Shown here: in pieces, positions 1-41,196 of the stretch
Numbering within the stretch: position 1 is the first letter of the stretch
How the letters are laid out: the number at the start of each line of letters is the position of its first letter
NCBI GenBank assembly: GCA_001804805.1
Contig: MHBH01000007.1
Span: forward strand, 1 to 41,196
Reading direction: 5' to 3'
DNA: 41,196 bases
Source of the DNA: Lentisphaerae bacterium GWF2_49_21
Lineage (GTDB): Bacteria; Verrucomicrobiota; Lentisphaeria; Victivallales; GWF2-50-93
Position numbers and translations under genes: made by a program
Notes under the pieces: generated by a model
The model's input: only the letters and a program-made list of their open reading frames with translations
The model's database searches: none
Told to the model about the DNA's origin: nothing

Positions 1-1
1 T

Positions 2-463
2 CTCACCGGGTGGAACATGACCTGTGATGCCGTCCACATCACTGCTCCGAGGAGCGATGGTCTACAGTTAGTCAATGCCATCCGTAATATCCTGAAGACA
101 TCCGGAATTACACCGTCTGAAATCGGGGGCATTATTGGTCACGGCACAGGAACAGTTTTCAACGACTCCATGGAAATAAACGCATTGAACGCAGTTTTCA
201 ATGAAAATGCCAGGCCCCTGTTTTCCACAAAGGGGGGAGTCGGACACACCCTTGGAGCGGCAGGCATCATCCAGGCCGCAGCAGCTGTCAAGGCAATACA
301 GGAGATGCTGCTGCCACCGCAGACCGGGCTGCGTGAACCGATGCCTGGAGCTGAACACATGGTTTCCGACCAGGCACAAAAACTGGCCACTCCTAAAATT
401 CTATCCCTCAATACTGGATTCGGTGGCATCAATGCTGTTTTACTGATTGAGGAGTGCTCATGA
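2..463 (+). CDS. Beta-ketoacyl-ACP synthase (FabF/KAS II-like), 3' part only
   Basis: This is the C-terminal third of a condensing enzyme whose start, including the active-site Cys, lies left of the window; the frame is open from base 2. The histidine motif HGTGT (start about base 143), the motif GHTLGAAG and the C-terminal NTGFGGINAVL segment are the hallmarks of the KAS I/II thiolase fold. The family joins malonyl-ACP to an acyl-ACP in decarboxylative Claisen condensation. The next gene starts inside its stop codon (ATGA overlap) and encodes a KS-like protein without a catalytic Cys, so the two probably form a KS-alpha/KS-beta heterodimer. The same pairing recurs at 8497-10498. Assignment to KS is firm; the substrate is not known. 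Confidence 0.9.
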   Translation, partial: LTGWNMTCDAVHITAPRSDGLQLVNAIRNILKTSGITPSEIGGIIGHGTGTVFNDSMEINALNAVFNENARPLFSTKGGVGHTLGAAGIIQAAAAVKAIQEMLLPPQTGLREPMPGAEHMVSDQAQKLATPKILSLNTGFGGINAVLLIEECS

Positions 464-1137
464 AAAATATAAGCCGTCAAACCTCATTTAAACTTTCGTT
501 GCACGGAATGGCCCTGGTCAATTCCAGTCATGCCCTAATGATGAACAGGGGCCTTTCATTTGAATCGAAAGACGGAGTCGCCGGAATTTATCAGGAGATA
601 ATCAGTTCCAAATCAATTCCCCTGATGCGTCTTGACAACTTCCGCCGTGCCGGTGAAAAAGCCCGCCTTGCCATGATTGGTTCAATGCTTGCACTTGCCG
701 ATGCCGGATTAAGCACTGGCGGCAATGCTGCAATCATAGGCTGGGGCGGAGAAGAGAGCATGGCTGAAAACCGTGCATATTTCACCGATTATGCCGTGAA
801 CGGCAGATTCCTTGGCCGCAGCCAGCTCTTCGTAGGGACTCTTCCCAGCACTCCTCTGTGTGAGGCCGCTATCTGCCTCAATATCCATGGACCTGTATAC
901 TATTTCCAGTCAGATGGCGGTCTTGACGCCGTTTTAACCGAAGCCGAATCACTTTTATCGTCCAAGTCAGGCGGGCAGGCATTGCTTCTGGGAGCCGGCT
1001 GTGGAGAATTGCTGGCTCTGCTTCTTGAACAGTCCGGAAAGGCACATGACTATTCCCATTCACTGGGAATAGACGACATGTCCGGCATATATCATAGTTT
1101 GAAAAAGGAAGCAGGGAATTGCTCGAAAAGGGGGTAA
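460..1137 (+). CDS. Short ketosynthase-like protein, chain-length-factor type
   Basis: A 225-residue thiolase-fold protein resembling the N-terminal half of ketosynthases: a DNFRRAGEKARLA stretch (about 59-72) followed by an ALADAGL helix and a GPVYYFQSDGG segment (about 144-154). In true ketosynthases the last segment carries the nucleophile Cys (ACSSG); here Gln150 sits in its place, the substitution typical of chain length factors in type II polyketide systems. It is about half the length of a full CLF, as in the Ketoacyl-synt_2 type proteins of aryl-polyene loci. ATG 460 is preferred over GTG 454 because GAGGAG lies about six bases upstream and the ATG overlaps the upstream stop. Likely a non-catalytic partner of the preceding KS. 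Confidence 0.65.
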   Translation: MKNISRQTSFKLSLHGMALVNSSHALMMNRGLSFESKDGVAGIYQEIISSKSIPLMRLDNFRRAGEKARLAMIGSMLALADAGLSTGGNAAIIGWGGEESMAENRAYFTDYAVNGRFLGRSQLFVGTLPSTPLCEAAICLNIHGPVYYFQSDGGLDAVLTEAESLLSSKSGGQALLLGAGCGELLALLLEQSGKAHDYSHSLGIDDMSGIYHSLKKEAGNCSKRG

Positions 1138-1190
1138 CACAGACATTCCTGTCTGTGATTGGTTTTAAGGAACGCCACCAACTTGGTGGC
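1138..1190. repeat. Two adjacent intergenic hairpins
   Basis: Directly after the stop codon lies an 8-bp perfect stem with a TTCC loop (CACAGACA/TGTCTGTG, 1138-1157). A near-perfect palindrome follows at 1174-1190 (GCCACCAA C TTGGTGGC). There is no T-run, so neither is a classical terminator. They may act as RNA processing or stabilising structures between the CLF and the radical SAM gene, or be a dispersed intergenic repeat. Confidence 0.6.
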
Positions 1191-1294
1191 ACACAGGGCA
1201 GTGAAGCAAGCGGAAAAGAAAAGTATGCCGGCAGGTTGCCAGCGATCCGATATGATGAATACCATAAATACATGAAAACATTGGAAAAGTTATT

Positions 1295-2542
1295 ATGAAA
1301 ATCCTACTTATATATCCGTGCTGGCCGAAATTGAAGAACCAACCTGTTTTCAATCTTCCTCCGATGGGACCTGTTTCTTTCGCCGCCACGCTGCCACCTG
1401 ATGTTGAAATCAGCTTTTATGACGAAAACGTGGAACCGGTCAACCTCGAGGAGGCATCTGATCTCGTTGCGATTTCATGTATGCTCACCTGCCAGATTCC
1501 CCGTGGCTACGAGCTGGCGGATTTGCTACGGAAACGCGGCAGGACAGTCATTTTCGGAGGCATTGCCGTAATGTTGCATGCCGAAGAGACGGCGTTGCAC
1601 GCCGACAGCGTCTTTCTTGGTGAAGCCGAAGGCCGCATGGGAACAGTGCTTGATGATTTCAAGAATGGATGTCTGAAGAAAACATACAACTTCCTGGATG
1701 ATTTCCCTGACATGTCACTGATCGGCCCTGCCCGGCGCGACATTCTAAAGCATTCCCTGTATAATTACCGCGGTGTCCAGATGGTTGACCTCGTTCACGC
1801 TTCGCGCGGGTGCCGTTTCAATTGCTTTCCATGCTGCACTCCGTATCTTGGGGGCCGCAAATTCCGTCCGCGTCCGCTGGTCAAGGTGGCCGAGGAAATT
1901 GCGGGTATTGACAACAACCGTCTCTTCCTGGTGGACAACTCGCTGGCGCAGGACGATCAATGGGAGAAGGATCTCTTCAAAACGCTTGCGCCGCTGAAGA
2001 AAAAATGGATATCGCATCCTATCAAGAACGATGATGAAATCTTGAAATTGGCGGCTGAGGCCGGCTGCTGGTATGTTTATCAGGCGATCTTTGACACTTC
2101 GGACTACATACGTGAAAGAATCAAGAAATACAAGTCATATGGAATTGGAGTTGAAGGGACGATAATTCTCGGAACCGACGACCAGGATGAGGATTCGATT
2201 CGGCGCCTGATTGATTTTCTGCTGGAAATAGAACTTGATCTGGCTGAATTTACCGTATTAACTCCATTCCCTCACACACCTATCCGGGAAAAGCTGGATA
2301 AGGAAGGACGCATATTCCACAATGACTGGGTTCGCTATACTGCAGGAGAAGTCATATTCCGTCCGGCCCTTATGAGTCCGGATAAATTGAATGAAATGTA
2401 TGAATACGCCTGGGCGGAATTCTACCGCGACATGAGCAAGGAAATGAAAATGGCGAAACTGTTCCTTGATGTCATAAAAAAAGAAAAAGCCGACGGTTCA
2501 TACCGGAATCCGGTCTCCGGCAAACAGCGCCAGGGACAATGA
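1295..2542 (+). CDS. B12-binding domain radical SAM enzyme (first copy)
   Basis: A 415-residue protein with an N-terminal Rossmann-like cobalamin-binding region (about 1-130, starting MKILLIYP and including a VIFGGI strand and FLGEAEG) and a radical SAM barrel with the cluster motif CxxxCxxC at Cys173, Cys177 and Cys180. Class B radical SAM enzymes of this architecture methylate unactivated carbons or catalyse ring formation; members occur in hopanoid, bacteriochlorophyll and ladderane pathways. It is followed after 25 bases by a second enzyme of the same class, and both lie between a KS/CLF pair and transferases, so the substrate is probably the cluster's acyl chain or lipid. The exact reaction cannot be read from the sequence. 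Confidence 0.85.
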   Translation: MKILLIYPCWPKLKNQPVFNLPPMGPVSFAATLPPDVEISFYDENVEPVNLEEASDLVAISCMLTCQIPRGYELADLLRKRGRTVIFGGIAVMLHAEETALHADSVFLGEAEGRMGTVLDDFKNGCLKKTYNFLDDFPDMSLIGPARRDILKHSLYNYRGVQMVDLVHASRGCRFNCFPCCTPYLGGRKFRPRPLVKVAEEIAGIDNNRLFLVDNSLAQDDQWEKDLFKTLAPLKKKWISHPIKNDDEILKLAAEAGCWYVYQAIFDTSDYIRERIKKYKSYGIGVEGTIILGTDDQDEDSIRRLIDFLLEIELDLAEFTVLTPFPHTPIREKLDKEGRIFHNDWVRYTAGEVIFRPALMSPDKLNEMYEYAWAEFYRDMSKEMKMAKLFLDVIKKEKADGSYRNPVSGKQRQGQ

Positions 2543-2567
2543 AATTAGAATAATCAGGGAATCCACT

Positions 2568-3905
2568 ATGCGAATATTGCTCTTGTCCACAAATACTTTT
2601 TCCGAACCTTATGCTGTCTACCCTCTGGGGATGAGCGTAATAGCCGGGGCTTTGACTGCTGCCGGACATGAGGTCAGGCAGTTCGACCCAATGGTATGCG
2701 GCAAGGATAAATTCAATAACCAATTAGCCGAACTGGTGCAGGACTTCCGTCCCGGCATAATAGGCGTCAGCATCCGCAACCTGGACAACATGGACAGCTC
2801 GGACGAATCTGAACCGCTAATACATGACAGTATTGAAACAGTTCGGAAGCTGAGGAAACTATCCTCGGCCCCGATCGTCCTCGGTGGCAGCGGATTTTCA
2901 CTGCAGCCAGAAACTATCCTGAGATTGACAGGAGCAGATTACGGTATCGTTGGAGAAGGAGAAGACAGCGTGGTGTCTCTGGTTTTCCGACTGTCCAGAG
3001 GCGAAAACATTACAGAAAAACTGCATTATGCCTGCACCAAGGAACAATTCGGGGCAAGCTATCAGGATGATATTCTGTCCTTTTACAACAACGAGACCAA
3101 CATCATCCCGCTGCAGACCAAGCGGGGGTGCTCATTCAAATGCATTTACTGTACCTACCCAAAGCTGGAGGGAAATCGTGTCAGGATGCGCGACCCGGAA
3201 CAGGTCATCTCGGAAATCATCAGGATACATCGGCAGTTTCCTAACTCAATGCTGTACTTCGTCGATGCCGTCTTCAATGATCCGGGCAAGAAATACCTTG
3301 AATTACTGGAGTTGATGCTCCACCGCAACCTTGTTGTGCCATGGACCGCATTTATCTCTCCGGAACAACTGCGGGAAGAAGAAATAAGACTGATGGCGTC
3401 CGCAGGCATGACTGCGGCAGATCTGGGGCTTGATGCAACCACCGATGCCACTCTTGCAGGAATCGGGAAGAATTTCACCTTCAGGGATATTCCGCAAATA
3501 TGCCGTACGATGCAGAAACTCAATGTCGAGGTGACTGCCAGCGTGATGTTCGGGGGGCCCGGAGAAACCGAACAAACTGTAATGGACGGAATCGCGAATT
3601 TACGTTCATTGGAACCAGCCTATTCGATAATCTTCTCCGGCATAAGGATATTGCCGGGTACGCCGTTGCTCGACTTGGCCAGGAAGCAAGGGATGGTTCC
3701 ACCGGACTGGGACGAGATCAGCAAGATTTACTACTTCGCCCCAGGCTTGTCTCCAGCCTGGCTTGATCATACGCTCAAATCCGGTTTTGCCGGAAGCCGG
3801 CATTGCATCTACCCGCCCGGATCGCGCAATGATCAATTGAAGAAAATTCTTCGGCTAGGTTATGTCAAAGTGAAAAAACTGCAGCTGAAGAAGGGATCAT
3901 CATGA
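2568..3905 (+). CDS. B12-binding domain radical SAM enzyme (second copy)
   Basis: A 445-residue enzyme with an N-terminal cobalamin-binding domain (LGGSGFSLQPE about 105-115, YGIVGEGED about 125-133) and a radical SAM domain with CxxxCxxC at Cys188, Cys192 and Cys195 (CSFKCIYC). It is only distantly similar to the preceding gene, so the two probably do successive or different steps rather than being recent duplicates. Its stop overlaps the start of the glycosyltransferase gene (ATGA), indicating tight translational coupling. The class carries out B12-dependent methylation or other radical chemistry; the neighbouring lipid-synthesis genes point to an acyl-chain substrate. The reaction is inferred only at class level. 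Confidence 0.85.
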   Translation: MRILLLSTNTFSEPYAVYPLGMSVIAGALTAAGHEVRQFDPMVCGKDKFNNQLAELVQDFRPGIIGVSIRNLDNMDSSDESEPLIHDSIETVRKLRKLSSAPIVLGGSGFSLQPETILRLTGADYGIVGEGEDSVVSLVFRLSRGENITEKLHYACTKEQFGASYQDDILSFYNNETNIIPLQTKRGCSFKCIYCTYPKLEGNRVRMRDPEQVISEIIRIHRQFPNSMLYFVDAVFNDPGKKYLELLELMLHRNLVVPWTAFISPEQLREEEIRLMASAGMTAADLGLDATTDATLAGIGKNFTFRDIPQICRTMQKLNVEVTASVMFGGPGETEQTVMDGIANLRSLEPAYSIIFSGIRILPGTPLLDLARKQGMVPPDWDEISKIYYFAPGLSPAWLDHTLKSGFAGSRHCIYPPGSRNDQLKKILRLGYVKVKKLQLKKGSS

Positions 3906-5080
3906 CGACAACGGCATCCTATCGTTTCGACCTTGAAAAAGCCTGGTGCGTGATCCCTGCCTACAACAACGCAGGAACCGTACTTGATGTTGTGTCCCGC
4001 TGTCTAAGGCAGATGGATAACGTGCTCATCGTCGACGATGGCAGCACTGACATGAATTTGAGCGAGGCCTGCGCCAAGCTGCCGGTAACGGTTGTCCGCC
4101 ATACGCAGAACCGCGGAAAAGGAGTGGCAATCCTTACAGCACTTGAATTCATCAAGGACAAGGCTGCCGACTATATGATCACAATTGATGCCGATGGACA
4201 GCATTATCCGGAAGACATCCCTCTGTTCTTTCCTATACTGGAGGCCAATGACTATTCCCTAGTGGTCGGATGCAGGGATTTTTCCGGAAAGAATGTTCCG
4301 AGGTCAAGCCGCTTTGGCCGAAGCTTCGCCAATTTCTGGATGAAACTTGAAACCGGGTTTGATTGTGGCGACTGCCAAAGCGGATTTCGCGCATATCCTG
4401 TTAAATATATTGCACAGCTAAAATTCCTGTGCAGCAGATATAATTTTGAAACCGAAGTACTTGTCAAGTGCGCCTGGGCGGGGCTTGAACTTCATTCGTT
4501 GCAGGTTCGCTCGTGGTATCCGGAACCCGGCAAAAGAATATCGCACTTCCGGCCGTGGGGGGATAATTTCCGGATTTCCTGCATTCACGCCCATCTTCTG
4601 GCGCGACGGTTGCTGCCGATACCAGTCAGGCGATTGCGCCCGAAGCCATCACTTTCGATTTTCCCATTGTCTCTTTTTTTTTCATCTCTTCTGCGCGAAA
4701 ACACTACTCCCGGCGGACTTGCCGCTGGCGCGGCTGTTGGCACCATAATCGGCATTATTCCGATACCAGGGTTTCAATCAATAGCAATAGTCTATGTCTC
4801 ATCACGGCTTCATCTAAACATAGTCCTGCCCCTGGTAATTCAGAATCTTTTCATACCTCCATTTGCTCCGTTCCTATGCATTGAACTGGGATATTGGGTG
4901 CTTAACGGAACATGGCTGACTGAATTCACCTTCACAACGCTCTGCACACAAATGTACTACCGTATAGCCGAATGGTGGATTGGCAGTTTATTGCTGGCTC
5001 CCGTCTTTGCGGCCTTGACGGCAGGTGCCACTTACCTTGTCGCGGCATTTATTCAACGCAAAAGGAGTCGGCAGCAATGA
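3902..5080 (+). CDS. Glycosyltransferase family 2 fused to a DUF2062 membrane domain
   Basis: The first about 240 residues are a GT-A fold: VIPAYNN near the start, VDDGSTD for nucleotide-sugar binding and DADGQH as the metal-binding DXD-like motif. The C-terminal part (about 265-390) is hydrophobic with a GAAVGTIIGIIPIPGFQ segment typical of DUF2062, which anchors the enzyme in the inner membrane. This fusion followed by an LpxL-like acyltransferase is a recurrent pair in aryl-polyene and flexirubin loci, where the two are thought to build the lipid carrier of the polyene. Start and stop both overlap neighbours by four bases, so it is co-translated with the radical SAM and acyltransferase genes. 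The sugar donor and acceptor are unknown. Confidence 0.9.
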   Translation: MTTTASYRFDLEKAWCVIPAYNNAGTVLDVVSRCLRQMDNVLIVDDGSTDMNLSEACAKLPVTVVRHTQNRGKGVAILTALEFIKDKAADYMITIDADGQHYPEDIPLFFPILEANDYSLVVGCRDFSGKNVPRSSRFGRSFANFWMKLETGFDCGDCQSGFRAYPVKYIAQLKFLCSRYNFETEVLVKCAWAGLELHSLQVRSWYPEPGKRISHFRPWGDNFRISCIHAHLLARRLLPIPVRRLRPKPSLSIFPLSLFFSSLLRENTTPGGLAAGAAVGTIIGIIPIPGFQSIAIVYVSSRLHLNIVLPLVIQNLFIPPFAPFLCIELGYWVLNGTWLTEFTFTTLCTQMYYRIAEWWIGSLLLAPVFAALTAGATYLVAAFIQRKRSRQQ

Positions 5081-5988
5081 ATGATAAAAAGGTCATGCAG
5101 GGGCTGAGCGCCACAAGGGGCAGCTCGTTTGGAATTGGTTTTTTCCGGTTGCTGCTGAAATTCGGCGGGATAAACCGCGCCTGTGAATTTGTCTGGTTCA
5201 TAGCATTGTTCTATGTACTGTTTGACCACAAGGCGAGACGCTCAACAATGCCCTACCTGCGGCACCGTTTTCCTAAAGCAGGATCATTCCGCCTATGGTG
5301 CTACGCCTATCGTCTAATGGTCAGCCAGGGACAATCCCTGCTTGAGGCCGCAGTAGTCGATTCAGGGACTGAATATTCTATCAATTCAGAAAATGACACC
5401 GAACTCCGGGACCTGATATTAAAATCCAAAGATGGAATCATCCTGCTGATCTCCCATTTCGGCCCTTGGCAGGCCTCAATGTCAACAGTCTTGAACTATG
5501 GGCGCAATGTAACCATTGTGGTGCAACGTGATCAGAACGTCAACGTTGACAAGATGATGGCCGTCAAAAACAGCGGCCTGAAAATCAACACCGCCTTCAC
5601 TGATGATTTAACCGGGGGGGTTCTCGACGCCATGTCCGCCATTGAGCGTGGCGACATAGTCTGCATCATGGGCGACCGCTGCCGTGAAAAAGATGCTCTC
5701 CTGATTGACTTCCTCGGGGAACCGGCCAGATTCCCTTTCGCTGCATTTTATCTTGCGGCAAAATACACCTGCCCTGTCGTGCCGATGTTCGTGTTCCGCG
5801 AAAAGCGCCATGATACTTTGCTGTTTCATTTTGGAAAGGCACTCTATCCGGAATGCCACGCACATGGGCATCATCGCCGCGAAAGCCTGCGCCCATACGT
5901 TGCAGCTTATGTCACCGAACTTGAAACAGCTTCAAGCAGGTTTCCGTTCCAATGCTACATTTTTGAGGACGTATGGGAAACACGGTAG
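5077..5988 (+). CDS. LpxL/HtrB-like lipid acyltransferase
   Basis: A 303-residue member of the bacterial lipid A acyltransferase superfamily with an N-terminal hydrophobic helix (about 36-50). The catalytic box normally reads HxxxxE/D; here it is H127-F-G-P-W-Q132, so the acidic partner of the catalytic His is Gln. The later segment IVCIMGDRC matches the substrate-binding region of the family, followed by a conserved FPFAAFYLAAKYTCPVVP stretch. The start at 5077 is chosen for AAAGGAG upstream and the ATGA overlap with the glycosyltransferase; an in-frame extension to 4972 would run through the upstream gene. Probably transfers the finished acyl or aryl chain from ACP to a glycolipid at the inner membrane. 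Confidence 0.85.
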   Translation: MNDKKVMQGLSATRGSSFGIGFFRLLLKFGGINRACEFVWFIALFYVLFDHKARRSTMPYLRHRFPKAGSFRLWCYAYRLMVSQGQSLLEAAVVDSGTEYSINSENDTELRDLILKSKDGIILLISHFGPWQASMSTVLNYGRNVTIVVQRDQNVNVDKMMAVKNSGLKINTAFTDDLTGGVLDAMSAIERGDIVCIMGDRCREKDALLIDFLGEPARFPFAAFYLAAKYTCPVVPMFVFREKRHDTLLFHFGKALYPECHAHGHHRRESLRPYVAAYVTELETASSRFPFQCYIFEDVWETR

Positions 5989-5991
5989 CCC

Positions 5992-6594
5992 CTATTTCTT
6001 TTGCAGCGCGGTTCTAAATTCCTGATTTTTCAATAGGCCGTTGACTGCATTTATATATGCATCGCTCAGTGTTTCATAGTAATTTTCAAGCTTATATGAG
6101 TGTCCAAAACGTTTTGCACTGCCGCTCATCATCCCTTGCCAGACGACATTGCCAGCAGCATTTTCAGCAGTGATCTTAATTCCCACGCTTGCATTATACA
6201 TATTATCTTCTATTACATAGAATTCCAAAACCTCACCTTTGAAAGTCATGCTTGCATTTTCTTCCACAACATTGAATCCCCGCTGCTTGATGACAGCCAT
6301 GAACCTGCTCCTGCACCAATCGGAGACATTATCGCACGTTGTGACTAACTTGTCCTTTTTGTCTTCAATATTTTTGGCAATCTCTCTTTTATTCTCCCGT
6401 GAGTCGATGAAGGGCATGATCTTGTATTTATGAGCGAATATGGCGGCTGGCAAAGATGTGTCAGCATCATTGATGTCCTTTGTCGGTTTCCAGACCAACG
6501 GAACGCCTGAAAGCATCTTCGGGGTGGAGCATCCGCAAAGCATCGCCATAACCGAAAGGCAACCCAAAACATAAAATCCAAATCTGCACTTCAT
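5992..6594 (-). CDS. Predicted lipoprotein, YajG-like
   Basis: A 200-residue protein with a signal peptide and lipobox (LCGC, Cys about 22) followed by Ser, which suggests outer-membrane sorting. The mature part resembles YajG-type lipoproteins: a short beta segment KIMPFIDSREN, a stretch placing Cys and Trp in a receptor-like helix, and a C-terminal repeat of the type LSDAYINAVNGLL. AGGAGG precedes the start. It is the only gene on this strand within the biosynthetic cluster and converges on the acyltransferase with a three-base gap. A role in carrying or retaining the cluster's lipid product at the outer membrane is possible from position alone; function is otherwise unknown. Confidence 0.6.
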   Translation of the reverse strand: MKCRFGFYVLGCLSVMAMLCGCSTPKMLSGVPLVWKPTKDINDADTSLPAAIFAHKYKIMPFIDSRENKREIAKNIEDKKDKLVTTCDNVSDWCRSRFMAVIKQRGFNVVEENASMTFKGEVLEFYVIEDNMYNASVGIKITAENAAGNVVWQGMMSGSAKRFGHSYKLENYYETLSDAYINAVNGLLKNQEFRTALQKK

Positions 6595-6833
6595 AAATCG
6601 TCCTCCTGTTTAAAATTTAAGACCCTGTGAACAAGCAATGTGCTTTTACCTTTATACCAATGTAAAACGTAGTCCCTATTTTCAATCTGGCAATCACAGG
6701 AGCTGGGATTGAGGAAATAAACACCATTCTATCAATGCAATCGGAATACGATAATTGCACTGAGAGGGGAAAACGACTTATTTCACCTGTCATACTTGAT
6801 GTATACTCCACCTGCGGCTATCTTTTCAGCAAC

Positions 6834-8075
6834 ATGAAAACTGAAATTACTATCAGTTCACCCCTAATGGGTTGTAGCGTTTACAGGCGATGGATTAACA
6901 CCGTTTTATTCTTGCTTGCGCTTCTCCAGAGTTCATGCGCGGAGCTGTCAGTCAGGGAAGTCTCGGATCCCGCTGAAGCCATCTCCAGGCTTAAATCCGG
7001 CGGAACTCTGAAAAATGAAATCGACACACTTGTCAACCCGCTTATCTGTTCCGGGGAAAATGTCAGCGCCGTAGTTGGAGTTGTAATGCCGGATTCGAGG
7101 ACCTACGTCTACGGATACGGTAAAACCGAACTTGATACGGGTTCAACACCTGATGGCAGGACTATTTATTCAATTGGCTCTGTTTCCAAGGGGTTCGTAA
7201 GCCTCCTCCTGTTCCGGATGATGGAAGAAGGGGTTATTGGCAAAAACGAAACGATCGGTGATATTCTCGGGCCTGACTTCAAGCCGGAAGACGAAAATGT
7301 CGCCAGTATTACCCTCATCCAACTGGCAACGCATTCCTCGGGCCTGCCGAGACATCCGCAGACGATCAAACTGCTCTGCTCTTTTTCCAGCTTTTTATTT
7401 ACAGGTAATAATTTTTATGAATATATCGACAGCACCGAAGGAATAAAATATCTTAACGGGGTTCATCTGGACAAGGAGCAGATCGGCAAGTACATCTACT
7501 CCAATGTTGGTGTCGGGCTGCTCGGTTATCTGCTTGCTAAAAAAGCGGATAAATCATTGACGGAGCTACTGCAGGAGAAAATTTTCAGGCCGCTTAAGAT
7601 GAAGGACACTGCTATCACCCTGAATGATGAACAGAAAAACAGGCTCGCCGTAGCATATTCCGGAGACCAACCCCTGTTCCGTTTACGAAACACCCCTCTT
7701 GAACCCTGGAAATTCACGTATTTCATGGAAGGAACAGGAGCTGTATATTCGACTGCCGATGATCTTCTCCTCTTTATCAAGGCGCAGCTTGGATTCCAGA
7801 CTGCTTCACCGCTTGGCTCCATTATTCCGAAAACTCAACAGAAGCAGGTTGATGCTGAAAAATTAAACGTAGCGTCCGGCTGGTTTGTCGAAAAACCATT
7901 CCAGGATTCCCATGAAATATATTACCAGTACGGACTCACTTCAGGATTCAACTGCTATCTCGGATTTGACAGGGAACAAAAGATTGGAGTTGTAGTTTTA
8001 AGGAACAATTTCAACTGGAGGGACAAGATCGGACATAATCTAATCCTCCGCATTGCCGGAAGCATCCAGAATTAG
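6834..8075 (+). CDS. Beta-lactamase-fold serine hydrolase, lipoprotein
   Basis: A serine hydrolase of the class C beta-lactamase / penicillin-binding-protein-like family. It shows SVSK (the SxxK nucleophile box, in YSIGSVSKGF) and YSN (the YxN box, in IYSNVGVG). A third box is suggested by the YGLTSGF segment. The N-terminus has a hydrophobic signal ending in LALLQSSC, a plausible lipobox, so the enzyme is likely tethered in the periplasm. The start is uncertain: ATG 6834 or ATG 6867 both precede the signal, neither with a clear ribosome site, and the frame is open back to 6735. Related enzymes include esterases and transesterases, so it may act on the cluster's ester or lipid product; true beta-lactamase activity is not implied. 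Confidence 0.8.
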   Translation: MKTEITISSPLMGCSVYRRWINTVLFLLALLQSSCAELSVREVSDPAEAISRLKSGGTLKNEIDTLVNPLICSGENVSAVVGVVMPDSRTYVYGYGKTELDTGSTPDGRTIYSIGSVSKGFVSLLLFRMMEEGVIGKNETIGDILGPDFKPEDENVASITLIQLATHSSGLPRHPQTIKLLCSFSSFLFTGNNFYEYIDSTEGIKYLNGVHLDKEQIGKYIYSNVGVGLLGYLLAKKADKSLTELLQEKIFRPLKMKDTAITLNDEQKNRLAVAYSGDQPLFRLRNTPLEPWKFTYFMEGTGAVYSTADDLLLFIKAQLGFQTASPLGSIIPKTQQKQVDAEKLNVASGWFVEKPFQDSHEIYYQYGLTSGFNCYLGFDREQKIGVVVLRNNFNWRDKIGHNLILRIAGSIQN

Positions 8076-8142
8076 TGCCCTTATTCCCAGACACACCGGA
8101 TTATTTGCGATTCAGAATTTAGGACAAGTCTGTTTTTTTAAT

Positions 8143-8170
8143 TTGGTTTTGTCTACGGCGGGGATATATT
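8143..8170 (+). promoter_or_regulatory. Possible sigma-70 promoter before the second ACP-KS operon
   Basis: TTGGTT (8143-8148) and TATATT (8165-8170) are spaced by 16 bases and lie about 55 bases ahead of the ACP start, in the only non-coding gap of any size before a run of seven closely packed genes. The -35 box is weak. Confidence 0.3.
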
Positions 8171-8223
8171 AAAAGTGTTGCCAGACATTTAAGGATTTCA
8201 GAGATGGACGGGGTTGTTGTATC

Positions 8224-8493
8224 ATGGATAATTCAGTTATTGCCTTCAGGACAGAATTTAAAAACAATCTGATTGAATGGCTTCAGATGAAGAACAAAAC
8301 ATCGGAAGATATCGATGACAACGAACCCCTGTTTGGCAATGGATTAGGGCTTGATTCCCTTGACGCCGTCGAAATTGTCATCATGCTTCAACGCAAGTAT
8401 AATATCCCGCAGAAGGACATCGAGTCGCGCAAAGAGATTTTTGCGACTTTAGCCACGTTGAGCGACTACGTTCAGGAAAAATCCGGACGGTGA
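8224..8493 (+). CDS. Acyl carrier protein
   Basis: An 89-residue acidic helical protein with the phosphopantetheine attachment motif LGLDSLDAVEI; Ser45 is the expected attachment site. It begins the second operon of the cluster and is followed three bases later by a ketosynthase, the classic ACP-KS order. It would carry the growing chain as a thioester between the ligase, the KS pair and the tailoring enzymes. Length and motif are normal for dissociated type II systems. It differs clearly from the second ACP at 10515, suggesting separate roles such as loading and elongation. Confidence 0.93.
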   Translation: MDNSVIAFRTEFKNNLIEWLQMKNKTSEDIDDNEPLFGNGLGLDSLDAVEIVIMLQRKYNIPQKDIESRKEIFATLATLSDYVQEKSGR

Positions 8494-8496
8494 AAT

Positions 8497-9675
8497 ATGG
8501 CTCAATCATCTCCTGTCATCACCGGTATCGGATGTATTTCCTGCGTCGGCGATGGCTACAATGACACTTCCGCCTCCCTCTTCCAGCAGCCTGTTCTCCC
8601 GGCACCATCAATTTACACTGGCAGCACGCTTAATTTTCCGGTTTTTGAATTAACTGGCTTCAAATCGGAGAATGATCAGCCGGGGGGGCGTACCCTGGCC
8701 CTGCTGCGGCATACGTTGAAACAGGCACTCCGGCAGGCAGATCTGTCACCGCACGAACTTGCATCACTCCGTGTCGGAGTCTGCATTGGAACCACCATCG
8801 CATGCCAGTTGAACAATATTCCGTTTTATGCCGAACTCCGGGCCTCAGGCACCGCTCCGGCAAAACCATTGATCAATTTCATCAACGGTTCTCCTGCGGA
8901 GTGGATCCGGCGTGAATATTCGCTCAACGGTCCGGCATTAGCCGTTTCAAATGCCTGTTCGTCAGGAACCGATGCCATTGGCATGGCGTCCCTGTGGATA
9001 CGTTCTGGACTCTGCGACATTGCGATTGCTGGAGGAGCCGATGAACTCAACAAAGTACCCATGGCAGGTTTTCATGCCCTGGGTGTCTGCTCCAAGTCAC
9101 CGTGCAGACCTTTCGATCGCAGTCGCAACGGCTTGAATCTGGGAGAGGGAAGCGGTGTTGTCATCATAGAATCAGCTGAGTCTGCAAGAAGACGCGGCAT
9201 CAGCCCGCTTTTCTCTGTTGCAGGATATGGAACAGCCGCCGATGGCTTCCACATTACAAAACCCCGCCCTGACGGTTCAGGACTTGCGCAGGCCATCAAT
9301 TGCGCCATGCAAACTGCTGGCATACAATCTTCTGACATTGCATTTGTCAATGCACATGGCACTGGAACAGGCGGTAACGACAGCTTGGAAGCATCTGTTC
9401 TGATACGTATCTTCGGGACAAATGTCAAATATATGTCAACGAAACGCATGACGGGCCATACTCTCGGAGCTGCCGGAGCGCTTGAATTCATCTTCACCGG
9501 TATAATGCTGTCAGAAGGCAAGACTGGACATTCTCACGGATTCGAAAATCTGCCGGATGACATTGCTGTGGCACCACTCACTTCACCGATCCCAATCAAC
9601 GGTAAATTCGCACTGTCCACTTCTTTGGCTTTCGGTGGCTGCAACAGCGCTTTAATTGTTGAAAGGCTGGGGTGA
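8497..9675 (+). CDS. Beta-ketoacyl-ACP synthase II-like (full length)
   Basis: A complete 392-residue condensing enzyme with all catalytic residues: Cys154 in SNACSSGTDA, His287 in NAHGTGT and His321 in GHTLGAAG, plus the C-terminal LAFGGCNSAL glycine-rich loop. It extends ACP-bound chains by decarboxylative condensation. Length is close to the family norm of about 400-415. It begins three bases after the ACP and is followed by a catalytically dead partner, repeating the arrangement at the left edge. The two KS copies are related but clearly divergent, so the pairs may act at different chain lengths or on different substrates. Confidence 0.95.
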   Translation: MAQSSPVITGIGCISCVGDGYNDTSASLFQQPVLPAPSIYTGSTLNFPVFELTGFKSENDQPGGRTLALLRHTLKQALRQADLSPHELASLRVGVCIGTTIACQLNNIPFYAELRASGTAPAKPLINFINGSPAEWIRREYSLNGPALAVSNACSSGTDAIGMASLWIRSGLCDIAIAGGADELNKVPMAGFHALGVCSKSPCRPFDRSRNGLNLGEGSGVVIIESAESARRRGISPLFSVAGYGTAADGFHITKPRPDGSGLAQAINCAMQTAGIQSSDIAFVNAHGTGTGGNDSLEASVLIRIFGTNVKYMSTKRMTGHTLGAAGALEFIFTGIMLSEGKTGHSHGFENLPDDIAVAPLTSPIPINGKFALSTSLAFGGCNSALIVERLG

Positions 9676-9679
9676 AATT

Positions 9680-10498
9680 ATGTTTATCTCGGGAATTGGC
9701 GCCATAAGTGCAAGCGGAATCGGCACGGAAAATCTGGAAACACCTGGACAAAACAGCGAAATCCAGGATAGAAGCATCAGTAAGGATGCGTTGCTTTCAG
9801 TCAAGAACAAATATGATCTCCGACGAGCCGACCGATACACCGCTATTGTCATGGCTTCCGCAGTTCAAGCATGCGCCGATGCAGGCTTCGCTGATTGCGC
9901 CATGGCAGACACTGGAATCATCATTGCCAGCTCATTCGGACCGCACCGGACAACTTTTGCATTCCTTAATGATATCCTTGATTACCCGGAAGACCAGGTG
10001 CTTCCCACCACTTTTTCACACTCTGTCCACAACGCCGCAGCCTCTTATGTGGCTTCATCCCTGCAAATAAGAGGCCCGACAATATCCCTGACCGGGTTCG
10101 AAGACCTCTGGTTCGATGCCCTGGAATTATCTGACGTATTCCTGAATTCCGGCTGCTGTCAAAGAATTGTACTGGTCGGAGTCGAGGAATTGGCGCTTCT
10201 CACCCAGAGCCTCCCCAGCATTTTGCCTGACAGTTTCCACTGCAGGCTTCTGGAGGGTTCCGTGGCGCTGCTGCTTTCATCCACCCCTGAAGGCAAAAAT
10301 TACACATCCATCACTTGCAGCCGCCGGTCCTCCTGCGGGGAAAAACCGGACCGGCATTCTTCTTGTGCAACAGCAAACGATTTTCTCGGTGGCGCTTTCC
10401 AGACCGCGCTCAAGGCTCTTGCTTCGAGCAACCAGCCGGGAACAACTATTTCCATCGGTTCAATTAGCGGTTTAATAACATTCTATAAAACAATATAA
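9680..10498 (+). CDS. Ketosynthase-like protein without catalytic Cys (chain-length-factor type)
   Basis: A 272-residue N-terminal ketosynthase-like domain (Ketoacyl-synt_2 type). The N-terminus ISGIGAISASGIG matches the KS start, and the segment TTFSHSVHNAAASYVASSLQIRGP is the usual region before the nucleophile; the Cys position is Phe140 (SLTGFEDLW). The final glycine-rich third of a complete KS, with both His motifs, is missing. ATG 9680 is preferred over TTG 9656 because it follows GGGGTGAAA and removes an overlap with the upstream KS. It most likely pairs with the KS at 8497 and sets chain length or stabilises the dimer. It is longer than, and only weakly similar to, the first such protein at 460. 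Confidence 0.75.
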   Translation: MFISGIGAISASGIGTENLETPGQNSEIQDRSISKDALLSVKNKYDLRRADRYTAIVMASAVQACADAGFADCAMADTGIIIASSFGPHRTTFAFLNDILDYPEDQVLPTTFSHSVHNAAASYVASSLQIRGPTISLTGFEDLWFDALELSDVFLNSGCCQRIVLVGVEELALLTQSLPSILPDSFHCRLLEGSVALLLSSTPEGKNYTSITCSRRSSCGEKPDRHSSCATANDFLGGAFQTALKALASSNQPGTTISIGSISGLITFYKTI

Positions 10499-10514
10499 TG
10501 ACGAGGTTAATTCT

Positions 10515-10769
10515 ATGGAAAATCTTACTGCGGATCAAGTCAAGGCATGGCTGCTTGAGGAAATCTCCGCCATTACTGGCACAGATGCAAAACTCATCGA
10601 CCCTTCTCTTTCTCTTTCACAGAACGGCATTTCTTCCATGGGATTTGTGGAACTGCTTATAGGAATTAGCCGGGAATTCAAGATTGAACTTCTCAATTCG
10701 GAAATCTCTCCCTCCGATGTCGCCTCCGTTAATGCATTTGCAGCCAAAATTGCCAGAACAGGTAGCTAA
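10515..10769 (+). CDS. Acyl carrier protein (second)
   Basis: An 84-residue acyl carrier protein with the attachment motif QNGISSMGFVEL; Ser41 is the likely phosphopantetheine site. The motif lacks the usual Asp before the Ser, a variation common in carrier proteins of secondary-metabolite loci. It lies 16 bases after the CLF-like gene in the same operon. Having two distinct ACPs fits aryl-polyene and related systems, where one carries the starter or finished chain. It could also be the partner of the AMP ligase at 12159. Confidence 0.88.
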   Translation: MENLTADQVKAWLLEEISAITGTDAKLIDPSLSLSQNGISSMGFVELLIGISREFKIELLNSEISPSDVASVNAFAAKIARTGS

Positions 10770-10770
10770 A

Positions 10771-10821
10771 GCGGGCTTTGCCCGCAACCCAAACTCGAAA
10801 TCCGAATATCGAAATCCGAAA
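10771..10821. repeat. GC hairpin followed by a 12-bp direct repeat
   Basis: A 6-bp stem with a TTT loop (GCGGGC/GCCCGC, 10771-10785) follows the ACP stop. TCGAAATCCGAA then occurs twice, at 10795-10806 and 10809-10820, two bases apart. The gap to the next gene is 96 bases. It looks like an inserted dispersed repeat rather than a terminator, since no T-run follows. Confidence 0.6.
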
Positions 10822-10865
10822 CAAATACGCTTAAAAACATAGAACTGTGAAATAAAGGCACCTTA

Positions 10866-12146
10866 ATGCTGGTCTCAAGAAGAAAACATTATTTAAACGG
10901 AATTGACTGGGTTGCCGCTGCGCTCAACTACCAGTGCCGCCTTACACCGGCTCGTGGGAATAATTTCCTGATCGTTCTTGAGCTCGGAACGCCCTTCTCT
11001 TCCGCCAAAACCAAACGTCTGCAGGACGCTTGCAATGACTTGCCTCCCCTCCTTAACGGACGCATCAGACGAGCCTGGCATCTTGCTCCATACTGGCAAT
11101 CTGGCCCAGGTCCCGAAGTTCTGTTTTCAGAATGCCCGGCAGAAGACAATTCAGGCGTCGTCCCCATCCTCCAGGAATTTGCCAACGAACCACTGCCAAA
11201 CAGCACAGGCATTGAGATAAAACTGATTTCCTGCAAAGGATCAGGATATCTCATCTTCAAATTCAGCCATCTCCTTTTTGATGGTCGAGGTGCCGAACTG
11301 TTCCTGAGAGCCATTGACGAAGGACATTCCGATCTCATGGCAATGCATCCTGGATTGCCGCATCCTGAACTTAATAACTGGACAAAACAGTTCCAGGCAG
11401 GGAAAATTGTCCACCGCAAAAGGCTGGCAATTCTGGAGAAATATAAGATCGCAGCACTCCCGTCCGGGCACTTGACTGCCATGCCTGCAAGATTTCGAAT
11501 AATACAACTTGACTCCGCCTCCAGCGCTGATATTCAGAAGAAATCTGAACGCGAAGCCGGTCCATTCATGTTTGGCATTTACCTGGCATCTATCGTCTGC
11601 CTATGTTTTGATCATTTCTTGAATTTACGCAGCAGCAAAGGAGATATGCTGCTGCCGATGTCGGTTGATTTACGGGGATTTGGCGTTCCCTCCAATACTG
11701 TTTTTTTCAATCAATGGAGTTTTTCACCGCTGATCGCCGAACGCGATGAACATAGGGAGCTTGCTGACTGGATAGTCAAATTGAAAATGCAAATGATGTC
11801 AAATGCCGCTGAAAAAATCCCCCAATCACTTCGAACTGCATCCTTGCTGTCCCGTATCCTCCCCTTGCCAATCATGTCACTCTTTGCAAAAAACATCTTC
11901 GGCCAGACCGCCGGAAGCATCATGTTCTCATTTGTATCAGGAAGCTCCCTCCCACCGGCTTTTATCGGAACTCCATTGCTCAACATGTACCACCTGCCAC
12001 TCATGCCGCCGCATCCTGGCATCGGAGTCTTCTTCAACAGTTTCGAAAATCGTATCAATGCTGTAATTTCCTACCGGAAAGGGATACTTTCAGAGGATGA
12101 AATTGACGAATTCACCCATTCCATTGAAAAATGCATGCGACAATAA
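10866..12146 (+). CDS. Condensation-domain / acyltransferase-fold protein
   Basis: A 426-residue protein with one clear motif, FSHLLFDGRG (about residues 136-145), matching the HxxxDG core of the chloramphenicol-acetyltransferase-like superfamily that includes NRPS condensation domains, wax-ester synthases and polyketide-associated acyltransferases. The segment MSVDLRGFG later in the protein is another conserved element of this superfamily. Such enzymes join an acyl thioester to an alcohol or amine. In this operon, between an ACP and an acyl-AMP ligase, it probably releases or transfers the ACP-bound chain. Stand-alone members have been seen in aryl-polyene-like loci, but the acceptor here cannot be stated. 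Confidence 0.65.
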   Translation: MLVSRRKHYLNGIDWVAAALNYQCRLTPARGNNFLIVLELGTPFSSAKTKRLQDACNDLPPLLNGRIRRAWHLAPYWQSGPGPEVLFSECPAEDNSGVVPILQEFANEPLPNSTGIEIKLISCKGSGYLIFKFSHLLFDGRGAELFLRAIDEGHSDLMAMHPGLPHPELNNWTKQFQAGKIVHRKRLAILEKYKIAALPSGHLTAMPARFRIIQLDSASSADIQKKSEREAGPFMFGIYLASIVCLCFDHFLNLRSSKGDMLLPMSVDLRGFGVPSNTVFFNQWSFSPLIAERDEHRELADWIVKLKMQMMSNAAEKIPQSLRTASLLSRILPLPIMSLFAKNIFGQTAGSIMFSFVSGSSLPPAFIGTPLLNMYHLPLMPPHPGIGVFFNSFENRINAVISYRKGILSEDEIDEFTHSIEKCMRQ

Positions 12147-12158
12147 TTGACTGGAAAC

Positions 12159-13583
12159 ATGAATATTTATAGGACAATAACGAGTGAAGTCGGATCTTAT
12201 GATGGCATCGCCATCATTGAGGATGACAGGACCATAAGCTATCAGACATTTTTTGCAGATATTGAAAAAACTGCTGCTATACTGATATCCTCTGGAATCG
12301 CTCGCGACACCAGGGTTGCCATCAAAGGAGACAACTCCTATGAATATGTGACAGTCTGCGTGGCGCTTATCTCCATCGATGCGGTAATTGTCCCGATATC
12401 AATCCACGCCACTGCGGCGGAGTCGGATAATATTATCGAACGTATCGCTGTAAATTTCCTTCTCTCCGATCAGCCGGCTGCAAGCGGACTCCCGCTGTTT
12501 GAAGGAAATATTCACCCATACAAAATTATTCCGATCAACACCGAAATATGCCCTGTTTCATTGCCAGATAACCGCCACCCGGCCTTCATCCGCTTTTCCT
12601 CCGGGACAACTGGGACCAGCAAAGGAGTATTACTCTCCCATCATGCCATTCTCGAGCGGACTGCAGCCTGCACCGGATTGGGGATTACCCGCGGCGAACA
12701 TATCCTCTGGGTATTGGACATGGCATTTCATTTTATCGTTACGATCCTGCTTTTTATCCGCAAATCCGCGACCATTGTCATATGTGGACGCCCCGTAGAA
12801 ACCAAGATGATTTCAATCTTGCGGAAACTCCCCATCCGTCTCGTGTATGCAACCCCCTACCATTACCGTTTGATGTTCAGTTCATCTGAACTCAAAAAGG
12901 AGGACATGTCGGGAATTCGCCTGTTGATTTCAACTGCAATGAAACTCACAGCAGCCGATGCAAATGACTTCAAGAATAAATTCGATGTCAATTTGGCGCA
13001 GGCCTATGGAATTATTGAAATTGGTTTACCCTGCCTGAACAACTCAGGCACAACTGAAAAGATTGACTCGGCTGGTCAGGTTCAACCTGGATACAGTGTG
13101 AGGATTAATAACCACGGCCCGGACGGCATCGGCGAAATCTTTATTCGAGGTTCCGGTATGTTCGATGCCTATTTTTCCCCGTTCCTTCTGCGGAATCAAG
13201 CATGTCCCGATGGATGGTTCAATACCGGTGACCTTGGCTATGTCGACAAAGACCGTTATCTCTTCATTGTCGGACGCTCAAAAAATGTGATAAATTTTCT
13301 GGGCATGAAAATATTCCCAGATGAGGTTGAAGCCATCCTCTGTTCTCATCCGCTGATCGCCGAAGCCCGGGTCTATGGCAGGCAAAATCCTCTTTTCGGT
13401 GAAATTCCAATTGCTGAAATAGTTCTTAAAAATCCAGAACAACCCTCCGATCTGGCACGGCAATTGCGTCGCTACTGCTTTTCCCGTTTATCCGAATACA
13501 AAGTTCCAAAAGAATTCGCTGTCGTAACCTCTATTCCAAAAACTCTAAGCGGTAAAATAGCCAGGAACAAGAGAACAATATGA
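12159..13583 (+). CDS. Acyl-AMP ligase (ANL superfamily)
   Basis: A 474-residue adenylating enzyme. The P-loop-like motif FSSGTTGTSKG is at about 146-156, the adenine-binding YGIIEIG follows, the hinge region reads WFNTGDLGYVDKD, and the C-terminal domain carries the adenylation Lys466 in LSGKIARNK. It activates a carboxylic acid as acyl-AMP and passes it to CoA or, in this context, to an ACP. In aryl-polyene loci the equivalent gene loads the aromatic starter acid. ATG 12159 is chosen; TTG 12147 would abut the upstream stop. It overlaps the methyltransferase start by four bases. Substrate is not predictable by eye. Confidence 0.88.
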   Translation: MNIYRTITSEVGSYDGIAIIEDDRTISYQTFFADIEKTAAILISSGIARDTRVAIKGDNSYEYVTVCVALISIDAVIVPISIHATAAESDNIIERIAVNFLLSDQPAASGLPLFEGNIHPYKIIPINTEICPVSLPDNRHPAFIRFSSGTTGTSKGVLLSHHAILERTAACTGLGITRGEHILWVLDMAFHFIVTILLFIRKSATIVICGRPVETKMISILRKLPIRLVYATPYHYRLMFSSSELKKEDMSGIRLLISTAMKLTAADANDFKNKFDVNLAQAYGIIEIGLPCLNNSGTTEKIDSAGQVQPGYSVRINNHGPDGIGEIFIRGSGMFDAYFSPFLLRNQACPDGWFNTGDLGYVDKDRYLFIVGRSKNVINFLGMKIFPDEVEAILCSHPLIAEARVYGRQNPLFGEIPIAEIVLKNPEQPSDLARQLRRYCFSRLSEYKVPKEFAVVTSIPKTLSGKIARNKRTI

Positions 13584-14377
13584 AACGCTACCGAATTAAA
13601 GAGTTTCATGAATCTCGACATTGCCCCCAATACTGGCGCGACGGCATGACCAATTTTCTTACCTTTTTTGCTATTTACACAGACGTTTATCGACAGGCTG
13701 TTCCGTCAGTCGCTGACCTTCTCCGTCAAAGCAGAGAGGATACCATCGTTGACCTCTGCAGTGGCAACGGCTTCTACATGTTGCGATTTTTAAAATCATT
13801 GAAAGAACTTGCTCCAGGCCGGGATGTCCGGGTCCTTCTGACCGATCGTTACCCCAGCAGGAGTTCAGCCTGGGAAATCGCGAAACTTAAAAATGGAAAT
13901 GTCGGATATCTCCCTGAACCGATTGACGCCATCGACGCCTTGCGCAGACTTCCAGGAATTCATGTCATGTTTTCGGCCATGCACCATTTTGATGAAGAAG
14001 AGCTAAGGACATTGCTGCTAATCGCAGCAGCCAATGGACGCCCGGTTGCCTTTTTCGATTATTCCAGACGCAACCTGCCTGCGGACATACTGCCTCTCCT
14101 GCTGGTACCACTTCTAATTTTCCTGACTGCTCCGCTGATTCGCCCATTTTCGTGGCGCCAGCTCTTTTTCATCTATGTCATACCCGCAATTCCATTCCTT
14201 GTAATGGTAGACGGTTTTATCTCCCGGCTTCGGAGCTACAATTGCCTGGAACTAAGTGAAATAATTAAAACTTGCAATAGCGTTCAAGATTATCATTGGG
14301 AATCCGGTAAATTCAATTCCTTAATGGGTCTTTGCTCTGTTCGTTATATTATCGGGTCACCAAAAAAACAAGAATAG
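13580..14377 (+). CDS. SAM-dependent methyltransferase with a membrane segment
   Basis: A 265-residue class I methyltransferase-like protein. The SAM-binding glycine motif is IVDLCSGNGFYMLRF (about 56-70), the acidic residue after strand two is in LLTDRYPS, and a MHHFDEEEL segment follows. A strongly hydrophobic stretch (about 172-215) is an unusual insertion that should dock the enzyme at the membrane. It is the last gene of the operon, overlapping the ligase stop by four bases. In comparable loci a methyltransferase modifies the aromatic head group of the polyene. A lipid or ACP-bound substrate is inferred from location. Confidence 0.75.
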   Translation: MKRYRIKEFHESRHCPQYWRDGMTNFLTFFAIYTDVYRQAVPSVADLLRQSREDTIVDLCSGNGFYMLRFLKSLKELAPGRDVRVLLTDRYPSRSSAWEIAKLKNGNVGYLPEPIDAIDALRRLPGIHVMFSAMHHFDEEELRTLLLIAAANGRPVAFFDYSRRNLPADILPLLLVPLLIFLTAPLIRPFSWRQLFFIYVIPAIPFLVMVDGFISRLRSYNCLELSEIIKTCNSVQDYHWESGKFNSLMGLCSVRYIIGSPKKQE

Positions 14378-14828
14378 AAAAAGCAGTTCAAAGTTCCTTT
14401 CCCTTCAGATGCCGATTCGTACACCACTGCAGGCTATTCAGCGTAGCCTTTTTCAAAATAATCGCGATTCGTGAATTGCGAATCGGAATCCTGAAAACAT
14501 CCCATTCCTATCAGCCCTCAGAGGCCAAAACCTGATACAGAGACACCCTGCCAAAACCATGCTTACGCACCCAGTCTCATTTCCTGAAACGAGGTCTGCC
14601 CCAGCTTGGATCAATGCGGGGATGCTTGGAATAGATGGCTGATCTTTGTTTGCTTATCAAAGTCGTTTTTTGGCAAACGCCCTGCCTGATTGCGTTTTCA
14701 GATAGCGTTCGAAATCAAGCGCCTGCTGCCGAGACGAAGTTAGGAGCGATATAGCCCGTCTCCGCCTGCACGTTCCTCTCGGCTTCGATGCGGCAGCCTT
14801 CGTTATACGCTCCGCTCCTAACGAAGAC
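14378..14828. other. Non-coding gap after the cluster, with inverted repeats
   Basis: No convincing gene is seen here. It holds a 7-bp inverted repeat around AATTG (CGATTCG/CGAATCG, 14465-14485). Near the tRNA 3' end is a larger stem, GTTAGGAGCG (14739-14748) with CGCTCCTAAC (14813-14822), whose inside also pairs partly (CTGCTGCC with GCGGCAG). No rho-independent terminator is evident after the methyltransferase. Confidence 0.5.
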
Positions 14829-14903
14829 TGGTAGCGGGGGTTGGAATCGAACCAACTGCCTCCAGGTTATGAGCCTGACGAGCTACCAATGCTCTACCCC
14901 GCA
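14829..14903 (-). tRNA. tRNA-Met (CAU), initiator type
   Basis: The reverse strand folds as a standard cloverleaf: acceptor 5' TGCGGGG, D-arm with GGTAGCTCGTC, anticodon loop CTCATAA giving CAU, TTCGATT in the T loop, and an encoded 3' CCA. Position 1 is T facing T72, an unpaired first base pair characteristic of formyl-methionyl initiator tRNA, and the D-arm matches initiators. The anticodon stem has G30-C40 and G31-C39 but A-T at 29-41 rather than the full three G-C pairs. A strong promoter lies just upstream. Confidence 0.93.
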
Positions 14904-14923
14904 ATATCGGTAAGACAACGGAT

Positions 14924-14952
14924 ATTATACCCCATTACGCCTGAAACGTCAA
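14924..14952 (-). promoter_or_regulatory. Sigma-70 promoter of the tRNA-Met gene
   Basis: On the reverse strand TTGACG (14952-14947) and a perfect TATAAT (14929-14924) are separated by exactly 17 bases. The expected start of transcription is a dozen bases before the tRNA 5' end at 14903. This is the clearest housekeeping promoter in the window. Confidence 0.8.
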
Positions 14953-14994
14953 GCGCAATGGGGCATATTGAGTGATTTTAATGCCTGTAATGGA

Positions 14995-16161
14995 TTAAAT
15001 CTTTGGAAACTTCACCCATTTTTCAGTGCTTTTGCTGCTCTTGACGACCGTCTCTATGAACGCCATCCCCCTCGCACCATCGGAGACTTTCGGGAAGTCG
15101 TTCTCGATGTCAGTCGGCTTCTGCTTGTTCATGATCTTGATTATGGTGTCGGCAAAGTTGCAGTAGTTGTTTGCAAACGCCTCGAGGAACGCTTCCGGAT
15201 GCCCGGAGGGAATCCTGGATGCACGAGCAGCCGCAGGACTCTTCTCGGCGACATATGGATTGCCGCGCTTCCAGATCTGCGTCGGGCCACTGATAGGTTT
15301 CACATACAGGTAGTTCGGATGCTCCTGGTGCCATTCAAGGCTCATCTTGCTGCCATAAACCCATATCGCAAGGTTGTTCTCTTCGCCGATGGATATCTGG
15401 CTGCAGTGCAGCACTCCTTTCGCGCCGTTGCTGAACCTTAACAGACAATTGCCGTCATCATCAAGAAGCCTGCCTTTTACAAATGTCGTAAGGTCTGCGC
15501 AGATCTCGGAAATCTTGAGTCCGGAAATGTATTCGGCAAGATTCTCACAATGTGTTCCGATATCGCCGATGCAGCCTGCGGCACCGCTCTGCTTGGGATC
15601 AGTACGCCAGGCGGCCTGCTGCTGTCCGTCGCGCTCTATTGGTTTGATAAGCCATCCCTGCGGATACTGCACGACGATCTTGAAAATCTCCCCAATGTCG
15701 CCCTGCTTCACAAGATCCCTGGCGAGCTTCACCATCGGATAGCCGGTGTAGTTGTGCATGAGACCGAAGACTTTTCCTGATTTATCGACTATCTTCTGGA
15801 GCTCCTTCGCCTCGTCGAGGGTCATGGTCATGGGCTTCTCGCACATCACATTGAAACCCGCCTCGAGAAGATCCTTGGCTATGGGGAAATGCCAGTTATT
15901 CGGGGTGGTGACCGAAACAAAATCCACCTTCTTGTCACCGAGTTTGAGCTCCTTCTCGATCATTTCCTTGTATGTATTGTAGGTTCTTGAAGGATCAACG
16001 CAGAGTTCCTCCCCCATCTGCCTGCTTTTTTCCGGATTGATGTCAAATGCACCGGCTACAAGTTCGATCTTGCCGTCCATTCTTGCGGCCTTGCGGTGGA
16101 CTTCGCCGATGAAAGCTCCTGGACCTCCGCCAACCATCCCCATTCTCAGTTTCCTGTTCAT
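14995..16161 (-). CDS. Gfo/Idh/MocA family NAD(P)-dependent oxidoreductase
   Basis: A 388-residue sugar dehydrogenase-type enzyme. The N-terminal Rossmann fold shows GMVGGGPGAFIG for dinucleotide binding and the conserved CEKPMTM (EKP, catalytic Lys) motif about residue 106. The middle carries CIGDIGTHCENLAEY, where the histidine is the usual second catalytic residue. The family oxidises or isomerises inositols, amino sugars and glycosides. The start at 16161 follows GGAGG; the frame extends to 16194 without a better site. It stands alone on this strand next to the tRNA, near a sialate esterase and a GH4 enzyme, suggesting polysaccharide or glycoside degradation. Confidence 0.92.
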   Translation of the reverse strand: MNRKLRMGMVGGGPGAFIGEVHRKAARMDGKIELVAGAFDINPEKSRQMGEELCVDPSRTYNTYKEMIEKELKLGDKKVDFVSVTTPNNWHFPIAKDLLEAGFNVMCEKPMTMTLDEAKELQKIVDKSGKVFGLMHNYTGYPMVKLARDLVKQGDIGEIFKIVVQYPQGWLIKPIERDGQQQAAWRTDPKQSGAAGCIGDIGTHCENLAEYISGLKISEICADLTTFVKGRLLDDDGNCLLRFSNGAKGVLHCSQISIGEENNLAIWVYGSKMSLEWHQEHPNYLYVKPISGPTQIWKRGNPYVAEKSPAAARASRIPSGHPEAFLEAFANNYCNFADTIIKIMNKQKPTDIENDFPKVSDGARGMAFIETVVKSSKSTEKWVKFPKI

Positions 16162-16323
16162 AGAACCTCCGATTAAAATATTTCCGATTGTCAATTGCCA
16201 ATTTCCAATTTGAACAAACGTGGAAAATTTAATACTGAATTCCTATTTTGAAAGAGATGAAATTCAATAATGTGAATTGAAATTCTTAAATCGGCAATCG
16301 TAAATCAGCACTCGAAAATGCAG

Positions 16324-16821
16324 TTACGCTCTCATCGCCTTTGGAGAGAACTGGAACATGAGCTGTCCGCTCAGCCTGCCATTTATGTTCTGGACGATTA
16401 TACCGAAGATGGAACCGGGATCGACAGGCAGGTTGAACTGGTTTGCAGGTTCGAGAAGCTCCTTCAAGGTCATCCCTATGTCAGGCTGGTGTCCGACCGC
16501 AACGACCCATTCATCGCTACCCGCGTCAGAATTCGATATTACCGCCCGCATAAGCTCCTCGACGCCGGAACCAGGCATTATCGAGGCGGCTGTAATGACC
16601 GGAGGATGGTTTGACAGGTGTTCGGAAAGGATGTCTGCTGTCTGCTTAGTTCGCTTGAACGGGCTGGAAAGGATTACTTTCGGATCCAGACCGAGCGAGT
16701 TCACAAAGATCGCGGACGAGATGACGTCGCCAAAACCGGAATCAGTCAGCGCCCTTTCGGAATCGCGCTGTCCGGCCTCCAGCGGAACGCACTCGGCGGA
16801 TCTCATGAGAATCAGCAGCAT
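16324..16821 (-). CDS. SixA-like histidine phosphatase family protein, catalytic His replaced
   Basis: A 165-residue protein of the SixA branch of the phosphoglycerate mutase/histidine phosphatase superfamily: MLLILMRSAE start, LSSPFKRTKQTADIL in the middle and VVAVGHQPDIG near the end (second His present). The RHG-type motif that supplies the phosphohistidine nucleophile reads R-S-A-E: Ser8 stands where SixA has His8. The codon is TCC, so this is not a one-base reading ambiguity for CAC/CAT. Phosphatase activity is therefore doubtful and the protein may act as a binding pseudo-phosphatase. It ends seven bases before the peroxiredoxin gene's end region and is probably co-transcribed with it. 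Confidence 0.8.
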   Translation of the reverse strand: MLLILMRSAECVPLEAGQRDSERALTDSGFGDVISSAIFVNSLGLDPKVILSSPFKRTKQTADILSEHLSNHPPVITAASIMPGSGVEELMRAVISNSDAGSDEWVVAVGHQPDIGMTLKELLEPANQFNLPVDPGSIFGIIVQNINGRLSGQLMFQFSPKAMRA

Positions 16822-16828
16822 GATCAGT

Positions 16829-17305
16829 TCAATCCTTCTTGTTCAAAAAGTTTTTTGCGTTAGGGACAGTATCGCCCGGACTTACTTTATACCATGATTG
16901 CAGAATTTTCCCGTCCTCATCGATTAAAAATGACGAACGAATTATTCCAGTGAATTTCTTGCCCAGGAACGATTTCTCGCCCCAGGTTCCATAAGATTCG
17001 GCAACCTTGTGTTCCGTGTCGCATAGCAGGGGGAATCCGAGATTGAACAAACTGTCAAATCTTTTCTGCCCGGACGGCTTGTCGGGGCTTATGCCGACGA
17101 CATCCACTCCCAGGGATTTGAAATCATCTTTCGCCCGGCTTACGGAGCATGATTGCAATGTGCAGCCGGGAGTGCTCGCCTTCGGATAGAAATAGATCAG
17201 GAGCTTCCTGCCATTGAAATCAGACAGCTTCACCGTTTTGCCATCCTGATCTGAAAGCTCGAAATCAGGTGCCTTGTCGCCAGGTTTCAGATTTGAAACT
17301 GCCAT
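16829..17305 (-). CDS. bcp: Thiol peroxidase, Bcp/PrxQ-type peroxiredoxin
   Basis: A 158-residue cytosolic peroxiredoxin. It has the PrxQ start GDKAPDFELSDQDGKTVKLSDF and the active box STPGCTLQSC, where the first Cys is peroxidatic and the second, five residues on, is the resolving Cys of atypical 2-Cys PrxQ enzymes. It reduces hydroperoxides with thioredoxin as usual donor. Length is normal. GGAAGG lies ahead of the start. The SixA-like gene follows within eight bases on the same strand, an arrangement suggesting one transcript. Confidence 0.95.
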   Translation of the reverse strand: MAVSNLKPGDKAPDFELSDQDGKTVKLSDFNGRKLLIYFYPKASTPGCTLQSCSVSRAKDDFKSLGVDVVGISPDKPSGQKRFDSLFNLGFPLLCDTEHKVAESYGTWGEKSFLGKKFTGIIRSSFLIDEDGKILQSWYKVSPGDTVPNAKNFLNKKD

Positions 17306-17424
17306 TTTCCTTCCCCATTATAAAATTGTCGGACTAAAGTCCAACGTACTTACATTGCTCCAAATTCTTGTCAACCAGGTCTTATCTCTCCGTTTCGCCC
17401 GCTCACCGGTTCTCCGATTCTTTC

Positions 17425-19002
17425 TTATTTCTTTTCTGCGGGCATGTCAGTCCTGAAGGGAACAGCCGGGAGGCCTTCCTTGTTATAAAGATTACAGCCT
17501 TCGGGATTGGTGGCCCAGGCATAGCGGACAGATACAGGCTTCTTGACATCATCGTTCCAGACGATGACGAAATCACCTTCTATCTGGGCCTTCGCCCATA
17601 CGAATTTTTTATCTTCACCGGCTATTGCGAAGGTTTTCAATTCACCGCCCTTCGCCTCAAGCCCGCCGCCGACACTGCTGAATTTAATCCTGACCTTGCC
17701 ACCTTCAACCTTCATCGAGTCATATACCGGTCCTGATGAGACGAAATCCTTTTCTCCATAGGCGACTTTCCTTGCGGCTAACGCAAGCCGCGCCCCGACA
17801 TCCTGCTTGTTTTTCGGATGGATGTTCTTTGCCTCACCAATGTCGATGATGACCGCAAGACCTGTATTCGGCACATTTTTAGCAGTAAGATACTGGGCCT
17901 CCCTCAATTCCGCCCAGCCTGATTCAGAAGGAGCCGGGCTTGCATCCTGATAATTTGCAAGCTGGACTATGAGGAACGGGAAGTCGCCCTGCCCCCATAC
18001 CGTCCGCCAGTCCTTTATCATCGCCGGAAGAAGCGTCCTGTACTGGGGAGCCCTGCCCGCATTGGATTCGCCCTGATACCATATCGCACCTTTTATCGCA
18101 AAGGGAAGAAGGGGATTTATCATACCGTTATAGAGTCTGGCGGGTGCATTCTGGTTATCAGGTCCCATGGGGGGCTGTGGTTTCTTCGGAACTTTCTTTC
18201 CGTTTCCGAGATCATCGCCTTCCTTTTTGCCGGCATAGGTCTTTTCCCATTCCGCCCGGACCTTGTCGTATTTCTCCTTGTTTTCCGGTAAGGATTTGAT
18301 CTGGTCGTTGAATTTCTGGATCAGCGGGGCGAGTTCAGGAGTCGACTCGAGAGTTCCCCAAGTGGTCCAGGCTTCTGCTACAGTGCCGCCCCAGGAGGAA
18401 TTGATCAGGCCCATCGGGACATTGAGCTTCTTGTGGAGCTCCCTGCCGAAAAAATACCCGGCTGCGGAAAATCCCGGAACTGACTTCGGAGAACATGTTT
18501 CCCAGTTCCCCTTGAGTTCCAGGGATGGCTCGGTGCTTGTCTTTCTTGGCACCGTGAACAGGCGGATGTTCGGGTAATTGGCTTCTGCAATCTCCTTCTG
18601 TGCATCCATTGACTTGTCGACAGTCCATTGCATGTTCGACTGTCCAGAACATATCCAGACATCGCCTATCAGAACATTTTCAATTTTCAATTTTTGATTG
18701 CCGTTTGAAGATGAAATCTCCATGATCTGCGGATCTGCTGAAGCTTTCAAGGCATCAAGCTTCACGGACCATTTGCCGTCATTGCCGACCACAGCCTCCT
18801 TCTGTTGTCCTGCAAACGCCACTGCCACCTTATCCCCGGCGTCGGCTGTTCCGCATACCGGGACCGGGATGTCACGCTGGAGGATCATATTGTTGGTGAA
18901 AAGAGGATGGAGCTTGAGGGAGGCGGGGGTGTCGGCGGAAAACAGAGTACTTGAAACTGCAAAAAAGGCGAGCAGGATCCATAGCTTCAATCTCATTTTC
19001 AT
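17425..19002 (-). CDS. Secreted sialate O-acetylesterase
   Basis: A 525-residue exported SGNH-fold esterase. It has a signal peptide (about 1-23), an N-terminal beta domain opening with HPLFTNNMILQRDIPVPVCG, and the nucleophile block ICSGQSNMQW (Ser about 121). Further blocks IWYQGESNAG and a C-terminal IDIGEAKNIHPKNKQ carry the Gly/Asn and His of the SGNH set. It removes acetyl groups from sialic acids or acetylated polysaccharides outside the cytoplasm. The family is abundant in mucus- and algal-polysaccharide degrading PVC bacteria. GGAG precedes the start. No sulfatase or sialidase is adjacent in this window. Confidence 0.93.
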   Translation of the reverse strand: MKMRLKLWILLAFFAVSSTLFSADTPASLKLHPLFTNNMILQRDIPVPVCGTADAGDKVAVAFAGQQKEAVVGNDGKWSVKLDALKASADPQIMEISSSNGNQKLKIENVLIGDVWICSGQSNMQWTVDKSMDAQKEIAEANYPNIRLFTVPRKTSTEPSLELKGNWETCSPKSVPGFSAAGYFFGRELHKKLNVPMGLINSSWGGTVAEAWTTWGTLESTPELAPLIQKFNDQIKSLPENKEKYDKVRAEWEKTYAGKKEGDDLGNGKKVPKKPQPPMGPDNQNAPARLYNGMINPLLPFAIKGAIWYQGESNAGRAPQYRTLLPAMIKDWRTVWGQGDFPFLIVQLANYQDASPAPSESGWAELREAQYLTAKNVPNTGLAVIIDIGEAKNIHPKNKQDVGARLALAARKVAYGEKDFVSSGPVYDSMKVEGGKVRIKFSSVGGGLEAKGGELKTFAIAGEDKKFVWAKAQIEGDFVIVWNDDVKKPVSVRYAWATNPEGCNLYNKEGLPAVPFRTDMPAEKK

Positions 19003-19114
19003 ATAACACTCCGTATGGTTGATGGATTTGAGAATTTCAGATCTGTAAAATATTCCTTTTAAAATTGAATTCCACGTGATAATGTTATAATATTAATTAA
19101 AATAATATCTATGG

Positions 19115-20410
19115 ATGAATGCAATGGACTGGGAAAAAACAAAGCTCATGCTTCGGAACAGGCATCTTCTTGCCGTCATAATATCAGTGGTCCTCATCAT
19201 CAACCTGGGGATCGGATACAACGTCTATTCTGAAACCAAGGAATCTCCTGACGACAGCTATTCGACGATCTACAAGTTCATGTATGTCCTGCAGAAGGTC
19301 AGGAAGGAATACGTCGATTCCGACAAGGTCACATACAAGTCCCTGATCAAAGGCGCCCTGAAGGGAATGCTCCGGGAGCTTGATCCTTTCTGCTCATACA
19401 TGGAGCCTGAAGGCTTCAAGGAGCTGGTTGAGGATACGGAAGGCAGGGAGTTCGGAGGCATAGGCATAGTCGTCACCTTCAGGAACCACGTCCTCGAAGT
19501 GATCGCCCCCATGGAGGACACTCCTGGATTCAAGGCCGGAATAAAGCCCGGAGATCTCATCCTGTCGATCGACGGACAGCCAACTGTCAACATGACCCTC
19601 GACGACTGCGTGAAACTTCTCAAGGGTGAACCAGGAACATCCGTCACAATGACAATCTACCGTGAATCCGAGGACGTCAAGAAGGACGTCACAATCGAAC
19701 GCGCGAACATCGAGATATCAACTGTCAAGGGGACCAAGATCATAGAAGACGGAATCGGCTACCTGAGGATAACCCAGTTCAACATGCCGACGGCTGAAAA
19801 ACTCGACGATGCCCTGAAAAAACTCAAGGATCTGAACATGAAGGCGCTTGTCCTCGACCTGAGGGGGAATCCCGGAGGACTACTGACCTCGGCGGTTGAT
19901 GTGTGCAGCCGTTTCATCGACAACAAGGAGCTGGTCGTCTCCACGGAAGGGCGTCTCTCCGCACAGAACAAGGAGTATCGCTCGCAGAGATGCGACAAGT
20001 ATCTCAATATCAAGATCGGTATCCTTGTTGACGGCAACAGCGCCAGCGCCTCCGAAATCGTCGCGGGCTGCCTGCAGGATCATAAGAAAGCCATTTTGAT
20101 AGGAGACAAGACTTTCGGAAAAGGTTCCGTACAGACCATATACGCCCTCCCGGAAAACGGCGGGGCGATAAGACTGACAACCGCCAAATATTACACCCCA
20201 AGCAGGCGCGTCATACATGAGAACGGAATTGAACCGGATATAAAAATCCCGGTGTCAATGAAGACCATGGACAAGATCTACACCCAGCGCCTGACCTATT
20301 CAGGAGTCGTCAAGCCTGAAGGGGCTAACACGGTAAAAGATGTCCAGCTGGAACGTGCGATCGAAGTCTTGAAAGGCATCTGTCTCTTCAGCAAGGCGAA
20401 CGGGGAATAA
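19115..20410 (+). CDS. Carboxyl-terminal processing peptidase (S41, CtpA-like)
   Basis: A 431-residue periplasmic protease with an N-terminal membrane anchor (about 18-37). Residues 100-185 form a PDZ domain (GIGIVVTFRN, AGIKPGDLILSIDG). The S41 core follows, with VLDLRGNPGGLL, the nucleophile Ser in DGNSASASEIVAG and the catalytic Lys in GDKTFGKGSVQT. It cleaves C-terminal tails of envelope proteins. No good ribosome site is seen before ATG 19115; ATG 19124 is an alternative. An AT-rich stretch just upstream may hold the promoter. It is divergent from the sialate esterase. Confidence 0.95.
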   Translation: MNAMDWEKTKLMLRNRHLLAVIISVVLIINLGIGYNVYSETKESPDDSYSTIYKFMYVLQKVRKEYVDSDKVTYKSLIKGALKGMLRELDPFCSYMEPEGFKELVEDTEGREFGGIGIVVTFRNHVLEVIAPMEDTPGFKAGIKPGDLILSIDGQPTVNMTLDDCVKLLKGEPGTSVTMTIYRESEDVKKDVTIERANIEISTVKGTKIIEDGIGYLRITQFNMPTAEKLDDALKKLKDLNMKALVLDLRGNPGGLLTSAVDVCSRFIDNKELVVSTEGRLSAQNKEYRSQRCDKYLNIKIGILVDGNSASASEIVAGCLQDHKKAILIGDKTFGKGSVQTIYALPENGGAIRLTTAKYYTPSRRVIHENGIEPDIKIPVSMKTMDKIYTQRLTYSGVVKPEGANTVKDVQLERAIEVLKGICLFSKANGE

Positions 20411-20432
20411 TTTTTCCGGAAGGAAAAATTAT
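20407..20432 (+). terminator. Perfect 11-bp hairpin at the S41 gene stop
   Basis: ATAATTTTTCC pairs perfectly with GGAAAAATTAT around a GGAA loop, and the TAA stop codon lies within the 5' arm. There is no long T-run beyond, so efficiency as a terminator is uncertain, though it is the only structure before the GH4 gene. Confidence 0.5.
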
Positions 20433-20500
20433 AACTTTGTATTTTCAGCATATCATCCTATATTTCCCGCTTTCAAACCCAACCAATATAGGAGTTTTAC

Positions 20501-21835
20501 ATGGCTCGTATTGCTTTTATCGGTGCCGGAAGTTTCGGATTCACCAGGACTCTCGTAAAGGACATCCTCACCTTTCCTATTCTAAAGGATTCAACAATCG
20601 TCCTCATGGACATCCATAAGGAGAGGCTCACCTACATAACGAAGGCCGTCAACAAGATCGTCGCCGCAGGCAACTACCCGGCAAAAGTGGAAGCGACCAT
20701 GGACAGGGCAACTGCACTGAAGGGCGCAGACGCCGTAATCTGCACGATCCTCAGCGGCGAAGTCGATGTCTGGCGCTACGACATCGAGATTCCGAAGAAG
20801 TACGGGGTCGACACCAATATCGGCGACACCCGCGGCCCATCCGGCATTTTCAGGGCCCTAAGGACCCTTCCGGTCATGCTCAGCATCTGCAAGGACATCG
20901 AAAGATACTGCCCTAACGCAATATTCCTCAACTATACGAACCCGATGGCGATGCTCTGCCATGGAATGCAGAAGACCTCCAAAGTGACCGTCTCCGGACT
21001 CTGCCACAGCGTCCAGGGCACGGCGGGAATGATTGCAAAGTGGGTCGGCGTACCCTCCGAGGAACTTGACTATGTCTGCGCCGGGATCAACCATCAGGCG
21101 TGGTATCTCAAATTAAAACACAAACACAAGGATCTCTATCCCAAGCTCAACAAGGTCGTCAGGGCGGACAAGAAGATCTACAACGAGGAACAGGTCAGGA
21201 ACGAGATGTTCATCCACCTCGGATATTATGTCACGGAATCAAGCGGACACAATTCCGAATACAATGCCTGGTTCCGCAAGCGCCCCGACCTGATCAAGAA
21301 GTACTGCACCTCCGGCACAGGCTGGAATCCGGGTGAATACGGCTACATCCTCAAGGGATATTCCGAACGCAACAAGAACAGGAAATGGCAGAAGGACATC
21401 GAAGCCTGGCTCAAGAAACCGGATATCGACATCAAGCGCGGACATGAATATGCCGCCTTCATCATCAACGCCTGGATGGGCGGGGATCTCTTCAAGTTCA
21501 ACGGCAACGTGCCGAACAAGGGACTGATAACAAACCTCCCGTATGACGCCTGCGTCGAAGTTCCAGTTGTAGCTGGCAGAAACAAGCTTGATTCAGTACA
21601 TGTCGGTGCGCTTCCTCCGCAGCTCGCGGCGCTCAACAACATCAGCGTGGCGATAGAGAACATGACGGTCGACGCCTCCCTGACAGGCAATGCTGAAATG
21701 GTGTATCATGCGATCGCATATGATCCGCTCACTTCGGCAGTTCTCTCTCTCTCGGAAATCCGCAAGATGGTCCAGGAGATGCTATACAAGAACAAGGCTT
21801 ATCTGCCTCAGTTCAGGAATCTGAAGATTTCCTGA
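20501..21835 (+). CDS. Glycoside hydrolase family 4 enzyme (alpha-galactosidase/glucuronidase type)
   Basis: A 444-residue GH4 enzyme. It has an N-terminal NAD-binding motif [13 protein letters not shown], the YTNPM motif, the metal-ligand Cys in GLCHSVQG and the His in INHQAWYLK, then a [10 protein letters not shown] block. GH4 enzymes cleave alpha- or beta-glycosides by an NAD- and Mn-dependent redox-elimination mechanism; this sequence looks closest to MelA-type alpha-galactosidases, but galacturonase and glucuronidase members share the motifs. AGGAG precedes the start. A strong terminator follows. Confidence 0.93.
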
Positions 21836-21841
21836 AGTCAG

Positions 21842-21908
21842 ACAGGCTTTTAGCCTGTTATTTTATTGAAGAAAAACACGGCAGCCCTGAAAAGCTGCCG
21901 TGTTTTTT
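21842..21908 (+). terminator. Tandem rho-independent terminators after the GH4 gene
   Basis: A first stem ACAGGCT/AGCCTGT (21842-21858) is followed by a T-rich stretch. A second, stronger stem of 13 bp (AAAACACGGCAGC at 21873-21885 with its complement at 21894-21906, 8-base loop) ends in a T-run. The A-run on the other side would let the second act in both directions. Confidence 0.88.
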
Positions 21909-22008
21909 GATAGAGTAGAAGAACATCCCTCACGGGATTAATCCTCCTACGCTAAGAAGCTACGAAGGACATGCTACTAACTTGTTCCCGAATCCTTGAA
22001 ATATGTTT

Positions 22009-22071
22009 GTAGTTAAGCCATTATTGGCTGTTTTTATAAAGCAAAGAGACACGCAAGAATGCGTTAACTAC
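22009..22071. repeat. BIME-like pair of REP hairpins (copy 1)
   Basis: Two REP units face each other. The first is GTAGTTAA followed by the stem-loop AGCCA-TTAT-TGGCT (overlapping the last A). The second, inverted, is GTAGTTAA with ACGCA-TTCT-TGCGT. The conserved GTAG next to a short hairpin is what REP-associated transposases recognise. Two further copies flank the transposase gene at 24939. It lies between the GH4 and pseudopilin genes, where both transcripts end. Confidence 0.85.
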
Positions 22072-22107
22072 AAACGAATACCTACCTATGGAAAGCGAAT
22101 TAGGTTT

Positions 22108-22617
22108 TTACTTTGGAGAATTAACTTCCTTTGCCGCCTTAGCAGCCTTATCCAGCCAGTCCTTCCCTTTGAATCCCTGGACGCCACCATCACTATAGAG
22201 AGCATTTCCAAAGTCTTTATGATTATCTGGCTTGTCCCACATCAGCAGCTGAATTGGCGACTCCTCGGTCAATCCACCCTTATAGCAATAGTCCGTAACT
22301 TCCTCGGTCACCTGGCTTCCGTCCGGAATATGACGCTTTTCCACGCTGGGGCAGGCAAACATACGAATGTTCTCGAGATAACCACCGCTCCTTAACATCT
22401 CCAATCCCTTTGCATTGTCATAGGGAGGTAAGTTCCCCTTGTATTCCATGCTATACATCCTGATGGCAAATCCAATGCCCCTGAGATTGCTGAGACAGCT
22501 TTCTCGCCTTGCTTCTCCTCGTGCCTTAAATAAAGCAATTAATAATGCTAACGCAGATATGACAATAAGAATCCCTGTAAATAATACTATTGCCCATTTT
22601 CTTTTTGTCATCTTCAT
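22108..22617 (-). CDS. Pseudopilin-like protein (H-X9-DG relative)
   Basis: A 169-residue protein with one N-terminal transmembrane helix (about 9-30) followed by CLSNLRGIGFAIRMYSMEYKGNLPP. That block is the characteristic start of the type II secretion G-like / DUF1559-related proteins that are hugely expanded in Planctomycetes and Lentisphaerae. A YSDGGVQGF segment near the C-terminus corresponds to the DG of the H-X9-DG signature. The usual prepilin peptidase motif GFTLIE is absent, so processing as a pilin is doubtful. It follows sppA on the same strand with a 53-base gap. Function unknown. Confidence 0.7.
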   Translation of the reverse strand: MKMTKRKWAIVLFTGILIVISALALLIALFKARGEARRESCLSNLRGIGFAIRMYSMEYKGNLPPYDNAKGLEMLRSGGYLENIRMFACPSVEKRHIPDGSQVTEEVTDYCYKGGLTEESPIQLLMWDKPDNHKDFGNALYSDGGVQGFKGKDWLDKAAKAAKEVNSPK

Positions 22618-22670
22618 TGGATTCTATTTCATCATTCAATGTTCAAAGTTGGATGTTCGATGTTCCGGTC

Positions 22671-23663
22671 TTATTTATCCATCAGCGCGCCCGGCCAGAC
22701 ATAGTAGAAGCCCGTCTTCATGTTACCGAGCGTGCTCAGGACACCAAGATTGACGAGTGAGGCATTCCCGCCCGCGCTGGTCTTTGATGTATTGTAGATA
22801 TTGTCATTAGGATAGTTCTTCCTCCTATATGCAATGACTTTTGAATTTTCATCCAGCCCTGATTCGCTGATGCAGAGATTGATGGCCGCGTCCGGATAGC
22901 ATATTCCGTCGATCAAGCCCACATTAAGAGCATCTTCGGCAAGGAAAACCCTGGCTGTTTTTATTTTATTGAGGTTTTCCGGACTGATCTTCCTGTGCTT
23001 CTGGACAAGTGAATAGAAGTGGTTGTTGAGGCCGTTGATGATCGTCTGGAAGATCTCCTCCTCCTCCTTTGTATCCTTCCTGAAAGGAGAGCCCATGTCT
23101 TTGTTCTCGCCGGATTTGCTGACATTCATGGATACTCCTATCTTCTCGCACAATCCGTCGAGTTTCGGCCTGATGAAAACAACTCCTATCGAGCCCGTAA
23201 CCGCGGTCGGCTGTGCAGTTATCTTGTCGGCGGGAAGAGAAACCATATAGCCGCCGGAAGCCGCGATGTCCATCATGTGGACATACACCTTGCATCCGGT
23301 CTTCTGCTTGTAGTTCATTATCTCGTGGTAGATGATGTCGGAGGCCGTCGCGGTTCCTCCGGGTGAGTTGACCTTCAGGAAAACAGCCTTTATCCTGCTG
23401 TCCTCGGCGGCCAGCTTCAGCTGGGCGACGGTATCCTCGACCATGCTCGATGTATCCCTTACAAAGTCAAAGCCCTCCTGATTAGAAATAAAGCCGTCAA
23501 TATTCACCAGAAGGATCTTGGAGCTTGACGTGCCGGGCTGGACCGTCCGTTCCTCGAGAGGGTCGGTCTTGTCCACAAGGAAATCCAGCTTCACTGTTGC
23601 GCATCCGGATAAGAAAAGGAGGCCAATCGTGCAAACAACTCCAAACTTAATAAGATTTTTCAT
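22671..23663 (-). CDS. sppA: Signal peptide peptidase SppA-type S49 protease, lipoprotein
   Basis: A 330-residue single-domain S49 protease with an N-terminal lipobox (LFLSGC, Cys about 21), so it is anchored as a lipoprotein rather than by a helix. Motifs are VNSPGGTATASD, the nucleophile Ser in DIAASGGYMVSLPADKI and the GSIGV segment. It degrades residual signal peptides and membrane fragments in the periplasm. The single-domain length resembles Bacillus SppA rather than the double-length E. coli enzyme; such enzymes use a Ser-Lys dyad and assemble as octamers. CAGGAG lies before the start. Confidence 0.9.
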   Translation of the reverse strand: MKNLIKFGVVCTIGLLFLSGCATVKLDFLVDKTDPLEERTVQPGTSSSKILLVNIDGFISNQEGFDFVRDTSSMVEDTVAQLKLAAEDSRIKAVFLKVNSPGGTATASDIIYHEIMNYKQKTGCKVYVHMMDIAASGGYMVSLPADKITAQPTAVTGSIGVVFIRPKLDGLCEKIGVSMNVSKSGENKDMGSPFRKDTKEEEEIFQTIINGLNNHFYSLVQKHRKISPENLNKIKTARVFLAEDALNVGLIDGICYPDAAINLCISESGLDENSKVIAYRRKNYPNDNIYNTSKTSAGGNASLVNLGVLSTLGNMKTGFYYVWPGALMDK

Positions 23664-23814
23664 AAACTGCTCCTGCTGTTTTGAAAAATCTTATCATGCC
23701 AAACTTTTTTTTCAAATTCATGTTGTTCCTATCTTTCCAGCAGGGTTGATTCGTGCTATACTACCCCTCTTTCAAAAGACACAGGATAATTTAAATATCA
23801 TAACGGAGGAATAA

Positions 23815-24768
23815 ATGATTGTCTCAACGGCACAATTGTTCAAGGTGGCCTACGGGAAGTTCGCCATCGGCGCCTACAACATCAACAATCTGGAACAGAC
23901 CATGGGGCTTTTCAAGGGAAACCTTGATTCACAGGCGCCGTTCATCATCCAGATCTCGAAGGGCGCTCGCGACTACACCAACAAGCTCATGCTCGAAGGC
24001 ATCATCCGCTCCGCGGAAAAAGTATTCCCAGACGCCGTCTTCGCTGTACATCTCGACCACGGCGATGAAGCCACATGCGTCGACTGCATCAACAGCGGAT
24101 TCTACAGCTCAGTCATGATCGACGCCAGCCATGAGCCCCTGAAGGAAAATGCCGCCGCCACACGCAGAGTCGTCGATCTGGCGCACAAAAAAGGAATTTC
24201 TGTGGAAGCGGAACTAGGTCAGCTCGGCGGTGTTGAAGAACATGTCCAGGTGGACGAAGCAAACGCCAAGCTCACAAATCCCGCGGAAGCCCAGGAGTTC
24301 GTCAAGCTTTCCGGCTGCGACAGCCTCGCATGCGCGATCGGCACAAGCCATGGCGCCTTCAAGTTCACAGGATCCCAGGGACTTCATTTCGACGTCCTTG
24401 AAAGAATCCAGAAGCTCCTCCCCAACTTCCCTCTCGTAATGCACGGTTCCAGCTCGGTTCCGCAGGAGGAAGTCGCGAGGATCAACAAGGCCGGCGGTGA
24501 TCTCAAGGGCGCAAAGGGCGTCGACGAGAACCAGTTCGAAAAAGCCTCCAAGCTCGGTGTCACCAAGATCAACATCGACACCGACGGACGTCTCGTATGG
24601 ACACGCGTCCACCGCGAATACTTCCGCGACAACCCTGAAAAGTTCGACCTCCGTCCTCCGGGCAAGATCTTCATGGCCGAATACGCCAAGTTCATCGCCC
24701 ACAAGAACGTCAAACTCGGTTCGGCAGGAACTCTTCCTGAAGTGAAGAAAGTCCTGGGAATCAAGTAA
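23815..24768 (+). CDS. fba: Class II fructose-bisphosphate aldolase
   Basis: A 317-residue zinc-dependent aldolase that interconverts fructose-1,6-bisphosphate with dihydroxyacetone phosphate and glyceraldehyde-3-phosphate. Metal and catalytic motifs are in order: VHLDHGDE, EAELGQLGG, GTSHGAFKF, LVMHGSSSVP and KINIDTDGR. GGAGGA lies seven bases before the ATG. A TATACT box (23757-23762) sits upstream but has only a weak -35 partner. The gene is followed by a strong terminator and so is monocistronic. Related tagatose-bisphosphate aldolases share the fold; FBA is the more likely reading. Confidence 0.95.
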   Translation: MIVSTAQLFKVAYGKFAIGAYNINNLEQTMGLFKGNLDSQAPFIIQISKGARDYTNKLMLEGIIRSAEKVFPDAVFAVHLDHGDEATCVDCINSGFYSSVMIDASHEPLKENAAATRRVVDLAHKKGISVEAELGQLGGVEEHVQVDEANAKLTNPAEAQEFVKLSGCDSLACAIGTSHGAFKFTGSQGLHFDVLERIQKLLPNFPLVMHGSSSVPQEEVARINKAGGDLKGAKGVDENQFEKASKLGVTKINIDTDGRLVWTRVHREYFRDNPEKFDLRPPGKIFMAEYAKFIAHKNVKLGSAGTLPEVKKVLGIK

Positions 24769-24782
24769 GAAGCTTTGAAATG

Positions 24783-24820
24783 AAAAGCCCGGCCGCGAAA
24801 TCCGCAGCCGGGCTTTTTTA
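24783..24820 (+). terminator. Rho-independent terminator of fba
   Basis: AAAAGCCCGGC (24783-24793) and GCCGGGCTTTTTT (24807-24819) form a GC-rich 7-bp core stem extended by A-T pairs, with a T-run on the 3' side. It is placed about 15 bases after the aldolase stop. Confidence 0.92.
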
Positions 24821-24864
24821 TTTGGAGAATCATTACTTTAATTATCCTGCAACGTATCATGCTT

Positions 24865-24928
24865 GTAGTTAACGCATTATTGCGTGTTCTTATCTCTTGA
24901 AAACCACAGCCAATAATGGCTTAACTAC
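24865..24928. repeat. BIME-like pair of REP hairpins (copy 2, downstream of the RAYT gene)
   Basis: Same composition as copy 1 but in swapped order: GTAGTTAA plus ACGCA-TTAT-TGCGT first, then the inverted unit with AGCCA/TGGCT ending in CTAC at 24928. It lies 10 bases beyond the 3' end of the REP-associated transposase gene. Confidence 0.88.
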
Positions 24929-24938
24929 GAACCCAAAT

Positions 24939-25532
24939 TCACCAATCCCAGCCTTTCCCATAATCATTCAAAGGATAGCTGTTCCATATTTCAACAAGCT
25001 TATTCCTGCCTAAAGATTCAAGATGGTCGTGAATGCTTGAGCATGCCCATTGATCCGCCTTTTTCACATAGCCATGTTTTACCGGATTTGAATTAATATA
25101 ATTTACGGTTGCCCAGAAATGTGATTCGTTCCTTATGGCCCTGTCAGAAAACCTGTGCCATACTTTTCTTCCTGGAATTGAATCTTCCCTATTCCACTGG
25201 ATAGAGGTCCCCCTATGTAACTTTGACAATGAATTTGAAAATTCCCCCATCTCAGTTTTTACCAGAAGATGATAGTGATTGCTTAAAACACAGCAGCAAT
25301 AAACTTCAGAATTAGTACTCTTGCATAATGCTAAAATCTTTTTCTGGAACTCTTTCCTTCTCGATTCTCTCTCCAATACATGTTTATGCTCATAATTAGC
25401 TGCTGTTACAAGATATGTCTTCGCAGTTCCATCAATGAGATGAAAAGGCTGATGAAGTGGAAGTTCGTTGATTCTTCTAGTTTTAACAACGTCTTCCCTC
25501 TGTTGCTCCGTCATCTTGCGATAATTGTACAT
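24939..25532 (-). CDS. REP-associated tyrosine transposase (RAYT, Y1/HUH family)
   Basis: A 197-residue single-strand DNA transposase of the TnpA-REP family. It has the HUH motif His86-Tyr-His88 in SNHYHLLVK and a downstream helix ATVNYINSNPVKHG whose Tyr145 is the expected nucleophile. RAYTs bind GTAG-hairpin REP sequences and cut next to them; they are domesticated rather than self-mobile. The start at 25532 is chosen because GGAAGAGGGGGT lies right upstream; the frame extends to 25550. Matching REP pairs flank the gene at 24865-24928 and 25564-25623, with others at 22009 and 30729, so the gene and its targets form a complete local set. Confidence 0.92.
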   Translation of the reverse strand: MYNYRKMTEQQREDVVKTRRINELPLHQPFHLIDGTAKTYLVTAANYEHKHVLERESRRKEFQKKILALCKSTNSEVYCCCVLSNHYHLLVKTEMGEFSNSLSKLHRGTSIQWNREDSIPGRKVWHRFSDRAIRNESHFWATVNYINSNPVKHGYVKKADQWACSSIHDHLESLGRNKLVEIWNSYPLNDYGKGWDW

Positions 25533-25563
25533 ACCCCCTCTTCCTATCACGTCTTTTGTGCTG

Positions 25564-25623
25564 GTAGTTAAGCCATTATTGGCTGTTCTTAATTTAATTC
25601 ACACGCAAGAATGCGTTAACTAC
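25564..25623. repeat. BIME-like pair of REP hairpins (copy 3, upstream of the RAYT gene)
   Basis: GTAGTTAA with AGCCA-TTAT-TGGCT, then inverted ACGCA/TGCGT ending TTAACTAC at 25623. It matches copy 1 in order and most of the sequence. It overlaps the likely promoter region of the transposase gene, which would allow self-regulation. Confidence 0.88.
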
Positions 25624-25657
25624 AAGCTTAAAAAACTCTTTTTGGGATAACAGCATC

Positions 25658-27028
25658 TTACGAAATGATCTTCTCTATTTCGTCCTTGAATTTCGCAGCA
25701 AGATCTTCGGCGGTCTTCTCAGTCTTCGCCTCGGCGGTTATCCTTATCACAGGCTCGGTGTTTGAAGGCCTGACAAGCACCCAGCGGTCCTCCCAGTCGA
25801 TGCGGATCCCGTCGCTCGTGTTCGGCTTCTGTCCGGCATATTTTTCGCGGAGTTCGCGGATGACCTTCTGTGATGCGCGCGAACCGGAACATGAAACTTT
25901 GCTGTTTACGGTTGAATATTTCGGCATGGATTTCACGATCGCGTCGATGCTTTCATTTCGTGACGCCATCATTTCAAGGATCAGCGCCATGCCTGTGAAA
26001 CTGTCACGGCATGGATGCACGGCAGGCCATATTACACCGCCGCTCCCGCCCTCACCTCCGACAATCGCCTTCTTAACCATCATCTCGGAAGTGACATTTA
26101 TTTCACCGATCTTCGAGTATGAAATCTCGGAGCCTGAAGTTTTAACGATGTCTTCTACCGCCTTTGTAGTCGCAAGGTTGACAACCACATTTCCATGCTT
26201 CTTGGTTTTTTCCAAAACATGTGAAATCGCCAGGACAAGAGTAAGCTGTTCTCCAAGCGCCTCACCCTTGCTGCTGAGGAGGACAAGCCTGTCGGCATCG
26301 GGATCCTGGGCAAAGCCGATGTCGAATTTCCCTTCCCTGACGAGTTTGCTGAGTGCACCGAGATTTTTAGCCGCAGGTTCAGGTGTCCTTTCAAATCCCT
26401 TGTCTATGTCCGTGAAAATAGCGGTGACTTCGCATCCGAGTTCCTCGAGGAAAGTCTTCGCATAAGGAGCTCCTGCACCATTGCAGCAGTCGATAGCGAC
26501 CTTGAATTTAGACTTGCGGATGAGCTCCGAATCTATCTGGCTGAAGATCTTGTCCTTGTGTATCCCGAATGGATTTTCAGCTATATGGACATTCCTGTAT
26601 TCGCTTTCGGCGACATAGTTCGTATAAGGCTGGTTGTAGATGTCGAGAAGCTCATCGGCCTCGTTGTCGTTGAGGAATATTCCGGAGGAGTTGACAAACT
26701 TGAGTGCGTTCCATTCCTCGGGATTATGGCTTGCGCTGATGATGATTCCACCGTTAGCCCTGAGCTTGACGACAGCCATCTGGAGCGTTGGCGTTGGCAC
26801 AACTCCGAGAATATGCGGCTGGCAGCCCACGGAGAGAAGTCCGGAAATGACCGCGTTTTCGAACATTGTCCCGGTCGGCCTCGTGTCACGCGCAACAAGC
26901 ACTCGCCCTGCCCCGACATATTCGCCGAATGAAGCTGCGAAATACGCAACCAGCGAAGGCGTGAGGGATTCCCCGACGACTCCACGTACGCCGCTCACGC
27001 TGATCTTAAGGCTTGTCGACATCTTCAT
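25658..27028 (-). CDS. Phosphohexomutase (GlmM/phosphomannomutase family), active-site intact
   Basis: A 456-residue alpha-D-phosphohexomutase with all four signature loops. The phosphoserine loop is SASHNPEEWN (Ser100), the metal loop is QDPDADR (Asp242, 244, 246), the sugar loop is GGEGGSGGV, and the phosphate loop is RPSNTEPVIRI. It moves phosphate between C1 and C6 of a hexose or hexosamine phosphate; the archaeal-like pattern fits either phosphoglucosamine mutase or phosphomannomutase. The start at 27028 follows CGGAG; the open frame back to 27121 would overlap the upstream paralogue. The neighbouring gene, 20 bases upstream, is a catalytically broken homologue. Confidence 0.92.
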   Translation of the reverse strand: MKMSTSLKISVSGVRGVVGESLTPSLVAYFAASFGEYVGAGRVLVARDTRPTGTMFENAVISGLLSVGCQPHILGVVPTPTLQMAVVKLRANGGIIISASHNPEEWNALKFVNSSGIFLNDNEADELLDIYNQPYTNYVAESEYRNVHIAENPFGIHKDKIFSQIDSELIRKSKFKVAIDCCNGAGAPYAKTFLEELGCEVTAIFTDIDKGFERTPEPAAKNLGALSKLVREGKFDIGFAQDPDADRLVLLSSKGEALGEQLTLVLAISHVLEKTKKHGNVVVNLATTKAVEDIVKTSGSEISYSKIGEINVTSEMMVKKAIVGGEGGSGGVIWPAVHPCRDSFTGMALILEMMASRNESIDAIVKSMPKYSTVNSKVSCSGSRASQKVIRELREKYAGQKPNTSDGIRIDWEDRWVLVRPSNTEPVIRITAEAKTEKTAEDLAAKFKDEIEKIIS

Positions 27029-27048
27029 ATAAAATTTTCTCCGAAATT

Positions 27049-28407
27049 TTATCCTACCAATCTCTCCAAAAGGCTTCTCACCTGCAACGCCTTTTCCTCG
27101 GCTTCTTCTTTCGTGCGCCACTCCACAATCATCCTGATTATCGGTTCAGTCATGGCAGAACGCAGATGAACCCAGCCGTCATGCCAGTCGAAACGGAATC
27201 CATCATGCTCTGTAAGCTTTGCACCGGGAAACTGGCTTTTAAGATTCCTCAGGAGCGTATAAGCATGTGAAGAATGACAGTTCACTTTCCTTTTAATTAT
27301 ATGGTATCTTGGAATTGAGGCCGCAAGTTCGGATGAGCGCGCATTCCGAACCGCCATCGACTCGAGGATGATCCCCATCGTAAGATAGCTGTCGAATGCC
27401 GGGACAGAATCCTTCAGCGCCACACTGCCGCTGCCGTCGCCTGCGAGTTTCGCATCAAGTTCGATCATATCGTCGATTATAGGGGCCTGCCCGACTTTCG
27501 TCTTTTCAACCTTTCCATTGCACTTGGCTACAACGTCATCGAGAGTCCGCGTCGTGCACCAGTTGGTTACAACAATGCATGGTTCCTTACTCTTGAGAAG
27601 AATATGCGACGCCACCAGGGGGAAAGTATATTCTTCTGAGAGAGTTTCTCCAGTATCCGTAGTTATGGCGGTCCTGCTCATATCGCTGTTGAATACGAAT
27701 CCGATATCGGCCTTCAGATGGCTCATGAATGATTTCACCTGGAAACTGCTCCTCGGTCGCGGTTCCGGATCATGAGGGAGGATTCCTGTAGGAGTGTCGT
27801 TGAGAGGGATCAGTTCGATGCCGAGGCGTTCGGCGAAACCTTTTGCGAGACAGGACCCGGAACCTCCGCAGAAATCGGCAATGACCTTGAATTTACGTGC
27901 TGAAATCAGATTCGTATCTATAAGTCCGCAGATCTTGTCAAGATATTTATCGTAAGCTTTTTCAGGCAGCGGCTCGAGCTTTCCTATCTTGTTCCAGACG
28001 CAGTTCCTGAAATGACCGTTATGATAGACGTCAAGGAGCTCCTGCATCCTCCTGTTGTTCAGATAGGCGCCGTTTTCGCCGATCGGGACGATCGCATTCC
28101 ATTCGGCGGGATGGTGACCTGCCCCGATCAGGAGTCCTCCATCGGCTTTGAGATGAGTAACAAGAAACTGGAGGAACGGGGCAGAACAGAGTCCGGCATC
28201 GATGATCTTGCACCCGCAGCTCTGGAGGGCAGAAGTTACGGCGATATGAAGCATCGGCGATGAACTGCGGCTGTCACGGCCGATGACGACCTTTCCGCCT
28301 TCGACATATGTGCCGAACGCAGACGCGAAGTTGATGACGAGTGTCGGCGTCAGCGCCGACCCGATCTCGCCCCTCATCCCAGCAGAACCTAATCTCAGCG
28401 ACTGCAT
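27049..28407 (-). CDS. Phosphohexomutase paralogue lacking catalytic residues
   Basis: A 452-residue full-length homologue of the next gene, but with a disabled active site. The phosphoserine loop reads GAGHHPAEWN with Gly97 in place of Ser, and the metal loop reads FNSDMSR with Asn240 and Ser244 replacing two of the three Asp ligands. The sugar loop is AGDGSGSVA and the phosphate loop RSAMTEP. The reading frame is intact over the whole length, so it is not a decaying pseudogene but probably a regulatory or scaffolding pseudoenzyme. It precedes the intact mutase by 20 bases in one transcript. A heterodimer of the two is an attractive guess. Confidence 0.85.
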   Translation of the reverse strand: MQSLRLGSAGMRGEIGSALTPTLVINFASAFGTYVEGGKVVIGRDSRSSSPMLHIAVTSALQSCGCKIIDAGLCSAPFLQFLVTHLKADGGLLIGAGHHPAEWNAIVPIGENGAYLNNRRMQELLDVYHNGHFRNCVWNKIGKLEPLPEKAYDKYLDKICGLIDTNLISARKFKVIADFCGGSGSCLAKGFAERLGIELIPLNDTPTGILPHDPEPRPRSSFQVKSFMSHLKADIGFVFNSDMSRTAITTDTGETLSEEYTFPLVASHILLKSKEPCIVVTNWCTTRTLDDVVAKCNGKVEKTKVGQAPIIDDMIELDAKLAGDGSGSVALKDSVPAFDSYLTMGIILESMAVRNARSSELAASIPRYHIIKRKVNCHSSHAYTLLRNLKSQFPGAKLTEHDGFRFDWHDGWVHLRSAMTEPIIRMIVEWRTKEEAEEKALQVRSLLERLVG

Positions 28408-28590
28408 GATGCTCCAATTATATAAGAGGACTTAATTTGTTGACAGGATAACCTGTACCTTCAAGTAGGATACCGGCGCTCCATACTCTTGAAATTTACC
28501 CTCGAATCTCAGTTTTACAAAATAGATTACCTGTTAAGTCCGTTCGGTATCCTGAGGTTGCAATATACCGATTCCAATATAATTAATATC

Positions 28591-28800
28591 ATGAAGAATA
28601 TTAATTATCCCATAGAGGAAGAACTGCTTAACTGGTATTCTCTGACTCCGGGTGAAAGATGGAATGAGAGCCGGAAACTGTGGGATTTCTACATTTCAAT
28701 GGGAGGTTCCCTTGATCCCGAATCCGATACACAAAGTCCTTTCCACGCTGCGTTCCAGAAAGGTAAAACATGCTCTTTACGGTTCGCTCAAGCACCTTGA
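28591..28800 (+). CDS. Small conserved hypothetical protein
   Basis: A 69-residue protein with a distinctive core LTPGERWNESRKLWDFYISMGGSLDPESDTQSPF. Similar short proteins with ERxxESxxLW and GGSLDPEPDxQSPF are found beside toxin-like nucleotidyltransferase genes in many bacteria; here no such partner follows. The frame may begin further upstream, but ATG 28591 fits the conserved length. The next 85 bases carry an open frame without recognisable similarity, possibly the remnant of a partner gene. It lies directly before hicBA. Confidence 0.5.
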   Translation: MKNINYPIEEELLNWYSLTPGERWNESRKLWDFYISMGGSLDPESDTQSPFHAAFQKGKTCSLRFAQAP

Positions 28801-28884
28801 GGAAGCCTTATTTCTTGAAACCGGAGTTTATTCTCTTTTAAAAAATGATTCCAGCAATATATTTACTGTAAACAATAGGAATGT

Positions 28885-29085
28885 ATGGACAGGTTCAAAG
28901 TAATATTGATTGAATCGGAGGAGGGCTTTTCAGCAAGCTGTCCGTCACTCCGTGGCTGCCATTCGCAAGGAAAGACCAAGGAAGAAGCTCTCGAAAACAT
29001 AAGAGATGCAATACATGAGTGGCTCGAATCTGAGAAGGACGAGGCCAAAATGTTCCACGTATATGAAGAGGAAGTACTGGTCTGA
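28885..29085 (+). CDS. hicB: HicB-like antitoxin
   Basis: A 66-residue partial-RNase-H-fold antitoxin with the HicB pattern FKVILIESEEGFSASCPSLRGCHSQGKTKEEALENI. It contains no C-terminal DNA-binding helix, so it belongs to the short HicB type. AGGA precedes the ATG by four bases. It sits two bases ahead of hicA, the antitoxin-first order, the reverse of the canonical hicA-hicB arrangement. It should bind and block the HicA RNase and may repress the operon with help from another factor. Confidence 0.9.
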   Translation: MDRFKVILIESEEGFSASCPSLRGCHSQGKTKEEALENIRDAIHEWLESEKDEAKMFHVYEEEVLV

Positions 29086-29087
29086 CC

Positions 29088-29300
29088 ATGCCAAAGATCC
29101 CCGGTGTAAGTTCAAATGCTGCAGTCCGCGCGCTCCAAAAACTGGGCTTCACGATATTACGCCAAGGCAAGCACATTGTCATGTCCAACGGCCAGGTGAG
29201 GCTCACAATTCCGAGGCATAATCCGATAAACGCCTTCACCATGGGAGGAATCGCCTCCGATGCCGGGCTTACTCCTGAAGAATTCAAGAAACTGCTATAG
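29088..29300 (+). CDS. hicA: HicA-like mRNA interferase toxin
   Basis: A 70-residue double-stranded-RNA-binding-like toxin. The catalytic His lies in RQGKHIVM, within the typical block LGFTILRQGKHIVM followed by LTIPRHNPINAFTMGGI. HicA cleaves mRNA and is neutralised by HicB, encoded two bases upstream. Size and motifs are normal, so the pair is probably functional. Confidence 0.9.
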   Translation: MPKIPGVSSNAAVRALQKLGFTILRQGKHIVMSNGQVRLTIPRHNPINAFTMGGIASDAGLTPEEFKKLL

Positions 29301-29386
29301 TTTTCCCGGCGAGATCAAGAACCTTAAGGGACAGGAGAAGCTCAGGCGAAAAGTGATTTAAGACAACGGGTTGGATGAGCTCTAAC

Positions 29387-30142
29387 TCATTCTTTAATTT
29401 CAGAGAAGACTCCTACCGCAGATTTGGCGGATATTTTCTGGTTCTTGGAATATGCAACTCCCGCGCTTTCCCTGATTTTTCCTGGGTTGTCTCCATTAAT
29501 CCAGTTTTCAACAATGGCATCAACGATGAACGAGCCTGGATACATGAACTGTGTTGTCATCAGGAGAGGATGCCCTCCGAGCTTCTCCAGTCTCGTCTTA
29601 AAATACGCTTCACTCTTGCAGCACAGGACAATGCAATCAGGAATTTTTGCCTGTCTGCCAGACTTCTCCGGCAAAGGAAGGTTGAAATCCATCAGACCAT
29701 TATGTCCGATATAAACCACAAGGTCATATGTGCCACTTTGAACCGCCAGCTCAAAATCCTGGATGCATTTTCTTATCGCTGTGCCCCTGTAGGCCTGCGC
29801 GAAAAGGACAACATTGGAGTTTTCCAAACGGTAAGTCCTAGTCCTAAGGACATCTCCCTTTGCCACCTCCTGCTTTTCCAGCAGCTTCCATCTTTTGCTC
29901 TTGTCGAAAAAGCCTTTCAGCCCATCGGCAGTACCCCAGTAAAGATTCTTTTCCGGATCATCCCCGTTGCCAATCGCTTCAGGCACCGGGACAATCCCCT
30001 GGTTCTTGTTGTCAGCCAAGGACACAAAGACTCCAATGAACTTGTCCTTGGATGCGGACGGTACCGCCTGTTCCTCCTTGCCTGTCGATACATTTGCGAG
30101 GCAAAAGATGAAAAGGATAATGGAAAGATTTATTTTCATCAT
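29387..30142 (-). CDS. Secreted protein of unknown function with a caspase-like His/Cys pattern
   Basis: A 251-residue protein with an N-terminal signal peptide (about 1-20). The blocks YDLVVYIGHNGLMDFNLP (His147) and PDCIVLCCKSEAYF (Cys174/175) sit after successive hydrophobic strands, as the catalytic His and Cys do in caspase/gingipain-fold peptidases. Later blocks HPLLMTTQFMYPGSF and SAGVAYSKNQ are also conserved in a family I recognise only as hypothetical. A peptidase role is therefore a guess from pattern. It is encoded three bases after the RelE-like toxin gene, but probably only by co-transcription. Confidence 0.6.
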   Translation of the reverse strand: MMKINLSIILFIFCLANVSTGKEEQAVPSASKDKFIGVFVSLADNKNQGIVPVPEAIGNGDDPEKNLYWGTADGLKGFFDKSKRWKLLEKQEVAKGDVLRTRTYRLENSNVVLFAQAYRGTAIRKCIQDFELAVQSGTYDLVVYIGHNGLMDFNLPLPEKSGRQAKIPDCIVLCCKSEAYFKTRLEKLGGHPLLMTTQFMYPGSFIVDAIVENWINGDNPGKIRESAGVAYSKNQKISAKSAVGVFSEIKE

Positions 30143-30145
30143 AAA

Positions 30146-30403
30146 TCAATCCCCATAATGAGTTTTTGCGCGATGGATGAATACAACCTTGTTTTTCTCG
30201 TCAACCGTATAGACTATCCTGTCCTTGAAGGTCAGCCTGAAAGAATAGAATCCGTCCAGGTCTCCGACCAGCTTTTTCCCACAGTGCGGATTCTGAGCGA
30301 TGGTGTTGATGCAGATTTCCCTGAGCTTGTTCTTGAGCTTCGGAGTGAGCTTGTCAATATCTTTTACTGCAGTCCGTGTAAAGCGAATTTCGTAGCTGCT
30401 CAC
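30146..30403 (-). CDS. RelE/ParE-superfamily toxin
   Basis: An 85-residue basic toxin of the RelE/YoeB superfamily: EIRFTRTAVKDIDKLTPKLKNKL in the N-terminal helix pair, GDLDGFYSFRLTFKDRIVYTVDE in the beta sheet, and a C-terminal HRAKTHYGD. The last matches the YoeB-type catalytic tail HxxxHY, here with H-Y-G-D. Such toxins cut mRNA at the ribosome. The start overlaps the antitoxin stop by four bases, the usual order for phd/yefM modules. Confidence 0.9.
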   Translation of the reverse strand: MSSYEIRFTRTAVKDIDKLTPKLKNKLREICINTIAQNPHCGKKLVGDLDGFYSFRLTFKDRIVYTVDEKNKVVFIHRAKTHYGD

Positions 30404-30660
30404 TTTTTTGCTCCAAGGACTTGATCAATTGAAAAGGTTTCACCCTTTTTCATTTCCTGGACAGACTTCTTTATGCTTTCCCGGAAGCCTGGGATGGAAA
30501 GAAGTTCCATGGATTCAATAAGAGATTCGTAATCATCCTCAGACATGAGCACGGCCGTGCCGGTGCGGTGCTGGATGCGATATGTCTTATGGCCTTTAGC
30601 CGCCCCTTTTACGAGGTCGAAAAAGCCTTTCCTTGCGATTGTCGCAGATAATGTTGTCAT
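30400..30660 (-). CDS. Phd/YefM-family antitoxin
   Basis: An 86-residue antitoxin of the Phd/YefM fold: TTLSATIARKGFFDLVKGA forms the DNA-binding region and VLMSEDDYESLIESMELL the dimer and toxin-binding helix. It neutralises the RelE-like toxin encoded directly downstream with a four-base overlap and should repress the operon. AGGAGCAGG precedes the ATG. A perfect inverted repeat lies just upstream and is the likely binding site. Confidence 0.9.
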   Translation of the reverse strand: MTTLSATIARKGFFDLVKGAAKGHKTYRIQHRTGTAVLMSEDDYESLIESMELLSIPGFRESIKKSVQEMKKGETFSIDQVLGAKK

Positions 30661-30676
30661 GATACCTGCTCCTATA

Positions 30677-30694
30677 TGTACGTTTTAACGTACA
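30677..30694 (-). promoter_or_regulatory. Palindromic operator of the Phd/RelE operon
   Basis: TGTACGTT and AACGTACA form a perfect 8-bp inverted repeat around TT, 17 bases ahead of the antitoxin start. YefM-type antitoxins bind palindromes with a TGTACA core; here each half-site carries TGTAC. It is the expected position for autoregulation. Confidence 0.75.
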
Positions 30695-30728
30695 CTAATA
30701 CGGAGAAAGACAAATGCAAGCTAATGCA

Positions 30729-30750
30729 CAGCCAAAAATGGCTTAACTAC
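30729..30750 (-). repeat. Single REP unit
   Basis: The reverse strand reads GTAGTTAA followed by AGCCA-TTTT-TGGCT, the same hairpin type as in the three BIME pairs but alone and with a changed loop. It lies between the toxin-antitoxin promoter region and the GDSL hydrolase gene. Confidence 0.75.
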
Positions 30751-30773
30751 GAACAATAGAAATACAAAGAGTT

Positions 30774-30790
30774 GCCGGCGAGACGCCGGC
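30774..30790. repeat. GC-rich intergenic hairpin
   Basis: GCCGGCG and CGCCGGC pair perfectly around AGA. It follows the single REP and precedes the end of the GDSL gene, where it could help terminate transcription, though no T-run follows on either strand. It looks like a dispersed host repeat. Confidence 0.55.
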
Positions 30791-30824
30791 GCTCCGGTCA
30801 TAATTTTCCTTCTGCGAAGGATAA

Positions 30825-31535
30825 TTATTTCAAATCTTCGCCTACTGCCTTGAGCATCATCTGGGCGACCATCTTATTGCCTGCGGCGTTAAGGTGGACT
30901 TTATCGGCTGTGAGGATTCCTTTTTCCTTGTCTTCGGGATTGTTATCCTTCAGATAGTCCTGGAACGCCTTGCGAAGATCGCAGAGCTGGGTCTTGGTGT
31001 CGGCGGCGACCTTGCGGCTGATCTCGCTGTATTCGTCTAGCATGGCGTCGAGTTTGTTTGCGCCGGCCTTCTTCTCGCCGATGACTGTCGGTGTGCAGAG
31101 TATGACTCTAGCACCGGCAGCGTTTATTTTCGTAATCAGCTCTTTAAGGCCTGCCTCGTATTTCTCCTTTGAGGTGCCATTGCCTTTTTCACTGTGCCAG
31201 ACGTCGTTGATGCCGATGTATATGTAAACGATCGTGGGTTTCTTGGAGATGACGTCCTTGTCCACGCGCGCCTGCAGGTTCGGGACCTTGTGTCCGCTTA
31301 TTCCGGCATTGACAGTCGTAATATTGAAATCAGCATGTGCGGCCTGGGCTGCTTTGGTATAGAGGGTAATATATCCGTTTGCTCCGCTTCCGCCCTGTGT
31401 TATCGAATCGCCGAAGAAAACAATGTTGTCGCCTTTGACCAGCGGTTTGACGGTGTCATCGGCGGAAAAGCACATGGCTCCTGCGGCAAGCACAGAACAC
31501 GCAATCATTAATTTCGACATCCGGGATAAATTCAT
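30825..31535 (-). CDS. Secreted SGNH/GDSL-family hydrolase
   Basis: A 236-residue exported esterase. After a signal peptide (about 1-24) come the four SGNH blocks: GDSITQGG (nucleophile Ser), a Gly in ISGHKVPN, GINDVW with the oxyanion Asn, and DKVHLNAAGN with the catalytic Asp and His. Such enzymes release acyl groups, often acetyl, from polysaccharides or lipids. TAGGAGG precedes the start. It fits the polysaccharide-degrading profile of the neighbouring region together with the sialate esterase and GH4 enzyme. Confidence 0.9.
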   Translation of the reverse strand: MNLSRMSKLMIACSVLAAGAMCFSADDTVKPLVKGDNIVFFGDSITQGGSGANGYITLYTKAAQAAHADFNITTVNAGISGHKVPNLQARVDKDVISKKPTIVYIYIGINDVWHSEKGNGTSKEKYEAGLKELITKINAAGARVILCTPTVIGEKKAGANKLDAMLDEYSEISRKVAADTKTQLCDLRKAFQDYLKDNNPEDKEKGILTADKVHLNAAGNKMVAQMMLKAVGEDLK

Positions 31536-31706
31536 TTGGTCCTCCTAAAATGAGCAGGTTAATATTTTCAGAAACCCTGCAAGATAGCATTCGTATTTAA
31601 AAAGTAAATGGGATTTCCCTTCCGGGAAATTTCATTTACACTCTTGATACTGTAATATTAAATTGTAGATTCAATCTTTTCATGAATACATAAAATGGGG
31701 TGGGAA

Positions 31707-32441
31707 ATGCTTGCAAGGACTTTTTCGGCAGCGATAAACGGCGTTGACGCATATACGGTAGAAGTGGAAGTGAACGCCACAGGACAGGGCGAGAACACGA
31801 CCGTATCTGTTGTCGGACTTCCAGATGCGGCAATCAAGGAAAGCCGGGACCGCGTCAGGTCCGCACTGCTGAGCTGCGGATACACGCATCCGTTCGGGAA
31901 CACGGTTGTCGGGCTGGCCCCGGCGGACATCCGGAAGGAGGGAGCCGCATTTGATCTTCCCATAGCGTTAAGCATGATTGCGACTACTGGAAAACTCGAC
32001 CGGGAAAAACTTTCAAGGACCATGATCGTCGGCGAGCTGGCCTTAAATGGAAGCGTTAGGCCGGTGAAGGGATTGCTGCCCATAGCCGTCCATGCCAGGA
32101 ACCTCAAGGATATCGATTCACTGCTGGTTCCGGTACAGAATGCGGCGGAAGCCGCGGTAGCGTCCGGAAAGATTCCGGTATATCCGGTGGAAAACCTCAT
32201 AGATGCAGTGAACTTCTTCTCGGGTTCGGATTCCAGGGAACCGTACAGGGAGACTATCGACGATGCTGTAGCAGTTTCAAAGAACAGGCCCGACCCTGAC
32301 TTCAACGAGGTCAAGGGCCAGGGCTATGCAAAACGGGCCATCGAGATCGCAGCGGCTGGCGGCCATAATATTTTGATGATCGGCCCTCCCGGGACTGGAA
32401 AATCGATGCTGGCTAAAAGAGTTGCGACTATACTTATTTGA
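31707..32441 (+). pseudogene. comM: comM/yifB (Mg-chelatase-like AAA ATPase), 5' half, interrupted
   Basis: About 244 residues of the YifB/ComM family: the start [22 protein letters not shown], the [17 protein letters not shown] block of the Lon-like domain and then the AAA domain up to [18 protein letters not shown] (Walker A). Sequence similarity to the family stops there; one more codon is followed by TGA. Complete proteins have about 500 residues and continue with PPL and the Walker B region. The 3' half is not in this window. ComM is a hexameric helicase that promotes branch migration in natural transformation. ATG 31707 is chosen from the conserved start; ATG 31695 is an extension. Confidence 0.9.
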
Positions 32442-34076
32442 TTTTCCAAGTTTGCCCTCGTTTATCAATTGTTGCAGTATTTCTTCATTATACCTTAAAT
32501 GGAACTGCGGAGATATGCGAACCTTATTGCCCCAAGTCTCATAGGCTATAGTTATCTTCCCATTGATCATGCTTTCTGCATATCGCTTCTTGTCTTCCGG
32601 GGGGAGATCCCGCAGGTCATGAAACATCCTTTTTAAAGTCTCGTCCTTCTTACGGACAAAGTCATGTATTAGGTGATCGTTGTTCTTGGCGGTCTCAAGA
32701 AGCTCAATCTTTTCTTCCTTGTCCTTGATTTCCGATTCAATACCGAGCATGTCATTCTTGATGGCTGACAATCTGTGCTTGAGCTCATTTTTGTCAAATC
32801 CATCATCTTCAAATATCGAGTACAGCTTTGCGCTGGCCTTTTCTTTCCTTTTCAGGTCGTCCTTTAGGCGTTTAAGATGCTCCTTTATTGAAGAAATTTC
32901 CTTATCATACTTGTTGGTGTCTAACAAGCTCCCCATACTTTTATTCCTGTTATATGGCAACATCAGGGGCTGAATTATTCTAAACCATACCTTGTCTTCC
33001 AAGTCCTCAGCCTTGCAAAAAGGCAATGGACATTTTTTCTTTTTGTTGGACAGAATTAATACCTGTGGTGCGGCAGCTGACCAGTAACAGGAATAATACC
33101 GTGGGAATGTTTTATCCTTTCGATATTTACCATGATGCGGCTTAACGACTCCTCCACATTCATCACAGACAAGTAGGTCTCTCAACCAATATAGGCTTGA
33201 TGCTTCTGAACGTTTGCTTTTCACCCTATTGAAAGTTGTCTTTTCCTGTATTTTGTCCCATTGGCCTTTAGATATTATTGCAGGGATAGGGAATATAATG
33301 TTAGAGGATTCGGGCTTGAGTATTTTTGTCCGGTGATGTCTTCCAGTTATTGGATCAATCTTATATTCATGTCTGTTCAATACATAGTGGCCATAATAGG
33401 CTGGATTCTTGAAGGCATAGGAAACCGTAATGGATGAAAAAGGCCTTTTCTTGCAAAGGACTCCATCTTCCTTTAGCTTAACAGCAATTGACCTGAGGGA
33501 CATTCCCAGATTGAGATACATGTTTACCATCCGCTTGTAAATTTCCGCCTGCTTGGGGTTAATTTCTAATTTACTGGTCTCCTTGTTCCATTTGTATCCA
33601 TAAGGCGGATGCCCTATGAAAGTTCTGTGATCGCCCCATTTGGACATTTTATTCTCAGCCATCTGCTCGCGTATTGCTTCACGCTCCCATTCGGCAATAA
33701 GAGCCATCAAGCCCATCATCAATTTCCCTGTATTAGTGGTGGGGTCTATGCCTTCATGTATGCTGAATAGCCTTATTCCATATTCTTTTAATAGTTCTTG
33801 ATATGTCAGATAGTCCCTGGCGTTTCTGGCAAACCGTGAAAGTCTTGTGAAGATTATGCCTTCAAAATGCTTTTTCTTGCCGTCATTTATCATTTCAAGA
33901 AAGCCATGCCTATGTTCGACCTTGGAACCGCTCTTGCCTTCATCGGCATATATCTTGACAAGCTCCCAGCCCTTTTGCTTGACATACCTGCAAATTTCAT
34001 CCTTCTGGGTAGTCAGGCTTTCGCCCTCTCTTACCTGTTCTTGAGTTGATACACGTATGTAGCCAGCCACTTTCAT
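32277..34076 (-). CDS. Large serine recombinase (integrase of the element)
   Basis: A recombinase of about 599 residues. The N-terminal resolvase domain starts [14 protein letters not shown] (nucleophile Ser about 9) and includes [10 protein letters not shown] and the helix [12 protein letters not shown] recombinase domain (about 160-260), a zinc ribbon with CDECGG and later Cys, and a long coiled coil (about 390-460) follow. The start at 34076 follows AGAGG. The last about 54 codons, from roughly 32440 down to 32277, are antisense comM, so the native C-terminus in the excised circle must differ. It stands at the end of the element facing attL, as expected for its integrase. Confidence 0.93.
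32425..32445. other. Left attachment junction (attL) of the integrative element
   Basis: At about 32430-32440 the comM sequence (coding AKRVATIL) gives way to AT-rich element DNA. The recombinase frame on the other strand crosses the same point. The exact crossover dinucleotide cannot be fixed without attR or an empty site. Confidence 0.65.
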
Positions 34077-34112
34077 AATCACCTCTGCTTTAAAATATAC
34101 TTTGTTTGCCGG

Positions 34113-34793
34113 TCAAGACCATAGGCTTTTTATATTTTCCTGAATATCCTCCTTTGTGACGTCGGCATATATGGTCGTGGTCTGGATTGAGGAATGCCCC
34201 AGTTGCTTCTGCAATCCCCTTAGATCGCGGTTTTTATGATAGTATTGGACTGCATAGCTGTGCCTAAGGGCATGGACGGACTTTCCATTTTTATATAGTC
34301 CAAGCACCTTTAAATACTTCTTGACCACCTGCTGGACAGCCTGACTTGTCCAATTTCCCCGCTGTCCCATGAACAAGTGATCATCCTTGTCTGTCCCTTC
34401 TCCTTGCCCTTGCTTCCACTTCAAAAAGGATCTGAGGTGCGTCTTGAGATGTTCAGGAATTTGAACCGCTCTTGATTTGGAGCCTTTGCCGTCACGGACA
34501 AAAAGCTCTGATTCGCCGTAGCCCGTCATAATGTCGCCGCACCTTATATTTGCGGTCTCCGACACGCGCAGGCCTGTTGATGTGAGAAGGTCTATTGCCA
34601 TCCATTCCCTGACACCTGTCACCTTGCCTCTTTCCAAGGCGGTCTCCGCACGCTCCCTTACTGAACGCCGGAGCAATTTGATCTGGAGATCGCTGTAATA
34701 CTTGATGTCTGGCATTGGCTTTGGCTTGCGCCTGCTGACATGCTTTTCCATTTTCAACTCGGGGAACTCGATGATTCTGGCCGCGGTTTCCAT
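34113..34793 (-). CDS. Small tyrosine recombinase/integrase
   Basis: A 226-residue protein consisting almost only of the catalytic domain. The residues of the family are all present: Arg in STGLRVSE, Lys in KGSKSRAV, His-x-x-Arg in HALRHS, His in LGHSSIQ and the nucleophile Tyr in TTTIYADV. The usual N-terminal SAM-like core-binding domain is missing, replaced by about 50 basic residues. The start at 34793 is uncertain, since the frame extends to 34826. It follows the serine recombinase's start by 37 bases on the same strand. It may resolve dimers or promote inversion rather than integrate the element. Confidence 0.88.
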   Translation of the reverse strand: METAARIIEFPELKMEKHVSRRKPKPMPDIKYYSDLQIKLLRRSVRERAETALERGKVTGVREWMAIDLLTSTGLRVSETANIRCGDIMTGYGESELFVRDGKGSKSRAVQIPEHLKTHLRSFLKWKQGQGEGTDKDDHLFMGQRGNWTSQAVQQVVKKYLKVLGLYKNGKSVHALRHSYAVQYYHKNRDLRGLQKQLGHSSIQTTTIYADVTKEDIQENIKSLWS

Positions 34794-35272
34794 AATACAT
34801 ATTCCTTTCATAAGTTGCATACCCATAGTAACTTATGACTAATATATTATGGGAAATGGAGGGATAAAAGCCGTGGATATGATTTTCTATTGAGTTTTTT
34901 AGGGGACTTCAAGCACCCTTTTGAATATGACAGAAAATCAAAAAAGGCTTAAACTCAATAGAATTCAATGATTATATATTGAGAATGGAGGTGTGAGGAG
35001 AATGTGGGATTGCTGGACACCATTAAAAACTTATTGGTAATATATTAATAAGCCTTCCTTATAATTCGGACGGGGGGCACCTTCAAGGGGTGTTTGAATG
35101 GTTTGATTTGGGGAAGCGGTAAGGGAGGATGTGAAAATCGCCCTTTTTTTCTCGCACTTCGCCACCCGTCAGGGAGTGTTAACTAAGCATACCTTATAAT
35201 TATACATATATATATATCTATAAATACCTATCTATCCCTTATACCATATTAACTAATAAGTTTTTAAATTCT
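34794..35272. other. AT-rich non-coding region with inverted repeats
   Basis: No gene is seen. It contains TTCTATTGAGTTT (34885-34897) and its exact complement (34951-34963), a nested GATTTTCT/AGAAAATC pair (34881-34888 with 34932-34939), and a third TATTGAG at 34977-34983 that could compete for pairing. Further right is an AT-rich repeat (35030-35066) that recurs at 39011-39049. A run of TA dinucleotides at about 35204-35220 and the 17-mer at 35247-35263 end the region. It has the make-up of a replication origin or recombination site. Confidence 0.6.
35247..35263. repeat. 17-bp repeat TATTAACTAATAAGTTT (left copy)
   Basis: The same 17 bases recur exactly at 38975-38991. This copy lies just beyond the 3' end of the polymerase-like gene. 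Part of it, CTAATAAG, is the complement of CTTATTAG found at the start of the neighbouring AT-rich repeat. Confidence 0.75.
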
Positions 35273-36676
35273 TCATGTGGATTCTTTGACTTCGCAGTCA
35301 AAACCACCAGTATGATGTTTATAGGTGCTTTCCATGACCTGCTTAAGCTCGGTAGAATATTTTGCCTGAACAATAAAACTGTCATGGACGGGAAGGATCG
35401 GAATACCCTTGTCGATGAAATGTGAAACTATATCCAGAGCTATCTTCGCATCCTTATTCATAAGCTTGAGGCCAGCTCTACTAAAGAAGTATTCTTTTAT
35501 CCGCTCGTGCTTCTGCTTGAATTTATCAATGATCTTTCTGACAGTAAGTCTATTGGAATCCAATATCAGCTTCATTCCATAATCATCCATAAGCATTTTA
35601 TTGCCCGCCCTTATGGCCTGTGTTTCAGTTGCACTGTTTATCATTCGTAGCAGTATTAGTTTTAAGATGCCCCGAAGCTCATAGTTGTCTGAAATAAGGG
35701 TATATGGATCTTTGGGGAATTGTATACTTTTGTCAGCATACATCAGCATTAAATGATATCCGCTGAAGTCCATTTCAATTCCTTTCTGACTGCCAATAAA
35801 TATTTCCTTTCTTTCCTTCCTTTTTATTTGTTGCTGTCCGTGTCTTGTATATAGCCGACCTCCCAATTCAAAGCTTGAATTATTGTATACAGCATGAAGA
35901 CTGGGATATAGCTTTCTCCTATATCCATCCGTATCTGTGTACCAGATACTATAACTTGCATTAAGGGTGTTTGCCTTTTTTAAGCGTTCCCTGACTCCAT
36001 TTGTCAATTCGGTATCGTCGTATTGCTTGTATTTTTTATTTTCATCTCGCAGAACAACCAGTTCCACAGGTTCATACTTGTAGAGATCATCTCCTATGCT
36101 TATACCCGTGGATTTTGCCATATTAAGAAGTTTGTCTGTAGGCCATATTCTGCTCAGCCAAGCTTTTCCATTTTGGAAATGTTTACCTTTTTCCTTTTCA
36201 ATTAATCCTTCATTTTCAAGTTCGTCGAGTATTGCTTTTAAGGTTGTGTATCCTATGAAATTATATCTATTAACCGGATATTTGTTGGGGCTCTTGTTCA
36301 GGGCAACAGTATTTTTGCCTTGGCTCAAGGCAAAGAGGAGATTGGCAATCAATATTCTGACAAGCTTAATTTTGCTGTCTTCCTTGTAGACCTTGTTTAT
36401 ATTTAGGCCATTATATACGCGGCGGCATAGACGATCTATTTCTTTACGTTCCTTTATTTCATTTGCAAAATCTATGCCAGCGTCAAATATAATATTATTG
36501 CCCAGACGTTTTGCCTTCTTTTTACTTTTATATTCATCTGTTGCTGCCCTTCGTGCGAGATATGCCCTCATGGCATTTTTTATATAGCTCACACTGCGGT
36601 TGTCTTCTATCAGGGGTGAATGGATGGAGTTCATCTTTAAAGATATATCGACTGCTTTTGGATATTTTGTTCTCAC
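35273..36676 (-). CDS. Short family-A-polymerase-like protein with winged-helix region
   Basis: A 467-residue protein with a DNA-binding-like segment (about 138-166, YTTLKAILDELENEGLIEKEKG, winged-helix type) and a C-terminal half showing polymerase family A signatures. Motif A is GIEMDFSGYH with Asp303. A motif-B-like helix is RGILKLILLRMINSAT with Arg335 and Lys339. Motif C is PVHDSFIV with Asp432. A thumb or primer-binding domain and the exonuclease of Pol I are absent. Such short polymerases occur in mobile elements and are usually annotated hypothetical. It may replicate the element or fill gaps. GTG 36676 or ATG 36634 could be the start; neither has a strong ribosome site. Confidence 0.7.
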   Translation of the reverse strand: MRTKYPKAVDISLKMNSIHSPLIEDNRSVSYIKNAMRAYLARRAATDEYKSKKKAKRLGNNIIFDAGIDFANEIKERKEIDRLCRRVYNGLNINKVYKEDSKIKLVRILIANLLFALSQGKNTVALNKSPNKYPVNRYNFIGYTTLKAILDELENEGLIEKEKGKHFQNGKAWLSRIWPTDKLLNMAKSTGISIGDDLYKYEPVELVVLRDENKKYKQYDDTELTNGVRERLKKANTLNASYSIWYTDTDGYRRKLYPSLHAVYNNSSFELGGRLYTRHGQQQIKRKERKEIFIGSQKGIEMDFSGYHLMLMYADKSIQFPKDPYTLISDNYELRGILKLILLRMINSATETQAIRAGNKMLMDDYGMKLILDSNRLTVRKIIDKFKQKHERIKEYFFSRAGLKLMNKDAKIALDIVSHFIDKGIPILPVHDSFIVQAKYSTELKQVMESTYKHHTGGFDCEVKEST

Positions 36677-36840
36677 GCTCGCTACTCTTTTTGGAATGGC
36701 CGAATGTATCTTGAAGAATACTTTTATTATTACAACTCACAATTATATTACTCATGTTCTTTTAAATCAAATAATTACGTGGCTTTTGACAGGCGTTTCA
36801 ATTAGAAAACTGGTAATTTTCGAGAATAGGAAATGATGTC

Positions 36841-36937
36841 AGAGGGCACGCCCTCCCTTGGGCGTGTTCCTTCTGCATTCCTATTCAGGCATACCAGTGC
36901 CTCTAATTGAGTGTGGTTGGGATGCGCCCTCTTTTTT
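36841..36937 (+). ncRNA. Candidate structured RNA with intrinsic terminator
   Basis: The segment folds as a three-way junction. The closing stem AGAGGGC (36841-36847) pairs with GCCCTCT (36926-36932) and is followed by five T residues. Inside are a 7-bp hairpin CACGCCC/GGGCGTG (36847-36866) and a 5-bp hairpin AGGCA/TGCCT (36887-36902). It lies between the polymerase-like gene and the zinc-ribbon gene. It may be a small antisense or copy-control RNA, or simply a terminator-like leader. No clear promoter was found, although TTGACA occurs at 36786-36791. Confidence 0.45.
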
Positions 36938-37003
36938 GGAAATATTCCATCCAAGATGCCTGTCATAGGCTGATAGACTAACCAAAGAAAAGAGGGGGTA
37001 GTT

Positions 37004-37660
37004 ATGAATAAGTCAAAGCAAAATGTTGAAGTCATATGTGACAAATGCAAAAATACGCTCGTGGTGGATGACGAATCTTGGTTCGGGCAGGATGCATATT
37101 GTCCTAATTGCAACAATGAGGTATATATCCCGTTTCCTGAGCCTGATGAGCTTAAAACATCGATTCAGGCGAAGCAGGACGCTTCATATGCTTCGGACAC
37201 CAAGAGATGTCCTTATTGCAAGGAGGATATAAAGAAGGACGCAATAAAGTGCAAACATTGCGGAGAAATGCTTGATGGAAAACCTAAAGAAAAAATTGCA
37301 ATCCCGCAACAAGTAGCCCCGCAACAAGTAGTCCATGGGAACGTTATTATAAAATTTAGACCTTTTCCCCTCCTTATTGCATGGGTGGGGGCAATAATGC
37401 TATGCACTACTGGCTTTGACATGCGTCAGCATATCTCTCCTGCAATAGCGGACATATTAGGATTCTTGGCGAAGACATTAGATCTTCCAATAACAATATT
37501 TGGAACACCAGCAGGGCCAATATACGCATTTATATTTTTACTTATCTGTTCACCAGTGTTTCGTTATTCCGCCTGTTCTGTTTGCGGAGAGAAAGTCGAA
37601 ATGGTAAATATCGAAAAGAATATTCACGTTTGCCCGTCCTGCAATGCGGTACTGTCATAA
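37004..37660 (+). CDS. Zinc-ribbon membrane protein of unknown function
   Basis: A 218-residue protein with three zinc-ribbon-type Cys sets: CDKC...CPNC near the start, CPYC...CKHC at about 70-88, and CSVC...CPSC at the end. Two hydrophobic helices (about 124-142 and 172-186) lie between the second and third. The ribbons should face the cytoplasm on both sides of a hairpin in the membrane. GAGGGGG precedes the ATG. It starts a run of three small genes in the element, none with a known function. Confidence 0.75.
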   Translation: MNKSKQNVEVICDKCKNTLVVDDESWFGQDAYCPNCNNEVYIPFPEPDELKTSIQAKQDASYASDTKRCPYCKEDIKKDAIKCKHCGEMLDGKPKEKIAIPQQVAPQQVVHGNVIIKFRPFPLLIAWVGAIMLCTTGFDMRQHISPAIADILGFLAKTLDLPITIFGTPAGPIYAFIFLLICSPVFRYSACSVCGEKVEMVNIEKNIHVCPSCNAVLS

Positions 37661-37683
37661 AGGAATATAAAGGGTGAAGCGAC

Positions 37684-38157
37684 ATGGGGACTTTTATAAC
37701 AGTTTCAATTATGCTTATAGGATTGATGATACTGATAGGGTTGCTTAGGAAAAAACCAAACATAGAAGGAGTTGTTGACTACAGAGCTGAAGGGAGCATC
37801 AATGATAGAAATAGAGTTTTAGACGTTCATTTTCATTATCAATCAGAGATTGAGATTTATTATAAAGACAGGGATTCTTCACAAGGCAGTCTCGAAAAAG
37901 CTATTACTGCTTGCGAGCAACAGATCGCTATATCAAGAGAGGTGGCATCGGCTTGGAAAAAGGAATATAAAGATTCCCTGCCAAGGCATAAAGGGTTTGA
38001 GCAATTGGCAATAATCAGAGAAAAGCAAAATAATTATGAGGAAGCCATTCGAGTTTGCGAGCAAGCTATGAAGCAAGGCTGGGATGGTGACTGGAAGAAA
38101 AGGATTCAACGTTGCAGGAAGCGTATGGCAAAGAGCCTAACGAAATGTTCCAGCTGA
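37684..38157 (+). CDS. Small membrane-anchored helical (TPR-like) protein
   Basis: A 157-residue protein with one N-terminal transmembrane helix (about 4-22) and a helical soluble part. The part includes SLEKAITACEQQIAISREVA and YEEAIRVCEQAMKQGW, a spacing that suggests one or two tetratricopeptide-like repeats. It follows the zinc-ribbon gene by 23 bases, so both probably share a transcript. No specific function is recognised. Confidence 0.65.
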   Translation: MGTFITVSIMLIGLMILIGLLRKKPNIEGVVDYRAEGSINDRNRVLDVHFHYQSEIEIYYKDRDSSQGSLEKAITACEQQIAISREVASAWKKEYKDSLPRHKGFEQLAIIREKQNNYEEAIRVCEQAMKQGWDGDWKKRIQRCRKRMAKSLTKCSS

Positions 38158-38168
38158 TCAGCTTCATT

Positions 38169-38871
38169 GTCTTTTATGGACTAAAGAGGCTTGCTATTGA
38201 TAAAGGTAAGAATAGGAGGAAAATATGAAAAAGTTCAATTGTGATATCCAAGGGCATCTTGTGGTCTTATCTCATGCCATAATACTCGCTAGAATGTTAT
38301 CAAAAACAGATTCCGAAAGGGAACATCTGTTCGACTTGATGGATGCTGTCCATAATACGCCCAGTTATATATCAAATCCTGAATCTTGGGGTGCCGATTA
38401 CATATCTGCATACTATGCCCCGTATGATAAAAAGTGGGGCAGGAAATATGGCTCTCTTGTCAATATGCATTTGAAGTCTTCTGGTTTGCATGAGGACTGA
38501 ATCTCTTTTTATGGATCATAGAGCCTTCCCTTTTTATGAGCCAGCATATGATATGCTTTTTATGGGCTAATGCCGTTGACTGCTATTACACGAGAATTCT
38601 TTTTATGGACAAAAGTTCAAGCCATCAAAAACTCTATTTGTACACCGTTTCCTTTGATTTTATGGGGCTTTAGGGTATTGGATATACATCAGCTTAAAAA
38701 CCATGGTACTCTTGTTGTAAATGGTGATTTCCCATATCCCCTTATTTTTATGGGATAACTTCCAATATCAGCAGTTATACAGGAGTTCCTTTTTATGGAC
38801 TAGGGCTCCTAGCTGCTAAAAACGTGTTTTGAGGCGGATTCTTCAGCGTTTTCATGGTTTTATGGGAAAGG
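38169..38871 (+). repeat. Array of nine degenerate TTTTTATGGRCTA motifs
   Basis: Copies begin near 38171, 38505, 38531, 38557, 38599, 38658, 38745, 38790 and 38858, all in the same orientation. The core TTTTATG is invariant; GGACTA or GGGCTA follows in the best copies. Spacing is irregular (25 to 87 bases after the first gap), so it is not a CRISPR array. Most of the stretch from 38501 to 39085 has no gene. Confidence 0.65.
38225..38500 (+). CDS. Hypothetical protein of 91 residues
   Basis: Not recognised. The start is well supported by AGGAGG eight bases upstream. The protein is mostly helical, without membrane segments, with a C-terminal aromatic-rich part (SWGADYISAYYAPYDKKWG). A copy of the TTTTATGGACTA motif lies 40 bases upstream and others begin directly after its stop, so it is embedded in the motif array. 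Confidence 0.6.
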   Translation: MKKFNCDIQGHLVVLSHAIILARMLSKTDSEREHLFDLMDAVHNTPSYISNPESWGADYISAYYAPYDKKWGRKYGSLVNMHLKSSGLHED

Positions 38872-38974
38872 GCATGGGGCTTAATGAAAAATTGCAGTAT
38901 TCCGCTTGTAAATGATAGGAATTGATAGGATTAAGGCTGTCCCATAGCCATAAATTGTCTTTGAAGTAGTTTAT

Positions 38975-39049
38975 TATTAACTAATAAGTTTCTTGTCATC
39001 AGCTTAAATTCTTATTAGTAATATTATAATAAAGCCTTACCCTTATTTT
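38975..39049. repeat. Right copies of the 17-mer and the AT-rich repeat
   Basis: TATTAACTAATAAGTTT at 38975-38991 is identical to 35247-35263. CTTATTAGTAATATTATAAT and the following GCCTTACCCTTAT (39011-39049) align with 35030-35066. The two parts together also form an imperfect inverted repeat, CTAATAAG/CTTATTAG. Confidence 0.7.
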
Positions 39050-39085
39050 CCCCGCGCTTTAACTTGTATCACTTTCCGCTTTTAG

Positions 39086-39128
39086 TCAGGCCTTGAAAAG
39101 GGGCTTCATGATATTACCCTTATAGCTG
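39086..39128. repeat. 43-bp repeat with CCTTGAAAAGG (left copy)
   Basis: Aligns without gaps to 39806-39848: an identical CCTTGAAAAGG, then GATATTA and TAGCTG at matching positions. It lies just outside the 3' end of the metallophosphoesterase gene. Confidence 0.7.
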
Positions 39129-39135
39129 ACAATGA

Positions 39136-39684
39136 TCAGTTCCTGTCCGCAATATGTATTCGCTTGGAGCCATAAACTCCAATAACTCGCGTCTCGCCAA
39201 CTTGCGTCTCAATGTTCTCATGCTGATGCCCATGAATAAACAGCCGGGGCTTTGCGCGATGAATGTAATCAACAAAGGCTTGGAAACCAATATGAATTTC
39301 GTCGTCCTTGTCGTGAATCCCCTTTGGTGAATTGTGTGCGACGAAAACATCAACAGCCGGAAAAGATCTAAGCATGTGCCTAACCTCGGACTGTTCGTAA
39401 AGAAAGTGGCCTCGTGGTTTATATTTCCAAGAGCCGTTGAATCCACCGAAGAGCAGTCCTGTAAAACGCTCGACTTTGAAATGTAGATCTGTGATGGGAG
39501 AGGGAAATGCTCCTGCGCTGTCATGGTTGCCTTTGACGGCGAAAATACGCGAGGAGTGAGATTCCTTTGCTACCCTAAGGATCACATCGTCGGATAGGTC
39601 TCCACATGAAATTACAGCGTCAGTTAATTCGCTATCAGGTTGCTGGAAAAAGAAATTGTCATCGGCAATAACCAGAAGGTTCAT
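39136..39684 (-). CDS. Calcineurin-like metallophosphoesterase
   Basis: A 182-residue metallophosphoesterase-fold protein: SCGDLSDD, GNHD, VFVAHNSPKGIHD and HGHQH give motifs II to V of the family. The first motif, normally D-x-H near the N-terminus, is VIADDNFF, with no His, so one metal site may be altered. Targets of the family include phosphoesters in nucleic acids or nucleotides. The gene is flanked on both sides by related 43-bp repeats and opposes its neighbours, so it looks like an inserted cassette. A phage-defence or nucleotide-signalling role would be speculation. Confidence 0.85.
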   Translation of the reverse strand: MNLLVIADDNFFFQQPDSELTDAVISCGDLSDDVILRVAKESHSSRIFAVKGNHDSAGAFPSPITDLHFKVERFTGLLFGGFNGSWKYKPRGHFLYEQSEVRHMLRSFPAVDVFVAHNSPKGIHDKDDEIHIGFQAFVDYIHRAKPRLFIHGHQHENIETQVGETRVIGVYGSKRIHIADRN

Positions 39685-39805
39685 AAATTACCAACTTCCC
39701 ATATTTTCAATATAACCATAACCGCACATACACTATGAAATATAAAATAGGAAAACCTAAAATCAAATATTTAGCCTCAAAAGCTAAGGGTATGCCTCTT
39801 CTCAA

Positions 39806-39848
39806 CCAGACCTTGAAAAGGTGCTCCGCGATATTATTCTTGTAGCTG
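39806..39848. repeat. 43-bp repeat with CCTTGAAAAGG (right copy)
   Basis: Partner of 39086-39128, same orientation, 720 bases apart. It lies just ahead of the endonuclease gene and may contain its promoter region. Confidence 0.7.
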
Positions 39849-39871
39849 GATCAAATATAATTCAGGACGCT

Positions 39872-40813
39872 ATGATTAGGATTATTTCAGTTCTTCTTTT
39901 TATATTCTCAATATCTGGCTGGGCGCAGATCGAACTTCCCAAGTATGAAGCGAATGACCAGATTGTACGCCATTCTGCATATACCCTCAAATACAATGAA
40001 AAATATGAAGAGGCGGACTGGGTTGCCTACAAGCTCACCAAGTCAATGCTCATCACCAATACACCGGCAAAGAGGAAGAATGATTTCAAGCCTGATCCAT
40101 TAGTCCTCACGAAAAGTGCTGACACCCACGACTATGCCAGCAGTGGCTATGACAGAGGGCATCTTTGCCCTTCTGCTGATTTCAAGGCAGATCAGAAGTT
40201 GATGGATGAGACTTTCTTTATGTCCAATATGACACCCATGGAACATGATTTTAATTCTGGCAACTGGGAGGACTTGGAAGACCATGAACGGAGATGGGCT
40301 ATTGATAATGGGGAAATATATATTGTCACTGGGCCAATCCTAAAGGACGAACCGCAAGAGTACATTGGCAAGAAAAACAGGGTTGCTGTTGCCAAGCGAT
40401 TTTTTAAGGTCATCTTGGACTATAGGGAGCCAGAGCTCAAGATGATTGCCTTTGTTGTGCCACATAAGGGAGGGCTGGATGATATAAGCATATATGCCAT
40501 GACTGTTCGGGAAGCTGAAAAGATTACTGGCTTTGATTTCTTTTCGACTTTGCCCAAGGACATACAGGATAAGCTTGAAACGGAATTGGACTTTCAGAAA
40601 TGGGGATTGCATACACCTTCAACCAGATATAATCAAAAAGCTGAAACAGTATCAAATACGCCAGAGGCAAGACCACTGTCCCCACGTCCTCAAGGGGCTT
40701 CAAATGTGAATGAAGACCAGATTGTTTTATATGTCTTGGCAGGTCTCGGAATAGTATTGGTTGTCCTTGGAATCGTGATTTTTATTGGATTGAGGATGAA
40801 CAAAAGAAAATAA
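39872..40813 (+). CDS. Secreted, membrane-anchored DNA/RNA non-specific endonuclease
   Basis: A 313-residue nuclease of the NUC1/EndoG beta-beta-alpha metal family. A signal peptide (about 1-20) is followed by the catalytic DRGHLCPSADF motif (His as general base), then FFMSNMTPMEHDFNSGNWEDLE with the metal-binding Asn. The C-terminal end has a Pro/Ser-rich linker and one transmembrane helix (about 286-308) with a KRK stop. The catalytic domain should therefore face outside, tethered by its tail. ATG 39872 is chosen for the signal peptide; the frame extends to 39821. Role could be nutrient DNA uptake or defence against incoming DNA. Confidence 0.88.
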   Translation: MIRIISVLLFIFSISGWAQIELPKYEANDQIVRHSAYTLKYNEKYEEADWVAYKLTKSMLITNTPAKRKNDFKPDPLVLTKSADTHDYASSGYDRGHLCPSADFKADQKLMDETFFMSNMTPMEHDFNSGNWEDLEDHERRWAIDNGEIYIVTGPILKDEPQEYIGKKNRVAVAKRFFKVILDYREPELKMIAFVVPHKGGLDDISIYAMTVREAEKITGFDFFSTLPKDIQDKLETELDFQKWGLHTPSTRYNQKAETVSNTPEARPLSPRPQGASNVNEDQIVLYVLAGLGIVLVVLGIVIFIGLRMNKRK

Positions 40814-40987
40814 GGACGATATTAATTAGACATAAGGGAATTGAAAAATAAGTAACAGGAAATGCTTTTACTATATCATGCTTGAAGTCGGACTGTTATT
40901 AAGTAAATTGTTTATGTTCTGAATGTTTTCACAGCAATATTTGGATGAAGGGTTAAAAATAATTGAAATTATAATTCAGGGGATATT
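40814..40987. other. Short AT-rich gap
   Basis: No gene, repeat or terminator was recognised between the endonuclease and the small ORF. A TTGAAG/TAAATT pair with 16-base spacing (around 40883-40910) is a weak promoter candidate. Confidence 0.25.
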
Positions 40988-41122
40988 ATGAAGAATGAAA
41001 GAGTAACAGAGAATATTGTTAGAGATATTATAAGATCACTAAAATATAATAAAAATGAAATCTTAATAGAAGAGCAAAAGAGTCAAATTGAAGAAGTAAA
41101 AAGAGGTTCGTTTTCATTTTGA
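40988..41122 (+). pseudogene. Truncated ORF resembling the start of a restriction-modification protein
   Basis: A 44-residue frame with AGGGG ahead of its ATG. The protein begins MKNERVTENIVRD and continues with IEEQKSQIEEVKR, a pattern I associate with the N-termini of N6-adenine methylase or related type I/IIG restriction proteins, which continue for several hundred residues. Here TGA follows shortly after, and a tandem AATGTCC repeat comes 30 bases later. The likeness is from memory over a short stretch, so the assignment is weak; a stand-alone small protein is also possible. Confidence 0.35.
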
Positions 41123-41152
41123 GTGGGTAAACACACAAAATATAAAATAATT

Positions 41153-41190
41153 GAATGTCCAATATCCAACACGGAATGTCCAATGTCCAA
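41153..41190. repeat. Tandem GAATGTCCAATRTCCAA repeat
   Basis: GAATGTCCAATATCCAA (41153-41169) and GAATGTCCAATGTCCAA (41174-41190) differ at one position and have a 21-base period. A diverged relative on the other strand may be present near 22634-22660. It runs up to the window's right edge. Confidence 0.7.
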
Positions 41191-41196
41191 GGAAAT

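Follow-up and report, generated by a model that had tools for sequence, protein, structure and literature searches.

A TV-Pol/divPolA2-type family-A polymerase linked to recombinases in a comM-inserted integrative element of Lentisphaerae bacterium GWF2_49_21

The window analysed here is a stretch of 41,196 nucleotides of contig MHBH01000007.1. A gene at 35273-36676 encodes a protein of 467 amino acids on the minus strand, reading from a GTG start at 36676 down to 35273. The original prediction gave the length and limits exactly and left the strand unstated; the plus strand of this interval is full of stops. The GTG start is uncertain, residues 1-36 being modelled with pLDDT below 50. The gene lies within an insertion in the host gene comM (yifB). 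The 5' part of comM (31695-32426, plus strand) is cut at 32426 and the 3' part is found on another contig, C33 (159276-160083, minus strand). A 7-bp attachment core shared by both ends, AGTTGCG (32420-32426, plus strand), marks the left end of the element. The joined element ends read AGTATAGT-TGCG-ACTATACT, and joining the flanks restores an open comM frame. Two genomes of the same genus (G002 and G003) have an uninterrupted comM, that is, an empty site. The known parts of the element are 32427-41196 of the window (8.8 kb) and about 7.7 kb of C33 (locus L105), and its total length would be about 16 kb if the gap holds nothing else. A Type IIG restriction-methylation gene appears to start at the end of the window (probable 5' end at 40988-41125, plus strand) and to continue at the end of C33, interrupted by a repeat, if our joining of the two is right. 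The split comM, the shared core and the recombinases support the earlier assignment of the polymerase gene to an integrative element.

The element encodes a Ccr-like large serine recombinase (32277-34082, minus strand; PF00239, PF07508 and PF13408), whose nearest NCBIfam models, CcrB (1e-42) and CcrC (2e-42), score below their cut-offs and whose last codons extend beyond the attachment site into comM in antisense. A tyrosine recombinase of 237 amino acids (34113-34826, minus strand) resembles XerC, XerA and integron integrases (PF00589, E 1.5e-26; NCBIfam below cut-offs). Apart from these and the polymerase, the element carries a zinc-ribbon membrane protein (37004-37660, plus strand), TPR proteins, a calcineurin-like phosphoesterase as cargo (39136-39684, minus strand; PF12850; PADLOC PDC-S10, 2e-11), a DNA/RNA non-specific endonuclease (39821-40813, plus strand; PF01223, E 1.2e-48), the Type IIG gene with a specificity subunit and several unknowns. 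Neither the window nor the C33 half yielded a recognisable D5-type helicase, SSB or OB-fold MP protein.

Three inverted-repeat sites of the form TTAACTAATAAGTTT...TTCTTATTAGTAATA run in the same direction, at 38977-39023 of the window (plus strand) and at 162398-162444 and 164158-164204 of C33. All three lie in the element, spaced between cargo genes, and the 5.9-Mb genome has no other exact match to the pattern. A half-site (35249-35263, plus strand) adjoins the 3' end of the polymerase gene, near the tyrosine recombinase. Judged from sequence, the sites may be cassette-type recombination sites or replication sites; folding one as single-stranded DNA (z -1.3) gave no support for a special hairpin. 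The phosphoesterase gene is flanked by a 42-nt direct repeat (81%; 39087-39128 and 39807-39848), as if it were a mobile cassette. On the C33 half, a cyclase-like protein (L105:6210-6842) overlaps a small membrane protein (6784-7272), by eye reminiscent of a Pycsar-type pair, a reading that is a guess because neither Pfam nor PADLOC gave a match for them.

Relatives of the polymerase were drawn from phages (263 records), two plasmids and genomes of the same order and phylum, and further from GTDB genomes (48 loci) and IMG/VR (9 loci); the final alignment comprises 61 phage and bacterial rows, 18-34% identical to the window protein. A single-sequence scan of viral contigs gave no relative and an alignment-based scan gave 9. 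Pfam and NCBIfam showed no significant match for the 467-aa protein and no polymerase match across the family; DNA_pol_A (PF00476) in Pfam was absent from it and from all 61 members. The sole strong PHROGs match, phrog_4756 (function unknown), covers residues 89-463 (E 8e-59) and is shared by every one of the 61 relatives, phage ones included. Bromodomain matches of the single sequence among solved structures (E 0.003-0.007) were judged to be due to chance. In the 61-member tree, whose deep branches are poorly resolved, the phage rows do not form one clade and well-supported branches force at least two changes. The window protein pairs with an IMG/VR contig (L066; 96/92) that also encodes serine recombinases.

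The alignment demonstrated that the catalytic motifs are retained. Motif A, EMDFSGYH (residues 301-308; 35753-35776, minus strand), contains the catalytic D303, identical in 61/61 relatives, and motif C, HDSFI (residues 431-435; 35372-35386, minus strand), read earlier as VHDSF, contains the catalytic D432, found in 60/61. An R-x3-K motif B had also been proposed. The conserved one is R335-GIL-K339-x7-N347 (35636-35674, minus strand), and the stretch RAGNK (356-360) was dropped for lack of conservation among relatives. R274, R289, D303, R335 and K339 are invariant; H431, D432, E301 and Y325 occur in 60 of the 61 rows, N236 and S433 in 59, N347 in 58 and D323 in 56. Among relatives so diverse, such conservation of the motifs is far beyond chance. 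Two positions at which Pol I selects the sugar are replaced family-wide, with H308 at the position of the steric gate E710 (His in 50/61) and N347 at that of Y766 (Asn in 58/61).

The AlphaFold2 model (pLDDT 80.8, pTM 0.80) has a family-A palm and fingers and lacks an exonuclease domain, and together with the profile matches it bears out the proposed palm polymerase of the Pol I/T7 RNA polymerase superfamily. Of the two outcomes that would have overturned the original prediction, a fold without a palm and aspartates that vary among homologues, neither is seen. Palm and fingers occupy residues 257-467 (35276-35908, minus strand), and a strand at 272-277 carries R274. Fold matches in the PDB were led by the Plasmodium apicoplast Pol I (apPol), Bst and Taq, followed by mitochondrial RNA polymerases (best E 3e-7). 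When the family profile was compared with one of five Pol I sequences (E 2e-6, spanning 189 columns), R274 aligned with R668, D303 with D705, H308 with E710, D323/Y325 with D732/H734, R335 with R754, K339 with K758, N347 with Y766 and H431-D432-S433 with H881-D882-E883. The protein shares with E. coli Pol I the palm, the fingers and the residues R668, D705, D732, R754, K758, H881 and D882, and differs from it in the absence of exonuclease domains, in an unlike N-terminal part and in the changes E710 to His, H734 to Tyr, Y766 to Asn and E883 to Ser.

The original prediction had placed the protein closer to T7-like RNA polymerases. The only features that speak for this are HDS at motif C and D-x-Y in the fingers: the comparison with four T7-type RNA polymerases, weakened by the small size of the set, reached E 7e-4 over 50 C-terminal columns at the motif-C end, against E 2e-6 for Pol I, and the kinship was dropped. 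For phage divPolA2, a role as RNA polymerase has been suggested (Yutin et al. 2024, PMC11348598). An enzyme of this kind with a single subunit, active in transcription of the genes of the element (or phage) or in synthesis of RNA primers, would agree with HDS and D-x-Y as in T7 RNA polymerase, with the loss of the steric-gate Glu and with the mitochondrial enzymes among the fold matches, ranked below apPol and Pol I. However, the T7-type motif B, R-x3-K-x7-Y, is not matched, the Tyr that selects rNTPs in T7 RNA polymerase (Y639) being Asn in the window protein, and no T7-type promoter-recognition domain is evident at 467 amino acids; we regard this role as unlikely.

A winged-helix region, as foreseen, is suggested for residues about 98-182 (36131-36385, minus strand). 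The AlphaFold2 model shows helices at 99-118 and 143-155 and strands at 124-127, 159-162 and 174-179, and profiles of MarR and PadR match weakly. When the N-terminal domain was modelled alone (pLDDT 85.8), winged-helix proteins of several families were the top matches (best E 0.007), weak singly and consistent collectively. The viral fold matches of the protein are phage divPolA2 proteins, aligned nearly in full length (406-453 columns) with the N-terminal domain included and headed by the Barba31A protein (E 5.5e-26).

The enzyme had been taken for one of a little-described class, but that class already has a name, TV-Pol (2008, PMC2579912), and its phage branch another, divPolA2 (2024, PMC11348598). 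The definition of TV-Pol comprises a pair of aspartates, an absolutely conserved Arg in a beta-hairpin, an Asp of the fingers together with RxxxK, and a thumb; a subset has an N-terminal domain and lies beside resolvases or integrases, and a prim-pol function was predicted for TV-Pols (Iyer, Abhiman and Aravind 2008, PMC2579912). The window protein has the two palm Asp, the hairpin Arg R274, the fingers D323 with RxxxK, and a gene adjacent to recombinases. Its model has two long helices, 66-90 and 99-118, that may correspond to the two-helix coiled-coil thumb of TV-Pols. The likeness extends to size, the minimal core, the presence of an N-terminal domain, linkage to gamma-delta resolvase and lambda-type integrase, and overlapping host groups (Paracoccus, Methylobacterium, Rhodopseudomonas and Planctomycetes). 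In contrast, the N-terminal domain of TV-Pols was called all-helical (Iyer 2008) whereas a winged helix is predicted here, and many TV-Pols go with D5 helicases whereas none was recognised in the window element. Of the TV-Pols named in that paper, one, that of phage Ma-LMM01, was compared directly. The family profile found no match in this phage, and its best ORF, gp030, which lies beside transposases and which we assumed to be its TV-Pol, aligned weakly (hhalign 33.8 versus a shuffled maximum of 28.3, prob 24), with D-x4-H and K-x7-N aligned and the R of RxxxK not. Because this comparison is weakly positive, TV-Pol membership is argued mainly from the feature list and the genomic context. The protein constitutes no new class; the recombinase-linked TV-Pols (Iyer 2008) fit it best, and it is a good member of a known, barely tested family.

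The divPolA2 proteins were described in Vibrio, Aeromonas and Rheinheimera phages in a paper that left DNA versus RNA synthesis open, reported no similarity for the N-terminal domain and named TV-Pol once, in the introduction, with regard to small viruses (Yutin et al. 2024, PMC11348598). They belong to the same family as the window protein over the full length, phrog_4756 spanning all 61 relatives. They differ in their setting: in the phage loci that we read, the copies are standalone, multi-copy and without an adjacent integrase, as also reported (standalone, one to three copies, barbaviruses having their own PolB; PMC11348598). In the literature searched, the name divPolA2 was found only in the preprint and journal version of Yutin et al., and no paper was found that links the recombinase-linked TV-Pols, divPolA2 and phrog_4756. 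Useful additions made here are the link between the three names, the signature of the active site, the winged helix, the reconstruction of the element and the minimal elements described below.

Of the 33 bacterial loci in which the polymerase gene has 4 kb or more of sequence on each side, 26 encode a tyrosine or serine recombinase; for comparison, the whole 5.9-Mb genome of the window's organism has 10 Phage_integrase matches. In Sulfuriferula (L052), exact 57-nt tRNA-Met repeats bound an element of 4.8 kb (GC 0.37 inside, 0.54 outside). Its four ORFs of at least 100 amino acids encode an integrase, two small proteins and the TV-Pol, which is the only polymerase-like gene recognised in it. 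In Mesorhizobium (L018), 66-nt tRNA-Val repeats bound a 7.9-kb element with integrase and TV-Pol. In the Sulfuriferula element, an ORF of 228 amino acids (L052:4562-5248) overlaps the TV-Pol start and is a candidate partner protein. On the Paracoccus plasmid pBEN, a second, broken integrase and TV-Pol pair (L006:2008-3537) lies upstream of the intact one, with 89% and 77% DNA identity to it, which suggests repeated insertion or duplication.

This constant linkage to recombinases would also suit an accessory enzyme for repair or gap filling that acts on single strands or DNA ends while the element integrates or is excised, and that is not the replicase. What counts against such a role is that integrases of the classical tyrosine and serine types work without a polymerase. 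The lack of a recognised helicase in the element agrees with the repair role, as does the occurrence of standalone copies in phages equipped with a replicative polymerase of their own (PMC11348598). A further argument against it comes from the sister island in G001, of the same genus, where comM is split by about 19 kb. Besides a serine and a tyrosine recombinase, this island encodes an endonuclease that shares 62% identity with that of the window, and a zinc-ribbon protein with a 50-residue stretch at 46% in common with the N-terminus of the window's, and it has no TV-Pol. Adjoining its serine recombinase is a 513-aa protein similar to plasmid RepB family DNA primases (E 2e-6) and to phrog_2478 primase/polymerase (E 5e-4); in Pfam it matches an ArgR-like DNA-binding domain only, the RepB-like assignment being one of weak similarity. 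Iyer et al. argued functional equivalence from such gene replacement (PMC2579912); the putative displacement here comes from a single pair of islands, whose serine recombinases and insertion points in comM differ. We consider the repair role improbable.

A defence or counter-defence polymerase, performing non-templated or toxic synthesis like some reverse transcriptases in phage defence, would be in keeping with the restriction system of the element and with the variable neighbourhoods of the phage copies (PMC11348598 and the phage loci read here). The partner conserved across relatives is a recombinase, however, and the bounded 4.8-kb element has no recognised defence gene, so that this reading seems very unlikely.

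We favour, with moderate confidence, the interpretation that the gene product is the primase-polymerase of the element, the replication enzyme of an SCC-like integrative element. That it could be the element's replication protein had been foreseen and is plausible. The interpretation is drawn from the near-invariant catalytic residues in the 61 relatives, the Pol I-like palm and fingers, the recombinase linkage, the two bounded elements with integrase and TV-Pol, and the primase-like gene in the G001 island. A recombinase, presumably one of the two encoded, would excise the element from comM via the short att core. The winged-helix domain may bind element DNA and replace the missing thumb, and the palm would start a strand de novo on a single-stranded template and extend it by two-metal chemistry at D303/D432, so that the circle is replicated after excision and before it re-integrates or is lost. 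His and Asn at the sugar-selection positions might make the enzyme less strict in telling NTPs from dNTPs, a property required for making primers, and the helicase would be supplied by the host.

A precedent is the family-A polymerase CCPol-MP, encoded next to a Ccr recombinase in SCCmec, which has primase activity in vitro (PMC7581432). Like the CCPol-MP and PolA-SSB primases, the window protein belongs to family A and its element carries a Ccr-type serine recombinase; the protein differs in scoring nothing in Pfam and in having no SSB or helicase recognised beside its gene. CCPol needs its MP partner plus the helicase operon (PMC7581432, PMC10061031) and is described as close to the housekeeping Pol I (PMC10061031), and for that reason the window protein may not share its primase activity. 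Against a replicase, a D5-type helicase or SSB accompanies CCPol and other TV-Pols, and none was recognised in the sequenced element; the standalone phage copies, in barbaviruses next to a PolB of the phage's own, also speak against it (PMC11348598). By 2020, CCPol was the only TV-Pol tested (PMC7581432).

More tentatively, and short of calling it probable, we propose that the recombinase-linked TV-Pols and divPolA2 constitute one family of winged-helix primase-polymerases with a His/Asn site in place of the Glu/Tyr pair of Pol I, acting as self-sufficient replicases of integrative elements down to 4.8 kb in size and including a subclade in which TAG is a sense codon. No biochemical test of the window protein's own subfamily is known to us, and the family offers defined, small, tRNA-bounded elements in cultured genera for clean priming tests. 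With TV-Pol, divPolA2 and phrog_4756 joined, a single test would bear on both groups, and a precise prediction on the use of NTPs versus dNTPs follows from the His/Asn active site.

Two TV-Pol genes of the same genus contain in-frame TAG codons, five in L126:15042-16328 (G056) and seven in L127:8995-10227 (G221). Neither has TAA or TGA in frame, and both give full-length matches (270 bits) with the motifs intact. The two proteins are 49% identical and have three TAG columns in common. Of 127 stops in the other two frames only 14 are TAG, the rarest of the three, and the long ORFs near both genes are almost without internal TAG. TAG is probably read as an amino acid in these genes; no suppressor tRNA was found in the stretches read near them.

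The genome from which the window derives (95% complete) has no DNA_pol_A (PF00476) match, and 10 of 14 control genomes have one; the host possibly lacks an ordinary Pol I, or the assembly has a gap there. At the other end of the window, 17-14377 holds a biosynthetic cluster, judged from the translations, with paired ketosynthases, an acyl carrier protein, two radical-SAM-like proteins, acyltransferase-like and AMP-ligase-like proteins and a methyltransferase.
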